A model generated the notes under the pieces. It saw nothing but the letters and a program-made list of their open reading frames with translations. It searched no databases and had not been told where the DNA came from. 64,000 bases of DNA from Labilithrix sp. (GTDB taxonomy: Bacteria; Myxococcota_A; Polyangia; Polyangiales; Polyangiaceae): the NCBI GenBank assembly GCA_019637105.1, contig JAHBWF010000011.1:1-64000 (forward strand), read 5' to 3'. Made by a program: the position numbers and the translations under genes. This document shows positions 1-64,000 of this stretch, one piece after another. How positions within the stretch are numbered: position 1 is the first letter of the stretch; the number at the start of each line of letters is the position of its first letter.

Positions 1-2
1 GC

Positions 3-3000
3 GCGCCGGGCGCGGACGCGCGTGGATCGAGCGCGGCCGCGGCGCGGGCGGGCGCGCCGACGCGCCCGCGCGAGGCGAAGCGGCTCCCGCCGGACGGCGA
101 GGAGGCGAGCCGCGTGATCGCGCGGGCGAAGCGGGGGCGCGCGGAGATCGCGTCGGTCGAGCGGCAGACCCGGCGCCTGCCTCCGCCGCAGCTCTACGAC
201 CTCACGGAGCTCCAGCGACACGCGAACCGGCTCTTCGGGTTCACGGCGCAGCGGACGCTCGAGCTCGCGCAGCGGCTCTACGAGGAGCGCAAGCTCCTCA
301 GCTACCCGCGCACCGACAGCCGCTGGCTCTCGCGGACGGTCGCGAGCACGCTCGCCGACGTCGTCGGAGCGATCGAGGCGCCGTACCGCGAGCTCCTCGC
401 CGACGGCACCGGCGCGCGCCCGCTCGGGCCGCGCTTCGTCGACGACGCGCGCGTCTCCGACCATCACGCGATCATCCCCACGGACAGGAGGGCGCCCGAC
501 GATCTGCCGGCCGACGAGCGGAAGATCTACGATCTCGTCTGCCGGCGCCTCCTGTCGGCCTGGCACGGCGATCACGTCTACGCGGTCACCACCGTGACGA
601 CCGCGATCACCACGGACGAAGCCGTCGATCGGTACGTGAGCTCCGGCACGAGCGTCGAGGTCGAGGGCTGGAAGGTCCTCGATCCGAAGACCGGGCGCTC
701 GAACAAGGAGCAAAAGGGCGTCGAGCCGACGCTCCCCGGCGGCCTCGCGCGGGGGATGGCGCGACGCGTTCGCGACGCCAAGGCCGTCGCGAAGCAGACG
801 CGCCCGCCGCCGCGCTTCACCGACGCGACGCTCCTCACCGCGATGGAGACCGCGGGCAAGACGCTCGACGCGCAGGGAGAGGACGCGCCGGTCCACGGGC
901 TCGACGAGAAGGAGATCTCGCGGGCGATGCGCGAGCGCGGCCTCGGGACGCCGGCGACGCGGGCGTCGATGATCGAGACGCTCCTCCGGCGCGAGTACGT
1001 CGTGCGCGAGGGCAAGACCTTCACGGCCACCGAGAAGGGGATCGCGCTGATCGGCGTGGTGCACCCCCACGTCAAGAGCCCGGCGATGACGGGCGAGTGG
1101 GAGGCGAAGCTCGCGCGCATCGAGCGCGGCGACGAGACGCTCGACGGCTTCATGGAGGCGATCGAGCGCTACGTGCGCGAGGTCGTCGGCGCCGCCGCCG
1201 CGCGCCGTGACGAGTCGACGCCGGCCGCGGCGGACGCGCCTCCCGACGGCGCGCCGCCCGTGGACGAGCGGCGTGAGGACGGTGCGCCGTTCGTGGCGGG
1301 GTCGCGTCCGGACGGGACGTCGTTCGTGGCGGGCGCGCGTCCGGGCGGTGCGCCGTTCGTGGCAGGTTCGCGTGAGGACGGTGGGGCGTTCGTGGCGGGC
1401 GCGCGTCCGGGCGGTGCGCCGTTCTTGGCAGGTTCGCGTGAGGACGGCGCGCCGTTCGTGGACGGGCGGCGCGCCGACCGCGCGCCGTCTCCGGCCGCGC
1501 GCGGCCACGGAGCGATCGTCGGCGGTCCCGCTCGAGGCAGCGCCGTGTGGCCGAGCCGGTCGGCGAGCGCGGCGCCGCGCGCCGCGACCGGCGCCGCGCC
1601 GCGACCGGCGCGATCGACCGACCTCGGCGTCCTCCTCTCGTCGGCGTTCGGCTTCGCGTCGTTCCGTCCGTACCAGGAAGAGGTCTGCCGGACGGCCGCC
1701 TCCGGAAGGGACGTCCTCCTCGTGATGCCGACGGGCGCCGGAAAGTCGCTCTGTTACCAGCTCCCCGGCATCGCGCGCGGCGGCACCACGCTCGTGGTGA
1801 GCCCGCTCATCGCGCTGATGGAGGACCAGGTCGCGCAGCTCACGCGTCGCGGCTTCGCGGCCGAGCGGATCCACTCGGGCCGCCCGCGCGTCGAGTCGCG
1901 CGCCGCGTGCAAGGCGTACCTCGACGGCGCGCTCGACTTCCTCTTCATCGCGCCGGAGCGCCTCAAGGTGCCCGGCTTCCCCGAGATGCTCGCGCGGCGG
2001 AAGCCGACCCTGATCGCGATCGACGAGGCGCACTGCATTTCTCAATGGGGACACGACTTCCGCCCCGACTATCGAATGCTCGGCGAGCGCCTGCCGCTCC
2101 TCCGTCCGTCGCCGGTGATCGCGCTCACCGCCACGGCGACGCCTGCGGTGCAGGACGACATCGCCGGTGAGCTCCGCCTCGCGTCGCCGGCGCGCTTCAT
2201 CCACGGCTTTCGCCGGACGAACATCGGCGTCGAGGTGGTGGAGCGGAGCCCGGGCGATCGCGCCGCCGTGGTGAAGAGTCTGCTCGCGGATCCCGCGCGT
2301 CGCCCGGCGATCGTCTACGCGCCGACGCGGAGCGAGTCGGAGAAGCTCGGCGAGGCGCTGTCCGGGACGCTCCGCGCCGCGGCCTACCACGCGGGCCTCG
2401 GCGCGAGCGTCCGCGAGAAGGTGCAGACGGCGTTCCTCGAGGGAAGGCTCGACGTCATCATCGCGACGACGGCGTTCGGCATGGGCATCGACAAGCCCGA
2501 CGTGCGGAGCGTCATCCACACGGCGCTCCCCGCCTCGATCGAGGGCTACTACCAGGAGATCGGCCGCGCCGGCCGCGACGGCGCGCCTTCGCGCGCGGTC
2601 CTCCTGCAGTCGTTCGTCGACACGAAGACCCACGAGTTCTTCCTCGAGCGCGACTACCCGGATCCCGCCCTGCTCGCGCGCGTCCAGAAGGCGATCGGCA
2701 CGACGAGCACGTCCGCGGCGGCCCTCGCGAAGAAGACGCGCCTGAAGGCGGACGTCTTCGAGAAGGTCCTCGAGAAGCTGTGGGTCCACGGCGGAGCGCT
2801 CGTCGATCCCGACGACACCGTCCGACCGGGCTCCGCCGACTGGCGCAGCGCCTACGAGCGCCAGCGGGCCCACAAGCGAGAGCAGCTCGATCGGATGCGG
2901 CGCTACGCCGAGACGTCGTCCTGCCGGATGCTCCAGCTCGTCGCGCACTTCGGCGACCAGAACGATCCTGGCTCGCCGTGCGGGATCTGCGACGTGTGCG

Positions 3001-3644
3001 CGCCGGCGTCGTGCGTCGCGCTCTCGTTCCGCGAGCCGAGCGCGGCGGAGACGGACGCCGCGGGCCGCGTGCTCGAGGCGCTCCGCGCGCGCGACGGCCG
3101 CGCGGTCGGGCAGCTCCACCGCGATCTGTTCGGCGACGGCGACGTCGACCGCAAGACGCTCGAGCACGTCCTCGGCGCGCTGGCGCGCGCGGGCGCGGTC
3201 CGCGTCGTCGGCGACGAGTTCGAGAAGGACGGCGCGACGATCCCGTTCCAGCGCGTCTGGCTCGGGCGAGGAGAGGGCCCGACGGCCCAGCCGCTGCGCA
3301 TTCTGGTGACGCCGCCGCCGAGCAAGAAGGCCCGCCGCACCAAGACCCGCGGGGCGAAGCGCGGCGCGAGAGCGAAGGCGCCGCGCGCGAAGCGGTCCGC
3401 GTCGACGCCCCGCGCGCCAGCGCCGACCGGCTCGCCGCTCGAGGCGGCGCTCCGCGCGTGGCGCTCGACCGAGGCGAAGAGACGCCGCGTCCCCGCGTTC
3501 CGCGTCCTGACGGACCGCACGCTGCTCGGCATCGCCGAGACGCGCCCCGAGAGCGAGGCGCAGCTCCTCGCGGTGTCGGGGATGGGCATGGCGCTCCTCG
3601 CGAAGTACGGCAAGGCGCTGCTCGCCATCGTCGCCCGTTCGTGA
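3..3644 (+). CDS. Topoisomerase III-RecQ helicase fusion (5' end outside window)
   Basis: The frame is open from the window edge, so the N-terminal TOPRIM part lies upstream. Numbering from the in-frame GTG at 114: type IA topoisomerase core to about residue 365 with the active-site motif LLSYPRTDSR (Tyr64); a low-complexity linker 370-500 with repeats; RecQ helicase from about 505 with Walker A PTGAGKS (539-545), DEAH (637-640) and QEIGRAGRDG; zinc-binding cysteines around 940-962; an HRDC-like C-terminus from about 1110. Topo III and RecQ act as partners in resolving recombination and replication intermediates (E. coli RecQ-TopB, BLM-TOP3A); here both are on one polypeptide. The frame is continuous with uniform high GC3, so the fusion looks real. 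recX follows convergently. Confidence 0.93.
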   Translation, partial: APGADARGSSAAAARAGAPTRPREAKRLPPDGEEASRVIARAKRGRAEIASVERQTRRLPPPQLYDLTELQRHANRLFGFTAQRTLELAQRLYEERKLLSYPRTDSRWLSRTVASTLADVVGAIEAPYRELLADGTGARPLGPRFVDDARVSDHHAIIPTDRRAPDDLPADERKIYDLVCRRLLSAWHGDHVYAVTTVTTAITTDEAVDRYVSSGTSVEVEGWKVLDPKTGRSNKEQKGVEPTLPGGLARGMARRVRDAKAVAKQTRPPPRFTDATLLTAMETAGKTLDAQGEDAPVHGLDEKEISRAMRERGLGTPATRASMIETLLRREYVVREGKTFTATEKGIALIGVVHPHVKSPAMTGEWEAKLARIERGDETLDGFMEAIERYVREVVGAAAARRDESTPAAADAPPDGAPPVDERREDGAPFVAGSRPDGTSFVAGARPGGAPFVAGSREDGGAFVAGARPGGAPFLAGSREDGAPFVDGRRADRAPSPAARGHGAIVGGPARGSAVWPSRSASAAPRAATGAAPRPARSTDLGVLLSSAFGFASFRPYQEEVCRTAASGRDVLLVMPTGAGKSLCYQLPGIARGGTTLVVSPLIALMEDQVAQLTRRGFAAERIHSGRPRVESRAACKAYLDGALDFLFIAPERLKVPGFPEMLARRKPTLIAIDEAHCISQWGHDFRPDYRMLGERLPLLRPSPVIALTATATPAVQDDIAGELRLASPARFIHGFRRTNIGVEVVERSPGDRAAVVKSLLADPARRPAIVYAPTRSESEKLGEALSGTLRAAAYHAGLGASVREKVQTAFLEGRLDVIIATTAFGMGIDKPDVRSVIHTALPASIEGYYQEIGRAGRDGAPSRAVLLQSFVDTKTHEFFLERDYPDPALLARVQKAIGTTSTSAAALAKKTRLKADVFEKVLEKLWVHGGALVDPDDTVRPGSADWRSAYERQRAHKREQLDRMRRYAETSSCRMLQLVAHFGDQNDPGSPCGICDVCAPASCVALSFREPSAAETDAAGRVLEALRARDGRAVGQLHRDLFGDGDVDRKTLEHVLGALARAGAVRVVGDEFEKDGATIPFQRVWLGRGEGPTAQPLRILVTPPPSKKARRTKTRGAKRGARAKAPRAKRSASTPRAPAPTGSPLEAALRAWRSTEAKRRRVPAFRVLTDRTLLGIAETRPESEAQLLAVSGMGMALLAKYGKALLAIVARS
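1275..1475 (+). repeat. 36-bp tandem repeats in the fusion linker
   Basis: About six units of a 36-bp repeat encode 12-residue blocks of the type DGAPFVAGSRE / [11 protein letters not shown] between the topoisomerase and helicase parts. The units are nearly identical at DNA level, so copy number probably varies. This looks like a flexible spacer. Confidence 0.85.
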
Positions 3645-3735
3645 GCGCCGCGGTCGCGACCCTCGACGTGGTTCGCCTCGGACGCGTTGGCGTGCGGCCG
3701 CGCCGGCCGTGACGAGAGGGGGACGCGCGAGGCGC

Positions 3736-4422
3736 TCAGCGACCCCAGGAGGTCCCGAGTCGATCGGCGGCGAGGCGCTCGTCGGCCTCTTCGAGGTCCA
3801 TGCCGAGGGCGCGCTCGCAGGTGCTCCAGCCGAAGCCGGCGCGCGCCATCGCGGCGAGGGCCTTCTGGCGCGCGGCGCGATCGCCGTCGGCCGCCTCGCG
3901 CGCGTAGGGACCGATGCGCCGCTTGCGCGCGAAGGCGAGCGCGGCCGCGAGCTCGACGCTCGCGTCGGCCGGGAGGGCCTCACGAACGGTCTCGGCGTCG
4001 ACGCCCTTGGCGGCGAGGTGCGCGGAGATCGCCCGTCGCGAGCGACCCGCGCGGGACAGGCTCCGCGCGCGTGACGCGGCGTAGGCGGCGTCGTCGATCA
4101 GGCCGACCTCTCGGAAGCGCGTGACGATCGCCGCGATGGCCTCGCGGCAGATCACGAGATCGGCCGCGAGGAGGTCCGGATCCCGCTGGGCGCGCTCCGC
4201 CCGGCGCGCCCAGGTCGTCACCTTGCGATCGAGCACCCGCGCGAGCGTGGCGGCTGTCGCCGAGCCGCGGGCGAGGTAGGAGAGCGCCGCCTCGTGGAGG
4301 ACGCTCTGCGCCGGAGCGGGCCCCGGATCGGCGTCGCGCGCGCGAGCGCGGCCGCCCCCGGCTCGCTCCTCCGCGCCGCCGCGGGAGGCGGTCGTCCTCG
4401 CGTGCTCTCGATCGTCGGGCAT
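3736..4422 (-). CDS. recX: RecX-family regulator of RecA
   Basis: The protein is alpha-helical and Ala/Arg-rich, with three-helix repeats typical of RecX (LARGSATAATLARVLDRK; VGLIDDAAYAASRARSLSR; GRSRRAISAHLAAKGVD). RecX proteins bind RecA filaments and limit recombinase activity. I take the ATG at 4422; an in-frame GTG at 4473 would add 17 residues but leaves little room for a promoter to the divergent gene. About 228 aa, somewhat longer than E. coli RecX because of a charged N-terminal extension. recA itself is 47 kb away, not in an operon with it. It converges on the topoisomerase-RecQ gene. Confidence 0.8.
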   Translation of the reverse strand: MPDDREHARTTASRGGAEERAGGGRARARDADPGPAPAQSVLHEAALSYLARGSATAATLARVLDRKVTTWARRAERAQRDPDLLAADLVICREAIAAIVTRFREVGLIDDAAYAASRARSLSRAGRSRRAISAHLAAKGVDAETVREALPADASVELAAALAFARKRRIGPYAREAADGDRAARQKALAAMARAGFGWSTCERALGMDLEEADERLAADRLGTSWGR

Positions 4423-4497
4423 CCCGCGAACTGCTAGCCTCGAAGGCGCCGCGCGGAAAGCGTCTTCGACCACCTCGCGCGCGTGCAGGAGCCCGTC

Positions 4498-4896
4498 ATG
4501 ATCGAGATCCGCCTTCGCGCCGCCGCTTCCAACCCGTCCTCGCGCCCGTGGCGCTGGGGCGTGTCCCTCGCCGCGCTCGCGCTCTCCGTCGTCGCTCCCG
4601 TCACCACGAGCCGCGCGCAGGACGCGAGCGGAGCGACGCCGGCGGCGCGCGAGCTCGAGAGCCTCCGGGCGCTCAAGGTCGTGACCATCGACGGCGGTCG
4701 GACCGTCAGCATCGACGGCGGCGAGTCGATCTCGATCTCGTCCGGCGCCGCGAGCATCACGATGAAGAAGGACGGCACGATCGTGATCAAGGGGACGGAG
4801 ATCGTCATCGACGGCGAGAGCAAGGGGACGACGGCGCCCCCGAGCCCGCGAGCCCCGCAGGGCATGCGCGCCGCCCAGATGTCGGAGATCTTCTGA
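4498..4896 (+). CDS. Small exported protein with beta-helix-like repeats
   Basis: 132 aa. An N-terminal hydrophobic stretch ending in SRAQDA looks like a signal peptide. The C-terminal half alternates hydrophobic and polar residues with Gly turns (TIDGGRTVSIDGGESISI, then TMKKDGTIVIKGTEIVIDG). This resembles the triple-stranded beta-helix repeats of phage gp5 and VgrG spike tips, but no other spike domain is present and length is far below those families. A GTG at 4483 could start it 5 codons earlier. Divergent from recX. Function unknown. Confidence 0.6.
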   Translation: MIEIRLRAAASNPSSRPWRWGVSLAALALSVVAPVTTSRAQDASGATPAARELESLRALKVVTIDGGRTVSIDGGESISISSGAASITMKKDGTIVIKGTEIVIDGESKGTTAPPSPRAPQGMRAAQMSEIF

Positions 4897-5058
4897 CGGC
4901 GGACGGCGCGCGGGCGACGACCGCCGGTCGAAGCGCGACGGCCGAAACGCCCGAGCCGCGGACGGCGGCCGCCGCGCGCCGAGCCGCGTCGCCCGAACCG
5001 AAGCGACCTCCCGCCGCCCGGCGTCGAGGCGCAGCCGGGCGGCGAGGACGGCGGGCGG

Positions 5059-6795
5059 TCAGGCGGCCGCGTCGGTCTCGAGCTCCTTGAACAGCGGCGC
5101 GAGCTCCGGGCGCGCGCGGAGCGGCGCGCAGAAGCGCGCGGTCAGCTCGATCAGCTCGGTCTCGAGCCGGTCGGCGTCCTTGCCTTGCTCCAGGATGCGG
5201 GCTTCGCACGCGTCGCGCGCGCGGTCGAGCTCTTGCTCGTGCTTCGACAGGGCGGAGCGGAGCTCCCGGAGCTGGAAGTCGAGATCGTTCGCGAGGCGGT
5301 CGGCGGCGTCGGCGACGTCCTGCGCGCGCCGCGCCTCGTGCTGCAGGGCGATCCACTCGTCGACGCAGTCGGCGATCGACCGGTAGGCCTGCGCGAGGTC
5401 GGCCGACGGCTCGAGGAAGCCGCAGCGGCCTTCCCAGAACAGCGTCTCCTTGTGCGCGGCCTCGTACCGCGCGCGGGCGTCTCTCGTCTCGTCTTCGCAC
5501 CGGCGGAGCGCCTCGCGCGTCGCGCGGAGGTCCTCCTTGGCCTTCGAGGCGTCGACGCCGAGCTGGTCGACCGCGAAGCCGAGCTGCGCGCGCTTCTCGC
5601 GCCCCTTCCCGTCGATCTGCTCGAGCGCTTCTTGCGCCTTGAAGCTCTCCGTCCGGAGCGCGACGATCCGGCGCACGAGACCGTTCGCCTGGTCGAGGAT
5701 CGTCGTGAGCTCGTCGGGCGCGCGCGCCTTGGCGCCGAACGCCTTCGAGAGCATCTGGTCGAGGACGAAGACGCGCCGCGCCCACTGGTCGGCGGGGCCC
5801 GCGGCGAGCGTCGCGGGAGGAGACGAGTGGACCACGTCCTCGTCGACGGCCGACGGCGGGGCGACGGCCTCGCGATCGCGGATGATCTCGAGGAGGTCCT
5901 GGTGGACGCGGTGCGCGTCGACGGGCCGGTCGGCGGGCGACTTCGCGAGCATGCGCTGGACGAGGTCGTCGAGCTTCTCGGGGACGCGCGCGTTCAGCGA
6001 TCGCACGGGAGGCGGCGCCTCCTCCATGTGCTTGACGAAGAACACCGCGACGTCGGGCGCGTTGAACGGCAGCTCGCCGGTGAGCATCTCGAAGAAGACG
6101 ACGCCCAGCGCGTAGACGTCGCTCGCCCCGCCGGTGTCGTCTCCCGTGATGCGCTCGGGCGCCATGTACTGCGGCGTCCCGAAGAGCTCCCCCTGTCCGG
6201 TGAGCCGCGAGTCCTGGCGGCTCTTCGCGATGCCGAAGTCGAGCACCTTCACGAGATCCGAGCCGTCCTCGCGCCGGCAGAGGAAGATGTTCTCGGGCTT
6301 GATGTCGCGGTGGATGATCTCGAGGTCGTGCGCTCGGGCGACGCCGCGCGCGATCTGGATCATGACGTGGATCGCGCGGTCGACGTCGAGCGGGCCCCGC
6401 GCGATCACCGTCGCGAGCGACTCGCCCTGGAGCAGCTCCATGACGATGTACGCCGTCCCGTCCTCGGTGTCGCCCTGGTCGTAGATCTCGATGATGTTCG
6501 GGTGCGCCAGCTTCTGCGCCGAGCGCGCCTCGCGGCGGAAGCGCTCGCGGACGACGGCGTCGCTCGCGAGCAGCGGGTTCATGATCTTCACCGCCACTTG
6601 CTTGTCGGTGAGCTTGTGCCGCGCGCGGTAGACGGTCGCCATGCCGCCTTCGCCGACGACCTCCTCGATGACGTAGCGGCCGGAGAGCAGCGTGCCGATC
6701 CGCGGATCGGGGAGCGTGACGAGATCCGAGCCCTCGACGAAGCAGTACGTCGCCTCGTTCGGGTACCGCATCTTGCACTGAGGACAGGTCTTCAC
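5059..6795 (-). CDS. Ser/Thr protein kinase with N-terminal zinc ribbon and C-terminal coiled coil
   Basis: 578 aa. A zinc-ribbon-like CPQCKMRYPNEATYC opens the protein. A Hanks-type kinase domain follows (about 35-300): glycine loop GEGGMATV, lysine in VAVKI, catalytic HRDIKPENI, DFG in VLDFGIAKS, APE in YMAPERI, so all catalytic residues are present. The region 330-570 is charged and predicted coiled coil (EALEQIDGKGREKRAQLGF), with no transmembrane segment or PASTA domain, which suggests a cytoplasmic scaffold-type kinase. Divergent from the VanW gene with about 75 bp between. Confidence 0.92.
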   Translation of the reverse strand: MKTCPQCKMRYPNEATYCFVEGSDLVTLPDPRIGTLLSGRYVIEEVVGEGGMATVYRARHKLTDKQVAVKIMNPLLASDAVVRERFRREARSAQKLAHPNIIEIYDQGDTEDGTAYIVMELLQGESLATVIARGPLDVDRAIHVMIQIARGVARAHDLEIIHRDIKPENIFLCRREDGSDLVKVLDFGIAKSRQDSRLTGQGELFGTPQYMAPERITGDDTGGASDVYALGVVFFEMLTGELPFNAPDVAVFFVKHMEEAPPPVRSLNARVPEKLDDLVQRMLAKSPADRPVDAHRVHQDLLEIIRDREAVAPPSAVDEDVVHSSPPATLAAGPADQWARRVFVLDQMLSKAFGAKARAPDELTTILDQANGLVRRIVALRTESFKAQEALEQIDGKGREKRAQLGFAVDQLGVDASKAKEDLRATREALRRCEDETRDARARYEAAHKETLFWEGRCGFLEPSADLAQAYRSIADCVDEWIALQHEARRAQDVADAADRLANDLDFQLRELRSALSKHEQELDRARDACEARILEQGKDADRLETELIELTARFCAPLRARPELAPLFKELETDAAA

Positions 6796-6870
6796 GTCGT
6801 GACTTCCCCGTGTCCGTCACTGAGGGCTCATCATACGAGAAGGAGCGGGACTCTTGGGATTTGAGCGTGG

Positions 6871-8589
6871 ATGACGGATACTCGCTCCGGCGTTTCACGG
6901 TCACCGATGCACTTTCCGCCTCCTCCCCCCAGCGCACATCCGCGTACGGCGCCGCTCCCGTCGAGACCGCCGTACCACGGGCGTCACGCGCCGCCGCCGC
7001 CGCGGCCGCATCGCTGGGGGCTCCGCGTCGGCCTCACCGCGGGACTGCTCGCGATCCTCGCGGGCGGCGCCGCCGGCGTGAAGCTCCACTACCTGCCCAC
7101 GGGAGCAGTGCTCCCGGGCCTCACCGTCGACGGCGAGCGCGTCCCGGAGGAGGCGACGCCGGCGAGCGTTCAGGCGCTGGCCGCCGCTCGGGCGCGCGCG
7201 CTCCTCGGCCGGAAGATCGCCCTCGCGCTCGGCGGTCACGACAAGCCGGCGCTCGAGGCGACGCTCGAGGAGCTCGGCGTCCGCGTCGACGTCGACCGCA
7301 CGGCGTCGCTCGCGCTCCGCGCGGGCCAGGACGGCGATCTGATCACGCGCGCCGAGGCCGTGCGCGACGCGCGGGAGGGACGCGTCGACGTGCCGCTCTT
7401 CACGTACGTCGATCGCGACGCGGCGATGGCGAAGCTCCTCGCGCTCAAGGAGGTGGAGGACACGCAGCCGGTCTCGGCGCGCCTCGATCTCGAGAAGCAC
7501 GAGACGATCCCCGAGCGGGACGGCCACTACATCGACGCGGACGAGACCATCGCCGCGCTCGAGCTCGCGGCGCGCGACCGCCGGACCGAGACGATCACGC
7601 TGCCGGTCAAGGCGTTCACGCCGCGCATCTCGTCGGCCTTCCTGAAGAGCCTCGACATCTCGGAGGTCGTCGCCGAATACGAGACGCACTTCTCGCGCGG
7701 CGGAGAGCAGCGGCGGCGCGGCAAGAACATCGACAACGCCGCGCAGAAGCTCGACGGCCTGGTGATCTCGCCGGGCGAGCTCGTCAGCTTCAACGACGTC
7801 GTCGGCGAGCGCAGCGAGGAGAACGGCTTCGAGAAGAGCTGGGAGATCTTCAAGGGCGAGATGGTCGAGGGCGTCGGCGGCGGGACCTGCCAGGTCGCCT
7901 CCACGTTCCACGCGGCGATCCTCTTCGGGGGCTTCGACGTCCTCGAGCGCCTGCCGCACTCGCGCCCGAGCGCGTACATCCCGATGGGGCTCGACTCCAC
8001 CGTCGTCTACCCGGCGGTCGATCTGAAGGTCCGGAACCCGCACCCGTTCCCCGTCGTGGTCCACGCCAAGAGCTCGGGCAACACGCTCCGCGTCGAGCTG
8101 CTCGGCAAGGCGCGTCCGGTGCGGGTCGGCTTCGGCCGCGAGGTGCTCGAGACCTTGCCGTACAAGCGCAAGATCGAGGAGGACCCGACGCTCTCGGGGC
8201 GCACGGTGCTCGTCAAGCAGCACGGCATCAAGGGCTTCAAGATCAAGCGCTCGCGCGTCTTCACGTACCCCGACGGGACCAAGCGGAAGGAAGAGACGAC
8301 CGACACCTACCCGCCGACGACCGAGATCTACAAGGTGCCCGTCGGCTTCGACGTCGCGCTGCTCCCCGCGCTCCCCGGCGGCGAGGAGGACCCGGAGCTC
8401 GGCGGCAACCCCTCGCCGGCGCCGCCGTCGGCGCGCGGGCCGTCCTCGGCCGGCGCCGACGCGACCGCCGCGGTGACGCCGTCGGACGTCGCTCCCGAGA
8501 GCGCGATCGAGCTGATCGACGCGCCGGGCGCCCACGCGCCGAGCGCCTCGCAGCGCGATCCCGCCAAGACGATCTGGCTGCGGCGCTGA
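6871..8589 (+). CDS. VanW-family membrane-anchored protein
   Basis: 572 aa. A Pro-rich cytoplasmic N-terminus is followed by one membrane segment (about 49-68), then repeated alpha/beta modules of the putative peptidoglycan-binding type that usually precede VanW, then a VanW domain (ISPGELVSFNDVVGERS; EGVGGGTCQVASTFHAAIL; SAYIPMGLDSTVVYP), and a low-complexity tail. VanW is linked to glycopeptide-resistance clusters but its biochemical role is unknown; no other van gene is here. The start may be the ATG at 6871 or at 6907. Confidence 0.88.
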   Translation: MTDTRSGVSRSPMHFPPPPPSAHPRTAPLPSRPPYHGRHAPPPPRPHRWGLRVGLTAGLLAILAGGAAGVKLHYLPTGAVLPGLTVDGERVPEEATPASVQALAAARARALLGRKIALALGGHDKPALEATLEELGVRVDVDRTASLALRAGQDGDLITRAEAVRDAREGRVDVPLFTYVDRDAAMAKLLALKEVEDTQPVSARLDLEKHETIPERDGHYIDADETIAALELAARDRRTETITLPVKAFTPRISSAFLKSLDISEVVAEYETHFSRGGEQRRRGKNIDNAAQKLDGLVISPGELVSFNDVVGERSEENGFEKSWEIFKGEMVEGVGGGTCQVASTFHAAILFGGFDVLERLPHSRPSAYIPMGLDSTVVYPAVDLKVRNPHPFPVVVHAKSSGNTLRVELLGKARPVRVGFGREVLETLPYKRKIEEDPTLSGRTVLVKQHGIKGFKIKRSRVFTYPDGTKRKEETTDTYPPTTEIYKVPVGFDVALLPALPGGEEDPELGGNPSPAPPSARGPSSAGADATAAVTPSDVAPESAIELIDAPGAHAPSASQRDPAKTIWLRR

Positions 8590-8610
8590 ACGCGGCGGGC
8601 CGGCGCCGTC

Positions 8611-9309
8611 TCAGCCGAGGCCGACGTAGAGGTTCTGGACGTCGTCGTCGTCGTCGAGGGCCTGGAGGAAGGCCTCGACCTCGCCGCGCTGCGCGTCGTC
8701 GAGCGTCACCGGGTTCCTCGCCTTCCAGACGAGCGCCGCGGACGAGACGTTCCAGCCGCGATCGGAGAGGGCCTTGCCGACCACGTCGAGATCGCCCGGC
8801 TCGGTGAAGAAGCGCGTCGCGCCGTCGTCGCCGGCCTCGAGGTCCTGAGCGCCCGACTCGATGGCGGCCTCGTCGGCGTCCGCGCCGCCCGCGGGAGGGC
8901 TCGCCTCGACCTGCCCCACGCGATCGAAGTCCCACGACACGGAGCCGGACGCGCCGAGCTGTCCCTTGCGGAAGAGGACGCGCACGTTCGCGGAGGTCCG
9001 GTTGCGGTTGTCGGTGAGGCACTCGACGATCACGGGCACCTGATGCGGCGCGAAGCCCTCGTAGGTGACGCTCTCGTACTGAACGGGCTCGTCGAGCAGC
9101 CCGGCGCCCTTCTTGATCGCGCGCTCGAGGGTGTCCTTCGGCATCGACGCCTTCTTCGCGGCGTCGACGGCCATGCGCAGGCGCGCGTTCATGCCGGGGT
9201 CCGCGCCGCTCTTCGCGGCGACCATGATCTCCTTCGCGAGCTTGGTGAAGGCCCGCCCCTTCGCGTTCGCCGAGGCCTCGCGGCCCTTCTGCTTCCACTG
9301 TGCGCCCAT
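8611..9309 (-). CDS. yebC: YebC/PmpR (TACO1) family regulator
   Basis: 232 aa from the conserved N-terminus [18 protein letters not shown]; the upstream in-frame extension to 9450 is not family-like. Contains the YebC signatures [16 protein letters not shown] and [19 protein letters not shown] and ends in an acidic tail. Family members act as transcriptional regulators or help ribosomes through polyproline stretches (the TACO1/YebC activity). Convergent with the VanW gene. Confidence 0.93.
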
Positions 9310-9450
9310 GGCCACCGCGATACCGCAACGGCGGGCGGAAGAGGGAGAATTCGGCGCGCCGCGAGCCGGGAGCCCGCCCCGCGGAGCGACGCGCCCGCGG
9401 CGAGCGCCGAGCGGCGCCGCGGGCGCCGAATTTGACGCCTCGGTCGTCAC

Positions 9451-11589
9451 ATGGGAATCATCGAGGCCATGAGATCGAGAAGCCGCCTCTTCGCTCTCCC
9501 GATCCTCGGGGCCACGCTCGTCGCGGTCCCCGCCGTCGCCGCGCCGGCCGCGAAGCCCGCCGCGGCCGCGAAGCCCGCCGCGGGCAAGCCTGCGTCCGCG
9601 CCCGCGACGAAGGGCGCGCCGGCGACGAAGCGCCCCGCGCCCTCCGCGAAGGGGACGCCGTCGCCGAAGACGCCGCGCACGACCGACGGCAACACGCGCC
9701 GCACCGTCGCCGGCGGGCCGACGTACGACGACACCGCGCTCGGCGCGGACTCGCCGGAGCTGCGCGCGCTCGCGGCCGCCGAGCGCGAGCTCTTCCCGCC
9801 GTCGCAGCGCGATCTGTCCTCACCGTGGCCCGAGGAGCTGCCGTTCCCGGTCGCCGCGACCGACGACAAGCCGCGCGTGCACGCCTCCGGGCTCCCGCCG
9901 GCGCCGATCCCGAGCGCGCCGCCGCCCTCGTCCGAGGGCGGCAAGGACCTCTCGTGGCTCGCGAAGCTCGAGATGCCGGACCTGCCCGTGCGTTGGGACG
10001 CGCGCGTCGTGCGCTACCTCGAGTTCTTCAAGGACGATCCGCGCGGGAGGGCCACGTTCACGATCTGGCACCGGCGGTCGGGCCGCTACATGGCGGCCAT
10101 CCGCCGCGCGCTCCGCAAGAAGAGCCTCCCGGAGGACCTCGCGTCGCTCGCGATGATCGAGAGCGGCTTCGATCCCGGAGCGCGCTCTCCGGTCGGCGCC
10201 GTCGGCCTCTGGCAGTTCATGCCCGAGACCGGGAAGATCTACGGGCTGACGCAGGACCGGTGGGCCGACCAGCGCATGAGCGTGACGCTCGCGACCGAAG
10301 CCGCCGCCGATCACCTCGCGGACCTCCACAGGCGCTTCGGCAGCTGGGAGCTCGCGATGGCGGCCTACAACATGGGCTACGGCGGCGTGCTCGGCGCGGT
10401 CCGCCGCTACAACACGAACGACTACTGGGCGCTGTCGAAGCTCGAGGGATCGCTCCCGTGGGAGACGACGCTCTACGTGCCGAAGATCCTCGCGGCGGCG
10501 GTCGTCGCGAAGAACCTCGCGGCGTTCGGCTTCCAGGACGTCACGGTCGAGCCGGCGCTCGAGGGCGAGGAGGTCCTCGTCGGGCCGGGCGTCGCGCTCG
10601 CGACCGTCGCCCAAGCGTGCGGCGTCACGACCAAGGAGGTCGAGTCGCTGAACCCCGAGCTGCGCGCCTCGCGCACGCCGCCGTCGCAGGGCTCGAGCGG
10701 CGCGTCGTCGGGCGACGGCCAGAGCGACGAGTGGCCGGTGAAGGTCCCGGCGGGGAAGGCGAGCGGCTGCTCGTCCAACCTCGCGCGCCTCCGCCGGAGC
10801 GAGCCCGCCGTCGAGCGCTACGTCGTGCGCTTCGGCGAGTCGCTCGAGCAGATCGCCCAGGCGCGACGCGTGACGGTCGCGAAGCTGGTCGAGCTGAACG
10901 GCATCGCCCAGGGCGAGATCGTCCGCGGCGGCACCGTGCTCCTCGTCCCGAAGGGCGGCGACGCCGAGGTCCCCGCGGGGCCGGTCGATCCGAAGAAGAC
11001 CGAGGACAAGCCCGTCGTCGTCGTCCCGCAGGACAACTTCGTCTACCCCGATCGCAAGCGCGTCTTCTATCGCGTCCAGGTCGGCGACACGATCCGCGAC
11101 GTCTGCGCCGCCTTCAAGGTCGCGCCCGACGAGCTCCGTCGCTGGAACGACATCGATCCCACGGCGCGCCTCGTCGAGAACATGACGCTCCAGCTCTACG
11201 TCCCCTCGTCCGCCGATCTCTCGTCGACCGTGGTGCTCGGCGAGGAGGACGTGCGCACGATCGTCGCCGGCACCGAAAAGTTCTTCCAGCACTGGGACGA
11301 CAAGGGCCGCCGCCGCGTGGTCGTGACCGCGAAGGCGGGCGACACCCTCGCCGCGATCGGGAAGCGCTACGACGTGTCGCCCGCGTCGATGGAGCGGATC
11401 AACCGCCGCGGGCGCTCCGAGGTCCTCTCGGAGGGCGAGCGCGTGGTGGTCTGGACGAAGGGGCCGGGCGTCGCCCCGCCGCCGGAGACCTCGGAGGGCG
11501 CGGCGCTCGCGAAGTCGGCGCCCGAGCCCGAGCCGACGCCGCCGCTCGGCGCGCCGCCGTTGCCGGATCGGCTGCCAGCGCTCCCGTGA
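9451..11589 (+). CDS. mltD: LysM-containing lytic murein transglycosylase (MltD-like)
   Basis: 712 aa. Signal peptide then an Ala/Lys/Pro-rich spacer. A goose-lysozyme/SLT fold at about 195-370 carries the catalytic Glu237 in [20 protein letters not shown] and the motif AAYNMGYGG. Three LysM-type peptidoglycan-binding units follow (around [38 protein letters not shown] and [18 protein letters not shown]). Such enzymes cut the MurNAc-GlcNAc bond to form anhydro ends during wall remodelling. The start may be this ATG or one 6 codons later, which gives a cleaner signal peptide. Confidence 0.93.
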
Positions 11590-11650
11590 ACGCCGGGCCT
11601 CGCCGGCCGAATCGAGGGTGCGGCGGGCCTCGCGCGTGACACAATGGGGC

Positions 11651-12652
11651 ATGCCCGCCGTCCAGCGGCTCCTCTCCCTCGCCCTCCCGACGCTCGCCGC
11701 GTGCAACGCGCTCGTCGGGTTCGGCGAGCTCGAGAAGGTCACCGTCGTCCGCGCGGACGCCGGCGACGACGAGGACGACGAGGACGACGCGCCTCCGGGC
11801 GCCTCCCCCGACGACGGCGGCGGCGCGACGCCGGACGCGCCGCCAGCGCAGCCGAGCTGCGATCCGACGAAGCCGTTCGAGGCGCCCGTGGCGCTCGCCG
11901 GCCCGGTCAACAGCGCGGCGTTCGAGGTCGCGCCGACGCTCATGACGAACGAGCTCACCATCGTCTTCCAGCGGACGGTGGGCTCCGACGGGGGCTCCGT
12001 GCTCAGGGCGACGCGCGCCTCGGTCGACGAGCCGTTCGGCGAGCCCGTCGAGCTCGCCGGCCTCGCGCAGGGGCTCGACGGCGTCCAGCAGCCGGCGATG
12101 TCGGTCGACGGCCTCCTCGTCTTCTTCGTCGGCCTCGACGGTCCGAACAGCGCCATCTACACGGCGTCGCGCGCGTCGACGTCGGCGGAGTTCGGCAACC
12201 GCCGCGCGTTCGTCGAGGTCAACTCCAGCGCGAGCGAGTCGTTCCCCGGGCTCACCCCCGACGCCGCCGAGATGTGGCTCTCCGTCCAGCCGGGCGTGTC
12301 GTCGCCGCGCCACCTCTTCCGGAGCGTGCGCGACAAGATCGGCGGGTACGGACCGGCGGTCGCCGTCTCCGAGCTCGCGTCGTCCAAGAGCGAGGCCGGG
12401 GTCGCGTTCTCCGCCGACGGCCTGACCATCTTCTTCGGATCGGAGCGCGACGGCGGCAAGGGCGACAGCGACATCTGGACAGCGAGCCGAACGACGTTGA
12501 CCGCGGCGTTCGGCCCGGCGACGCCCGTGGTCGAGCTGAACACGGCGCGCGGGGAGTACCCGGGTTGGGTCTCCGCCGACGGCTGTCGCCTCTACTTCGC
12601 GAGCGAGCGTCAGGGCGACGGCGATCTCTTCGTCGCCACGCGCGGTCGGTGA
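11651..12652 (+). CDS. Lipoprotein with PD40/TolB-type beta-propeller repeats
   Basis: About 333 aa. Signal peptide with lipobox LAAC, an acidic DEDDEDD spacer, then repeats with the pattern of WD40-like Tol-propeller strands (LTPDAAEMWLSVQ; FSADGLTIFFGSERDGGKGD; VSADGCRLYFASERQGDGD). Probably outer membrane or periplasmic; this domain type usually senses or binds. Starts 61 bp after the transglycosylase gene on the same strand and may be co-transcribed. Confidence 0.82.
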   Translation: MPAVQRLLSLALPTLAACNALVGFGELEKVTVVRADAGDDEDDEDDAPPGASPDDGGGATPDAPPAQPSCDPTKPFEAPVALAGPVNSAAFEVAPTLMTNELTIVFQRTVGSDGGSVLRATRASVDEPFGEPVELAGLAQGLDGVQQPAMSVDGLLVFFVGLDGPNSAIYTASRASTSAEFGNRRAFVEVNSSASESFPGLTPDAAEMWLSVQPGVSSPRHLFRSVRDKIGGYGPAVAVSELASSKSEAGVAFSADGLTIFFGSERDGGKGDSDIWTASRTTLTAAFGPATPVVELNTARGEYPGWVSADGCRLYFASERQGDGDLFVATRGR

Positions 12653-12680
12653 CGCCGCTCGTCGTCGCGTCCCGCGCGGA

Positions 12681-14108
12681 TCAGAACTTGTAGTTGAGGC
12701 CGACGCCGAGGACGATCGCGCGCGCGCTGTACTCTCCGCCGTTGATCGGCTCGGTCCTCGTCGGGTTGCCGCGCACCGGGTTCACGCGCGGCACCTGGGC
12801 GTCGGCGGGATCGACCGTCGTGCTGTTGAGGAGCACCAGCGAGGCGACGGCGTCCATCCGCCAGTGCTCGCCGACGTGGACGCTGCCGCCGGCGCTCCCG
12901 ATCAGCTTGTCGGCGTCGTAGGTGAGCGGCGAGACCCACTCCGGCGGGATCGCGCTCGTCTCGTAGGAGATGCCAGCGCGGAGGTCGATCCAGTAGTCGC
13001 GGAGCAGGTCCTTCAGCGAGAGCTCGGCGCCGAGGCGGAACGAGTTCGAGTCCTGGAAGCTCCGCGGGAGCGAGATCGGCGCGACGCCGAAGGGGCTGGG
13101 GAAGCCGGTGACGTCGTAGAGCCGGACGTTCTCGGGACGGATGTCGATCGAGTCGTGCAGGCTCCAGAACTCGCGCACGTACGCGGCCTCGACGCGGATG
13201 CGCGACTCGTCGCCGAGGTCCGTCCGGTACTCGACGCCGCCGCGGAGGACCGGCGGCAGGCGGAAGCGGACCTGCGCGTCGCTGCCCTCTTGCCGCGCGC
13301 GGTCGAACGGCGCCGCCGTGGGGAGGCGCACGTTGACCTGCGCGGGGGCGTTGATCCAGAACGGGAGCTGGGCGGACGCGCCGAGGCGGAGGTTCTCGTG
13401 CGGGGCCGCGATGATCCCGAAGTTCGCGCTCGGCGCGACGATGGGGCCGACCTTGAGCTGGCTGAGCGCGTCGTACTGGGGGTCCTCGGGCGCGGCGATC
13501 ACGCGGTCCGCCGGGCTCGCGCTGAACACGACGGTCGAGTTGAAGTTCCCGACCAGCGCCTGGACGCCGCCGCCGACGCGGAGCTGCTCGATCGGCTTGT
13601 AGGCGAAGTACCCGCCGGCGACGACGAGCGCGGAGCCCTCGAGCGAGACGAGCGAGTAGCGCGAGGGCGACGGGCTCCCGTCGAGCGTGAGCGGATAGCT
13701 CGCGATGGCCGTGTACGGCGCGAAGACGCCGAAGGCCGCGGTGAGCTTCTTCTCTTCGCCGAAGTTGTACGAGCCCGCGATCGTCGGGATCGGGAGGAAG
13801 GGCGTCGAGCCCTTCACCTGCGGAAAGTCGACGGTCTGGACGGTGCCGCCCGCGGTGGTGACGTTGGTGCTCCGCGCGTACTCCGAGCTGAAGTTCAGCC
13901 AGGAGAAGTCGACGAGGATGCTCGTCCCGGCGTCGGCGAGCCCGGCGGGGTTGTACCAGATCGCGCCGAGATCGTCGGCGCCGGCCACGAAGGCGCCGCC
14001 TCGCCCGAGGGGGCGCACGCCGCGATCGGCGGTGTAGAGGCCGCCCGCCTCCGCGCTCGACGCGGCGAGGAGGACAGCGATGCCGAAGAGGGACGCGCGC
14101 GCTCTCAC
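12681..14108 (-). CDS. OmpP1/FadL/TodX-family outer-membrane transporter
   Basis: 475 aa with signal peptide (ending EAGG). The N-terminus GLYTADRGVRPLGRGGAFVA plus DLGAIWYNPAGLAD is the FadL hatch region with its NPAG motif. The rest alternates as a beta-barrel and ends in Phe (GLNYKF), typical for outer-membrane insertion. The family imports long-chain fatty acids or other hydrophobic compounds. The substrate cannot be read from sequence. Confidence 0.9.
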   Translation of the reverse strand: MRARASLFGIAVLLAASSAEAGGLYTADRGVRPLGRGGAFVAGADDLGAIWYNPAGLADAGTSILVDFSWLNFSSEYARSTNVTTAGGTVQTVDFPQVKGSTPFLPIPTIAGSYNFGEEKKLTAAFGVFAPYTAIASYPLTLDGSPSPSRYSLVSLEGSALVVAGGYFAYKPIEQLRVGGGVQALVGNFNSTVVFSASPADRVIAAPEDPQYDALSQLKVGPIVAPSANFGIIAAPHENLRLGASAQLPFWINAPAQVNVRLPTAAPFDRARQEGSDAQVRFRLPPVLRGGVEYRTDLGDESRIRVEAAYVREFWSLHDSIDIRPENVRLYDVTGFPSPFGVAPISLPRSFQDSNSFRLGAELSLKDLLRDYWIDLRAGISYETSAIPPEWVSPLTYDADKLIGSAGGSVHVGEHWRMDAVASLVLLNSTTVDPADAQVPRVNPVRGNPTRTEPINGGEYSARAIVLGVGLNYKF

Positions 14109-14290
14109 GTGGTCGCGAGGTTACCCGAGCTCAGCCGGGGGAGCGTCGACATTTCCGCTCTCGCTCCGCCGTTCGCCGCCTCCTGCGCGAGCCCGCGCCG
14201 CTCGACCGGAGACGAGCGCGAGCGGCGCCCGCGCGGGACCGGGAACGAGGCATGCACCCCGCCGCGCGACCCCTCTTCGAAGGAGTAGCC

Positions 14291-14569
14291 ATGAAAAAGT
14301 CGATTGTGACCCTCATCCTCGCGCTCGCCGCCAGCACGGCGTTCGCGCTCCCGGCCGTAGCGGGAGAGAAGCTGACGCTCGAGCAGGTCCCCGCCAAGGT
14401 CAAGGAGACGATCCAGAGCCACGTCAAGGACGGAAAGATCACCGAGATCGAGCGTGAGAAGGAGGGCGACGCCACGGTCTACGAGGTCGAGTACAAGAGC
14501 GCGAAGGGCACCGAGCACGAGCTGAAGATCGGGGAGGACGGCAAGGTCCTCAAGATGGAGAAGGACTGA
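14291..14569 (+). CDS. Small periplasmic PepSY-like protein
   Basis: 92 aa from an ATG with a good ribosome site (GAAGGAG at 14279-14285). Signal peptide MKKSIVTLILALAASTAF, then a PepSY/beta-lactamase-inhibitor-like fold (LEQVPAKVKETIQSHVKDG; YEVEYKSAKGTEHELKIG). Members are thought to inhibit proteases or bind at the envelope. Its 3' end overlaps that of the convergent PHP gene by 20 bp. Confidence 0.8.
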   Translation: MKKSIVTLILALAASTAFALPAVAGEKLTLEQVPAKVKETIQSHVKDGKITEIEREKEGDATVYEVEYKSAKGTEHELKIGEDGKVLKMEKD

Positions 14570-15533
14570 CCGGATCGCGGTCGCCCTCGGCCTCGCCGCG
14601 CGGGCGTGGGCGCACGCGCAGGAACGCGACGCCCGCCACGCCGGCGAGGCCGAGGAGCCGGAGCACGCGGTCGGCGGTGTTCTCGCCCCGGTAGGCGTAG
14701 TCCGAGGTCCGCGGCGTGTACGGCTCGCGCTCGAGGGCGCCGACGAGCTCCGGATGGCCCAGCAGGCGGCCGTCGCGATCGAGCACCACGGTCCGCCGCG
14801 CGCGGATCGCCTCGACGACCGCGTCGGCGCTCGCCGGCTCGCGCACGAAGACGAGGGTCCGGCAGAGGCCGAGGACGCTCGCGAAGTGGTAGTCCGACGA
14901 GCCGATCGCCGCGGGCCGCGGCGTCGTCTCCTCGTAGTAGGCGAGGAGGTCGAGCCAGCTCCACTCCGGGCTCCGCGACATGAAGGCGATCGGGTGCATC
15001 AGCTCGACGCCGTCGAGCTCGGCGCGGACCGGCGCCAGCCCGGGCTGGAAGCGCTTCACCGGGTGCGCGCCGATCGCGACGCCGCCCTGGGCGTGGATGT
15101 CGGCGACGACGCGCTCGATCGGCTGATCGGGCGAGACCGTCCGCTCGAGGCCGACCGCGATCAGGTGGTAAGCGCCCGTCGTGACCTCTTCGCCGGGGAT
15201 GACGATCGGCCCGCCCGTGGCCTCGGACCACGCGCGGGCGAGACGCCCCGCGAGCACGGTGTTGTGTTCCGTCACGCTGACGGCGTCGAGCCCGCGCCGC
15301 TCCGCCTGCCGGACGAGCGACAGCGGCGAGAGCGTGCCGTCGCTGTAGGTCGTGTGCATGTGGAAGTCGGCCTCGAGCACGCGGTAGCCGGCGCGCCGGA
15401 CGACCGGCCGCTCGGGGCGCGGATCGAACGCCGCGCCGCCGACGAGGCCGAGGACCACGAGCGCGCACGCCGCGAGCCACGCGCGCGAGATCGACGCGGT
15501 CCGTCGCCCGTCCCGGACGCTCCGCGCGGTCAT
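14550..15533 (-). CDS. PHP-domain phosphoesterase, membrane-anchored
   Basis: 327 aa. One N-terminal hydrophobic segment, then a PHP metal site: FHMHTTYSDGT (HxH), VSVTEHNT, IPGEEVTTG, GAHPVKRF and GSSDYHF. PHP enzymes hydrolyse phosphoesters with two or three metals. C-terminal half ends with a second hydrophobic stretch. Its ATG lies 2 bp after the stop of the upstream membrane-protein gene, so the two form an operon. Confidence 0.87.
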   Translation of the reverse strand: MTARSVRDGRRTASISRAWLAACALVVLGLVGGAAFDPRPERPVVRRAGYRVLEADFHMHTTYSDGTLSPLSLVRQAERRGLDAVSVTEHNTVLAGRLARAWSEATGGPIVIPGEEVTTGAYHLIAVGLERTVSPDQPIERVVADIHAQGGVAIGAHPVKRFQPGLAPVRAELDGVELMHPIAFMSRSPEWSWLDLLAYYEETTPRPAAIGSSDYHFASVLGLCRTLVFVREPASADAVVEAIRARRTVVLDRDGRLLGHPELVGALEREPYTPRTSDYAYRGENTADRVLRLLGLAGVAGVAFLRVRPRPRGEAEGDRDPVSPSPS

Positions 15534-15535
15534 CG

Positions 15536-16108
15536 TCAACGCCAGATCTGGGGGCCGAGCTGGCCCATCGCGAGGTAGTAGCCGACGACGATCGCCGTCA
15601 GGACGACCGTGTGGAGGAGCGTCGCGATCCCCGCGCGCTTCGCGGTCAGCGCGAGCCCGCGGCGGAAGCACGCGAACGTGAGCACGCCGCCCCACGCGAT
15701 CGTCCCGAGCAGGAGCGGCGGCGCGACCTTGAAGAGGACCGCCGCCGGCGAGGGCACGATCAGGCAGATCGCCGCGATCGCGAGGAGCGCGATGAGCCAC
15801 GGACCGTGTCCGGCGAGGTAGAGCGCAAACGCGCGGCGGAGCGGGACGTCCCGCGCGACGGCGCGCAGCGCGACGGTGACCGCGACGAGCTGCGCGAGCG
15901 GGACGTAGGCGAACGAGAACGTCGCGACGAACAGCTCGATCGGCGCGAGGCGCCCCGCGGCGGTCGTCGCGACGACCGCGCCGATGACGAAGAGCAGGCG
16001 GAGCGCCCCGCCCGCGATGGTCGGGGCGTCTTCGCCGCGGGCCCGCGCGAGGGCGTCGTACCCGCGGAACGGGCGAACGACGAGCGACGCGGCCGCGGAG
16101 GGGAGCAC
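15536..16108 (-). CDS. Multi-pass membrane protein (possible Yip1-like)
   Basis: 190 aa with five to six hydrophobic segments (for example LLFVIGAVVATTAAG, WLIALLAIAAICLIV, LLHTVVLTAIVVGYYLA). The N-terminal RPFRGYDALARAR and overall layout resemble Yip1-domain proteins, but I cannot confirm the family. First gene of a two-gene operon with the PHP enzyme. Confidence 0.7.
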   Translation of the reverse strand: MLPSAAASLVVRPFRGYDALARARGEDAPTIAGGALRLLFVIGAVVATTAAGRLAPIELFVATFSFAYVPLAQLVAVTVALRAVARDVPLRRAFALYLAGHGPWLIALLAIAAICLIVPSPAAVLFKVAPPLLLGTIAWGGVLTFACFRRGLALTAKRAGIATLLHTVVLTAIVVGYYLAMGQLGPQIWR

Positions 16109-16271
16109 CCCCGAACGTTAGCGCCTCGGCTCGTCGCGTGTCGACGTGCCTCGACGCGGGGATCGGGCGGCCGGCGACGACGCCGCGTCGATCTCGGCCG
16201 CGCGGCGAGGTCCCCGTCGTCGGGCTCGTCCCGGAGGACGCCGCGTCGAGCCGCGGCGCGCGGCCCCCGAG

Positions 16272-19200
16272 TCAGAACTTCGTGCCCTGGCGGATGACCT
16301 CGTAGAACTGCTCGAGGCCGCTCTCCGGATCGATCAGGAAGTCGACGACGTTCCTGCTGACCGCCGCGTAGTCCTTCTGCCGGAGCGTGCCGTCGTACTC
16401 CTCGTCGAGGTCCTCGCGGTTGACGTCCGCGATGACGTCGATGATGACCTCGAGCGGCGCCTGGCCCTTGAAGTCGCCATCCTTGATCGGCGTCACGATC
16501 TTCCCGAGCACTTTGGTCAGGACCTGGTTCGGATCGATCTCGTTTTTGCAGATCTGGTTGCCGTCGGCGTCGAAGTACTTGCCGCTCAGGCGGGCGAGGA
16601 GCGCCATCTGCGCGTCGACGAGGCTCTTCTCGGTGAGCTTCCCCTTGTCGTCGAACTTCGAGCCGTCGACGGCCTGCGCCAGCACCTTGTAGAGCGGGAC
16701 GAGGTTCTTGTCGTCGCGGAGGAGCTGGACCATGTCGCTCGCCGACGCGAGCAGGCTCGCGAGCGCGTCGTTCTTCGAGGCCGCGTCGAGGAGGTACTCG
16801 AGGAGCTTCTCGGTCTCGCGGCGGCCCTCCGGGTCGCGCTGGATGGCGTCCATCACGTCGACGCCGGCGGTGACGAGCGGGCCACCCAGGGTCTCCTCGG
16901 CCTTCGCCGCGAGCTCTTCGCGCGCCCAGGTGCACTTCTCGTACGGCGCGACGAACGACCTCGGGCAGTGCGCCCAGAGCTGCGCGCGGAGCATGTCGAT
17001 GATGACCGGCGTCATCTTCGGGATGCTCGGGTTCGCGAACGCGGAGTTCGACCGGATCCCCGTCACGCCGAGGAACTGGTCGACGAGCTGCGAGCGGGCG
17101 CGGCGCCAGCCGGCGCGGCGCTCCTTGTCGTTCGGGTTCTGCTCCTCGTACTTGTCGAACGCGACGTCGATCGAGAACAGCGCGTTGGTGAGCAGGTACG
17201 CCGGCGTGACCTGCGGGACGGTCGTGCCGTCGTTGCGCGTGGTCGTCGTCTTCCCGTTGCGATCGGTCAGCTTGATCGACCTGGCGTAGTCCGGGTCGAG
17301 CGCGGCGCGCGCCGCCTGCGCGGCGACGTCGATCCCGGTCACGGTCCGCGTGCCCGCCGGCGTGCACGCGCCGCTCGCGTCGGTCGCCGTGCACGTCTTG
17401 ACCGCCATGTTCTCGAGCTCCTTGGCGAGCGCGCTCAGGGCGGGGAGGACGTCGCCGGCGAACGTCTCGGCGACGAGCCCCTCGTAGGAGCTCATGCCTT
17501 CGCGCGTGCACTGCTTGCCGTCGGCGAGGCGGCACTCCTCGGGCGTCGCCTCCTTGCCGGGGTAGTGGCGGTAGATGATGCTCGAGAGCTCGAGGAACAG
17601 GTCCTCGCGGCGGTGCTTCACGAACGCGCCGAGGAGCGGGCGAATGGCGTCGTAGAAGCCGAAATGCTCCCAGGTGAAGAGCGTGTTCTTGCCCTTCTCT
17701 CCGAGCCACTGCCCGCTCGGGCAGTTGCGGAGGCCGCGGACCTTGCCGTCGGCGCGCGCGTCCTTCGCGTCCGGATCGGGGTCGTCGATGACGCGCTCCG
17801 GGCAGGGGCTCGTCCCGATGCGATCGCCCTGGAGATCGCCGACGAAGAGCTTGGTCTTGGCGTTCTTCGTGTCGTTCTTGAGATCGAAGAAGACGAGGCG
17901 GTTCAAAAACTTCGGCGTCGGCGCGACGATCTGCCCCGCGGCCGGCCACATCCCGACGATGCCGCTCGAGTCCTCGATGATCCCGGACATCGCCGTGAAC
18001 GTGCCGGGCGCGCGCAGGATCGCGGGGCGCATGTAGATCGTGCCGCGCGGGATCTCCGCGTCGACGTCGTACTGAGCCGCGTTCGCGATCGCGTCGAGGT
18101 AGAAGGCGCCGAGGTTCTCGATCTTGAAGACCGCGCACTCCTTGAAGGTGCCCGGGACGGAGAGGCCGAGCGCGTGGACCTTGGCGTCGGCCTTGTTGCA
18201 GGCGGTGACGCCCGTCGTGTCGCTGATGAGGCCGAGGAAGCGGAAGAGCGCGCTCCGGTTCTGACCGGTGTACGGCGCGCTCCGATCCACGGGCGTCTTC
18301 ATCTCGCCCCTGCTCTTCGTCGTGACGTTGTACGTCGTCCCGTTGATGTCGTCCTCGTCGTAGGTGATCTCGTCCTTGAACGAGGCGTACTTCGAGAAGA
18401 TCGTCCCGAGCTCCGCCGACTCCGGCGCGGCGAGCGCCTTGAGGATGTCCTCGAGCAGGCCGGGCTCCTTCACGAGCTTCGCCATCACCTCGAGGTTCTC
18501 GTCCCAGAACGTCGACTCCCGCGGGATCGAGGCCTCGGGGTGCTCGGCGGCGACGTCGAACGCGGCGCTCATCGCGCCCGTGACCCGCGCCATCTGCCTC
18601 GCGTTCGTCGTGAAGAGCTCCTTCGTCATCGCGAGCGTCGCGTCGGCGCTCTTGTCGCCGAGGATCGCGCCGAGCGCGTAGACGAGGTCGAGCATCGGCG
18701 AGTCCTTCGTGCGGATGCCGTCGAACTGGACCGTCTTGTTCGCGTATTGCTTCGAGCGCGTCTCGCGCGGACCCATGACGACCGGGAGGCCGCCCATCAT
18801 GTCCATGAGCGTCTCGTGCTTGGCCTCCGGGTCGGAGTTCACGAGCGGCTTCATGTCCCTCATCATCTGCGCGGCGAAGGTGCGGCTCGTGTCGATGTAC
18901 TCGTAGAGCAGCCCGTCGCCGGCGGTGACGCGGTCGAACTCGTCGCGCGCGGCCTCGGGCGAGCCCGGGAACGAGAAGGGCGACGGCGCGACGGAGCCGT
19001 TCGACGTCTTGAAGCGGCCGACCGCGTCGAGATCGGGCAGGCCGTCTCCGTCGGCGTCGACGAAGGGCGAGGGCACGGCGCCGCCACGGATCATGGCGTA
19101 GCCGCGCGAGTCGCGGCGCACGATGTAGCGCGAGCTCCCGCCGACGAACGCGACGTCCTCGGTGTAGAGCAGCTCCTGCAGCATCTCGAGGTTGTCGCGC

Positions 19201-20276
19201 GGGCGCGAGAGGACGACGCGGCCGGAGGCGTCGGTCTTGACGGCGAGGGGCGAGGGCTCGGCGTCGGCCTCGGCCGCGAGGAGCTCCTCGTGCCCGACCT
19301 CGAGCATCTTGTTGAGCGCGTGGTTGCCGGGGCCGGCCACGGGGACGCGGTTGCCGTCGGCGTCGCGCCGCGGGGTCGGCTCGTAGGGCTGCGAGTCGGC
19401 GGAGAGCAGCCGGAGGCTCGCGTTCGCGAAGTCGCGGAGGCCCGGGTAGGCGACCACGGGCCGCACGGCGCCGAGGGCCGTGTCGATGGGCCGGTAGCCC
19501 TGGCGCGCGCTGATGCGCTGCCACGCCTCTTGGGCTTCCTCGTCCTTCTCGAACGCCGCGACGACGCGCGCGAGCGACTGCGTCGAGTGCGGGAGCGTCC
19601 CGTCGTTGTAGAGGTCGCCCATGCGCCCGAGCATGTCGGCGAGCGCGTCGACGAGCAGGCCCTCGCCGCTCTTCTTCGGCGCGCTGCACGACTTGGTCGG
19701 GTCGGCGTTGTCGAGGTCCTTGATCGCGATCTTCTCGTCCTCGGGGAACGTGGCGTCGAACGCGCGGATGAGGTCGTCGCGGCGGCGCGCGAGCGCCTCG
19801 ATCCGCCCGATCGCCTTCGCGCGGTCCTTGCGCTGCTTCTCGACGCTGACGGGCTGGTCGTCCTCGTCGACGAGGCCGGCCGCGACCGGCGGGAGCTTCG
19901 ACGTGTCGACGGTGTCCGCGTAGTCGCGGGAGAAGGGCTTGTGGCAGACGTCGCGGAACGAGTCGCCGCTGAGGTCCTCGCGGAGGGCCTGCGCCGAGAC
20001 GCGGTCGCAGATGACGCCGAACATCTCCTGGCCGACGGTCCCGCGCCGGGGAGGCGTGCGCTCGGTGTCGAACTCGTGGCAGCCTGGAGCGAGCACGCTC
20101 AACGCGGTGAGTCCAACGACGCCGAGGAGGCTGACGCAACGCGCTGACGCAAAGCGCCAGGCGCGCTCCGTGATGTTCCGATTCGGATGGTTGGAGGATC
20201 GGCTCTTATCCATCTCCGATCGACTAGACTCCGACTTCGGCGTTGCTCTCATCGAAAACCTGCGACCTTGTCGCAT
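16272..20276 (-). CDS. Very large lipoprotein of unknown function
   Basis: 1334 aa from the ATG at 20276, chosen because GGAGG lies 7 bp upstream. Signal and lipobox LSVLAPGC at about residue 65, preceded by a long charged n-region. The body is mostly alpha-helical and polar with no family I recognise. One short calcium-loop-like segment (DADGDGLPDLDAV) occurs. Its GC3 pattern is consistent with coding throughout; a long overlapping frame on the opposite strand is a shadow. Divergent from glmU with 42 bp between starts. Confidence 0.82.
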   Translation of the reverse strand: MRQGRRFSMRATPKSESSRSEMDKSRSSNHPNRNITERAWRFASARCVSLLGVVGLTALSVLAPGCHEFDTERTPPRRGTVGQEMFGVICDRVSAQALREDLSGDSFRDVCHKPFSRDYADTVDTSKLPPVAAGLVDEDDQPVSVEKQRKDRAKAIGRIEALARRRDDLIRAFDATFPEDEKIAIKDLDNADPTKSCSAPKKSGEGLLVDALADMLGRMGDLYNDGTLPHSTQSLARVVAAFEKDEEAQEAWQRISARQGYRPIDTALGAVRPVVAYPGLRDFANASLRLLSADSQPYEPTPRRDADGNRVPVAGPGNHALNKMLEVGHEELLAAEADAEPSPLAVKTDASGRVVLSRPRDNLEMLQELLYTEDVAFVGGSSRYIVRRDSRGYAMIRGGAVPSPFVDADGDGLPDLDAVGRFKTSNGSVAPSPFSFPGSPEAARDEFDRVTAGDGLLYEYIDTSRTFAAQMMRDMKPLVNSDPEAKHETLMDMMGGLPVVMGPRETRSKQYANKTVQFDGIRTKDSPMLDLVYALGAILGDKSADATLAMTKELFTTNARQMARVTGAMSAAFDVAAEHPEASIPRESTFWDENLEVMAKLVKEPGLLEDILKALAAPESAELGTIFSKYASFKDEITYDEDDINGTTYNVTTKSRGEMKTPVDRSAPYTGQNRSALFRFLGLISDTTGVTACNKADAKVHALGLSVPGTFKECAVFKIENLGAFYLDAIANAAQYDVDAEIPRGTIYMRPAILRAPGTFTAMSGIIEDSSGIVGMWPAAGQIVAPTPKFLNRLVFFDLKNDTKNAKTKLFVGDLQGDRIGTSPCPERVIDDPDPDAKDARADGKVRGLRNCPSGQWLGEKGKNTLFTWEHFGFYDAIRPLLGAFVKHRREDLFLELSSIIYRHYPGKEATPEECRLADGKQCTREGMSSYEGLVAETFAGDVLPALSALAKELENMAVKTCTATDASGACTPAGTRTVTGIDVAAQAARAALDPDYARSIKLTDRNGKTTTTRNDGTTVPQVTPAYLLTNALFSIDVAFDKYEEQNPNDKERRAGWRRARSQLVDQFLGVTGIRSNSAFANPSIPKMTPVIIDMLRAQLWAHCPRSFVAPYEKCTWAREELAAKAEETLGGPLVTAGVDVMDAIQRDPEGRRETEKLLEYLLDAASKNDALASLLASASDMVQLLRDDKNLVPLYKVLAQAVDGSKFDDKGKLTEKSLVDAQMALLARLSGKYFDADGNQICKNEIDPNQVLTKVLGKIVTPIKDGDFKGQAPLEVIIDVIADVNREDLDEEYDGTLRQKDYAAVSRNVVDFLIDPESGLEQFYEVIRQGTKF

Positions 20277-20318
20277 AACCGCCTCCCTCTCCACCCATCA
20301 TCAAGCGAAAGGCGCGCC

Positions 20319-21767
20319 ATGTTCGAGAAGACCACCGCGGTCATCCTTGCTGCCGGTCAGGGCACCCGGATGAAGAGCGGGCTGCCGAAGGTCCTGCACC
20401 CCGTCGCGGGCAAGCCGCTCGTCCACTACGCCGTACGCGCGGCGCTCGAGGCCGGGTGCGGCGAGGTCGTCGTCGTCGTCGGACACGGTCGCGAAGCCGT
20501 CGAAGCTTACCTCGCGAAGGCGTTCGGCGCATCGGGGGAGAAGCCGGAGTGGGCGGGTCGCGTGAAGACCGCCGTGCAGACGGAGCAGCGCGGCACCGGC
20601 GACGCCGCCAAGGCAGGGCTCTCCGGCGTCCGCGCCGAGGCCGAGCGCGTCCTCCTCTTCTACGGCGACGTCCCGATGCTCGCGGCGGACGACGTCGCCG
20701 CCGTCGCGCGCGCGCTCGACGAGGACGGCGCCGCGACGCTCGCGATCGCCACGTGCACCACGGAGGATCCGTTCGGGTACGGCCGGGTGATCCGCGACGC
20801 GCGCGGACAGGTCGTCGAGATCCGTGAGCAGCGCGATCTCAAGAGCGATCTCGAGCGCGCGATCAAGGAGTGGAACCCCGGCATCTACGCCGCGACCCGG
20901 AGGTTCTTCGAGGACGCGCTCGCCTCGCTCGAGCCGAACAACGCGCAGGGCGAGTACTACCTCACGGACATCGTCCGCTTCGCGGCCGGGCGCGGCGACC
21001 GCGTGGCGGCGGTGCCGTCGAACCCGGACGTGATGGACGGCGTCAACGATCGCGCGCAGCTCGCGCTCGCCGACCGCGCGATGTGCGAGCGCATCCTGAA
21101 GAGGCATCGCCTCTCGGGGATCACGATCCGCGACGGCGCGCGCGTCGAGGACGGCGTCGAGATCGGCGCCGACGCCGTGGTCGAGAGCTTCGCCGTGCTC
21201 CGCGGAAGGACGAGGGTAGGGGCGGGCGCCGTCGTCGACGTCGGCTGCGTGCTGACGAACGCGGACGTCGGTGAAGGCGTCGCGCTCAAGCCGTACAGCG
21301 TCGTGACGGACTCGGTCGTGCGCGCCCGCGCGCAGGTCGGGCCGTTCTCGCACCTCCGCCCGGAGAGCGACGTCGGAGAAGAGGCGCACGTCGGCAACTT
21401 CGTCGAGACGAAGAAGACGAAGCTCGATCGCGGCGCGAAGGCGAACCACCTCGCCTACCTGGGCGACGGCTTCGTCGGCGAAGGCGCCAACGTCGGCGCC
21501 GGCACCATCTTCTGCAACTACGACGGCTTCCAGAAGCACGTCACGCGGATCGGCAAGGGCGCGTTCATCGGCTCCGACTCGCAGCTCGTCGCGCCGGTCA
21601 CGATCGGCGACGGCGCGTACGTCGGCACCGGCACCACCGTCACGAAGGACGTCCCCGCGGACGCGCTCGCGATCGGCCGCGCCAAGCAGGAGAACAAGGA
21701 AGGCTACGCCGCGCGTCTCCGCGGCCGCCTGAAGGCCCAGAAGGAAGCGGCCGCGCAGAAGAAGTAG
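20319..21767 (+). CDS. glmU: Bifunctional UDP-GlcNAc pyrophosphorylase/GlcN-1-P acetyltransferase
   Basis: 482 aa from the ATG that gives the conserved start FEKTTAVILAAGQGTRMKS (nucleotidyltransferase signature). QTEQRGTGDAAK and FYGDVPML belong to the uridylyltransferase half. A left-handed beta-helix of hexapeptide repeats follows (NVGAGTIFCNYDG, GSDSQLVAPVTIGDGAYVGTG). It makes UDP-GlcNAc for peptidoglycan and lipopolysaccharide in the cytoplasm. Length is close to E. coli GlmU. Confidence 0.96.
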   Translation: MFEKTTAVILAAGQGTRMKSGLPKVLHPVAGKPLVHYAVRAALEAGCGEVVVVVGHGREAVEAYLAKAFGASGEKPEWAGRVKTAVQTEQRGTGDAAKAGLSGVRAEAERVLLFYGDVPMLAADDVAAVARALDEDGAATLAIATCTTEDPFGYGRVIRDARGQVVEIREQRDLKSDLERAIKEWNPGIYAATRRFFEDALASLEPNNAQGEYYLTDIVRFAAGRGDRVAAVPSNPDVMDGVNDRAQLALADRAMCERILKRHRLSGITIRDGARVEDGVEIGADAVVESFAVLRGRTRVGAGAVVDVGCVLTNADVGEGVALKPYSVVTDSVVRARAQVGPFSHLRPESDVGEEAHVGNFVETKKTKLDRGAKANHLAYLGDGFVGEGANVGAGTIFCNYDGFQKHVTRIGKGAFIGSDSQLVAPVTIGDGAYVGTGTTVTKDVPADALAIGRAKQENKEGYAARLRGRLKAQKEAAAQKK

Positions 21768-21879
21768 CGGGAGCGCCGCGCGAGCCCCGGCGGTCGCCTC
21801 GGAGGTCGCCTCGCCGGCCGGGCGGCCGGACGCGCGGTCCGGCGACCGCCGCTCGGGCGTGGCCGCCGGGGAGCCGTGC

Positions 21880-22287
21880 TCACGCGGGCGCGCCGGCGGC
21901 CGGCGGGATGCAGAAGCGCCGGACCACCGCGAGGAGGTCCGCGAGCCGGATCGGCTTCGCCAGCACCTCCGCGGGCGCCAGCTCCACGCACCGCTCGGCG
22001 AGGCGATCGGCGGCGCTCATCACGACCGTCGGGATCCCGCGGAGCGAGCGATCGGCGAGCTGGATCTTCCTGACGTCCTCGCCGCGGACGCGCGGCATCG
22101 CGAGGTCGAGGAGCACGACCGCGGGCCGAGCCTGACGCATCTGCGCGATCGCGGCGTCGCCGTCGCACGCGGTCTTCACGGCGTACCCTTCGCTCTCGAG
22201 GATCTCGACGATCGTGTCGCGGATGTCGCGATCGTCCTCGACGACGAGGACGTAGCGCTCTCGCGCGTGGTCTCGCGCGTCGCTCAC
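21880..22287 (-). CDS. Single-domain response regulator (receiver only)
   Basis: 135 aa. CheY-like receiver: acidic pair VVEDDRD, phospho-acceptor Asp in VVLLDLAMPRV, switch Ser in VVMSAAD, and conserved Lys in LAKPIRL. No output domain, so it probably signals by protein contact. Start codon overlaps the stop of the upstream histidine kinase gene by 4 bp (ATGA), implying translational coupling and a cognate pair. Confidence 0.92.
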   Translation of the reverse strand: MSDARDHARERYVLVVEDDRDIRDTIVEILESEGYAVKTACDGDAAIAQMRQARPAVVLLDLAMPRVRGEDVRKIQLADRSLRGIPTVVMSAADRLAERCVELAPAEVLAKPIRLADLLAVVRRFCIPPAAGAPA

Positions 22288-23525
22288 TGGTGTGCCTCGG
22301 GCCGCGCGAACGGGAGCTCCAGCGTGAACGTGGAGCCCCTGCCGTTCTCGCTCTCCACGCGGATCGCGCCGCCGTGCTCCTCGACGATCTTGCGCGTCAC
22401 CCAGAGCCCGAGCCCGAGCCCGCCGAAGTGGTTCGCCGGCACGGCTCGCTCGAACTGCTCGAAGATGCGGCTCTGGTGCTCCCGCGCGATCCCGATCCCG
22501 CGATCGCGGACGAAGAGCTCGGCGATCTCGTCGCGGCTGTCGATGGCGATCGTGACGGGCTTGCCTTCGCCGAACTTGAGCGCGTTCGACAGGACGTTCT
22601 CGACCGCCAGCTCGATGCGCAGGCGGTTCCAGTGCCCGACGACCTCGGCCCCGTCGACGAGCGTGATCGGCGTGTCGAGCCGATCGACGAGCGGCCGCGA
22701 TCGCTCGATGACGTCCGTGACCAGCGCGCGGAGACCGACGGCGTCGCGGGGACCCGCGCGGCCGAACGCGATGTGCGTGAGGTCGAGCAGGTTGCCCACG
22801 AGGAGCCCGAGGCGGTCGACCTGGCGCGACGCGCTCTCGAGCTTCGCCCCGAGCTTGTCCGCCTCGGTGGGCTCGGTGGGCTCGCCCGCCTCGGCGGAGC
22901 CGTCGGCGCGGGCGCGGACGAGCTCGAGCGCGCTCTCGATCTGGAGGCGCAGCGGGGTGAGCGGGGTCTTGAGCGCGTGCGCGGCGATGGCGACGAAGGT
23001 GTCACGCGCGTGGACGGCGCGATCGAGCTCGACGACCCGGCGCTCGAGCTCCTCGTAGAGGCGGAGGTTCTCGAGCGCCGCCGCCGCGCTGTCGGCGAGC
23101 ACCCGGAGGAGCCAAAGCTCCTCGTCGGTGGCGCGGTGACGCTCCGCCCAGTAGCTGCCGATGGCGCCGACCGGCGCGTGCGCGCGGATGGGGACGACGG
23201 CGAGGCTCTTGACGAACGTGGGCTTGAACACCTCCGCCGGGACGCGCTCGTCGTCGAGGACGTCCTCGATGACGGCCGGCGCGCGGTTCTGGATCACCCA
23301 GCCGCTGACGCTGCGCTCGATCGGGAGGCGCCGGCCCTTCCAGAGGGGGGCGATCGCGTCCTCGTCGACGTAGTGACAGAGATCGCCCTCGCGGAGGACC
23401 AGCGTCGCGCCGTCGGCGCCGGTGAGGCCGCGCGCGGCGTCGCGGACGACCGCGGCGACGCCGCCGACGTCGCGCGCGAGCGAGAGCCGCTGAACGGCAT
23501 CGACGAGTCGTGACGCGCTCTTCAT
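22284..23525 (-). CDS. GAF-domain sensor histidine kinase
   Basis: 413 aa, no membrane segment. GAF sensor domain at about 15-165, HisKA with the phospho-histidine in IAAHALKTPLTPL, then HATPase_c with N box NVLSNALKFGEG, G1 box DRGIGIA and G2 box GLGLGLW. Soluble GAF kinases often sense small ligands or redox state. It is followed by the coupled receiver gene. Confidence 0.93.
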   Translation of the reverse strand: MKSASRLVDAVQRLSLARDVGGVAAVVRDAARGLTGADGATLVLREGDLCHYVDEDAIAPLWKGRRLPIERSVSGWVIQNRAPAVIEDVLDDERVPAEVFKPTFVKSLAVVPIRAHAPVGAIGSYWAERHRATDEELWLLRVLADSAAAALENLRLYEELERRVVELDRAVHARDTFVAIAAHALKTPLTPLRLQIESALELVRARADGSAEAGEPTEPTEADKLGAKLESASRQVDRLGLLVGNLLDLTHIAFGRAGPRDAVGLRALVTDVIERSRPLVDRLDTPITLVDGAEVVGHWNRLRIELAVENVLSNALKFGEGKPVTIAIDSRDEIAELFVRDRGIGIAREHQSRIFEQFERAVPANHFGGLGLGLWVTRKIVEEHGGAIRVESENGRGSTFTLELPFARPEAHQ

Positions 23526-23876
23526 CTCCCCTCACCCTCTCCAGTGTCACTATCGTCCTGCGGAAGCAGGCTCGATTCAATGCGCATCGCGCCGGCGGGC
23601 GGGTGCGCGACGTCGGCGGGCGCGTGAGCGACACCCCCCAACATGGTGTCCGGCAGGTGCCGGATCCGTGCGTGGATGCGAGACGAGCGCCGGCCCCGCG
23701 GTATTCTCCGCTGTCGGCACATTTCCCAGATGCGAGCGGTCACTCGAACGACCACGCGGGGTGGGACATGCCCTCCGCGGGGCGTCGGTCGGGCGCCGCT
23801 CCGCTCGCGCTCCGGAGGGCCCGGTCCGCATCCGCTACTTGGCCTTCTGCCGGTATTTTGGCAAAGGTCTTTGCCC
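23526..23876. other. Intergenic region between histidine kinase and murA
   Basis: About 350 bp between divergent genes. It must hold both promoters. I see a short hairpin (CCTGC..GCAGG near 23555) and purine-rich ribosome-site sequence before the kinase, but no recognisable gene or clear promoter. Confidence 0.5.
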
Positions 23877-25159
<1,283 letters not shown>

Positions 25160-25163
<4 letters not shown>

Positions 25164-25873
25164 GCGGGGCCCCTCCGTCCGGCGAAGCGGCGGCCTCCCC
25201 CGGAGCCGACGCCCGACCCGCGATCACCATCGCCCTCCCGAAGGGGCGCACGCTCGGCCCCGTCTCGAAGCTCTTCGCGCGCGCCGGCATGACCGGGGAC
25301 GCGGGCGTGTCGCTCGCGAGCGCGCTCGACGAGGAGAGCCGCGCGCTCGTCCGCCGCGCGCGGCTCGAGGGCTGGCTCGTCCACCTCCTCTTGTTGAAGC
25401 CCGACGACGTCCCGACGTACGTGGCTTACGGGACGGCCGATCTCGGGGTCTGCGGTCGCGACGTCCTCGTCGAGCACGACGTCGACGCGTACCACCCGGT
25501 GGACCTCGGCATCGGGCGCTGCCGCCTCGTCGTGGCCGGGCGCGTCGGCGAGACGCTCGACACCGCGACGCGGATGCCCCGCATCGCCACGAAATACCCG
25601 CGGGCGGCCGCGCGTCACTTCGCGCGCCGCGGCGTGCAGGTCGAGATCGTCAACGTGCAGAGCTCGGTCGAGCTCGCGCCGTTGACGGGCCTGGCCGATC
25701 TGATCGTCGATCTCGTCGAGACCGGGAGCACCCTCGCGCAGAACGGGCTCGAGGTGAAGGAGGACGTCCTCGCGGTCTCCACGCTCCTCGTCGCGAACCG
25801 TGCATCCTACAAGCTTCGCGCGGAGCCCGTCCGCGCGCTCGTGCGGTCGCTGCGCGCCGTCCTCGGAGCCTGA
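25160..25873 (+). CDS. hisG: ATP phosphoribosyltransferase, short form
   Basis: 237 aa from a GTG overlapping the murA stop (GTGA). Motifs [24 protein letters not shown] and the PRPP loop [11 protein letters not shown]. It lacks the C-terminal regulatory domain, so it is the short form that needs HisZ for activity and histidine feedback; hisZ is not in the window. Coupling murA with hisG is an odd pairing of wall and histidine synthesis. Confidence 0.93.
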
Positions 25874-26006
25874 CGGGCCCTTCGAGGCGACCGCGCGCGG
25901 CGCTTGCGCTCGAGGTCGATCCGCCGAGCTCGGGCGCTGACGGCGGCGCGCGAGCTCGAGCGGCGCCGGGCTTTGCTCGAAGGCGCCGCTGCGCTTTGAT
26001 CCCGGC

Positions 26007-26558
26007 ATGTCGATTCGACGCGGGCCGAAGGCCCAGTCCGGCGGAGAGGCGGGGAGCGAGCCCCGGTTTCGTTTTCGCCCGCTCGAGGCCTCGATCCGGC
26101 CCGCGCGTCACGACGACGAGGATTTCCTCGTCGCGCTGAGCGCGCGCGTCTTCCGCGCGTACGCGCGCGACGCCGCCGGCTCGATGCGTCGCATGTTGCG
26201 GTGCCGGACCAGCGAGATCTCCGTCGCCGAGCACGACGAGACGCGCATCGGCTTCGTCGTCGTCGACGTCCAGGCGCTCGGACGCGATTTCGGCCCGCTC
26301 CGGCGGCCGAGCGTGGCGCACCTCGACGCGATCGCCGTCCGACCCAACATGTCGAGCCTGGGGATCGGCCACCGGCTGCTCGCGCACGCCGAGGCGGTCG
26401 CGAGGGCGCGCGGCGCGGTGTCGATGTCCCTGTTGACGGCGGACACCAACACCGACGCGCAGCGCCTCTTCCTCAACGCGGGGTTCCAGATCCTCGCGCC
26501 GCTCGACAACGTGTACGTCGACGGCCAGCGCGCGCTCTCGATGTTCAAGACGCTCTGA
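26007..26558 (+). CDS. GNAT-family N-acetyltransferase
   Basis: 183 aa. IRPARHDDEDFLVAL opens the fold; HLDAIAVRPNMSSLGIGHRLL carries the acetyl-CoA motif A (R/Q-x-x-G-x-G/A type, here slightly relaxed); TNTDAQRLFLNAGFQ is motif B. The substrate is unknown. A run of short direct repeats begins at its stop codon. Confidence 0.85.
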   Translation: MSIRRGPKAQSGGEAGSEPRFRFRPLEASIRPARHDDEDFLVALSARVFRAYARDAAGSMRRMLRCRTSEISVAEHDETRIGFVVVDVQALGRDFGPLRRPSVAHLDAIAVRPNMSSLGIGHRLLAHAEAVARARGAVSMSLLTADTNTDAQRLFLNAGFQILAPLDNVYVDGQRALSMFKTL

Positions 26559-26634
26559 GCTCGAGGCGCTCCGAGCTCGAGGCGCTCTCTCGACGTTCGA
26601 GGCGCTCCGAGCTCGAGGCGCTCGGACGAGGACG
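26557..26634. repeat. Tandem GAGCTCGAGGCGCTC repeats
   Basis: About four copies of GAGCTCGAGGCGCTCC, one degenerate with TTCGAGGCGCT, sit between the convergent acetyltransferase and ComEA-like genes. Each copy contains the XhoI-type core CTCGAG. Short local expansion; no function evident. Confidence 0.8.
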
Positions 26635-26651
26635 CCCTGCGGGCCGCGCGC

Positions 26652-27335
26652 TCAGCGTGCGCCGGCGTCGGCCGTCGCGCCGTCGTCGCGACGCGGCGGC
26701 GCGTCCAGGCGGACGAGCGGCCTCCATCTCCGCAGCGTCGTGCGCCCCACGCCCTTCACGCGCAGGAGGTCCTCGACGCGCTGGAAGCGCCCCATCCGCT
26801 GGCGCAGCGCGACGATCGCGTCGGCGCGCTTCGGCCCCACGCCGGGCAAGCGACGAAGCTCGTCGACGCTCGCGTGGTTCACGAAGACGGGGTCCTCCGG
26901 CGTGGCGCGCGCGGGCGGTCCCTGCCGCGCCGGCGGCGCGGGCGGGAGCGGCGGCAGGTCGGGAGCCGTCGTGGCCGACGGCGCGGCCCCGGCGCTCGAG
27001 CCTCCGGCGCCCGACGGATCCGCGGCGGACGCGACGACCGCGCCCGGGAGCACGGCTGCGTCCGGGAGCGCGTCCGCCCCGGCGAGCGCGCTCGCGCTCG
27101 GCCCGGCGAGCGCGCTCGCTCCGCCGGGCGCGGACGTCGCCGCGTGTCCGATCCACGCGAGCACGACGAGCCCGACCGCGAGGAAGAGGACGCGCCCGCC
27201 GAGGCTGCTCCACGGCGACGCCGCGACGAGCGTCCGGGCGCGCGCGAGCCAGCCCAGGGACGCCCGCGCGGGCGCGCCGCCGGGCGCCGCGAGCGTCCGG
27301 GCGAACGCCGCGTCGCTCCGGTCGGAGGGCGTCAT
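26652..27335 (-). CDS. ComEA-like helix-hairpin-helix protein
   Basis: 227 aa. A single membrane segment (LFLAVGLVVLAWIGHA) and an Ala/Pro-rich linker lead to a C-terminal pair of helix-hairpin-helix motifs (VNHASVDELRRLPGVGPKRA; VEDLLRVKGVGRTTLRRW). This is the layout of ComEA, the DNA receptor in transformation. Its start overlaps the stop of the small gene upstream by 4 bp. Confidence 0.87.
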   Translation of the reverse strand: MTPSDRSDAAFARTLAAPGGAPARASLGWLARARTLVAASPWSSLGGRVLFLAVGLVVLAWIGHAATSAPGGASALAGPSASALAGADALPDAAVLPGAVVASAADPSGAGGSSAGAAPSATTAPDLPPLPPAPPARQGPPARATPEDPVFVNHASVDELRRLPGVGPKRADAIVALRQRMGRFQRVEDLLRVKGVGRTTLRRWRPLVRLDAPPRRDDGATADAGAR

Positions 27336-27526
27336 GTGCCGGCCTCGCCGGGGAGGCCGCGCGGGCCCGCGTCCCGCAGCTGCAGCGCGCCGCTCTGCGG
27401 GAAGGCGTCGAGCCTCACGTCGATCGAGCCGTCCGGATTCACGAAGCCGACGCCGAGCGGACGCCACCAGCACCGGCCGTCACGCTCGACGATCGTGTAG
27501 ACCGTCTTCCTCTTTCTCGTGTCCAT
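27332..27526 (-). CDS. Conserved-looking small protein (64 aa)
   Basis: ATG with a strong ribosome site GAGGAGGT 6 bp upstream. The protein has a compact beta-rich core (KTVYTIVERDGRCWWRPLG, FVNPDGSIDVRLDAFP). I recall similar short proteins in myxobacterial genomes but know no function. Translationally coupled to the comEA-like gene, so it may act with it. Confidence 0.75.
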   Translation of the reverse strand: MDTRKRKTVYTIVERDGRCWWRPLGVGFVNPDGSIDVRLDAFPQSGALQLRDAGPRGLPGEAGT

Positions 27527-27772
27527 GCGGACCTCCTCGACCGCGCCGGTACACGTCGCGCGCCAGCGTCGCACACGCGTGATCTCGGTCGCTTGGCGAG
27601 CTCCCCGCCCGGCCCGGGCCAGCCCGCGCCGGCCCGAGGGCCAGCGGGCCGCCGCGACCACGGTCGCCGGCGCGCGCGACACGTCGATCATGTCGACGCC
27701 GGCGCGCCTCCGCGCGATTTCCCCGCGAGGCGACGCTTTTCGTCGCGGCATGCTCGTTGCTCGAGCGCGGCC

Positions 27773-28573
27773 ATGACCTATCTGGGGCGCCTTACGGCCG
27801 TCGTCGCGACGAGCCTGGCGGTGGCCGGTTGCTTCTCCTGGGACGGCGGCGGCGGAGGGTGCGCTCCCGCGGGCAACGGCCTCACGGGCAACGGCAGCTT
27901 CACGTACGTCTGCGTGAGCGCCGCCGATCCGGAGTGCGACGGTCGCCTGACGTTCGACGCCACCCCGTCGCTCCCGCGCGCCGTCGCGCGCGGAGGGCAT
28001 TTCCGCCTCCTGTACGGCGCGAGCGTCGTCACGCCGGTCTCGTCGAAGGTGGTGGGGAACGTGGCGGGCACGTCGGGTCGAGACTTCGTCGCGCTCCGCA
28101 GCGGCAGCGCGGGGTTCGTCGTCCTCGCCGACGCGGAGGCGGTCGACGCCGTTCGTCTCGAGTTCGTCGAGGCCGACAGCCTCGCGATCGGGCGCGTCGG
28201 CGGGGCGTCGTTCGGCTCCTCGCTCTTCGGCGAAGCGGAGCGCCTCGCCGTCTACACGCCGGTCCTGTTCCGGGCCGCCGCGCTCGAGGGCGGGGTGCCG
28301 CTGGCCGGAGCGCTCACGGACGTCGCGTGGACGGTCGACCCGCCCGAGCTCGCGACGATCTTCACCGGCCTCGGGACGTGCGAGGTCACGGGTCGAGCGC
28401 CGGGGACGGGGCGCCTGCTCGCGTCGCGCGGCGGGCTCGTCGCCGAGCTGCGTATTCGCGTCGACGCCACGGCGCCGATCGTCGACGCCGGCGAGGACGC
28501 CGCGGTGTCCGACGCGTCGGACGACGCCGACGTCGATCCCCCGGACGCCGGCGACGACGGAGGTGACCCGTGA
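27773..28573 (+). CDS. Lipoprotein with bacterial Ig-like domain
   Basis: 266 aa. Signal peptide and lipobox VAGC, then beta-rich sequence; DVAWTVDPPELATIF through GTGRLLASRGGLVAELRI resembles a BIG2-type immunoglobulin fold. C-terminus is acidic with DAGEDA/DDADVDPPDAG. Surface or periplasmic role unknown. Overlaps the next lipoprotein gene by 4 bp. Confidence 0.8.
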   Translation: MTYLGRLTAVVATSLAVAGCFSWDGGGGGCAPAGNGLTGNGSFTYVCVSAADPECDGRLTFDATPSLPRAVARGGHFRLLYGASVVTPVSSKVVGNVAGTSGRDFVALRSGSAGFVVLADAEAVDAVRLEFVEADSLAIGRVGGASFGSSLFGEAERLAVYTPVLFRAAALEGGVPLAGALTDVAWTVDPPELATIFTGLGTCEVTGRAPGTGRLLASRGGLVAELRIRVDATAPIVDAGEDAAVSDASDDADVDPPDAGDDGGDP

Positions 28574-28950
28574 ACGCCCGCGCGCTCGCCCTCGCGTCGT
28601 CGCTCGCGCTCGCCTCGGCCGCCTGCGAGCCCTCGCCGGAGACCTTCTCCTTCGAGCCGCGGAGCGGTCAGGTCATCGTCGGCGAGGCGGGGGCGCGACG
28701 CGTCAGCCTCGTCGAGGGCGACGTCTTCGTGCTCGACACCACGCCGCTCGACGACGACTTCGACCCGATGGACCTCTGCGTGAGGGCGAGCTCGACGGCT
28801 CCGGAGCGCGTCGAGGTGAGGGGAGTGCGGGGCAGCTGCCGCATGTTCGTCGTCTCGGCGAAGGCGGTCGGCTCGGCGACGGTGACCTTCGTCGCGCGTG
28901 AAGGCGGCGCGACGCTTCGGGTCGACGTCACGGCGCCTCCGGAGCGCTGA
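28570..28950 (+). CDS. Small lipoprotein
   Basis: 126 aa from a GTG overlapping the previous stop (GTGA). Lipobox ASAAC. The mature part is beta-rich (RVSLVEGDVFVLDTTPL; SATVTFVAREGGATLRVDV), again Ig-like. Probably a partner of the preceding lipoprotein. Confidence 0.75.
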   Translation: MNARALALASSLALASAACEPSPETFSFEPRSGQVIVGEAGARRVSLVEGDVFVLDTTPLDDDFDPMDLCVRASSTAPERVEVRGVRGSCRMFVVSAKAVGSATVTFVAREGGATLRVDVTAPPER

Positions 28951-29090
28951 CGCGCGCCCGATCCGGCCCGACGAAGACGTGAGCTCTTCCGGTCGGCTCC
29001 CGCGCGATCACGAGGGTTTTCCCTTCGTTTGTTCGGCGGTTGCGCTCCGTGATAAGCCACGTAAGAGTAATCGGGATCGAGGAGGCTTCG

Positions 29091-30194
29091 ATGAACGACG
29101 AAGAGAGGCAGCAGATCGCACGCATCGAGCAGGAGCTCGCCCCTCGCGACGGTTCGGGCAGCGTCGGTCGGCGCGCCTTCCTCGGCACCGCGGCGGCCGT
29201 CGCCGCGTCGCTGACCCCCGCGCTCGCGCGCGCCGCGAAGGAGCCCCCGAAGAGCCTCGCCGCCTCCCCGCCCGCGGGCTTCTCGCCGTTCAACGCCCCC
29301 GGCAAGGTCGTCAAGGTCACCAAGGCCGACTCGCTCCAGGCGAACAAGCTCTATCCGAAGCCCGAGGCGGCCAAGGAGATGCTCACCAAGGCGCTCACCG
29401 AGCTCACGGGCAAGCCCGATCTCGTGACCGCGGTCCAGCAGTTCGTCCACAAGGACGACGTCGTCGTCGTGAAGGTGAACGGCATCGCGCAGTCGCAGAT
29501 GGCGACGGGCAAGGAGCTCGTGTTGCCGTTCGTCGAGGCGATGATCGAGGGCGGCATCGACCCGGAGAAGATCACGCTGCTCGAGCAGTACGCCGGCTTC
29601 TTCAACGCCACGCGGATCACCGCGCAGAACGCGCCGAAGGGCGTGAAGATCGCGACCCACGCGAACGGCAACGCCACGATGGACGACCGCCTCATCCCGG
29701 GCACCGGGACGCGGACGAAGTTCGTGCGCTGGCTCACCGAGGCCACCGCGGCGATCAACTTCGCGCTCATCAAGGATCACTCGATCTGCGGCTACACCGG
29801 CGCGCTCAAGAACATGACGCACGGGTGCACCATCAACCCGCACGACTTCCACGTGCACCACGCGAGCCCGCAGATCGCGCTTCTCTACGCGCAAGACGTC
29901 GTCAAGAGCCGCGTGCGCCTCTGCATCGCCGACGGCTTCAAGGTCATGGCCGACGGCGGACCGCTCTACAAGCGCCCCGAGTTCGTGAAGCCTCACGACG
30001 CGGTCTACGTGTCGACCGATCCGGTCGCGATCGACACGATCGGCTGGGAGGTCGTCGAGAAGTACCGCGCCGACTTCAAGCTCAAGACGCTGACCGAGGT
30101 GGGCCGCGAGCCGGCGTACATCAAGGCCGCCGCCGATCTCGGCCTCGGCATCCACGAGCGCGCGAAGATCCACCTGAAGGAAGTCACGGTCTGA
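29091..30194 (+). CDS. Tat-exported DUF362 protein
   Basis: 367 aa from an ATG with GGAGG 6 bp upstream. A twin-arginine signal GRRAFLGTAAAVAASLTPA is preceded by a charged n-region. The mature protein is a DUF362 domain (VHKDDVVVVKVNG; VEAMIEGGIDPEKITLLEQ; STDPVAIDTIGWEVVEKY). Tat export suggests folding or cofactor loading in the cytoplasm. DUF362 proteins often accompany Fe-S proteins, but no ferredoxin motif is visible here. Confidence 0.87.
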   Translation: MNDEERQQIARIEQELAPRDGSGSVGRRAFLGTAAAVAASLTPALARAAKEPPKSLAASPPAGFSPFNAPGKVVKVTKADSLQANKLYPKPEAAKEMLTKALTELTGKPDLVTAVQQFVHKDDVVVVKVNGIAQSQMATGKELVLPFVEAMIEGGIDPEKITLLEQYAGFFNATRITAQNAPKGVKIATHANGNATMDDRLIPGTGTRTKFVRWLTEATAAINFALIKDHSICGYTGALKNMTHGCTINPHDFHVHHASPQIALLYAQDVVKSRVRLCIADGFKVMADGGPLYKRPEFVKPHDAVYVSTDPVAIDTIGWEVVEKYRADFKLKTLTEVGREPAYIKAAADLGLGIHERAKIHLKEVTV

Positions 30195-30310
30195 CGCGCG
30201 TCCGGGCCGTCCGCCGCGCGGACGGCTCGAGGCAGGTCCGGGCCCGCGCGTGGGGTTTGCGCGTCGGATTGGGCCCGCCGTCGCGTTCTCCCGTATCATG
30301 CGGCGTCGCC

Positions 30311-31273
30311 GTGGAGCCCAAGGACCAGACCCCTCCGGGCTCGCCGCCCGTCGTCATCGCCGACAAAGTCGATCCCCCTCGCGACCTGCGCGACGAGAGC
30401 GGGCGCGCGACGTTGCCCGACATCGAGGCGTTCAGCACGGCGCCGAAGTCCCGGGACCGCGCTTGCCTCGTCGTCATCTACGGTCCGGAGCTCGGCAAGC
30501 GCGCCGCGCTCGGCCACGGCACCTTCGAGATCGGCCGCTCGTCGCGCGCGGACCTCCCGATCGATCAGGAGAGCATCAGCCGTCACCACGCGCGGATCAC
30601 GTTCGACGGCGACCGTCACGTGATCGAGGACCTCGGATCGACGAACGGCACGTTCGTCAACGACCAGAACCTGAAGCGGAGCCCGTTGAAGGACGGCGAT
30701 CAGGTGAAGCTCGGTCGCTCGATCCTCAAGTACATGTCGGGCGACAACATCGAGGCGAACTACCACGAAGAGATCTACCGCCTGATGACGATGGACGCGC
30801 TCACGCAGACGCACAATCGTCGCTATTTCAACGAGGCGCTCGAGCGTGAGTACCAGCGGAGCCTCCGGTACCGGCGCGCGCTCTCCCTCGTCCTCTTCGA
30901 CATCGATCACTTCAAGAAGATCAACGACACGTACGGTCACGTCGCGGGCGACAGCGTGCTCCGGCAGCTCGCGCGCGTGGTGAAGCCGCGTCTGCGCCAG
31001 CAGGACGTCCTCGCGCGGGTCGGCGGCGAGGAGTTCGCCGTCCTCTTGCCCGAGGTCGAGCCCGCGGGCGCGCTCGTCGCGGCCGAGAAGGTGCGCCGCC
31101 TCGTGGAGAGCGCCCGCTTCCTCGTCGACCAGAAGGAGTTCGGCTGCACCGTCAGCGTCGGCACCGCGTCCTTCGCCGCGCAGACGACGTCTCCGCAGAT
31201 GCTCTACGAGGACGCGGACAAGAACCTCTACGAGGCGAAGCGCGGCGGCCGGAACCGCGTCGTCGGCGGTTGA
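30311..31273 (+). CDS. FHA-GGDEF diguanylate cyclase
   Basis: 320 aa from a GTG start. FHA domain at about 60-140 (FEIGRSSRADLPI; ISRHHARITF; DLGSTNGTFVN), then GGDEF domain (FDIDHFKKINDTYGH; active site GGEEF). An RQQD tetrad five residues before GGEEF matches the RxxD product-inhibition site. It should make cyclic di-GMP under control of phosphothreonine binding, linking the local Ser/Thr kinases with c-di-GMP signalling. Confidence 0.93.
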   Translation: MEPKDQTPPGSPPVVIADKVDPPRDLRDESGRATLPDIEAFSTAPKSRDRACLVVIYGPELGKRAALGHGTFEIGRSSRADLPIDQESISRHHARITFDGDRHVIEDLGSTNGTFVNDQNLKRSPLKDGDQVKLGRSILKYMSGDNIEANYHEEIYRLMTMDALTQTHNRRYFNEALEREYQRSLRYRRALSLVLFDIDHFKKINDTYGHVAGDSVLRQLARVVKPRLRQQDVLARVGGEEFAVLLPEVEPAGALVAAEKVRRLVESARFLVDQKEFGCTVSVGTASFAAQTTSPQMLYEDADKNLYEAKRGGRNRVVGG

Positions 31274-31298
31274 CCGGACGGGCGCGGGCGCGTGACGT

Positions 31299-32498
31299 CT
31301 ACGACCCGCCCGCGCCGGCGTCGGTCGCAGGGTCGGCGACGCCGCAGCCGCCGCACTCGCGGATCTCCGCGCCGCGCGCGATCCAGATCCGGATCCGCTC
31401 GCGCTCCTGGAAGTCGAGCGGCGTGAGCTCGTACGCGGAGGGAGCGGGGTTCCCTGCGGTGGGAGGCGGCGGGACGTAGCTCTCCGGCGGGTACGGGTAG
31501 GGCATCTCGCGGCCCGCGACGTAGTCGCTCAGGATCGTCCGCTCGCGCTCGGCGGCGCTCGGGTGCAGGATCCGCGGAGCCAGCGGCGTGAACGCCGCGG
31601 CGGGCGCGGGGATCGCGAGGGCGCCCTCCGGCGGCGTGCAGACGACGTCGATGGCGGGTCCGGCGTCGACCACGGGCGGCCGCGCGAGCTCGAGCTTGTA
31701 CGTGAGCCAGCTCGATCCGGGATCGCCGGGCTTGACGATCTCCATGTTCGCGCCGAAGAGCGAAGGCGTCGACTCGGGGCGCGTCGCGCTGGCGGCGGTG
31801 TTCGATCCTTGCGCGACCCTCCCGCGCGCGGTCACGCGGACGCCCTCCGAGGTGCCGAGGACGAGCCCCGCCGCGGCGCGCTCCGACGAACCGTGGCAGA
31901 GCGGACCGCTGCACTTCGTGAAGAAGATGGGCAGGACGTCCGCGCAGAAGTCGACGGCCGGCTCGAAGGTCTGCTGCCGTCGAGGCTCGCCGGCGCGGAA
32001 GACGAACTCGAGCTTCTGCCCCTCCGCGAGCGGCGCGCGATCGATGGCGCGGAAGCCGCCGATGTCGACCGCCGGATCCCGAGGGACGAGGAGCACGAGC
32101 TTGTACGACTGATCCGGCGTGAGCCACGCCGCGCCCGGCCCTCCGGGCCCGACGATCGTGACGGTGCGCGCCACCGGATCGTAGAGGGTCTTGATCGCGG
32201 CGTTGTCGAGCGGGGTGTTGGTGCTGTCGAGGACGACGTACGACTGGCGCGTGATCGTCGCCGGCAAGAGGTAGCGATCGAACGCGAGCTGGATGACGCC
32301 GTCCGCCGCGACGACGCCGTCGTCGGCGTCGATCGTGTTGCTGACCACGAGGATCGGGGGCCCCGCGGTCGACTGGTCGTGCTGCGTCCCCTCGATGTCG
32401 CACGCGAACGCCGCCGCCGCGAGCGCGGAGGCAGCGAGCAGGACGGCGCGCCGCCGCGTGACTGCTCGCGCGCGGCGCGAGGCGGGGGAGAGCTTCAG
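31299..32498 (-). CDS. Lipoprotein with a CX4CH cytochrome-like site
   Basis: About 399 aa. Signal with lipobox AAFAC, Ig-like region, then FCADVLPIFFTKCSGPLCHG, a CX4CH pattern common in myxobacterial proteins resembling cytochrome c, and a CGGCG near the end. No ATG or GTG starts this frame near the signal; a CTG at 32498 overlapping the previous stop is the best candidate. Last gene of the multiheme group. Confidence 0.72.
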   Translation of the reverse strand: MKLSPASRRARAVTRRRAVLLAASALAAAAFACDIEGTQHDQSTAGPPILVVSNTIDADDGVVAADGVIQLAFDRYLLPATITRQSYVVLDSTNTPLDNAAIKTLYDPVARTVTIVGPGGPGAAWLTPDQSYKLVLLVPRDPAVDIGGFRAIDRAPLAEGQKLEFVFRAGEPRRQQTFEPAVDFCADVLPIFFTKCSGPLCHGSSERAAAGLVLGTSEGVRVTARGRVAQGSNTAASATRPESTPSLFGANMEIVKPGDPGSSWLTYKLELARPPVVDAGPAIDVVCTPPEGALAIPAPAAAFTPLAPRILHPSAAERERTILSDYVAGREMPYPYPPESYVPPPPTAGNPAPSAYELTPLDFQERERIRIWIARGAEIRECGGCGVADPATDAGAGGS

Positions 32499-32749
32499 CT
32501 CTCGGCGTACATCACGAGCTGCTCCTTCATCACCTGGTCGTTCACGCCCGTGCGGACGTGGTCCTTCAAGACATCGGCCAGGGTGATGAGGAGATCGTCG
32601 ACGCCCTTGTCCTCGATCAGCTTCTGCAGGAGCGCCTTCGCCTCCCGGCTGTCGTCGCCCCGGAGGAATTGCCGCACCGTATCGAGCGAGATCTCCCCCT
32701 GAAAGTCCACGTAGATGTTGTCCAAGAGGTATCGGACGAGCTCTTTCAT
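32495..32749 (-). CDS. Small acidic helical protein (84 aa)
   Basis: ATG with ribosome site GAGGAGA. Begins MKELVRYLLDNIYVDFQGEI; all helical, no signal, no Cys. Likely cytoplasmic. Sits between the multiheme cytochrome and the lipoprotein and may be co-transcribed. Function not recognised. Confidence 0.72.
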   Translation of the reverse strand: MKELVRYLLDNIYVDFQGEISLDTVRQFLRGDDSREAKALLQKLIEDKGVDDLLITLADVLKDHVRTGVNDQVMKEQLVMYAES

Positions 32750-32989
32750 GGGGGGTCTCCTCAGGCAAAGGGCGGCAGGTGCCGAACGAGCAGCCCATAT
32801 AGCCACCGTAGGCGTTGTCACACAACCCAAAACATGTGGATTGCGTGGCAAATCCCGCGGAGGGCGGGTTTGTCCGATCGATCGGGCCGATCGGCCCGTC
32901 TCCGACGCTGGGATCCCGCGTCTCCCGTGGGTCCGTCTCTTGGCGGCTCGTCGTTGGGCGGCCCGTCGCGCCCGGCTCCACCGACCCCC

Positions 32990-34186
32990 TCATTGGCACC
33001 TCTGGAGGACGAACGCTCCGGGCTCGTGGCAGACGTAGCACGGCCGCGGGTTCCGGCGGAGCTGCGTGGCGCACCCGCCTGCGAAGCCGCCGCGGTGAGG
33101 GTTGAAGCCGCCGCCGATCCCCTGACCGCCGTGGCAGATGACGCAGTCGCGCTCGATATGGCAGCTCACGCACGCGTTGAGGTTGCGCATCGCCTCGAAC
33201 GCGTGGTGCCCGGGGCGTCGCGGCGCGTCGCTCCACTCCTGCTTCGGCGGGTGGAAGCGGCCCGCCTCGCGGACGGCGGTGGGGCCGCTCATCGAGACGC
33301 CGAGCCGCTGGTGGCAGCCGAGGCAGAAGCTCTGCTCGCGGTGGCAGCTCGTGCACTTCTGCATCGCGAGCCGCGCCTCGGTGGCGTGCATGTTGAGGTA
33401 GTCCGCCGGGTGGATGCTCCGCGGACGGACCCGGCCGTCGTGGCACCCGGTGCAGTACTCTTCCTTGTGGCAGTTCGAGCAGAACTGCGAGTCGTTGGCG
33501 GCGACGTACTTGTGGCGCTGGACGAAGTCGGACGCGTGCTGGGCGTTGTGCATCCAACGCGGCGGGTTCATCACGCCGCTGGCGAACGTGGTCTTGAGGC
33601 GACCGCCTTCGGCGGCGCCGCCCTTGACGTGGCACGTGTCGCACGCGCTCTTCGCGTCGCCGCGCGCCACCGAGTCCGGGTGCTGATGGCAGCCGAAGCA
33701 GCCGCGCATCCGCGGGAGCTGGTCGCGCGTCGCGAGCTCGAGCTCCTGCACGTCGCCGTGGCACTGCTGGCACTGGATGTTCCGCGCGGCGTGCTTCTGG
33801 TGATCGAAGACCATGTTCGGCCGCGGGATGTGGAACTTCGCGACGCGGTTGCCGTGCCCCTCCTCGTAGCCGACGTGGCAGAACTTGCACTCGCCCGAGG
33901 CCTCGTCGCCCGCTTGCACGGCGTTGAGGTCGGCGTGATCGCTGCCGTGGCAGCCGTCGCAGAGGGTCGGCTTCGGCGTGAGCACGTCGGCGACCGACCG
34001 GCTCGTCAGCGCCCCCGCGTGGCAGCTCTTGCACGTGAGCTTCTGCGCGCCGACGTGGAGCTTGTGGTTGAAGCGGATCGTCAGCTTCTGCGGCGGGTAG
34101 ATCGCCGCCGAGGGCCCGGTGTCGTCCGCGAACGCGCCCGGGGGGAGCCACGCCAGCGGGACGCGCGCGTTGCCGGGGAGCGGCAC
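32990..34186 (-). CDS. Multiheme c-type cytochrome (13 CXXCH sites)
   Basis: 398 aa with thirteen CXXCH motifs counted by eye (CKSCH, CDGCH, CKFCH, CQQCH, CFGCH, CDTCH, CSNCH, CTGCH, CTSCH, CLGCH, CVSCH, CVICH, CYVCH) and many distal His (FNHKLH, FDHQKH). It resembles the cytochrome c3/c7 multiheme group used for periplasmic or outer-membrane electron transfer. The only start in the open frame is GTG 34186 and it gives no clear signal peptide, which is odd for a c-type cytochrome. Neighbours: outer-membrane barrel and tiny membrane protein upstream. Confidence 0.92.
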   Translation of the reverse strand: MPLPGNARVPLAWLPPGAFADDTGPSAAIYPPQKLTIRFNHKLHVGAQKLTCKSCHAGALTSRSVADVLTPKPTLCDGCHGSDHADLNAVQAGDEASGECKFCHVGYEEGHGNRVAKFHIPRPNMVFDHQKHAARNIQCQQCHGDVQELELATRDQLPRMRGCFGCHQHPDSVARGDAKSACDTCHVKGGAAEGGRLKTTFASGVMNPPRWMHNAQHASDFVQRHKYVAANDSQFCSNCHKEEYCTGCHDGRVRPRSIHPADYLNMHATEARLAMQKCTSCHREQSFCLGCHQRLGVSMSGPTAVREAGRFHPPKQEWSDAPRRPGHHAFEAMRNLNACVSCHIERDCVICHGGQGIGGGFNPHRGGFAGGCATQLRRNPRPCYVCHEPGAFVLQRCQ

Positions 34187-34305
34187 GAAAGCCCGACGTG
34201 AGCGGCGCCTCGGCGGCGGGCGCCGTGTGCGCGGGGCCGACGGGCGGAGAGCGCCGGCGCGGACGGCGCTTCGCTAACTCGGCGCTCTCCGCGGCCTTCG
34301 CGGTC

Positions 34306-34449
34306 TCAGGTCTCCGGCGGCGCGGGATCCTGCGCGAACGCCGTCGTCGCGCCGAAGAGCGCGACGACGAGCACGACGAGGGCGCCGAGGCGCCCGCGCC
34401 GCGTCTCCTCTTGCTCCTGCGTCGTGTCGTCGGTGGGGGCGGGGTTCAT
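34306..34449 (-). CDS. Tiny single-span membrane protein (47 aa)
   Basis: A short gene with ATG at 34449 and AGGAA about 10 bp upstream. Charged N-terminus, one hydrophobic helix (LGALVVLVVALFGATTAFA), short tail. Could be a membrane-anchored subunit or cleaved signal peptide. Lies between barrel and cytochrome genes on the same strand. Confidence 0.65.
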   Translation of the reverse strand: MNPAPTDDTTQEQEETRRGRLGALVVLVVALFGATTAFAQDPAPPET

Positions 34450-34476
34450 CGGTGCGTTCCTGCGGCGTGACGCGGC

Positions 34477-36082
34477 TCAGTTGGCGAGCGCGAGGGTGAC
34501 CCAGAGCATCGCGCGGAAGCGCTGCCCGGCGACGCGGTTCATGTCGTGCTGGAAGTCGGCGAGGACGAGCGACCGCGGGAACAGCTTGTAGCCGACGCCG
34601 AGCACGTAGCCGAAGTTGGTCGCGTCGCGGTCGGCGCGCAGCTTGTCGTTCCAGTGCCAGACGCCGGTGCGCGCCTGGAGCACGTAGCGCGTCTCGAGCG
34701 TGCGCTCGCCGTAGACGTCCGCGCCGACGCGATCGCCCGAGCGATGGACGTCGGCGACGCCGCGCGCCCCGAGGTGACCCTCGCCGATGCGGTAGCGGCC
34801 GGCGAGGTTCGCGCCGCCCATCGGATCGATGGAGCTCGACGGGTAGTAGTTCGCGTCGGCCAGGCCGTTCGGCGACGTCGCGAAGGAGAGGTCCCTCTCG
34901 GGCTCGGTCTGGAGCGTGAACGCGCGGGCGCGGAGGCCGCCCGAGACGCCGACGCGCGGGTGCGGATCCCACGACGCGCGGAGGCCGACGTCGTTCATCG
35001 GCATCGCCATGAAGAAATTCCAGATCGAGTCGGCGTCGAACGTCGGGCGGAAGTAGTCGTAGTCGACGCTCAGCGTGAGCTTGTCGCTCGAGTACCAGTC
35101 GATCGACGCGAAGACGTTCGCCATCTGCTTGACGTAGAGGTCGTACGCGAAGCCCGCCTTGACGCCGCCGATCGTGGGGAGCGAGCCCTCGACGGCGTAG
35201 CCGATGCGCTCCTGCGAGATGCGCGAGCCGTCGTAGGTCGCCGGAGCGCGCAGGGCGCTCGCGAACTGCGAGACGTTCGACGAGCCGGTGTTGTAGACGC
35301 GGCGGTACGTCAGCCTGCCGTGGAGCCAGGTGAAGCCGGCCGACTCCAGCGCGCCGCCGATCGCGGGCGCGATGTCGTTCGGCTGGAACGAGGGGTAGAG
35401 CGAGGGGTCGCGCTCGTAGCCGGAGCGGTCGCCGCGCCAGACGCCGTCGCGCTCGAAGCGCGACGTCGAGAGCGGGAGGCCGCCGCGCTGCTCGAGGCCG
35501 CCGTAGACCTCGAGGGCGAAGTAGTACGGGGTCGTGACCTTGATCTGCCCGCCGTCGAACGACCACCAGCCGAGCGCGTCCGTCACGTACTGGCGGCCGA
35601 GGCGGAAGCCAGCAGCCCGCCCAGAAGAAGCGCCGCCCCTCGACGTAGCCGTACATCAGGTCGACCGGCCCGCGGGAGAAGCCGGGGACGAGGCGGTCGG
35701 CGCGGGCGATCTCGGTCTCGTCGGCGCTGCCGCCGTAGTCGGCGTCGTAGCGGAGGCGCGCGCGGAAGGTGACCGTCGGCGCCCGCGGATCGTCGGCCTT
35801 GTCGAAGAGATCGTAGACCGCGACTCGAGCGTCGAGGTGAGGCGGCGGCGAGAGATGACGGTCTGGCCCGTGGGGCTCCTCATCTCGTAAGAACTGCGCG
35901 GCGGTGTCGGTCGTGACCTCCGCGTCGATCGGCCGGCTCGTCGCCGCGAGCACCGCCGCAGGAAAGCGCCGGCGTCGGCGAATCGCGGCGGCCACGTCGT
36001 CCGCGCGTGCGCCTCCCGCGACGAGCGTGGAGACGCCGACAGCGGTGCTGCCGAGGACGACCGCGAAGGAAGGAAGACGCAT
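34477..36082 (-). pseudogene. Outer-membrane beta-barrel gene broken by frameshifts
   Basis: Signal peptide MRLPSFAVVLGSTAVGVS at the 5' end; barrel-like strands with a C-terminal LWVTLALAN. The frame changes at least once near 35610 (WAG to GFRLGRQ). A stretch near 35830-35890 has its best codon pattern in another frame (about 21 of 22 codons ending G/C, reading YEMRSPTGQTVISRRRLT, against about 15 of 25 in the flanking frame). Could be true decay or indel errors in the assembly. Position beside a 13-heme cytochrome suggests a porin-cytochrome partner (compare MtrB, OmbB), but the family is not established. Confidence 0.65.
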
Positions 36083-36295
36083 CGAGAGACCGCGCGGCGA
36101 CGCGCCTGCCGGCCACCGCGCGCGCAGCATCGGAACCGCTGTGCTCGTGTCAACGCCCGGGTCGCGCCTCGCCCGAGGGTGGGGGAGGAATGCGTCGAGG
36201 CCGATCGCGCACTCTCCGCCGGCCGAATGCCGAAGCGAAGTATTGGTTGACGCATCCGCGCGCGGCCCTGGGTGGCACGCTTCATGGGCCGCGGA

Positions 36296-37723
36296 ATGAC
36301 CGAGAGCGCACAAAGATATCGCGTCGTCGAAAAGCTCGAGTCGGGCGGTATGGCCGAGGTGTTTCGCGCGGAGAGCGAGGGCCTCCAGGGCTTTCGCAAG
36401 CAGGTCGCGATCAAGCGCGTCCTCCCGCACCTCAGCGAGAAGAAGCGCTTCATCGCGATGTTCCTCGACGAGGCGCGCGTCACCGCGCAGCTGACGCACT
36501 CGAACTGCGTCCAGGTCTTCGACATCGGCGTCGGCGACAACGCGTACTTCATCGTCATGGAGTACGTCGACGGAGCGAACCTCAAGTCGATCGCCGAGTC
36601 CCTGAAGAAGCAGGGCAAGGATTTTCCGGTCGCCGCCGCCGCGTTCATCGCCCACGAGATCTGCAAGGGCCTCAGCTACGCCCACGAGCTGACGGACCAG
36701 AACGGGATCCCGCTCAACATCGTCCACCGCGACATGTCTCCGCCGAACGTCCTCGTGACGAAGTACGGCGAGGTGAAGATCGTGGACTTCGGGCTCGCGA
36801 AGGCGAGCTCGCAGCTCGAGAAGAGCGAGCCCGGCATCATCAAGGGCAGAGTTCTCTACCTGGCCCGAGGCGGCGGTCGGGCAGGACGTCGACGCCAAGA
36901 CCGGCGCATCTTCGCCGTCGGCATCATCCTCTGGGAGCTGCTCGCGGGCCAGCGGCTGTTCCTCGGCGAGACCGACTTCCAGACCGTCAAGAAGGTCCAG
37001 CAGGCGCAGGTGCCGCCGATCTCCCAGGTGAACCGACGCGTGCCGCCGGAGCTCGAGCGCATCGTGAACAAGGCGCTCGCGAAGGACGTGCTCCACCGCT
37101 ACGGCACGGCGCGCGAGCTCGGTCAGGACCTGAGCCGCTTCCTCTACGCCTACGGCCAGCCGATCAGCACGTTCGACGTCGCGACGATCGTGCAGAGCAC
37201 GATGCGCGAGAAGCAGCGCGTCCGCCCGCCGCAAGGCTCGATCATCGACAAGCTGATCGAGGAGGCGCTCTTCGAGTTCACCTCGCTGAAGGAGGACGGC
37301 GCTCCCTCCGAGGGCGCGATCAAGATCGGCGCGGCGGCGCCGCTGAACCCCGGCCAGTTCGTCGATCCCACGAACTGGGCGGAGGAGATCGCGATCCAGG
37401 ACAAGCGCCCGCAGCAGACGTTCGAGCAGATCCGTCACTCGCTCCCCGGCGAGGTCTTCGAGCAGGGCAACCTGTCGGCCCTCGAGGAGGAGCCGATGCC
37501 GTCGTCGGCGCCGCAGGTGCCGCCGTCGGCGCCGCCGATGCAGCTCGCCCCGATCGGGGCGGTCCCGCCGTCGAGCGGGCTCGCCGCCGCGCAGCGCGCC
37601 GGGCCGCACTCGTCGCGGGGCGGGGGAGGCGGGAGCAACGCGGCGATCGGCGTGGTGCTCTTCCTCGTCGTGGCGGCGGCCGCCGGCGCGGCGTGGTTCA
37701 CGGGCCTGATACCCCATCAATAG
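36296..37723 (+). CDS. Membrane-anchored Ser/Thr protein kinase
   Basis: 475 aa. Kinase domain: ESGGMAEVF, VAIKR, HRDMSPPNV, DFGLAKA. C-terminal Pro/Ser-rich linker and one membrane helix (GVVLFLVVAAAAGAAWF). The activation segment is garbled: after IIKG the expected SPEAAVGQDVDAKTD is in a different frame between about 36860 and 36903, then the original frame resumes at IFAVGI. Two compensating indels in 45 bp suggest a sequence error rather than a dead kinase. Start at ATG 36296; earlier starts at 36272 and 36284 are possible. Confidence 0.88.
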   Translation: MTESAQRYRVVEKLESGGMAEVFRAESEGLQGFRKQVAIKRVLPHLSEKKRFIAMFLDEARVTAQLTHSNCVQVFDIGVGDNAYFIVMEYVDGANLKSIAESLKKQGKDFPVAAAAFIAHEICKGLSYAHELTDQNGIPLNIVHRDMSPPNVLVTKYGEVKIVDFGLAKASSQLEKSEPGIIKGRVLYLARGGGRAGRRRQDRRIFAVGIILWELLAGQRLFLGETDFQTVKKVQQAQVPPISQVNRRVPPELERIVNKALAKDVLHRYGTARELGQDLSRFLYAYGQPISTFDVATIVQSTMREKQRVRPPQGSIIDKLIEEALFEFTSLKEDGAPSEGAIKIGAAAPLNPGQFVDPTNWAEEIAIQDKRPQQTFEQIRHSLPGEVFEQGNLSALEEEPMPSSAPQVPPSAPPMQLAPIGAVPPSSGLAAAQRAGPHSSRGGGGGSNAAIGVVLFLVVAAAAGAAWFTGLIPHQ

Positions 37724-37760
37724 TTGATCGCCGCGCGCGGCCGATGTAGGGCGAAGGCCC

Positions 37761-38531
37761 ATGGCCGCGCTCTACCGTCGCTCTGCCATCGTGTTGCTCG
37801 CCGCGACCGGCGCGTCGTGCTCCCTCTTCACCGCGAACAGCAGCGAGGGCCGCGGCGGCCCGTGTCCTTCGGGGATGGCGCACATCACGACCGACGCCAC
37901 GCCTCCGCGCTCGTACTGCATCGACCGCTGGGAGGGCTCGGTCGTCGAGCTCCGCGGCAAGAAGGAGGTCGGCCACGCCCCGTACGAGCCGGTCACCAAG
38001 CTCAAGGTCAAGGCCATCTCGAAGCCCGGCGTCGTCCCGCAGGGGTACATCTCGAAGAACGAGGCCGAGGCCGCGTGCAAGGCGGCGAAGAAGCGGCTCT
38101 GCACGGGCGAGGAGTGGCAGTTCGCGTGCCGCGGAAGGCAGCCGACGACGTTCCCCTACGGCGACGAGCGCAAGGACGGCTACTGCAACGACTCCGGCCG
38201 CGCGCCCCTCGCGAGGCTGAACCCCGGTATGGGCGACGCCGTCTACGCCTCCCACGACGCGATGAACGATCCGCGCATCAACCGCTCCGAGAACACCGTC
38301 GCGCGGACGGGAGCGTTCTCGAAATGCAAGAACGCGTTCGGCGTCTACGACATGGTCGGGAACCTCCACGAGTGGACCGCCGACGTGAACGGATCACGCG
38401 GGGTGTTCCGCGGCGGCTACTACCAGGACACGCGCCTCAACGGCGACGGCTGCAAGTACAAGACGGTCGCGCACGACGTGAGCTACCACGACTACTCGAC
38501 CGGCTTCCGCTGCTGCGCCGACGCGCGCTGA
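37761..38531 (+). CDS. FGE-sulfatase (SUMF1/EgtB/PvdO-fold) lipoprotein
   Basis: 256 aa. Signal with lipobox GASC, then the formylglycine-generating-enzyme fold: YCIDRWEGS, RLCTGEEWQFACRG, VGNLHEWTAD, FRGGYYQD, GFRCC. Myxobacteria carry many such lipoproteins, often next to Ser/Thr kinases as here (37 bp after the kinase stop). Whether it is catalytic or only a binding fold cannot be told. Confidence 0.87.
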   Translation: MAALYRRSAIVLLAATGASCSLFTANSSEGRGGPCPSGMAHITTDATPPRSYCIDRWEGSVVELRGKKEVGHAPYEPVTKLKVKAISKPGVVPQGYISKNEAEAACKAAKKRLCTGEEWQFACRGRQPTTFPYGDERKDGYCNDSGRAPLARLNPGMGDAVYASHDAMNDPRINRSENTVARTGAFSKCKNAFGVYDMVGNLHEWTADVNGSRGVFRGGYYQDTRLNGDGCKYKTVAHDVSYHDYSTGFRCCADAR

Positions 38532-38591
38532 CCGCGCCGGGCCGCGGGCCTGCGCGCTCGCGCGGGGGCGGCGCCGTCGAGGCGCCCGCGG

Positions 38592-39314
38592 TCACCTGCA
38601 GTCGACGGGGCGGCCGGGGCGGTTCGTGACCGTGCAGGCGGTCTTGCAGGTGATCGACTTCGTGAAGACGCCGCCCTGGCAGACGAGCTCCGTCCTTCCG
38701 TCGACGGAGCACACGACCTGCCCGGGGATCCCGCAAGGATCTCCGGCGAGCGACTGGGTCAGGTCGCACGAGGGCGTCTCGCCCCTGCTGAAGCAGCCGT
38801 ACTGCCCGCGGCAGTAGCGGTAGAGCGTGAACTTGCCGTCGCGGCAGATGACCATCTGCTTCTGATCGCCGGAGCAGGCGACGGCGCCTTGCGTCTTGCA
38901 CGGATCGCCTCGCTCGGCGATCGACGTGTCGCACGAGACCGAGCGCCCGAGCATCGTGCAGCCGGCCTTGCCCCGGCACTCGAGCCACGGCTCGAACTTG
39001 CCGTTCTTGCAGACCACGGCGTGCTGCTTGTCGGGGGAGCACGCGTACTCGTCGTCGTCCTCGCCGAGGCACGGCTCGCCCGCGCTCGCGATCGACGTGT
39101 CGCAGCTCGCGTGGTCCTTGTACTTCGCGCAGCCCATCGGGCCCGCGCACGCGACCTCGACGAAGGTGCCGCCGTGGCAGGCGAGCGCCGTCTGCTTGTC
39201 GATGCAGGTCGACTCCGTGCCCTTGCAGCCGTCGCCGGCCTTCTTCCTGCATCCGGCGGCGAGGACCGCCACGACGGCGAACGCGGACACGACGACGACG
39301 CGCGACTTGCTCAT
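38592..39314 (-). CDS. Cys-rich repeat lipoprotein
   Basis: 240 aa. Lipobox VLAAGC, then four tandem Cys-rich repeats of about 50 residues sharing the pattern C...(A)VCxxGKFxxxxxCRGxxGCxxxxxxxSCD and GDPC. The even, paired cysteines imply disulfide-bonded surface modules. No named family recognised. Confidence 0.82.
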   Translation of the reverse strand: MSKSRVVVVSAFAVVAVLAAGCRKKAGDGCKGTESTCIDKQTALACHGGTFVEVACAGPMGCAKYKDHASCDTSIASAGEPCLGEDDDEYACSPDKQHAVVCKNGKFEPWLECRGKAGCTMLGRSVSCDTSIAERGDPCKTQGAVACSGDQKQMVICRDGKFTLYRYCRGQYGCFSRGETPSCDLTQSLAGDPCGIPGQVVCSVDGRTELVCQGGVFTKSITCKTACTVTNRPGRPVDCR

Positions 39315-39338
39315 GGCTCGAGGGGGCCCGGCGCTCGC

Positions 39339-40643
39339 TCACGGTCCGCCGGGATCAGGACAAGCGTAGAACGCGCCGAGCACCTTGGTCATCATAAACG
39401 GGTCCTTCGCCCCACCGAGCTCGCGGACGGAGTGCATGCTGAGCATGGGGTTGCCGACGTCGACCGTTCGGATCCCCAGCAACGTCGACGCGATCGGGCC
39501 GATGGTGCTCCCGCACGGCAGGTCGGTGCGGTGCGCGTAGTGCTGCACCGGGACCTCGGCCTTCGCGCAGAGATCGCGGAAGAGCACGGCCGTGGCGCCG
39601 GACGTCGCGTAGCGCTGCTGGGCGTTGACCTTGATGACGGGCCCGCCGTTGAGGACCGGCTTGTGGCGCGCCTCGTGGCGGCCCTCGTAGTTGGGGTGCA
39701 CCGCGTGGGCCATGTCCGCCGACACGCAGAGCGAGCCGGCGAGCGCGCGGTGGTAGTCCTCGCGCGAGCCTCCGCGTCCGGTGACGATGCGCTCGAGCGC
39801 GCGCGGGAGGAAGCCCGAGTGGGCGCCGTACGCGGTCTCGCTGCCGACCTCCTCGTGATCGAAGAGGGCGACGACCGGGACGACGTCGCCGGCCTGGGCC
39901 GCGGGGGCAGCGTCGATCAGCGCGCGGACGCCGGCGTGGCACATCGCGAGGTTGTCGAGGCGCGCGGAGAAGATCATCTCCTCGTCGCGGCCGCCGAGCG
40001 TCGGCGCGACGACGTCGTAGAGCATGAGGTCGCTCCCGGCGATCGCCTCGCGGGTCGTCGCGAGCTCCTCGGCGAGGATGGCGGTCAGGTCTCGCTCGCC
40101 GCCCGCGAGCCCGAAGATCGGCGCGAGGTGCTCCTGTCGGTTCAGCTTGAGGCCGTCGTTGACGTCGCGATCGAGGTGGATCGCGAGCTGGGCGACGCGG
40201 AGCATCGGCTTCGTGAAGCGCACGAGGCGCGTCTCGACGCGGTCGCCCTCGCGGACGAACACGCGGCCGGCGAGCGACAGGTCGCGGTCGAGCCACGACG
40301 CGAGCAGGACGCCGCCGTAGACCTCGACGCCGAGCTGCGCGTAGCCCTCCTTTTTGTACTCCGCGTTGGGCTTGAGGCGGAGGTTCGGGCTGTCGGTGTG
40401 CGCGCCGACGACGCGAAAGCCGGCGAGGCGCTTTCCCTCGGGGATGACGAACGCGAACAGGCTCGAGCCGCCGGGCGCGACCGTGTACCGGCCCGGGGCG
40501 AGGTCGGTCCACGCGTCGGTCTCGGCGATCGACCGGAAGCCGGCGGCGGCGAGGCGCTCGGTGGCGTTCGCCACGGCGTGGAAGGGCGTCGGGGAAGCCC
40601 CGAGAAACGCAAGGAGATCGTCGAGGAGCGGATCGTTGGTCAC
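39339..40643 (-). CDS. apeB: M18-family aminopeptidase
   Basis: 434 aa. Zinc ligands and motifs of M18 aspartyl aminopeptidases: GAHTDSPNLRLKP (first His/Asp), DHEEVGSETAYGAHSGFL (catalytic and metal Glu), SADMAHAVHPNY. Start TNDPLLDDLLAFLGASPTPFHAV is family-typical. Cytoplasmic, removes acidic or neutral N-terminal residues. Confidence 0.93.
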   Translation of the reverse strand: MTNDPLLDDLLAFLGASPTPFHAVANATERLAAAGFRSIAETDAWTDLAPGRYTVAPGGSSLFAFVIPEGKRLAGFRVVGAHTDSPNLRLKPNAEYKKEGYAQLGVEVYGGVLLASWLDRDLSLAGRVFVREGDRVETRLVRFTKPMLRVAQLAIHLDRDVNDGLKLNRQEHLAPIFGLAGGERDLTAILAEELATTREAIAGSDLMLYDVVAPTLGGRDEEMIFSARLDNLAMCHAGVRALIDAAPAAQAGDVVPVVALFDHEEVGSETAYGAHSGFLPRALERIVTGRGGSREDYHRALAGSLCVSADMAHAVHPNYEGRHEARHKPVLNGGPVIKVNAQQRYATSGATAVLFRDLCAKAEVPVQHYAHRTDLPCGSTIGPIASTLLGIRTVDVGNPMLSMHSVRELGGAKDPFMMTKVLGAFYACPDPGGP

Positions 40644-40756
40644 GGTGATCCGGATCCTAGTACCTCGACCGCGGTGGGGCCGAAGAACCGGCGTCCGGAC
40701 GCTCGTCCGGCCCCCGGGGCTTGCGCGGCGGCCCGAGGGGAGTTAGTAACTCACGC

Positions 40757-40924
40757 ATGAGTGACGAGTCGGCGCTGACGCAGGAAATCCCGCTCGACCA
40801 TGACGACACCTCGCGCGAGACCGTCGCGATCGACCGCGACGGCGAGCCTCGCGTGAGCCCGCGTCGCGGCGTCGCGCTGAGCGTCTTGTGGTGGGAAGAG
40901 GACGCGCGTCTTCCGACGTCGTAG
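40757..40924 (+). CDS. Possible small protein (55 aa)
   Basis: ATG frame with almost entirely G/C third positions, reading SDESALTQEIPLDHDDTSRE and ending WWEEDARLPTS. No signal, no family recognised; ribosome site weak. Ends exactly where the convergent SRPBCC gene ends. Confidence 0.45.
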   Translation: MSDESALTQEIPLDHDDTSRETVAIDRDGEPRVSPRRGVALSVLWWEEDARLPTS

Positions 40925-41737
40925 CTACTTCTTCTTGGCCTTCGCCTTGGCCTTGGCCGGCTTGGCCGCCGGCTTCTTCGGGGCGGGCTTCTTGGCCGCG
41001 GGCTTCTTCGCGGCCGGCTTGCCTGCGCTCTTCGCGGGCTTGGCCGGCGCCTTGGCGGCGGGCTTCGCGGGCTTGGCCGGCGCCTTGGCGGGCTTGGCCG
41101 CGACCTTGGCGGGCTTGACCGGCGCCTTGGCGGCGGGCTTCGCGGGCTTGGCCGGCGCCTTGGCGGGCGGCGGCTTCGCGGCGACGACCTTCCCCTTGGC
41201 GGGCGTGACGACCTTCTTGCTCGACGGGGCCGCCTTCGCGGCGAGCTTCCCCTTCTTCGGCGTCTCGTCCTCGTCCTCGTCCTCGTCGTCCGGGGGCGGC
41301 GGCGGACGCCTCGGCGGAGGGGGCTTGCGCGGATCGGGGAGGTACTTGCTGAAGAAGGTGCGCATCGGGCCGAAGTACTTCTCGTTCCAGCTCTCGCGGC
41401 ACTTCTCGCTCTGACCCTCGGGGATGTCCGTGTGCAGGACCGTCAGCCGCGTGCTGCCGCCGAGCGCTTCGAAGTGGACCTCCACGCGCGAGTCGGGAGC
41501 CTCGCGAGGAAAATCGGTCGTGCGCCAGCTCATGACGAGCCGCCGGCCGAGGTCGAGGATGACGAGCTTGCCGCTGATGTACCCGTTCCAGGTGGTGAAC
41601 TTCCCCCCGACCTGCGGATCGATCTTGGCGACCCCACCGGTCATCGCGCTGTGCTGCTCGGCGTTCAGCCAAGCGAGGTACAGCGTCGTGGGAGCCGTCG
41701 GCACCATCGTCGAGACGCGGATGGCCTCCTTCTTCAT
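40925..41737 (-). CDS. SRPBCC (AHSA1-like) domain with histone-H1-like tail
   Basis: 270 aa. Residues 1-135 form an AHSA1/START-like fold (VPTAPTTLYLAWLNAEQH; GGKFTTWNGYISGKL; RLTVLHTDIPEGQSEKCRESW). An acidic DDEDEDEDE hinge leads to a Lys/Ala/Pro tail of about 110 residues (AKAPAKPAKPAAKAP repeats) like eukaryotic histone H1 and bacterial HU/Hc1 tails. The tail should bind DNA or RNA; the front could bind a hydrophobic ligand. Its start lies 61 bp from the tRNA array. Confidence 0.87.
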   Translation of the reverse strand: MKKEAIRVSTMVPTAPTTLYLAWLNAEQHSAMTGGVAKIDPQVGGKFTTWNGYISGKLVILDLGRRLVMSWRTTDFPREAPDSRVEVHFEALGGSTRLTVLHTDIPEGQSEKCRESWNEKYFGPMRTFFSKYLPDPRKPPPPRRPPPPPDDEDEDEDETPKKGKLAAKAAPSSKKVVTPAKGKVVAAKPPPAKAPAKPAKPAAKAPVKPAKVAAKPAKAPAKPAKPAAKAPAKPAKSAGKPAAKKPAAKKPAPKKPAAKPAKAKAKAKKK

Positions 41738-41798
41738 ACCGAGCAGCGTAACTCGCCCGGCGAAACGAGACCTAAATTCTAGCGCGTGATGCGCTTCG

Positions 41799-41885
41799 TG
41801 GATCGGGAGGGAATTGAACCCCCATCGTCATCGAAAGATCCTGTTTTACAGACAGGCGCGGCCAACCGATATCCGCCTCCGATCC
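41799..41885 (-). tRNA. tRNA-Tyr(GTA)
   Basis: Acceptor GGATCGG/CCGATCC, anticodon loop CTGTAAA on a 5-bp stem, long variable arm as expected for bacterial Tyr, T-loop TTCAATT. D-loop has GG. Tail after A73 is not CCA. Last tRNA of the array in transcription order. Confidence 0.93.
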
Positions 41886-41894
41886 GGAGCGACA

Positions 41895-41906
41895 CTTGGC
41901 GCCAAG
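41895..41906. repeat. Palindrome CTTGGCGCCAAG, copy 1
   Basis: Perfect 12-bp palindrome 9 bp upstream of the tRNA-Tyr 5' end. The same 12-mer recurs at 48111-48122 near the other end of the array. Could be an operator or a recombination mark. Confidence 0.6.
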
Positions 41907-41938
41907 AGATATGTCCTCATGGAGTGTTTTTTTTCGGG

Positions 41939-42022
41939 CGGAAGCCAGGCGACTCGAACACCATACCTCGCGGTACGCACCGGGTAGCGGCCGGGCCCGC
42001 GACCTTTCGCGGTTTGGCTTCC
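41939..42022 (-). tRNA. Selenocysteine-like (allo-type) tRNA, apparent anticodon GCT (Ser)
   Basis: 8-bp acceptor GGAAGCCA/TGGCTTCC with G73, 6-bp D stem CCGCGA/TCGCGG closing a 4-nt loop, V-arm stem about 5 bp with GCGA loop, and T stem reduced to 4 bp (8/4 branch). These are tRNA-Sec or allo-tRNA features. The anticodon loop reads CCGCTAC, giving GCT with C33, so it should read Ser AGC/AGU rather than UGA. First anticodon-stem pair is mismatched. Confidence 0.75.
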
Positions 42023-42083
42023 ATAAGCGAGGCGCGCGTCCTCGCCTCGTCGTGTCGCGTCCGCCCGCAGGGGCGGCGCGCGG

Positions 42084-42157
42084 TGCCGACGGGGGGATTC
42101 GCACCCCCAACTCGCCGGGTTTGAAGCGGCTGCCTCTGCTGGTTGGGCCACGTCGGC
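42084..42157 (-). tRNA. tRNA-Leu(CAA), class I shape
   Basis: Acceptor GCCGACG/CGTCGGC, A73, loop TTCAAAC (CAA) with a C31-C39 mismatch. The variable loop is only 5 nt, unlike normal class II Leu. T-loop TGCGAAT has G55; D-loop AACCAGCAGA has A18G19. Followed by CCG. Confidence 0.75.
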
Positions 42158-42264
42158 AGATCTCCATCGCGCGCCGCTCCGGCGTCGCCGCTCCGGCGCG
42201 CGCGGAGCGGCGGGCGGTCGGGGCGGCGGGCGCGCCGTCGGATCGCGGCGAGCTCGAGACGAGG

Positions 42265-42338
42265 TGCGGGGCGAGAGGATCGAACTCTCCTGATCCTGCG
42301 TGTGAGACAGGCGTCATCACCAGATGAGCGGGCCCCGC
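42265..42338 (-). tRNA. tRNA-Val(CAC)
   Basis: Acceptor GCGGGGC/GCCCCGC, A73, anticodon arm CCTGT-CTCACAC-GCAGG, T-loop TTCGATC, D-loop with GG. Canonical elbow. Confidence 0.92.
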
Positions 42339-42416
42339 TCGGGGAGCGGCACGTGCTGCGTCGATGCGAAACACCACACCGATCCGAGCGCCGGCGCGGG
42401 GCGCGGGCTCGATCGG

Positions 42417-42488
42417 CTCCGGAGGAGGGAGTTGCACCCCCACCCCGACGGTTCAAAGCCGTGGATCCTGCTGTTGGAACACTCCGGA
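42417..42488 (-). tRNA. tRNA-Gln(TTG)
   Basis: Acceptor TCCGGAG/CTCCGGA, G73, loop CTTTGAA, T-loop TGCAACT with G55 and D-loop AACAGCA with A18. Followed by CCG. First anticodon-stem pair mismatched. Confidence 0.82.
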
Positions 42489-42492
42489 TCGG

Positions 42493-42561
42493 TCGCCACG
42501 GGCGGAGTCGAACCGCCGGGGCCGCGCTTATGAGACGCGCCCTCCTCCGAGGATCGCAGCG
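42493..42561 (-). tRNA. tRNA-Met(CAT), truncated D-loop
   Basis: Acceptor CGCTGCG/CGTGGCG with two wobble pairs, A73, loop CTCATAA, T-loop TTCGACT. D arm CCTC-GGAG-GAGG has a 4-nt loop. No initiator features (three G-C anticodon-stem pairs, open 1-72 pair). Could be elongator Met or Ile2. Followed by CCG. Confidence 0.75.
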
Positions 42562-42596
42562 AAGATCGGGCTCGCGAGGGCGAGCTTGCGCGTCGG

Positions 42597-42667
42597 AGCG
42601 GTGACCGAGAATCGCACTCGGATCTCGAGCGTGGCGGGCTCGGGTTCTACTCTTGAACTACCACCGC
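42597..42667 (-). tRNA. tRNA-Gly(GCC)
   Basis: Acceptor GCGGTGG/TCACCGC, T73, anticodon arm CGAGC-CCGCCAC-GCTCG with C33, D arm GTTC-AAGAGTA-GAAC (A18), T-loop TGCGATT (G55). Followed by CCG. Confidence 0.85.
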
Positions 42668-42741
42668 GAAGTCGGGCCCTCGCGGGCCGGGGACGCCGCG
42701 CCGCGGGCGAAGGCATCCACCTTCACGCGGGCGCGGTCGTT

Positions 42742-42818
42742 TGGAGCCACCCGAGGGACTTGCACCCTCCTCGTTCCTCGTTACCAGTGAGGTGCCCCGC
42801 TGTCTGGGCGTGGGCGGC
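42742..42818 (-). tRNA. tRNA-Thr(GGT), CCA encoded
   Basis: Acceptor GCCGCCC/GGGTGGC, T73, loop CTGGTAA, T-loop TGCAAGT (G55), D-loop AGACAGCG (A18). One of four array tRNAs with an encoded CCA. Confidence 0.83.
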
Positions 42819-42971
42819 GAGACGGGCTCGGAGCTCGCGCGCCGAGCCCGGCGACGAGACGTGACGCGGGATGGTTTCGTTCGGCGTCGTGTTCTCCTCT
42901 CCGAGCAGAGTGGTGGTCGAGCCGGACGCGCGTGCTCGCGCGCGAGGGCTCGGGTGCGTGACGTGGACGCG

Positions 42972-43048
42972 TGGCGTTCCCGACGGGATTCGAACCCGTG
43001 TCGCTGGGTTGAGGGCCCAGGGTCCTTGGCCGTCTAGACGACGGGAAC
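42972..43048 (-). tRNA. tRNA-Glu(CTC), CCA encoded
   Basis: Acceptor GTTCCCG/CGGGAAC, G73, anticodon arm CTGGG-CCCTCAA-CCCAG with C33, canonical D-loop GG and T-loop TTCGAAT, encoded CCA. Confidence 0.92.
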
Positions 43049-43092
43049 GGAGGGCCGACGGCGCGCGCCGGGAGCGCGCCCGCCGTCGGCGG

Positions 43093-43164
43093 GTGCAGCG
43101 ACTGGAGTCGCACCAGCGTCTCGAGCTCATGAGGCTCGCGGGGTACTGCTCCCCCACGCTGCAC
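43093..43164 (-). tRNA. tRNA-Met(CAT), second copy
   Basis: Acceptor TGCAGCG/CGCTGCA, extendable to 8 bp, anticodon arm CGAGC-CTCATGA-GCTCG, D arm GGGG-AGCAGTA-CCCC (A18), T-loop TGCGACT (G55). Followed by CCG. Elongator Met or Ile2. Confidence 0.85.
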
Positions 43165-43202
43165 GAGGGTGATGCGCGACGACGACGAGCGATCCTCGCC
43201 GG

Positions 43203-43273
43203 CACCTCCGCCGGGAGTCGAACCCGGGGCGCGAGCTTCGGAGGCTCGCTCCTGATTCCGTCAGGACGAAGGT
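43203..43273 (-). tRNA. tRNA-Arg(CCG)
   Basis: Acceptor ACCTTCG/CGGAGGT, G73, anticodon arm CGAGC-CTCCGAA-GCTCG, 5-nt D-loop CGGAA, T-loop TTCGACT. Followed by CCG. Only 6 bp from the next tRNA. Confidence 0.88.
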
Positions 43274-43279
43274 AGTCGG

Positions 43280-43350
43280 TCTCCTCGCTAGGAATCGAAC
43301 CTAGACAACTGGCTTCGTAGACCAATGCGTGGTGCCACCACGACGAGGAG
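43280..43350 (-). tRNA. tRNA-Arg(ACG)
   Basis: Acceptor CTCCTCG/CGAGGAG, A73, loop CTACGAA, T-loop TTCGATT, short D-loop TGGCA. A34 would need TadA editing to inosine. Followed by CCG. Confidence 0.88.
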
Positions 43351-43365
43351 ATAGGGCGTGTCAAA

Positions 43366-43396
43366 GGCGCAACTCGGTTGCGCCGATCCCGAGTGG
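43366..43396. repeat. REP-like hairpin element, copy 1
   Basis: Perfect 8-bp stem GGCGCAAC/GTTGCGCC with TCG loop, then GATCCCGAG. Related copies at 47436-47467 and 57618-57647. Extragenic, between tRNA genes. Confidence 0.65.
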
Positions 43397-43459
43397 GCAT
43401 CGGCACGAGCGAACGCGCCGGGCGAGGACGAGGCGGCCGTGTCGGAGGAAGCATGTCGG

Positions 43460-43545
43460 AGGAAGAAAGAGGTCTCGAACCCCACACCCTTCCGAGGTGC
43501 GCTTTGCTTTCGAGGCAAGCCCGGCTCCCAGCCGGTTTTTCTTCC
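43460..43545 (-). tRNA. tRNA-Ser(CGA)
   Basis: Class II. Acceptor GGAAGAA/TTCTTCC, loop CTCGAAA, long V-arm with CACC/GGGTG, T-loop TTCGAGA. T73 is unusual for Ser (normally G). Followed by CCG. Confidence 0.85.
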
Positions 43546-43576
43546 GCGCGGCGTCGCGCGCGCGACGTCGTCTCGG

Positions 43577-43649
43577 TGGTCGGTGAGGGAATCGAACCCC
43601 CTACGCAGAGCTTTTCAAACTCCCGCTCTACCGATCGAGCTTACCGACC
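43577..43649 (-). tRNA. tRNA-Phe(GAA)
   Basis: Acceptor GGTCGGT/ACCGACC, A73, loop TTGAAAA, D arm GCTC-GATCGGTA-GAGC, T-loop TTCGATT. Followed by CCG. Confidence 0.94.
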
Positions 43650-43675
43650 ATGATTCGGATACGATTCGGACACGG

Positions 43676-43761
43676 AGGAAGGCAGAGGACTCGAACCTCA
43701 CGCGGACGCGCCGCGCGAATCGCGTTCCAGGCGATCTCCGCGCCTCGCGGATTTGCCTTCC
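43676..43761 (-). tRNA. tRNA-Ser(GGA)
   Basis: Class II. Acceptor GGAAGGC/GCCTTCC, anticodon arm ATCGC-CTGGAAC-GCGAT, GC-rich V-arm, T-loop TTCGAGT, T73. Followed by CCG. Confidence 0.9.
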
Positions 43762-43780
43762 ACGTCGGAACGACGTTCGG

Positions 43781-43855
43781 TCAGGACGGCAGGACTCGAA
43801 CCTGCGGTCTCCAGCCCCCCAGGCTGGCGCTTTCGCCGGACTAAGCTACGCCCTG
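43781..43855 (-). tRNA. tRNA-Pro(GGG)
   Basis: Acceptor CAGGGCG/CGTCCTG, A73, anticodon arm CCAGC-CTGGGGG-GCTGG, D-loop with CCGG, T-loop TTCGAGT. Followed by CCG. Next gene upstream on the strand is the HNH endonuclease. Confidence 0.93.
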
Positions 43856-44077
43856 AGACGCCAGGCGATCCCGGCGATGCTTGCCGCGGCGGCGAGCGCC
43901 GCGGCCGAAGACGAACCTCGCTCGCCGCGCGAGCGGCGAGGAGGAACGGACGATAGGTGGTCCAGTTTCGCGTCATGGACCAGGACGCGGGAGTCTCGCC
44001 GCGAGCTCGCCGCCGGCGGTGCCGTCACGGCCCCCCCGCTCGACGCGGTCGTCGCCGTCGAACGAGCGGCGAGCGCC

Positions 44078-44611
44078 TCAGGCGGAGAGCGGCGCCGACG
44101 CAGCGCAGCCGTCGCAGTACGGCTGCCAGACGTCGGGCAGCTCACCCTCGTCGAGGCGGAGCGGCGGCACGACCGGCAGGGACGCCGGCTTCTTCGGCTG
44201 CCGCAGCAGCTTCATGCCGGCCTGCTCGGGCGTGCGGCTCCCTTTGCGATCGTTGCACGCGTAGCAGGAGGTGACGATGTTCTCCCAAACGGTCTTTCCT
44301 CCCTGCACGCGCGGGATGACGTGGTCGTAGTTCAGCTGCCGGATGGGCTTCTTGTCGCCGCAGTATTGGCAGCGGAACTTGTCGCGCGTGAACACGTTCA
44401 CGCGGGAGAAGCGGACCGACTGCTTCGTCGACACCGACCCCTTCTTCAGCCGAACGACGGCGGGCGCGAGCATCGCGACGCTCGGGGCGCGGAGCTCCGC
44501 GTCCCAGGTCTCGATGACCTCGACCTTGCCGAGCCAGGTCAGGACGACGGCGCGCTGCCACGAGATGATCTTGTGGGGCGCCATCCAAGGGGTCAGCATC
44601 AGCGTTTGCAT
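44078..44611 (-). CDS. HNH endonuclease inside the tRNA array
   Basis: 177 aa, ATG with ribosome site GAAGGTGA. The C-terminal half holds an HNH domain with zinc cysteines: FRCQYCGDKKPIRQLNYDHVI (zinc CxxC and catalytic His) and WENIVTSCYACNDRKGSR. The N-terminal half (LTPWMAPHKIISWQRAVVL) is shared by a chromosomal HNH family found in many bacteria, so it need not be a homing enzyme. It is the only protein gene in the array and shares its direction; a role in array mobility is possible but unproven. Confidence 0.9.
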   Translation of the reverse strand: MQTLMLTPWMAPHKIISWQRAVVLTWLGKVEVIETWDAELRAPSVAMLAPAVVRLKKGSVSTKQSVRFSRVNVFTRDKFRCQYCGDKKPIRQLNYDHVIPRVQGGKTVWENIVTSCYACNDRKGSRTPEQAGMKLLRQPKKPASLPVVPPLRLDEGELPDVWQPYCDGCAASAPLSA

Positions 44612-44740
44612 GGGTCACCTTCTCTTTCTCTTCTTCACGGCTCATCTCCTCTCGGAGGGTGGGACGACGGCGCGTGGAGGCGCGCCGACGGGAGCTATTG
44701 GGGAGTAGACGAGGGCGACCGGCACCCCGGACGTGCGCGC

Positions 44741-44828
44741 TGGTGTCACCGGAGGGACTCGAACCCTCACACTCACGATGGAGCCCAGCACCTCAAGCTG
44801 GCGTGTATTCCAATTCCACCACGGTGAC
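44741..44828 (-). tRNA. tRNA-Leu(GAG), CCA encoded
   Basis: Class II. Acceptor GTCACCG/CGGTGAC, A73, anticodon arm CCAGC-TTGAGGT-GCTGG, V-arm 16 nt, T-loop TTCGAGT, encoded CCA. Confidence 0.94.
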
Positions 44829-44924
44829 GTATCGACGTCCTCGTCGCTCTCGGTCGAGCGCCCTCGTCGCCGTCGGGATCGACGGCGGCGCGCGCGTAGG
44901 CGCTCAGGCGAGTCTGGACGTCGG

Positions 44925-45002
44925 TGCCGACGGAGGGATTCGAACCCTCACGAACACACAGCTTCTGAGGCTGCGGCCTCTACCGGGTTGGGCCACGTCG
45001 GC
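44925..45002 (-). tRNA. tRNA-Leu(CAG), short variable loop
   Basis: Acceptor GCCGACG/CGTCGGC, identical to that of tRNA-Leu(CAA); arm GCAGC-CTCAGAA-GCTGT; variable loop about 8 nt without a stem. D-loop with GG, T-loop TTCGAAT. Followed by CCG. Confidence 0.86.
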
Positions 45003-45031
45003 GTGAGGCGGCTCGCGAGAGAGCCGCGCGG

Positions 45032-45106
45032 TCTGTGCAGGAGGATTCGAACCTCCAATCCCTCCGACCCGAACGGAGTGCTCTAGCCAGGTTGAGCCAT
45101 GCACAG
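45032..45106 (-). tRNA. tRNA-Pro(CGG)
   Basis: Acceptor CTGTGCA/TGCACAG, A73, anticodon arm CTCCG-TTCGGGT-CGGAG, D-loop AACCTGGCTA, T-loop TTCGAAT. Followed by CCG. Confidence 0.93.
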
Positions 45107-45153
45107 GAAAGGACGGGCGGCGGGCCCGAGCTCGGGCCCGCGGCGCGTCGCGG

Positions 45154-45222
45154 TGGACGAGTCGGGAGTCGCACCCGATCCATCTGCTTGCAAGGCAGAC
45201 GTCTTCCCTCGAAGACAAGCCC
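45154..45222 (-). tRNA. tRNA-Ala(TGC), divergent
   Basis: Anticodon arm TCTGC-CTTGCAA-GCAGA. Acceptor GGGCTTG/CTCGTCC keeps the G3-U70 alanine identity pair but has two mismatches (5-68, 6-67). D stem up to 6 bp (GTCTTC/GAAGAC) with GAGG loop, T-loop TGCGACT (G55). Followed by CCG. Confidence 0.75.
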
Positions 45223-45308
45223 GTAAGGACGTCGCTCTCGTGACGTCCGAGGTCGGTCGCCGCGTGGAGCGTGAGCGACGATCGCGGGTCGAGCGCGGTC
45301 TCGACCGG

Positions 45309-45381
45309 TGCGGCGCGCAGGGATCGCACCTGCCTCCTCCTGCTCGTCGTGCAGGCGCAGTCGCTAGACTGCCAGCGCCGC
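45309..45381 (-). tRNA. tRNA-Val(GAC)
   Basis: Acceptor GCGGCGC/GCGCCGC, A73, anticodon arm CCTGC-ACGACGA-GCAGG with C33, D-loop TCTAGCGA (A18), T-loop TGCGATC (G55). Followed by CCG. Confidence 0.85.
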
Positions 45382-45398
45382 GCGCTGTTCGCGTGTCG

Positions 45399-45471
45399 TG
45401 GATCACCTGCGAATCGAACGCAGTGCAGGCTCCGTATCAGAGAGCCCAGGGTGACCAACCCGTCGTGATCC
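45399..45471 (-). tRNA. tRNA-Ile(GAT)
   Basis: Acceptor GGATCAC/GTGATCC, A73, anticodon arm GCTCT-CTGATAC-GGAGC, D-loop with TTGG, T-loop TTCGATT. Confidence 0.9.
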
Positions 45472-45542
45472 GAGTCGTGTGAAGAGCGGCGAGTCGCGTG
45501 AAGAGCGGCGGGTGGCCGAGCGGCCGCCCGGGTCTCGGACGA

Positions 45543-45614
45543 TGGAGAGCCGAGAGGGAGTCGAACCCTCGCGCGCCGTGTTGCAGACGGCGATCCTCGC
45601 CGGAGAATCGGCTC
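45543..45614 (-). tRNA. tRNA-Cys(GCA), CCA encoded
   Basis: Acceptor GAGCCGA/TCGGCTC, T73 (Cys identity), anticodon arm GCCGT-CTGCAAC-ACGGC, T-loop TTCGACT, encoded CCA. Confidence 0.92.
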
Positions 45615-45717
45615 GCGTCGTGGCGCCTCACCGCGCCACGGTGGAGGTGAGAGAGCGGGCGCAGGTTCCCTGTAACGGCCGACGCACGTGAACGCGTCGG
45701 AGGTCGGGGCTGCGCGG

Positions 45718-45788
45718 AGCGGGCAGAGGGAGTCGCACCCTCATTTTCAGTTTGGAAGACTGCGGTCCTGCTGTTGGACGATGCCCGC
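45718..45788 (-). tRNA. tRNA-Gly(TCC)
   Basis: Acceptor GCGGGCA/TGCCCGC, T73, loop CTTCCAA, D arm GTCC-AACAGCA-GGAC (A18), T-loop TGCGACT (G55). Followed by CCG. Confidence 0.88.
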
Positions 45789-45796
45789 GTAGAGGG

Positions 45797-45869
45797 TGGA
45801 ACCGGCCGGACTCGCACCGGCAACCTCCTCGATGCCGTCGAGGCGCTCTCCTCGCTGAGCTACGGTCCC
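45797..45869 (-). tRNA. tRNA-Ala(GGC)
   Basis: Acceptor GGGACCG/CGGTTCC with G3-U70, A73, anticodon arm CCTCG-ACGGCAT-CGAGG with C33, D-loop AGCGAGGA (A18), T-loop TGCGAGT (G55). Followed by CCC. Confidence 0.87.
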
Positions 45870-45902
45870 TTTTCGTTGCGTGTGTTCGTGTCCTGTCCTG
45901 GG

Positions 45903-45973
45903 TGGAGCGACGGGGAATCGCACCCCGATCCCTGCAGTGCGAGTGCAGCGTTCTCCTGTTGAACTATCGCCCC
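45903..45973 (-). tRNA. tRNA-Ala(CGC)
   Basis: Acceptor GGGGCGA/TCGCTCC with G3-U70, A73, anticodon arm CTGCA-CTCGCAC-TGCAG, D-loop AACAGGA (A18), T-loop TGCGATT (G55). Followed by CCC. Confidence 0.9.
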
Positions 45974-46037
45974 AGGCGTTCGTTCGACGACGCCCTCGTG
46001 ACGCGCGAGGCTGCGCGGCGCCGGTGACGTCGCGCGG

Positions 46038-46108
46038 CAGGCCGCGGAGGAATCGAACCCCCTCTCCGGGTTTTGGAGGCCCGGCCGGTCACCATGACTC
46101 TGCGGCCC
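46038..46108 (-). tRNA. tRNA-Trp(CCA)
   Basis: Acceptor GGGCCGC/GCGGCCT, G73 (Trp identity), loop CTCCAAA, T-loop TTCGATT, short D-loop. Followed by CCG. Confidence 0.85.
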
Positions 46109-46162
46109 GTGCGGGCGCGCGGGCCGCCCCCGACGCTCGAGGGCCGTCGAACGCGGCCCCGG

Positions 46163-46234
46163 CGCCTCGTACGGGAATCGAACCCGTCTCACTCCATAGA
46201 CAGTGGAGCTGCGACGCCAGTCGCATCACGAGGC
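46163..46234 (-). tRNA. tRNA-Asp(GTC)
   Basis: Acceptor GCCTCGT/ACGAGGC, G73, anticodon arm CTCCA-CTGTCTA-TGGAG, T-loop TTCGATT, D-loop CTGGCG. Followed by CCG. Confidence 0.92.
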
Positions 46235-46258
46235 ACGTCGTGTCGTCGATCGCGGTCG

Positions 46259-46331
46259 AGTCCTCGGCAGGAGTCGAACCTGCGTTCACCCGGTTTAGAA
46301 GACCGGCGCCTCTCCGTTCGGCCACGAGGAC
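46259..46331 (-). tRNA. tRNA-Arg(TCT)
   Basis: Acceptor GTCCTCG/CGAGGAC, anticodon arm CCGGT-CTTCTAA-ACCGG, T-loop TTCGACT. Near-identical body to the next tRNA, so the pair arose by duplication. Confidence 0.92.
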
Positions 46332-46391
46332 GCGGGCGGCGTCGGCCGACGCGAAGCCCGCGGCGGACGCGACCGTCCGTCGACCCCGCGG

Positions 46392-46464
46392 CGTCCTCGG
46401 CAGGAGTCGAACCTGCGTCGAACCGGCTTAGGAGGCCGGCGCCTCTCCGCTCGGCCACGAGGAC
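46392..46464 (-). tRNA. tRNA-Arg(CCT)
   Basis: Acceptor GTCCTCG/CGAGGAC, G73, anticodon arm CCGGC-CTCCTAA-GCCGG, T-loop TTCGACT. Paralogue of the tRNA-Arg(TCT) gene. Followed by CCG. Confidence 0.93.
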
Positions 46465-46513
46465 GAAAGCGCGTCCGCGCGCCCGGGCGAGAGAAGGCGA
46501 ACCGCGCGATCGG

Positions 46514-46586
46514 GGTAGCGTACGGGGATCGCACCCGCCTCCACTGAGTCACAATCAGCCCTCGTCACTAGACGAGCAACGCTACC
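46514..46586 (-). tRNA. tRNA-His(GTG)
   Basis: Acceptor GTAGCGT/ACGCTAC with G-1 and C73 (His identity), loop TTGTGAC, D-loop TCTAGTGA (A18), T-loop TGCGATC (G55). Followed by CCG. A good promoter lies directly upstream. Confidence 0.9.
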
Positions 46587-46591
46587 ATGAT

Positions 46592-46619
46592 ATTGTGTGC
46601 ATAATGCACTCTTTGTCAA
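46592..46619 (-). promoter_or_regulatory. Sigma70-type promoter with palindrome before tRNA-His
   Basis: On the minus strand: perfect -35 TTGACA, 16-bp spacer, -10 CACAAT; predicted start falls at the tRNA-His 5' end. The spacer overlaps the perfect inverted repeat GTGCAT-T-ATGCAC (46597-46609), a possible operator. Local AT content is far above the surroundings. Confidence 0.65.
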
Positions 46620-46660
46620 CTGCCTGTCGGGCGATTTTGGGCCCGACGTCCGTGTGGCGG

Positions 46661-46732
46661 CACTCCCGATCGGAATCGAACCGATACCTTCCGCTTGAAA
46701 GGCGGAGATCCTGACCACTAGATGACGGGAGC
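46661..46732 (-). tRNA. tRNA-Glu(TTC)
   Basis: Acceptor GCTCCCG/CGGGAGT, G73, anticodon arm TCCGC-CTTTCAA-GCGGA, canonical D-loop GG and T-loop TTCGATT. Followed by CCG. Confidence 0.93.
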
Positions 46733-46740
46733 GAGAGAGG

Positions 46741-46877
46741 TTCGTCCGAGTGTGAAGGCCGTGTCTTTCGACGGCTGACTGGCCGGTGTCTTTCCAGTTG
46801 ACTACGCTGACGATTCGTCAGCGGTTGGATTCGAACCAACATACCCATTGCGTGTTGGGCCTACGCGGTCGGACGAA
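46741..46877 (-). tRNA. Circularly permuted tRNA, unit A (anticodon unclear)
   Basis: Minus-strand order: clamp TTCGTCCG, T arm GTTGG-TTCGAAT-CCAAC (46824-46840), 3' acceptor CGCTGAC, a 5-nt loop GAATC, 5' acceptor GTCAGCG (46805-46811), TA, D arm with AACTGGAA, anticodon region, clamp CGGACGAA. The two acceptor strands are perfectly complementary but in reversed gene order. Outer clamp 8 bp, then a 3x3 internal loop, then a second helix of 7/9 pairs. The anticodon arm has only 4 good pairs, so this copy may be decaying. Confidence 0.7.
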
Positions 46878-46998
46878 GAGAGCGGCATCGCGAGGGAGGA
46901 GACGCCGGGAGCGGTCGCGCGTGCGCGGGCTCGCTCGCGGCTCTCGCGAGGCCGAGGTCCGTCGATCGGTGCGTGAATCGACGTGACCCGAAAGGGGC

Positions 46999-47202
46999 CA
47001 TCGCCCGAGTGAGGAAACCAGGTGCGTTTTCGTTCCGTAGACGAATGCCTTGTCCACTAGGCTACTGGCACGTGAGCTCGAGGGCTCGGCGAGCGAGCGC
47101 TCGGGCGGAGCGCGCGCAGCCGGGGCTGCGCGGCGCTCGGGGTGCCAGGTTGGATTCGAACCAACGTAGGTTTGCGTGTAGGGTCTCTTCGAGCGGGCGA
47201 TG
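46999..47202 (-). tRNA. Circularly permuted tRNA, unit B (anticodon ACG)
   Basis: Minus-strand order: clamp, conserved CTACACGCA, T arm GTTGG-TTCGAAT-CCAAC (47149-47165), 3' acceptor CTGGCAC, C73 and CCG, about 70 nt spacer, 5' acceptor GTGCCAG (47065-47071), TA, D arm GCCT-AGTGGACA-AGGC, anticodon arm TTCGT-CTACGGA-ACGAA, clamp. Acceptor strands pair 7/7. Clamp CATCGCCCG/CGGGCGATG is 9 bp and differs from units A and D by compensating changes. Apparent Arg tRNA. Confidence 0.75.
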
Positions 47203-47381
47203 AGCATCGTGTCGCGCCGTGGTCGGCGCAGAGCGTGAGCGGGACGCGCTCGAGCGATCGTCGAGGCGCGTCGGGCGGGAGAGGTAGCGCCGGGTCAGGC
47301 GGGGCCTGCCCGGCGTGGAGCTCGCGGTGAGCTCGGCGAGCGGGCGCGTCGAGGCGCGACGCGTCGCTGCGGGAGTGTTCC

Positions 47382-47593
47382 TTCGTCCGAGTGGAGGAGC
47401 CGGTCGTCTTCTCAGGACGAGGCCTCACCGATGAAGGCGCGGCTCGGTTTGCGCCGATCCTGAGTGGCGTTGGGCTGCGCCGATCGCTGCGTGAGGACGT
47501 CGGCGGGCGGGGTGCGTCAGGCTGGAGAGCCGCCAGCGCGGCGAGTCCGAACCACCATCTCGCGTGGCGAGTCGACGTCTCCAGGCGGGGGAA
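47382..47593 (-). tRNA. Circularly permuted tRNA-like unit C (anticodon GAG), degenerate
   Basis: Same order as units A, B and D. The 5' half has anticodon arm TCGTC-CTGAGAA-GACGA (47404-47420), D arm, and acceptor GAGCCGC; upstream lies T arm GGTGG-TTCGGAC-TCGCC (47540-47556) and GCGGCTC. Clamp pairs 6/8 and second helix 6/9. Six extra bases separate T arm and acceptor, and a REP-like element overlaps the 5' acceptor, so this copy is probably non-functional or mis-assigned in part. Confidence 0.45.
47436..47467. repeat. REP-like hairpin element, copy 2
   Basis: GGCGCGGCTCGGTTTGCGCC then GATCCTGAG, closely related to copy 1. A more diverged copy follows at 47466-47494. Overlaps the presumed 5' acceptor of permuted unit C. 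Confidence 0.6.
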
Positions 47594-47625
47594 GGCGGGC
47601 GCTCGGCCGATCGAGCTGCGTGGGC
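47594..47625 (-). pseudogene. Tandem duplicate of the 5' half of tRNA-Thr(CGT)
   Basis: 32 bp matching the 5' acceptor, D arm and first anticodon-stem bases of the adjacent tRNA-Thr at 30 of 32 positions. It starts 6 nt after that tRNA's 3' acceptor, and its GCCCACG pairs perfectly with that acceptor's CGTGGGC. The T-arm/3'-acceptor plus this half therefore has the permuted order. Confidence 0.75.
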
Positions 47626-47630
47626 GAGGG

Positions 47631-47702
47631 AGCCCACGTCCGGAATCGAACCGGATCCTCCCGAGTACGAGGCGGGCGCTCGGCCAATCGAGCTGCGCGG
47701 GC
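47631..47702 (-). tRNA. tRNA-Thr(CGT)
   Basis: Acceptor GCCCGCG/CGTGGGC with one G-T pair, loop CTCGTAC, D arm GCTC-GATTGGCC-GAGC, T-loop TTCGATT, T73. Followed by CCC and then a second copy of its own 5' half. Confidence 0.88.
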
Positions 47703-47785
47703 AGGGTGCTCGCGGTGCGCGCGTCTCGCCCGCTGCGCGAGGCAGAGAGCGAGACGCGCGCCGGCGCGAGCAGAGTGAGAAGGTG

Positions 47786-47933
47786 TTCGTCCGAGTGAAG
47801 AAGCCGTTGCGATGTGCTCGTGCTTGAAACGAGTGCCTTTACCGTTTGGCTAGCGGCCCGGCCTTGCGGCGTGTGGGCCACGTTGGAGTCGAACCAACAT
47901 GGGGTGCGTGTAGGGACTCTTCGGGCGGACGAA
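47786..47933 (-). tRNA. Circularly permuted tRNA, unit D (anticodon CAA, Leu)
   Basis: Minus-strand order: clamp TTCGTCCG, second helix, conserved CTACACGCA, T arm GTTGG-TTCGACT-CCAAC (47882-47898), 3' acceptor GTGGCCC with A73, 14-nt spacer, 5' acceptor GGGCCGC (47853-47859), TA, D arm GCC-AAACGGTAAA-GGC, anticodon arm CTCGT-TTCAAGC-ACGAG (47817-47833), second helix, clamp CGGACGAA. Acceptor pairs 7/7 with one wobble; clamp 8/8; second helix 8/9. The clamp sits where the long variable arm of a Leu tRNA would be. Confidence 0.78.
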
Positions 47934-47937
47934 GGAG

Positions 47938-48009
47938 CTCCAGCGGAAGGAATCGAACCTTCGAAGGGCCGGTTAACAGCCGGCGGCCTGACCATTCGGC
48001 TTCGCTGGA
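47938..48009 (-). tRNA. tRNA-Asn(GTT)
   Basis: Acceptor TCCAGCG/CGCTGGA, G73, anticodon arm GCCGG-CTGTTAA-CCGGC, T-loop TTCGATT. Its 3' end is 5 bp from permuted unit D. Confidence 0.93.
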
Positions 48010-48110
48010 ATGTGCGCTCGCCGCGTACGCACGTGCTGCTGCCGTCTCGCCGCGTCCGATCTCTTGCGAGGCGGAACGACGAAGCGGTCAGCGCGGGCGT
48101 ACGCGACGAG

Positions 48111-48122
48111 CCTTGGCGCCAA
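48111..48122. repeat. Palindrome CTTGGCGCCAAG, copy 2
   Basis: Same perfect 12-bp palindrome as at 41895-41906. Here it lies between tRNA-Gln(CTG) and tRNA-Asn. Confidence 0.6.
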
Positions 48123-48163
48123 GTTGTCAGAGAGCGAGGGCCCTTCGTGCGAGGGGCCGACAG

Positions 48164-48235
48164 TTCCGGGCACAGGATTCGAACCTGTCTTTCTGGGTTC
48201 AGAGGCCAGCGTCCTGCCAGCTAGACGATCCCGGA
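48164..48235 (-). tRNA. tRNA-Gln(CTG)
   Basis: Acceptor TCCGGGA/GCCCGGA (one mismatch), A73, loop CTCTGAA, D arm GTCT-AGCTGGCA-GGAC, T-loop TTCGAAT. Confidence 0.9.
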
Positions 48236-48302
48236 GCAGGAGGACGGCGTGGCGAGCGCGAGCGCGCGCACGTCGTCGAGGCCGCGTCGTGAGACGCGGC
48301 GG

Positions 48303-48375
48303 TAGGTCCGGAGGGGATCGAACCCTCACCTTCCCGGGTAAGAGCCGGGTACGCTTCCAGTTGCGTTACGGACCC
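48303..48375 (-). tRNA. tRNA-Lys(CTT)
   Basis: Acceptor GGGTCCG/CGGACCT, A73, anticodon arm CCCGG-CTCTTAC-CCGGG, D arm ACGC-AACTGGAA-GCGT, T-loop TTCGATC. Followed by CCG. Confidence 0.93.
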
Positions 48376-48507
48376 GCGTGGAGGCCGCTTCACCGTCCGT
48401 GCTCGGGCCCGATCGAGCGAGTCGGTCGAGCGGAGGAGCGAACGTCGAGCGGGAGGCGAGCTGTTCGAGCGGGACGCGGGCGAGTCGACCTCGACCGCGC
48501 GGCTCGG

Positions 48508-48580
48508 TGGGACGCGAGGGAGTCGAACCCTCATCCCTCGGCTTAAAAGGCCGGTGCTCGACCGATTGAGCTAGCGCCCC
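48508..48580 (-). tRNA. tRNA-Lys(TTT), first gene of the array
   Basis: Acceptor GGGGCGC/GCGTCCC, A73, loop CTTTTAA, D arm GCTC-AATCGGTC-GAGC, T-loop TTCGACT. Followed by CCG. An AT-rich stretch lies upstream. Confidence 0.93.
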
Positions 48581-48937
48581 GGCCGTGGTGGCCGACTTTG
48601 TAACCATTGAAAAATGAAGTATTGCCCTAGATACCGAGCTTAAGAAACATGATTGATTCTCCCCAAGAAATTCGATTGAAAGCACGGCTTTCGTGCCGCG
48701 CTGCAGCGTCGGTGCGGGGAGGTGAGCCGCATGTGGGCCGGCTTGGCGGATCGGGACCCGACGTCCCTGCTCGAGCTCCCGCCGAGCGGCGGGCCCCTCG
48801 AGCTCCGTCCCCGGCGATGCCGGCCAGGCGGGCCGGACCTGTCGCGGGAGAGCCGAGACCCAAATGACGAAGGCCACCTCGGGGGAACCCCGGGCGGCCT
48901 CGACGAACGGCTCCGATGGAGACGATGTGAGGGACCG
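48581..48937. other. AT-rich leader upstream of the tRNA array
   Basis: Bases 48591-48690 have about 40 percent GC by direct count, far below the surroundings, and lie just upstream of the first array tRNA. This is the likely promoter region of the array; TACAAA 20 bp before tRNA-Lys could be a -10, with no clear -35. The rest shows no convincing gene. Confidence 0.5.
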
Positions 48938-49258
48938 CTAGGGGTCGGCCTCCTCCGGCTTGGTGCTCGGATCGAACGGGGAGGAGGCAGTGAACATGCG
49001 GCTCTCGGTCTGCTGGAGACCGACAAGACCGCCGAAGACGAAGAGGGCGCCCTGGCTCGCGCTCGGGCGCGCAAAGGAGCTCGAGCGGTTCAGGCCAGCG
49101 ATTCGCCCGCCGTAAGCGAGCGAACGCCGCGCGCGATGCAACCGCGCCTCGGACGCGCGACACGCCGCGCCGTTGCGCCAAGGCGCCGCGACCGTCGTTG
49201 TCTTTTCGTCGAGGGAGAGGATCACGCGGAACGTGCACGCCCGGGGGCTCCGGGACAT
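48938..49258 (-). CDS. Possible short hypothetical protein
   Basis: About 106 aa with fairly high G/C third positions and a hydrophobic stretch GALFVFGGLVGLQQ near the C-terminus (ending FDPSTKPEEADP). No family recognised and the ribosome site is poor; it may be the remnant of a membrane or exported protein. Weak call. Confidence 0.35.
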   Translation of the reverse strand: MSRSPRACTFRVILSLDEKTTTVAAPWRNGAACRASEARLHRARRSLAYGGRIAGLNRSSSFARPSASQGALFVFGGLVGLQQTESRMFTASSPFDPSTKPEEADP

Positions 49259-49660
49259 GCCTCCATGGGAGGTCGTTGTTCGTAGACGTTCCCGACAGGA
49301 ACGCCATTCAAGGAATAGCTCGCGGACTGCACCCGCGCAAGTATTTAAATCAAAATGGCGTCGAATCGCGCCCGGACGAAGAACAGAGAACAAACGCGGT
49401 TCTTTGGATCAACCACCGTCGCGGCCGTCGAGCTCGTCGGATGGAGGGCTCCGCGCCGTCGAGCGCGACCGCCGCGACGAGCGCTCCGCCGCCGCGGTGC
49501 TCCGCGGCGCGCTGCTCGCCGAGGGTGACCCGGCGGCGCCTTGTCTGGTTCCCCCGGCCCTCGGGCCGGCACGAGGTGGCCCGGGCCAGGGCCGCGCCGC
49601 GCCAACCTGCGGGAATCACGAACGCCTGCTCGTGGCACGTGCATCGCAGCTCGGCTCGTC

Positions 49661-51217
49661 ATGCTGGCGATTGCGCAGAGCGCGGTCCTCGTCGGGATCG
49701 CGTCGTTCCCCGTTCGTGTCGAGGTCCAGGCCGAGCGCGGGATCCCGACGTTCGAGCTCGTCGGCCTCGCGGAGGCCGCCGTCCGCGAGAGCCGCGTCCG
49801 GGTGAAGAGCGCGCTCGCCGGCGTCGGCGTCGACATCAGCGAGTGTCGCGTCACGGTCAACCTCGCCCCCGCCGACGTGAAGAAGAGCGGCAGCTCGTTC
49901 GACCTCGCGATCGCGCTCGGGACGCTGGTCGCGCTCGGGGTGATCCCGGAGGAGTCGATCGCGAACGTCCTGTTGCTCGGCGAGCTCTCGCTCAACGGCG
50001 GGACGCAGAGCCTGCGGGGCGTCGTCGCGCACCTGCTCGGCGCCAAGGAGCGCGGCGTCGTCCGCGCGATCGTGCCGCGGGCGAACGAGCGCGAGGCGGC
50101 GCTGGTCGACGGCGTCGAGGTCGAGCTCGCATCGACGCTCGGGGAGATCGTCGACGCCCTCCGGGGCGCGGCGGCGCTCGGCCGGCCGCGGGCGCAGGAG
50201 GCGGCGCCGACGACGCCTCCGATCGACGACCTCGCGGACGTTCGCGGTCAGCACGGCGCGCGGCGCGCGCTCGAGATCGCCGCCAGCGGCGCGCACAACC
50301 TCCTCATGGTCGGTCCGCCGGGCGCCGGGAAGACGATGCTCGCGCGGCGGCTCGCCGGGATCCTCCCGCGCCTGTCGCGCGAGGAGGCGCTCGAGGTGCT
50401 CGCGATCCACGGCGTCGCAGGCCTCCTCTCGGCGTCGTCGAGCCTCGCCGTCGAGCGTCCCTTTCGTGCTCCGCATCACACGGCGAGCGACGTGGCGCTC
50501 GTCGGCGGGGGGGAGCACTCGCGCCCCGGCGAGGTGAGCCTCGCGCATCACGGCGTGCTCTTCCTCGACGAGCTCAGCGAGCTCCGGAGAACCGCGCTCG
50601 AGGCGCTCCGCCAGCCGCTCGAGGACGGCTTCGTCACCGTCTGCCGGATGCGCCTGACAGTGACGTTCCCCGCGCGGCCGATGCTCGTGGGCGCGACGAA
50701 CCCGTGCGCCTGCGGGAACTACGGTGACGGGACGAACCGCTGCGGATGCAGCCCGGAGGCGGTCCGCCAATACCGCCGGCGGCTCAGCGGCCCGCTGCTC
50801 GATCGGCTGGATCTGCACGTCACGTTGCCGCGCGTCGACCTGCTCGAGCTCCAGTCCGCGTCCGGCGGAGAGTCGAGCGCGATCGTCCGCGCCCGCGTCG
50901 AGCGCGCGCGCGCCGTGCAACGCGCGCGCTATCGCGCGGGCGAGGTCTCGGCGCAGGCGAACGCGCACCTCTCGCAGCGGGACGTCGAGCGCGTCTGCAA
51001 GCTCGAGACGAAGGGGAAGGAGGTGCTCGCGCAGGCCGTCGAGCGACGCGGCCTCTCCGCGCGGGCGTACGGCAAGGTGCTCCGCCTCGCGCGGACGATC
51101 GCCGACATGGACGGCGCGCCGGCGATCGGCGCGAGGCACGTGACCGAGGCTGTGCTCGGCCGCGTCCTCGATCGCGATCCGACGAACGGTCGCCCACGGG
51201 CCGAGACGGCCGCCTGA
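49661..51217 (+). CDS. comM: ComM/YifB-family AAA+ Mg-chelatase-like helicase
   Basis: 518 aa. N-terminal Lon-protease-like fold ([19 protein letters not shown]), Walker [15 protein letters not shown], Walker [11 protein letters not shown], zinc loop [18 protein letters not shown], and C-terminal lid domain. ComM is a branch-migration helicase that extends integrated donor DNA in natural transformation. With the ComEA-like gene and recA nearby it hints at competence. Start at ATG 49661. Confidence 0.93.
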
Positions 51218-51326
51218 GCGGCGTGGGCGCGGCGGCGCGAGGAGTCGAGGGAAGTCCAGCGGAGGCGTCGCGATCGCCGGCGACGCGCTCCGAGAGGTGT
51301 CGTGGCGAGCGAAGGAGACAAGCAAG

Positions 51327-52355
51327 ATGCTCGAGCAGATCGCAGAGAAGATGAAGGTCCTCAAGGGGGTCGTGGTCTCGGTGGAGAAGCAGTTCGGCAA
51401 GGGCTCCATCATGTCGCTCGGCGACGAGGGCGCCCACGAGGCGGTCCCGACGATCCCGACGGGCTCGCTCGCGCTCGACCTCGCGACCGGCGTCGGCGGC
51501 TACCCGCGCGGCCGCGTCGTCGAGATCTACGGCCCGGAGTCGAGCGGGAAGACGACGCTCTCGCTGCACGCGATCGCCCAGGCGCAGCGCGGCGGCGGCG
51601 CGTGCGCGTTCATCGACGCCGAGCACGCGTTCGACGTCGCCTACGCGCGGTCGATCGGCGTCGAGACCGACAAGCTCCTCGTCTCGCAGCCGGACACGGG
51701 CGAGCAGGCGCTCGACATCGTCGACATCCTCGTCCGCTCGGGCGCGGTCGACCTCGTGGTCATCGACTCGGTCGCCGCGCTCGTGCCGCGCGCGGAGATC
51801 GAGGGGGAGATGGGCGACAGCCACATGGGCCTCCAGGCGCGGCTGATGAGCCAGGCGCTCCGCAAGCTGACGGCGATCGCGCACCGAACGAACACGACGA
51901 TCATGTTCATCAACCAGCTCAGGCAGAAGATCGGCGTCACGTTCGGGAACCCCGAGACGACGACGGGCGGCAACGCGCTCAAATTCTACGCGTCGATGCG
52001 CCTCGACGTCCGGCGGATCGGTCAGGTTAAGGTCGGCGACGAGCTCGTCGGCGGTCGGACGCGCGTGAAGCTCGCGAAGAACAAGCTCGCGCCGCCGTTC
52101 TGCGAGGCGGAGTTCGAGATCCGGTACGGGCGCGGGGTCGACGGGCTGAGCGAGCTCATCGATCTCGGGCTGGCGCGCGGGCTCGTCGAGAAGAACGGCA
52201 ACCACCTGGCGTTCGCGGGGACGACGCTGGGCAACGGCCGCGAGCGCTCGCGCGAGACGATCGGGGCGAGCGCCGAGCTCCAGACCACGCTGCGTCAGGC
52301 CATCCTCGCGTCCGGGCCGGTGCGGCCGGGTCGCCGCGCCGACGGCGACGCGTAG
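51327..52355 (+). CDS. recA: Recombinase RecA
   Basis: 342 aa from the ATG with GAAGGAGA upstream. Walker [10 protein letters not shown], Walker [12 protein letters not shown]1/L2 loops ([36 protein letters not shown]), [10 protein letters not shown]. The C-terminal tail is Arg-rich rather than strongly acidic as in E. coli. An earlier in-frame GTG at 51297 is less likely. Follows comM by 109 bp on the same strand; recX lies far away at 4 kb. Confidence 0.95.
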
Positions 52356-52384
52356 GGACCGCGCCCGCCGCCGGGGCGGGTGCG

Positions 52385-52414
52385 GCGCCCCGAGGGACGC
52401 GACCCTCGGGGCGC
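52385..52414 (+). terminator. Hairpin after recA
   Basis: Perfect 12-bp GC stem GCGCCCCGAGGG/CCCTCGGGGCGC with 6-nt loop, 30 bp after the recA stop. No T-run follows, so it may be a barrier or part of the larger fold that follows. Confidence 0.6.
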
Positions 52415-52415
52415 T

Positions 52416-52475
52416 GTCCGGGGCGAGGCGGCTCGTCGCCTCCGATCGCGGCGACGAGATCGCCTCGCCCCGGAC
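52416..52475. repeat. Long two-tier inverted repeat
   Basis: Outer 15-bp arms (52416-52430 with 52461-52475) enclose 9-bp inner arms CTCGTCGCC/GGCGACGAG and a 9-nt loop, almost fully paired over 60 bp and directly next to the previous hairpin. Confidence 0.7.
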
Positions 52476-52485
52476 GAGCCGCGAG

Positions 52486-52521
52486 AAAAAAGAAGCCCCT
52501 CCGGGGGGAGCCGGGAGGGGC
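52486..52521 (-). terminator. Rho-independent terminator for the phospholipase gene
   Basis: On the minus strand: 8-bp stem GCCCCTCC/GGAGGGGC followed by TTCTTTTTT. It lies downstream of the minus-strand phospholipase D-like gene. Confidence 0.75.
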
Positions 52522-52540
52522 GGAGCCGAGCGCACGCGGA

Positions 52541-52745
52541 GTGGGAGGGAGGAGGAGGAGGAGAGCTCCGTCGTACGTCAGCGAAGTCGGGGAAAATGCG
52601 CGTCGACGTCCGAGCGCGCGGCGAGGAGGCGGGAGGCGAGGAGGTGGCGGGAGGCGAAGAGGAAGAAGAGGAGGAGGGGTGCGAAGAGGAAGAGACGGAG
52701 GGATACGAAGAGACGGAGGGATGCGAAGAGACGGAGGACGCTGAC
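52541..52745. repeat. Purine-rich tract with 18-bp tandem repeats
   Basis: About 200 bp of strongly G/A-biased top strand between recA and the phospholipase gene. It includes three copies of GAAGAGACGGAGGGATAC (52689-52739). No gene fits here; the tract could form triplex or other non-B DNA. Confidence 0.7.
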
Positions 52746-52805
52746 GAGGCGGCGAGCGGGTGGGGGACGCGCTCGGCCGCGCCACGCGGCGAGGTGGAGC
52801 GCGGG

Positions 52806-54245
52806 TCACTGGGTCGGAGGGCGGACGTTGGTCGTGGGGAGATCCGCCTGGGCCGTGCCGAGCGCGAAGAGGTGCTCCTGCTGCGCCTTCATCGCCTCGA
52901 CCACGTGCGGGATCGTGATGAGGTAGAAGTTCTCGAAGTTGTCCGTGAACGCCGTCCCCGTGAAGTTGCCGGCGCCCGTGAAGACGCTGTCGCCTTGCGG
53001 GGTCTCGAAGACGATGAACTTGTTGTGGTGGAGGTAGCCGCTGCCCTGGTTGGTCTCCAGGTACCGGACGTCGACGCCGGCCGCGGCGAGCGGCTGGACG
53101 ATCGCGAACTCCGCGGGCGTGTTCGGGACGTTCTCGGCGCCCTGACCGGCCCACCAGAGATCGTCGTCGACGATGAGCTTCACCTCGGGCGGGGTCGGGC
53201 TCGCGAGGCGCGCCTCGAGCTCGGTGCGGAGGAGACGGTACGAGAAGCGATGCGCGTTGATGCCGATGAACGACGCCCGGCGGACGCCGCTCTGGATCTC
53301 CTTGCCGGCGCGTCCGCCGTCGCCGGGGACGAAGAACGTCTTGACGTCGGACTCCTCGCCGACACCGGCGTCGTCGCGGCACGCCTTGATGTACGTCGAG
53401 TACTCCTTCTTGGTTCGGTAGTGCTCGAGCATGCCGTCCATCAGACAGACGTGCGCCTTCGCGAAGTGCGTGCGCGCCGGGGCGCGGATGAAGTGCCAGT
53501 TCTCGTGATGGAGGACGACGCCGGACGTCAGGTTCCCGCTCGAGAAGACGATCCGCGGCGCCTCGGACCGCGGGTTGATCATGAAGACCTTGTTGTGCGC
53601 GTAGCCGATCGTCGCGTCGTGGCCGCGGAGCTCGAGCCGCGGCGCGAAGCTCGGATCGCCGTTGCCCGGCTGGCACGCGAGCACCTGGTTGGCCGTCGAG
53701 AGATCGGTCTCGCGATCGAGCACCATCGTGATCTTCACGTTGCGCTCGGTCACGGCCTTGCAGAGCTCGGCGGAGACCACCTTGTTCGAGAACGAGAGGT
53801 ACGTGAAGAAGATCTCCTTCGTCTCCGGATCCGCGATCCAGTCGACGAGCTTCTTCTGCGGTGACGAGTCCCGCGCGCCCGACGCGGCGGCGTCGGACGG
53901 AGCGCAGAAGACGTTCTCGGGCTTGTGGGTCAGGCGCGCGCCCGCGTTCGAGAAGACCTCCTGGTCTTCGTCGTACGCGTACTTCTTGCAGATCGGGTTC
54001 GTGAAGAGGACCGTGTACTCGTCGAAGGCGAGCTTCGGGCCCGTGCCGAACTCCTGGACGTCGCCTTCGATCGCGTCGTCGCCCGCGCGTGCGACGTCGT
54101 CCGCGCACGCGACGAGCCCCGCGCACGCGACGAGGGTGACGGACAACGACAGTGAAGCTCGGAGGAACGAGGTGGCGCGCAAGGGATCTCCGGACGGTGA
54201 CCCGCCGGCGAGCGCCGGCGGGGCGTGTGGCTCGAATGCATACAT
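52806..54245 (-). CDS. Phospholipase D-like lipoprotein
   Basis: 479 aa. Signal region with lipobox LVAC. Two PLD half-sites: YAHNKVFMINPRS with following SSGN, and LHHNKFIVFETPQ with following GAGN (HxK then GN, the HKD superfamily signature). Members cut phosphodiesters in lipids or nucleic acids. Cell-envelope location suggests lipid or extracellular DNA targets. Confidence 0.88.
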   Translation of the reverse strand: MYAFEPHAPPALAGGSPSGDPLRATSFLRASLSLSVTLVACAGLVACADDVARAGDDAIEGDVQEFGTGPKLAFDEYTVLFTNPICKKYAYDEDQEVFSNAGARLTHKPENVFCAPSDAAASGARDSSPQKKLVDWIADPETKEIFFTYLSFSNKVVSAELCKAVTERNVKITMVLDRETDLSTANQVLACQPGNGDPSFAPRLELRGHDATIGYAHNKVFMINPRSEAPRIVFSSGNLTSGVVLHHENWHFIRAPARTHFAKAHVCLMDGMLEHYRTKKEYSTYIKACRDDAGVGEESDVKTFFVPGDGGRAGKEIQSGVRRASFIGINAHRFSYRLLRTELEARLASPTPPEVKLIVDDDLWWAGQGAENVPNTPAEFAIVQPLAAAGVDVRYLETNQGSGYLHHNKFIVFETPQGDSVFTGAGNFTGTAFTDNFENFYLITIPHVVEAMKAQQEHLFALGTAQADLPTTNVRPPTQ

Positions 54246-54353
54246 GTAGTATGCCGAGCCCGGGACCGCGCCTCGAGCCGGGTTTTCCCGCGGTTCGTCG
54301 GCGGGCCGACGCGGCTTCCGGGCCGCTCATGGACGAAAGACGATCCGGCGTCG

Positions 54354-55328
54354 TCACCGCGGCGCGCGTCGGTCGGCGGGGGCGGCCGCCTCTTCGTCTT
54401 GCTTGTCCCAGCGCGCCTTCAGCCACGGGTACATCGTCTCGCCCATCGCGTGGAGCTGCTTCACGTGATCGGAGGCCTGGGTACCCTCGAAGCCGCGGAC
54501 GTGAAAGCCGCCGTCGTCGACCGCGTAGATCTGGTGCATGTCGCGGGGGCCGAGCGCGACCGCGGGCGTCTTCGCCATGTCGATCATCGAGAGCAGCTTC
54601 GCCACGCACTCCTGCACGCTCGGGTAGGGCCCCGTGGGGATCGTCGTGTGCGTGATCGCGAAGAGCTTGTCGCCTCGCCGCGCGGCCTCGGCGTACCTCG
54701 CGAACTTCTCGAGGCCCGCCGCGTTCACCGTGCGCTTCTTTGGATCGGTGAAGTGGGTGAAGAAGCCGTCCGCCAGGAGGACCGCGTCGACGCGAGGCGT
54801 GAAGCTTTCGGTCATGACGCGGGAGACCGAGCTGAAGCCGGCGCTCCAAGCCGACAGCGCGATGCGACGCAGCTGGGCGCCCTCGGCGCGGCCGCTCTTC
54901 GCCACCTCGGCCTGCGTGTCCGTCAGGAGACGGTCGAAGGCGTCCGGGGACTTGAACGCCTTCGCGTAGGGATCGGTGCCCGCGCCGAGGTTGACGCTCA
55001 CGACGGCGACGTTCAGCTTCGCGTGCTCGACGTTCGCCTGTTGCCAGCGGCCTTCGCCGTGAAAGTGAACGATGAGGTCGTAGCCGCCGCGCTTCGGCGC
55101 GAACCACGGCGGCAGGTACAGCTCCGCGCCCCGACCGACGCTCGCGCGGTACGCCGTCGCGGCCTCCATCTGCTTGGGCGTCTCGACCTCGGCGGTGCGC
55201 GGCGATCGCTCCGGAGGGCTCGCCGAGCGCGCCGGAGCCGGCGTCGGCCGGTCGTGCGAGCACGCGCCGAGCGCGCCCGCGCCGAGCGCGCTCGCGCCGA
55301 GCGTCGCGACGAGCGCGGCGACGTGCAT
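54354..55328 (-). CDS. Alpha/beta-hydrolase-like lipoprotein
   Basis: About 324 aa from the ATG at 55328 that starts the signal (lipobox LGAC). Core strand YDLIVHFHGEGRW and nucleophile elbow IALSAWSAGFSSVSR (SxSxG instead of GxSxG), Asp-like VLLADGFF and late His in GFHVRGFEG fit an alpha/beta hydrolase. Substrate unknown. Same strand as the phospholipase gene, 108 bp upstream of it. Confidence 0.75.
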   Translation of the reverse strand: MHVAALVATLGASALGAGALGACSHDRPTPAPARSASPPERSPRTAEVETPKQMEAATAYRASVGRGAELYLPPWFAPKRGGYDLIVHFHGEGRWQQANVEHAKLNVAVVSVNLGAGTDPYAKAFKSPDAFDRLLTDTQAEVAKSGRAEGAQLRRIALSAWSAGFSSVSRVMTESFTPRVDAVLLADGFFTHFTDPKKRTVNAAGLEKFARYAEAARRGDKLFAITHTTIPTGPYPSVQECVAKLLSMIDMAKTPAVALGPRDMHQIYAVDDGGFHVRGFEGTQASDHVKQLHAMGETMYPWLKARWDKQDEEAAAPADRRAPR

Positions 55329-55738
55329 GGCTCGGCGCGGCGTCCGGCAAACGCCGCGCGCGCGGGCGCGCGGATGGCGCGCGGCGCGGTCGTCCGTCGG
55401 ACGTCTGCGCGTCACGGCGAGGCCCCCCGTCGCGGCGCGCCCTGGAACGTGCAGAATGCATTATTCCGATGCCAGAAGAGCGCATGGCCGGCCGTGCTCA
55501 TCGGACTTTTCCCGTGTGCTTTCAGCAACGCAGCGCTCTCTGAGTGACAGCGACAGCAGGGTGATGGACTTCCGACTCAGGCAGGTGCCGGTCGGGCTCC
55601 ACGTGGTCGGCAAATTGTGACGGAAGTTCGCGGGGGATCAAGTTAGCGGCGTTCGGGCATCACCCTTGCCTACGCACATGTCGTCATGCCGAAGGTCGAA
55701 GTTGCCGTACACGGCAATTTCCGCCGGCTCGGATCGGC
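55329..55738. other. Intergenic region upstream of the FHA-sigma54 activator
   Basis: About 410 bp between divergent genes without a convincing gene. Contains the candidate sigma54 promoter at 55655-55670; otherwise I see nothing specific. Confidence 0.5.
55655..55670 (+). promoter_or_regulatory. Candidate sigma54 (-24/-12) promoter
   Basis: GGCATCACCCTTGC has GG and GC exactly 10 bp apart with TTGC at -12 and GGCA at -24, close to the TGGCAC-N5-TTGC consensus. It precedes a gene for a sigma54 activator, suggesting autoregulation. Confidence 0.5.
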
Positions 55739-57493
55739 ATGCGTTCTCCCAATCCGCTCACGCGCCCACCGAAGGGGAACCGATCTCGCGCTCGGATCGG
55801 CGGCCCCTCCCTGAGAGATCGTATGGCCCATCCGAAGATGCCCGCTCGACCCCAGACCCCGTCCGCGCCCGTGGCGCCGATGGCGCCGCAGATCCCGCTC
55901 GCGGGGAGGAGCGCGTCCGGAATCGCTCCGCGGAGCCCTCAGGCGCCGTTGCCTCCGTCGGTGCCGCCCCCGCCGCCGTTGCCGGGGAACCTCGGCGCGA
56001 GCGGCCTGCCGGCGACGGGCAGCTTGCCGCCTCCGCCTGCGCTCCCGAAAGCGGCGCCGGCCGCGGCGTCGCCGAACCCGACGATGCCCGACATCCAGAC
56101 GGAGCGGGCGGGGAAGAACATCCACACCGTTCGCCAGCTCATCGAGACCGTCGCCGTGCCGCGCATGTCCCTCGGCGTCGAGCGCGAGGGCGGGATGCCC
56201 GTCCAGCGGACGCTCGTGCACGACGGCGATCTCTGCAAGATCGGCTCGCACGCCTCGAACGACGTCGTCCTCCGCGATCCGATGGTCTCGCGCTTCCACT
56301 GCCGCCTCGTCCGCGAGGACGGCGTGTGGAGGCTCCGCGACTCGGGCTCGATGAACGGCACGAAGCTCGACGGCGTGCGCATCCGTGACGCCGACATCCT
56401 CGAGGGCGGCGTTTTGACGATCGGCGAGTCGGTCGTGCGCCTCCGCGCGGGCGCGCCGCAGAAGGAAGACCTCGTCCCGATGCTCCCCTCGTTCGGCGCG
56501 CTCGTCGGGACGAGCCTGCCGATGCGTCGGATGTTCGGCTTGCTCGACAAGATCGCGCAGAGCGACATCAACGTGCTCATCGAGGGCGAGAGCGGCACCG
56601 GGAAGGAGCTCGTCGCCACGGAGATCATGCAGCGCAGCTCGCGCGCGGACAGGCCGTTCGTCGTCGTCGACTGCGGGGCGATCAGCCCGAACCTCGTCGA
56701 GAGCGAGCTCTTCGGTCACGTGCGCGGCGCGTTCACCGGCGCCGATCGCGATCGCATGGGCGCCTTCGAGGCCGCCGACGGCGGCACCGTGTTCCTCGAC
56801 GAGATCGGCGAGCTGCCCCTCGAGCTGCAGCCGAAGCTCCTCCGCGCCCTCGAGGCGCGCGAGATCCGCCGCGTCGGCGAGACGCGCGCGCGGCGCGTGA
56901 ACGTCCGCGTCATCTCCGCGACGAACCGCGACCTCGAGCGCGAGGTCAACAAGGGTCGCTTCCGCGAGGACCTCTACTTCCGCCTCGCCGTCATCAGCGC
57001 GCGCGTGCCGCCGCTCCGCGAGCGGCTCGACGACATGCTCATCCTCGTCCGCACGTTCCTCCAGCAGCTCGGCGTGCCGGAGGAGGAGCGCCTGTTCCCG
57101 CCGCAGGTGCTGCAGGACATGGCGAAGCACGACTGGCCGGGCAACGTCCGCGAGCTGCGGAACTACGTCGAGCGCAGCGTCGTGCTCCAGTCGGCGAGCC
57201 CCACGCTCCGCCGCGGGCAGGGCGCCGGCCCGCCGGTCGCGGGGCCCTCCAGCGGGATCGATCTGTCGGTCCCCTTCCGCATCGCGAAGGACGCCGTCAT
57301 CGACTCGTTCGAGCGCTCGTACCTCTCGCAGCTGCTCGAGGCGGCGGGCGGCAACATGAGCAAGGCGGCCCGCATGGCGGGCATGGACCGCATGTACCTC
57401 CACCGCCTCGTGCAGAAGCACGGGCTCCGCGGCGGTCGCGGTCAGGGCGGCTCGGGCGAGCACGCGATCCGCGTCGGCGCGATGAAGGACTGA
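55739..57493 (+). CDS. FHA-domain sigma54-dependent transcriptional activator
   Basis: 584 aa. Pro-rich N-terminus, FHA domain at about 145-245 ([31 protein letters not shown]), AAA+ domain with Walker [19 protein letters not shown] loop (contacts sigma54), Walker [12 protein letters not shown], then a Fis-type HTH ([20 protein letters not shown]). FHA-type activators are typical of myxobacteria and respond to phosphothreonine made by Ser/Thr kinases. The first ATG is used; ATG 55823 is an alternative. Confidence 0.95.
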
Positions 57494-57617
57494 CCGGCTC
57501 GCGTCCGCGCCGTTTCGACGACGTACGCCCGACGGGCGTCGCGCCCGGGCTCCGCGCGGACGCCCCGCCGCCCGGCGCCGGAAGGCCCGCCGTCCTCCGC
57601 CTCGGGCGCGCGCCGCC

Positions 57618-57647
57618 GAGGCGCAAACTCGGCTGCGCCGGATCCCG
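57618..57647. repeat. REP-like hairpin element, copy 3
   Basis: GGCGCAAACTCGGCTGCGCC then GGATCCCGAG, in the gap between the activator and flippase genes, related to the two copies in the tRNA array. Confidence 0.6.
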
Positions 57648-57740
57648 AGCGTCGTCGGGATGAGCCGATCGCGTCGTCGCGAGCCTACGTTTCGGGCGCT
57701 CGCTCCACAGGGCGTCCGAACGCAGGCACTCGGCGGGCGA

Positions 57741-59366
57741 TCACGGCCGTGGCTTCTTCGGCCGGACGATCGCGAGGACCATCGCGAGGTCGCTCTTTCC
57801 GAGCTCGCCGGTGACGACGAGCGCGGCGACGTACGCGAGGGCGAGCGCGGGGGCGACGGCGATCGTCACCAACTTGCCGAAGCGCGGCAGGTACAGGCCG
57901 GCGAGCGCCGCGCCGGCGATGCACGCGCCCACGCGGAGGGCCGTCTTCAGCGGGACGAACGCCCCCGCGGTCCGCCGCGCGGCGACGACGCCGAGGACGA
58001 GCGAGAGGCCGAGCGCCGCCGCGGCGGCGGTGGCCGCGGCGTCGATCTGGGGACGCCCGAACGGCGCGCTCGGGACGAAGAGGACGCACGTCCCGACGAG
58101 GAGCGCCAGCGCGAGCGCCGTGAGCGTCATCGCGACGCGCTCGCGGCCGAGGCTCACGAGGATGGTCGTGGAGAGACCGAGCATCGCGAACGCCGACTGC
58201 CCGAGCACGAGGACGCGGAGCGCCGGCGCGCCCGACGCCGCGATCTCCGCGTCGTACGCCAGGCGGATGAGCGACTCCGGTATCGCGACGATCACCACCA
58301 CCATGAGGCCGCAGGCGATCGCGCCGATGCGCGACCCGCGCGACACGAGCTCGGCGACGCGCGCGTCGCCCTCCTCCTGCTTCGCGCGCGCGAGCATCGG
58401 GAAGAGCACCTGCGTGACGCTGAAGAGCAGCTGGTAGGGGAGGAACGCGAAGAGCTGGCACGCGCGGTAGACGGCGACCCACTCGTTGGCGGCGGTGGCC
58501 GGCTCGGCGGCGATCCCGCCCGGCGTGATCGGCGAGGGGAGCGCCGCGGCCGCGAGCGAGAGGTAGCGGCCGAGCATGAAGATGTCCGCCTGCATCAGCC
58601 CGTTGACGAAGAGCTGAGCGATCATCACCGGCACGATCAGCTTCACGTAGGCGCGGGTCGCGGGGACGCCCGGCGGCCTCGCGCCGGCGAAGCCCTCGCC
58701 CGTGCCGGTCCAGCGGAGCGCGAGGAGCAAGATGCCGATCGCCGCCATGACCGCGCCGACGGCGGCGCCGAGCATCCCCGGCAGCGTGCCGATCGCGGCC
58801 GCGAGCGCGCTCGGCCCGCTGCGGGTGAAGAACCAGCCGAGCCCGAGCATGCCGGCGGTGCGGAGCGTCGCGGCGACCATGTCGAGCGTCGCCTGCCTCG
58901 CGAACATCCGCCGGCCGTTGATGTACCCGACGAGCGGCGCGTAGACGCCGTACACCGCGAGCACGCCGCTCATCACGGCGAGCGGCGCCAGCACCTCCGG
59001 GGCGCTCTGGAAGTGCGCCACCAGCGGCGCCGCGAGGAGCAAGACGCCCGTGGCGATCGCGGCGATCGCGACGTGGGTGCGCAGGGTCGCGCGGAGCGCC
59101 TCGCGCTCGTGCGCCCCCGCCGCCGCGACGGTGCGGCTCACGCCTTGCGTCGAGCTGGCGACGATGACGTTGTTGAAGACGTTCGAGACCGCGAAGACGC
59201 GCGCGAGCGCGCCGTAGTCCGCGCGCCCGATCGCGCGCGGGAGCAGCGCCTGCTGGACGAGGCCGGTGAGGATGAAGAAGACCTTCGCCGCGAGGACGGC
59301 GAGGCCGCCTCGCCCGGCCCGCTTCTGCTCGTCCTCGGCTCCGCTGGCGACGCTCGCGTTCGTCAT
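57741..59366 (-). CDS. Multidrug/oligosaccharide-lipid/polysaccharide (MOP) flippase
   Basis: 541 aa, about 12-14 membrane segments. N-terminal ISLAND typical of Wzx/MurJ-type proteins: AKVFFILTGLVQQALLPRAIGRADYGALA. LLFSVTQVLFPMLARAK and ILVSLGRERVAMTLTALAL fit the fold. Probably flips lipid-linked sugars across the inner membrane. Start overlaps the stop of the upstream lipoprotein gene by 4 bp. Confidence 0.88.
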   Translation of the reverse strand: MTNASVASGAEDEQKRAGRGGLAVLAAKVFFILTGLVQQALLPRAIGRADYGALARVFAVSNVFNNVIVASSTQGVSRTVAAAGAHEREALRATLRTHVAIAAIATGVLLLAAPLVAHFQSAPEVLAPLAVMSGVLAVYGVYAPLVGYINGRRMFARQATLDMVAATLRTAGMLGLGWFFTRSGPSALAAAIGTLPGMLGAAVGAVMAAIGILLLALRWTGTGEGFAGARPPGVPATRAYVKLIVPVMIAQLFVNGLMQADIFMLGRYLSLAAAALPSPITPGGIAAEPATAANEWVAVYRACQLFAFLPYQLLFSVTQVLFPMLARAKQEEGDARVAELVSRGSRIGAIACGLMVVVIVAIPESLIRLAYDAEIAASGAPALRVLVLGQSAFAMLGLSTTILVSLGRERVAMTLTALALALLVGTCVLFVPSAPFGRPQIDAAATAAAAALGLSLVLGVVAARRTAGAFVPLKTALRVGACIAGAALAGLYLPRFGKLVTIAVAPALALAYVAALVVTGELGKSDLAMVLAIVRPKKPRP

Positions 59367-60565
59367 CGGGGTCGTGGGGGCTCGGCGGCGCGGAGCGCGA
59401 CGGGGCTCTGCGGCAGGTCGAGCGAGCGACCGGTGCTCGTCAGCGCGCAGCGGCCCGTTCGCTCGAGCACGCGCACGGCGTACCCCGTCGCGCCGGGGCG
59501 GCGATCGCCGACGTAGAGGTTCTCGCCGCGCCAGGCGAGGCCCTGGAGATCGTAGCCCGGCGTGGGGCCGAGGACGGGGGCCTGGAAGGTCGACAGGACC
59601 TCGCCGCTGTCGGGATCGAACGTGACGACGGCGGTCGGGTTCACCGTCGGCTGCGGCCCCGCGACGATCGCGGCGCCGCAGCCCTCGGTCACGGCGACCT
59701 CGGCGACGCTCCCGCCGAGGTCTCGCTCGCGCACGAGCAGGCGCGACGTCGACGTCGCCGTGTCGAAGCGCTCGACGCCGGCGAGCTCGTCGTCGGCGGC
59801 GTCGAAGTTCCCGGGCTCGGCCATGAAGAGCGCGCCCGCGAGCTCCGACATCGGGTTGAACGGGTTCCGCCCGACGAGGTCGATCACGGCCTCGACCGAG
59901 CGCGTCGCGACGTCGACGCGGAGCATCTGCGACGTCTGCTTCGAGCGGAGGTAGTCGTCGTCGTCGAGGCGCTCGAGCGTGACGAACGCCTTCGCCGCGC
60001 CGTCGACCGTGACGACGCTGACGGCGTCGGCCTGCGGGTTGCCGTCGGCGTCGTACGGCGACAGATCGATCGACGTGTCCTCGAGCGCGCCGTCCTTGAA
60101 GAACACGAGCCGCGCGGCGTTGTAGAGAGGGACGACGACCGTGCCGTCGGGAGCGGCGGCGGCGTCGTGCGGGTTCGCGGCGCGCCGCAGGCCGGTGCCC
60201 GGATCGCTCAGCCCGAACGACGCGACGCTCAGCCGGGACGTCGGCTTGCCGCACGACGCGTCGACCTCGAAGAGGAGATCGGTGTCGCGGGCGAGGAAGA
60301 AGCACCGCCCGTTGCTCATCGCGAGCATGGGATCCCCGCCGAGGTCGGCTCCGTGCGCGCACTCGCCCGGCGCCCCGCAGACCACGCTCGACTCGTAGTT
60401 GCTGCTGCCGGCCGCGATGAGCTCGACGCCGGCGCAGCTCCCGGCGGGGGCGGCGGGCGCCTCGGCGGAGCCGCACGCCGGGACCGCCGCGGTCGCGGCG
60501 ACGAGGCCGCCGGCGGACGACGCGGCGAGCCAGCGGGGCGACCGCACGGGGAGCGGGGACGGCAC
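59363..60565 (-). CDS. Lipoprotein with beta-propeller-like repeats
   Basis: 400 aa. Lipobox VPAC. Repeated strands of the type GTVVVPLYNAARLVFFKDG and GYDLQGLAWRGENLYVGD suggest a six- or seven-bladed propeller. Translationally coupled to the flippase gene, so possibly a partner in envelope polysaccharide handling. Confidence 0.82.
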   Translation of the reverse strand: MPSPLPVRSPRWLAASSAGGLVAATAAVPACGSAEAPAAPAGSCAGVELIAAGSSNYESSVVCGAPGECAHGADLGGDPMLAMSNGRCFFLARDTDLLFEVDASCGKPTSRLSVASFGLSDPGTGLRRAANPHDAAAAPDGTVVVPLYNAARLVFFKDGALEDTSIDLSPYDADGNPQADAVSVVTVDGAAKAFVTLERLDDDDYLRSKQTSQMLRVDVATRSVEAVIDLVGRNPFNPMSELAGALFMAEPGNFDAADDELAGVERFDTATSTSRLLVRERDLGGSVAEVAVTEGCGAAIVAGPQPTVNPTAVVTFDPDSGEVLSTFQAPVLGPTPGYDLQGLAWRGENLYVGDRRPGATGYAVRVLERTGRCALTSTGRSLDLPQSPVALRAAEPPRPR

Positions 60566-60580
60566 GCCCCGTGTTCTACC

Positions 60581-61111
60581 TCACTCCAAATGCTTCGGGT
60601 CGATAAGCTTTCCGTCCGGCGTCATCCCCGCCTTCCGCCAGCGATCCTCGTCCGTGAGACCAGGCTCTTCCGGAGGGCGGGTCAGGTCGTTGATCACCAT
60701 CTGGCTGCGGAACGGGCCGGTGCGCGGCGCGGAGCGGATCTGGATGCTGAGCGTCCGGGACGGGTCCTTCACCACGACGACCCGGTCGAACCGCGTCTCG
60801 GTCGCTCCGGACGAGGTCGTGCCGTCCTTCACCCTCACGCGGACGAAGTTCGAGAGCTCTTCCAGCGTGTGCGACGAGGCGACGTGCACGCTGCCGGGGA
60901 AGGTCGCCTTGACCGACGAGTGAAGCGGCAGCGGGAGCGTGTACGCGCGCTCCTTGCCCTCGGGGATCTCCCCCGGCGCGAGCCGATCGGCGCTCGGGCG
61001 CGCGGAGGGAGCCGGCCTGGCGGCGTCGTCCTTTCGTTTGCACGCGGGGACGCCGCCCAGCGCCAGCGACGCGAGCGCGACGCCGGCGATCAGTCGACGA
61101 CGAGCGCCCAC
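60581..61111 (-). CDS. Lipoprotein of unknown function
   Basis: 176 aa from GTG 61111. Signal with lipobox VPAC followed by KRKDD. Contains RTLSIQIRSAPRTG and ends PDGKLIDPKHLE. No family recognised. Overlaps the 3' end of the pilY1-like gene by 22 bp, so it is likely in that operon. Confidence 0.75.
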   Translation of the reverse strand: MGARRRLIAGVALASLALGGVPACKRKDDAARPAPSARPSADRLAPGEIPEGKERAYTLPLPLHSSVKATFPGSVHVASSHTLEELSNFVRVRVKDGTTSSGATETRFDRVVVVKDPSRTLSIQIRSAPRTGPFRSQMVINDLTRPPEEPGLTDEDRWRKAGMTPDGKLIDPKHLE

Positions 61112-64000
61112 GCGTTCACCGTCGTCGCGACGCGCGGCAGCGGCCGCGCGGAGGAGCGCGTCAGCGCCGCGGGCGGCAGACCCGCCCCCGGCGTCCGAGC
61201 CTTCGGGACGCCGAAGGAGAGCTCGAACTGGCTGGGCGTCATCGACTCGAAGCCGGTCCCCGTGCCCTCGCCGAGATCGGCGAGCCTCGAGCACGCCTGC
61301 GTCGGACGGAGCGTGACGCCGGGGATGACGTACCCGGCGATGTCGGCGGGCGCGGCCTCGTTCTTCACCATCCCGCCCGAGCAGACCCCGGTGGCCGTCA
61401 CGTTGGTGCACCACATCGGCAGCGCCGGCGAGTTGGGGGAGCCGGGGCTCTCCCCCTCCATGTAGTGCAGGCCCCAGAGGCGCGCGACGCCGGCGTTCTC
61501 GCACTGGCCGGCCGCCGGGATGTGAGGCGCGAAGGTCGCGAAGTAGAGCGTGCGGTCGAACACCGTCATCGGTCCGGTCACGCGCTCGCCGTTGTCGAGC
61601 ACCTCGACCCACTGCGTCTGCGCGCGGGGAGCCGGGGTGTCGATCGGGCGCTTCTCGAGGATCGACCAGACGTAGTTCTTCTCGCCGGTCCGATAGACGA
61701 GGTCGTCCTGGTCACCGGTCGCCGCGTTGACCACGAGCGCGCCGTGCGGATCGAGCGACAGGATCGGCGTGACCTGGATGGGCTGGCTCTCCGCCGCCGT
61801 CGAGCCCAGGACGAGGTCCGCGAAGAGCATCGCCTTCCATTGGGTAGGGTCGGTGCTGCTGACGTCGATGCGCCAGAGCGTCCCGTCGGCGTCGCCGATG
61901 AAGATCTTCTGCCCGACCGCGCCGGTGGTCTGCGGATAGACGACCGGGGTGCCGATCATCGGCGAGTCGAACGGCGTCGGCGCGACGACGTTCGCGTTGC
62001 GGATGCGCTCGGGCACGTCGTCGTGCCGGCCGAAGTGGCGGAGGATCTCGCCGGTGTCGAGGCGCACGATCGTGACGCCGCGCCCGGGGACGGCGGCGTT
62101 CGCGTTGGTCGACGTGGTGCTGGTGCTGCACTCCCGCGCCCATTGGCGGACGACGGGGCGGTAGCCCTGCGTGACGTCGTGCGCCTCGTCGGTCGTGGCG
62201 AGCGTGCGCGGGCAGCTCCCGTTCTTCACGGGCGGTCCGTCGATGCCCCCGGGGAGGACCGCGACGCCGATCTGGCGGTTGCCGATCTGCAGCGTCGTGA
62301 TCGCGGGCGTCCCGGTGGTGCGCCCGAAGAGCGCCACCATGTCGTGCCCGTCGCGCGCGCGCCGCGTGACGCGCGCGGGGTCGGTGGCGGCGCTCATCCG
62401 CTCGACGTCGGTGAGCTGCCAGAGGAAGTGGGGGCCGCGCCGCGCGACCCCGGCGTCGTAGTCGCCCGCGCCGGCCGTGAGGAGGTCGTAGGCCGTCGGC
62501 GCCTGGTAGCCCGTGGCGCCCGTGTCGACCCTGCACTCGTCGACCGTCGAGCCGGCGAGGGCGTCGCAGTCCGAGTCCGTGACGTTGACCGCGTAGTAGC
62601 CGCCGCCCGAGGCGCCGAGCCCGGCGACGAGGGTGGTGTGCCACTTGGCTCCGGGGGGCGTCGCGCCGCCGACGTCGAGATCGCCGAGCGCGCGATCCCA
62701 GACCGTGTCGCGCAGGACCGGCGAGCCGTCGAGGAGGATCTGGTTGCCGGCGGGGTAGTTGCTCGCCAGGCGCGGGAGCACGGCGGGCGGGATGAACGAC
62801 CAGAGCTCGTGGTGCGCGCCCGGCGTCGTCTCGATGGCCTTGAAGGCGTGGAGGATGCCGTCGGTCGTGGCGGCGAAGAGGGTGGGCTTGCGCCGCGCGC
62901 GCCGCGCCTGGAAGTCCCGGTAGCCCGCGTCGCGGAGCAGCGCGTCGGGCGGCCCGTTGACGACCGGGTTGGCGCGGAAGATCGCGCCGAGCGGCGCGCA
63001 GTCGGGGACGCAGACCTGACCCGGGATCGGATCGCACGCCGACGGCGCCGCGACCGCGCACGCGACGTTCGTGATCGAGCAGCGGCCGGAGTCGGGCGAC
63101 GCCGTCGAGGAGATGCAGCGGGTGTTGAAGTCGTGGGACGCCGTCGCGCCGCCCGTGACCGTGCCCGACCTCGTGATCGGCCCGACGTGCGCCGTCGTGA
63201 ACCCGAGGACGACGTCCCTGCACGCCTCGCCGCTGTCTTGGTCGAGCGCCGGGATCTCGAGCGTCCCGGTCGGGCCCGAGCCGACGGCTCGGCCGCGCTT
63301 GCAGGTGGTCCGCTCGATGTCGAGCGCGAGCCTCATGTCGGGGACGTCCTTGAGGTCCCAGTCCGAGGCCGCCGCCTCCGTGGCGCGGTGGACGGGGATC
63401 CCGTCGGCGGTGGCGTCGGCGACGAACGGCCGCGTCGTCCGCGCGGAGTCGACCACGCCGCTCACGTTGTCGGCGACCGCCGTGATGAAGAGGCGGTTGG
63501 CCGCCGACTGCGTCGCGAGGTTGATCGCCATGCTGTCGCCCGCGGTGATCGACGTCGGCTGCGCGTTCGCGCCGAACGGCGCGCCGCCGCACATCGAGCG
63601 CTCGCGCAGGATCTCGCCGGACCACGGCTTCTGCGCGTTCGGGATGAACGAGCCGAGGAACTGCGCCGTCGTGGCGCCGTCGCCGAAGCCGGTCTCCGAG
63701 TACACGGCGGGCGTGAACGCGGGGACGGTGCGGGTGGAGACCGACTTCGTGATGGACGCGAGGATCTTGCCGAACGACAGCGTGATGTCCGCCTGCGACT
63801 CGGCGAAGAACGCGCCGACCGCGTCGGTCGGGTTGGACGCGCCGCCGGAGCCCTCGTACGCGATCCGGTTGAGCTCGCAGCACGCCTCGGCCGTGGTGCC
63901 CGGCGCCGGGACGTCCGCCGCGCACGCGGCGGCCATGCCCGCCGCGGTGTTGCCGGCCAAGGCGTACCACGCCTTGCAGTTTCGCTGGGCGGGGTCCGTG
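61090..64000 (-). CDS. pilY1: PilY1-like type IV pilus protein (5' end outside window)
   Basis: The frame runs to the window edge; the first 956+ residues from the C-terminus are here. The PilY1-type C-terminal beta-propeller is recognised by RKPTLFAATTDGILHAFKA, ELWSFIPPAVLPRLASNY, and blades such as GGYYAVNVTDSD and GQKIFIGDADGTLWRIDVS. PilY1 caps or controls the retraction of type IV pili and acts in adhesion; in myxobacteria pili drive social motility. No pilin gene is in view. Confidence 0.9.
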   Translation of the reverse strand, partial: TDPAQRNCKAWYALAGNTAAGMAAACAADVPAPGTTAEACCELNRIAYEGSGGASNPTDAVGAFFAESQADITLSFGKILASITKSVSTRTVPAFTPAVYSETGFGDGATTAQFLGSFIPNAQKPWSGEILRERSMCGGAPFGANAQPTSITAGDSMAINLATQSAANRLFITAVADNVSGVVDSARTTRPFVADATADGIPVHRATEAAASDWDLKDVPDMRLALDIERTTCKRGRAVGSGPTGTLEIPALDQDSGEACRDVVLGFTTAHVGPITRSGTVTGGATASHDFNTRCISSTASPDSGRCSITNVACAVAAPSACDPIPGQVCVPDCAPLGAIFRANPVVNGPPDALLRDAGYRDFQARRARRKPTLFAATTDGILHAFKAIETTPGAHHELWSFIPPAVLPRLASNYPAGNQILLDGSPVLRDTVWDRALGDLDVGGATPPGAKWHTTLVAGLGASGGGYYAVNVTDSDCDALAGSTVDECRVDTGATGYQAPTAYDLLTAGAGDYDAGVARRGPHFLWQLTDVERMSAATDPARVTRRARDGHDMVALFGRTTGTPAITTLQIGNRQIGVAVLPGGIDGPPVKNGSCPRTLATTDEAHDVTQGYRPVVRQWARECSTSTTSTNANAAVPGRGVTIVRLDTGEILRHFGRHDDVPERIRNANVVAPTPFDSPMIGTPVVYPQTTGAVGQKIFIGDADGTLWRIDVSSTDPTQWKAMLFADLVLGSTAAESQPIQVTPILSLDPHGALVVNAATGDQDDLVYRTGEKNYVWSILEKRPIDTPAPRAQTQWVEVLDNGERVTGPMTVFDRTLYFATFAPHIPAAGQCENAGVARLWGLHYMEGESPGSPNSPALPMWCTNVTATGVCSGGMVKNEAAPADIAGYVIPGVTLRPTQACSRLADLGEGTGTGFESMTPSQFELSFGVPKARTPGAGLPPAALTRSSARPLPRVATTVNAWALVVD

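Follow-up and report, generated by a model that had tools for sequence, protein, structure and literature searches.

What is encoded by three loci in a bacterial tRNA array in which the parts of a tRNA stand in rotated order? The loci lie in a 64,000-nucleotide stretch of Labilithrix sp. DNA (contig JAHBWF010000011.1; the window hereafter), and the initial annotation had read them as circularly permuted tRNA genes whose acceptor spacer would be opened by RNase P and RNase Z. Such genes occur in algae and one archaeon according to excerpts of two reports (PMC3978253, PMC3218864), and the excerpt of PMC3978253 also names a two-piece (permuted) tmRNA. The titles and abstract openings among the literature matches listed named neither a bacterial permuted tRNA gene nor a myxobacterial Y RNA with an anticodon arm. 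Our analysis indicates that the loci very probably encode Y-RNA-like scaffold RNAs working with a Ro60-like protein, and are not tRNA genes.

The host tRNA array occupies 41798..48580 on the minus strand. ARAGORN called 32 tRNAs in the window, all of them normal-order genes of this array and including Arg(acg) and Leu(caa), and called none of the three loci. The Rfam tRNA model gave 24 matches above the gathering score in 40000-54000, and locus B reached 23.3 of 29 bits. An HNH endonuclease gene (44078..44611, minus strand; PF14279, 1.7e-16; PF01844, 4.4e-16) lies within the array. The 5' half of a second tRNA-Thr was observed at 47592-47625, directly behind tRNA-Thr(cgt); at this place the relatives L049 and L051 carry two whole tRNA-Thr genes.

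All three loci are on the minus strand and share one order: stem strand, T arm, 3' acceptor, loop, 5' acceptor, D arm, anticodon arm and stem strand. The arrangement described in the initial annotation is thus present at each of them. RNA A (46741..46877) is closed by P1 (46870-46877/46741-46748) and P2 (46858-46866/46752-46760), and carries a T arm (46824-46840), acceptor strands at 46817-46823 and 46805-46811 joined by a 5-nt loop, a D arm (46788-46802) and a short anticodon arm (46772-46785) with a 6-nt loop. RNA B (47000..47201) has P1 at 47194-47201/47000-47007 and P2 at 47182-47190/47011-47019, a T arm (47149-47165), acceptor strands at 47142-47148 and 47065-47071 with a 70-nt spacer, a D arm (47047-47062) and an anticodon arm (47029-47045) with the loop triplet ACG. 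In RNA C (47786..47933), P1 lies at 47926-47933/47786-47793 and P2 at 47914-47922/47797-47805; the T arm (47882-47898) is followed by acceptor strands at 47875-47881 and 47853-47859 with a 15-nt spacer, the D arm (47835-47850) and an anticodon arm (47817-47833) with the triplet CAA. As first noticed, the acceptor strands match their local partner: 7/7 pairs form in each locus, with a single U-G in C. The outer closing stem is conserved and consists of P1, of 8 bp, and P2, of 9 bp with mismatches, on either side of a 3x3 internal loop. P1 is TTCGTCCG/CGGACGAA in A and C and a compensated variant in B, and a conserved CWACACGCA follows P2 in all three.

Besides its 6-nt anticodon loop, locus A has an extra hairpin resembling a long variable arm. 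Because of the 6-nt loop, it is not a standard tRNA even when rotated (ARAGORN: tRNA-???). In single-sequence folding, B and C gave the rotated layout beneath the closing stem, and A partly folded otherwise. A remnant, D (47381..47425, minus strand), comprises an anticodon arm and a 3' stem strand resembling a fourth copy and is 84% identical over 37 bases to L049:11640-11804 (E 2.7e-5). The covariance models R1 and R2 gave no match there, and inspection by eye found no fitting 5' stem strand.

The structure was assessed on two alignments. In the three-row alignment of A, B and C (A2), every row forms the complete set of seven acceptor pairs, and six of these pairs show two-sided changes; over the whole structure, two-sided changes were found at 12/37 pairs, compared with a shuffle mean of 4.4. 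Alignment A9 takes its 76 copies (E<=1e-8) from 47 sources picked for earlier matches. Its rows were aligned to the model and are hence biased toward it, and in it standard pairs made up 93.7% of 2788 pair cells, versus 68.8% in column shuffles. Two-sided changes occurred at 32/37 pairs, and covariation was 0.653, whereas shuffles gave 0.179 and slid versions no more than 0.118. P1 was paired in 91.4% of cells and P2 in 90.2%, with changes on both sides. Furthermore, ARAGORN called a tRNA in 72/76 of the A9 copies when they were rotated and in 0/76 when they were not. Controls with 3' halves swapped between rows gave 30, 25, 28, 24 and 26 calls of 76; each row was tried with 12 variable-loop lengths, in test and control alike, with four bases added. 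The rotated order is confirmed as real and beyond chance.

The initial annotation had suggested a rotated covariance-model search and a comparison with related genomes. Model R1, built from A2, was run on the window's own genome and recovered three copies, each of them within the window, and one further match at chance level (E 5.75); R2 found the same three. Among 99 same-family genomes including this one, the number with a match was 29 at E<=0.1 and fell to 16 at E<=1e-3 and to 15 at E<=1e-6; matches weaker than roughly E 1e-3 may be ordinary tRNAs nearby, and the tallies of copies leave them out. In 282 genomes sampled from the phylum under stricter filters, six had a match at E<=1e-3. Strong matches were present in 4/7 genomes of the same genus (G000, the window's own, and G073, G092 and G097), and their copies occupy the same array places, between tRNA-Glu(ttc) and tRNA-Thr and between tRNA-Thr and tRNA-Asn. 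The feature is therefore inherited and not an assembly accident. The rotated order is common to many myxobacterial genera and also appears in records titled Verrucomicrobiales and Planctomycetota.

The anticodon arm was compared across the copies. In A9, the anticodon loop has 7 nt in 66/76 copies; among those, Y32 was found in 63/66, U33 in 51/66 and R37 in 60/66. These 7-nt loops show 32 different triplets, with an entropy of 1.09 at position 33 versus 1.87-1.93 at 34-36. A looser set of 100 rows was taken from 146 (A3 and A7) by dropping duplicates and any row that lacked a complete permuted module; this set, which includes weak matches and perhaps some ordinary tRNAs, had a 7-nt loop in 85/100, Y32 in 78/85, U33 in 69/85, R37 in 74/85, and 34 triplets among the 69 with U33. 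By eye, the copies at the position of locus B read ACG (window), ATG (G097) and GTG with C33 (G073), and those at the position of locus C read CAA (window, G092) and CGT (G097), with a 6-nt loop in G073. Such a pattern could arise if many tRNAs were captured, if selection acted on loop shape, or through both. The loop resembles that of a tRNA more closely than a plain scaffold would need, which counts against the Y-RNA-like scaffold reading, and the loops may be on display for some purpose. We also inspected 12 matches, chosen by eye for want of a clean permuted module in the alignment; ARAGORN found a normal-order tRNA inside the same stem in 7/12 of these and none in 5/12. The seven are L147 (Arg), L145 (Met), L138 (unassigned), L141 and L143 (Ser), L122 (Ile) and L144 (Arg). 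Short stems without a tRNA part occur at L116:3691-3774, L131:1268-1366 and L142:3236-3305.

If the loci were true permuted tRNA genes, their transcripts would be cut at the cloverleaf base and ligated by RtcB, and RNase P and RNase Z would open the acceptor loop. The cloverleaves that ARAGORN recognizes after rotation and the tRNA-like 7-nt loops agree with this reading, as do the place of the present copies within a tRNA array and the RtcB ligase found in 15/16 genomes tested, the window's own included. However, the acceptor loop has at most 8 nt in 56/76 copies of A9, and an N-CCA continuation follows in 6/76, which speaks against opening by the two nucleases. The outer stem, which would need removal and end ligation, is itself conserved and covaries, and the structure and alignment revealed no bulge-helix-bulge at the junction, where a single 3x3 internal loop separates P1 from P2. 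Locus A lacks a 7-nt anticodon loop, Arg(acg) and Leu(caa) are already supplied in normal order, the triplet differs between relatives at the same array position, and elsewhere the copies sit upstream of one protein gene. The permuted order and its conservation in relatives therefore stand, but the short acceptor loop and the conserved outer stem tell against tRNA genes, and we regard this reading as very unlikely.

In other genomes, one of the open reading frames adjoining the RNAs encodes a protein of 588 aa, here termed Ro60-like, whose C-terminal part is a VWA domain. In the window's own genome its gene lies on another contig (G000:C223) than the tRNA array, and its closest named proteins among the matches listed are from Labilithrix MAGs (95% identity). 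Full-length homologues (E<=1e-100) were present in 16/99 genomes; at E<=1e-3 the number was 36/99, the remainder being VWA-only by match range. RNA (E<=1e-3) and protein occurred together in 15 of the 99 genomes, RNA only in one, protein only in one and neither in 82 (p 1.2e-15, a value that overstates the association since the genomes are related and not independent). The RNA-only genome (G066) is 81% complete, and the protein-only genome (G037) has a weak RNA match (E 0.03) about 79 bp upstream of the gene. In the phylum sample, all five genomes with close homologues (>1000 bits) have the RNA; six have distant homologues (about 500-560 bits), with one weak partial RNA match on another contig.

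At least 79 named loci of the protein gene were scanned (Myxococcus, Corallococcus, Archangium, Pyxidicoccus, Labilithrix and others). Among the matches listed for 79 of them, 98 RNA matches were found at E<=0.1 and 86 at E<=1e-3, all on the gene strand. Among these listed matches, 96/98 lie upstream of the Ro60-like gene, in 50/79 loci, and in 47/50 of these the RNA is 29-302 bp upstream on the same strand; the other two lie between operon genes in a Verrucomicrobiales record (L155). Up to seven copies stand in a row upstream of the gene (L141, L143). In L100, taken as representative of the Myxococcus xanthus locus, two RNAs lie at 2820-2947 and 3690-3829 and the protein at 3974-5743. An upstream R1 match was absent from 29/79 loci among the matches listed, which counts against the Y-RNA-like reading. 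These 29 include L155, distant members and L090-L094, whose proteins are, among the matches listed, the most similar to the Ro60-like protein of the window's own genome, and R2 added just weak matches there (L153, L161-L165) besides the two of L155. In the window's genus, the scan found no RNA near the protein gene around L073, L074, L075, L077 or L090-L094, which also counts against this reading; L167 has one weak stem-only match (E 0.095). In this genus the RNAs reside in the tRNA array at conserved positions, and most relatives with a match have them directly upstream of the gene.

The close upstream placement on the same strand would also suit a leader acting in cis on the Ro60-like operon, in the manner of a T-box or an attenuator, that responds to tRNA or its damage and is not a separate RNA. 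We consider such a leader very unlikely: the genus of the window has the RNAs in the tRNA array and the operon on another contig, up to seven copies stand in a row, and two matches lie between operon genes. The array might instead be decaying, with the loci as pseudogenes or as rearranged remains of tandem tRNA genes; it does hold the tRNA-Thr 5' half and remnant D. This is extremely improbable and already contradicted by the compensatory changes in A9, and against it also stand the order shared by many myxobacterial genera and by the records titled Verrucomicrobiales and Planctomycetota, and the fixed place upstream of one gene.

The Ro60-like protein was then compared with known proteins. 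Pfam TROVE gave no match at E<=1 in 5/5 Ro60-like proteins scanned, and VWA families matched in 5/5. PDB sequence searches returned no Ro60 chain; they gave three weak matches in the VWA region and then six weak ones, mostly VWA proteins. In a profile comparison with Rsr proteins, the final helical repeats and the VWA domain showed a weak similarity (E 2.1e-5, probability 76.9). An AlphaFold2 model of the M. xanthus AM003 protein (alignment A8, 20 sequences; pLDDT 80.7, pTM 0.47) is predicted to have N-terminal helical repeats and a C-terminal VWA domain, the layout of the Ro60 helical-repeat ring plus VWA. Foldseek placed Ro60/TROVE entries at ranks 1 to 5; TM-scores were low (0.36). In VIA-align, the best-placed Ro60 row came after ten VWA-domain rows that led it by no more than 0.6 Z. 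Part of the fold match is the common VWA domain, and VWA-only entries score equal or higher in VIA-align. Only Ro60 entries span residues ~60 to 557 among the 50 matches listed there. Judging from the modelled fold, the protein is likely a distant Ro60 homologue.

In many Myxococcota records the Ro60-like gene heads an operon in which it is followed by P312, JAB (PF14464), a protein of about 80 aa and ThiF (PF00899); in the window's own genome the operon lies at L169:6463-10756 (C223). From its sequence and place, we take the ~80-aa protein to be a candidate ubiquitin-like protein. Among the matches listed, the 58 named loci with at least 3.9 kb downstream have P312 in 54, JAB in 50 and ThiF in 20, the last a count that may miss genes lying further downstream. 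The AlphaFold model of P312 (L116:5756-6691; pLDDT 90.4) had no clear PDB match and showed weak OB-fold and RWD/E2-like resemblance; the protein has one invariant Cys.

We judge the RNAs to be Y-RNA-like tRNA mimics, and infer their transcription, protein binding and function from the order, stems and conservation observed. The transcript ends would pair into the conserved double stem of P1, 3x3 internal loop and P2, the putative binding site of the divergent Ro60-like protein. The top of the stem would bear a tRNA cloverleaf entered at the variable loop and so read in rotated order, its acceptor end closed by a hairpin loop; this tRNA part may be an effector module as in YrlA, here with an anticodon arm too. 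Against this reading stand the missing Rfam YrlA match, the lack of association with classical Rsr and, for the protein, the TROVE and PDB sequence searches that gave no Ro60 match and the low TM-scores. Going further, the RNAs could belong to a surveillance RNP, a tentative and rather doubtful proposal. The closed acceptor would bar charging, and the varied, exposed anticodon loops would be bait or decoys for anticodon nucleases (phage defence or toxins); their cleavage would be sensed via the Ro60-like protein and passed to ubiquitin-like conjugation (JAB, ubiquitin-like protein, E1 and the candidate E2-like P312). The triplets at 34-36 vary freely with the loop shape kept.

If the Y-RNA-like reading is true, Y-type RNAs can bear a whole tRNA cloverleaf including the anticodon arm, rotated or in normal order, and a tRNA-mimic RNA with a Ro60-like protein is tied to a bacterial ubiquitin-like system in culturable myxobacteria. 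The apparent first bacterial permuted tRNA genes would be accounted for without new tRNA processing. A covariance model is now available for such loci, which ARAGORN as well as the tRNA and YrlA models of Rfam missed here.

Compared with algal and archaeal permuted tRNA genes, as described in the excerpts of PMC3978253 and PMC3218864, the loci likewise have the 3' tRNA part upstream of the 5' part; they differ in that no bulge-helix-bulge was seen, the acceptor loop is mostly short, and a conserved outer double stem, an associated protein and a bacterial host are involved. The two-piece tmRNA named in PMC3978253 is also bacterial, permuted and tRNA-like, but no tmRNA match was found at these loci, and an anticodon arm is present.

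Classical Rsr was considered separately. TROVE was found in 27/99 genomes and did not track with the RNA (2/14/25/58, p 0.22; p values of this kind overstate, the genomes being related). Rsr/TROVE was not found in the window's own genome, the assembly of which is 91.5% complete. The interval between tRNA-Gly(gcc) and tRNA-Glu(ctc) (42668..42971, minus strand) holds a TROVE (Rsr/Ro60) gene in G073 and G097, absent in the window, and its flanks are conserved in part between the window and these genomes. G073 has a true Rsr (2.3e-18 to 2nvo) and G097 its 70% identical homologue, both inside the tRNA array. Rsr/Ro60 genes within tRNA arrays were observed at L049:4935-6491, L050:4178-5779 and L066:10021-11628. 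The segment 42742-42822 of the window, which has no ARAGORN call, is 95% identical to tRNA-Thr(ggt) of L050. Near the Rsr gene at L066:10021-11628, genome G059 has a YrlA-type RNA (L028:2859-2987, 57.1 bits) with an insertion that resembles an anticodon arm 5' of the T arm, perhaps another rotation break point; its array also has an ARAGORN tRNA with anticodon CTA, labelled Pyl (L066:12655-12748). Relative to Ro60/Rsr (2nvo, 2i91, 9l5y), the partner protein has a similar predicted fold of helical repeats plus VWA, but it has no Pfam TROVE match and its profile similarity is weak.

YrlA and other bacterial Y RNAs are encoded near a TROVE (Rsr) gene and are bound by Ro60 and an effector such as PNPase. 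The Rfam YrlA consensus (RF02553) has a T arm, acceptor hairpin and D arm, in this order, on a basal stem, without an anticodon arm. YrlA is described in an excerpt of PMC8394870 as having a stem made by its two ends and a domain that resembles the D, T and acceptor arms. At locus C, RF02553 scored 14.6 of 69 bits (E 1.3), not significant and below the gathering score, and other Rfam searches gave no YrlA match at A, B or C. A better score in the window (18.9 bits, 47601-47655) fell on an ordinary tRNA-Thr and a tRNA relic; across the window's own genome the best was 23.7 bits, away from the loci, and none was above the cut-off. Because the Rfam YrlA model fails, we named the RNAs Y-RNA-like and not YrlA. 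Like YrlA, they have a basal stem of both ends with an internal loop, a tRNA-like module ordered T arm, acceptor hairpin, D arm, a partner with a Ro60-like predicted fold, and short stem-only copies beside full ones. Unlike YrlA, they have a different stem sequence and add an anticodon arm with a tRNA-like loop between the D arm and the stem. Pfam TROVE does not detect their divergent Ro60-like partner, whose gene shares an operon with those of a candidate ubiquitin-like system. Finally, the copies described here lie within a tRNA array, and some relatives carry a normal-order tRNA in the same stem.
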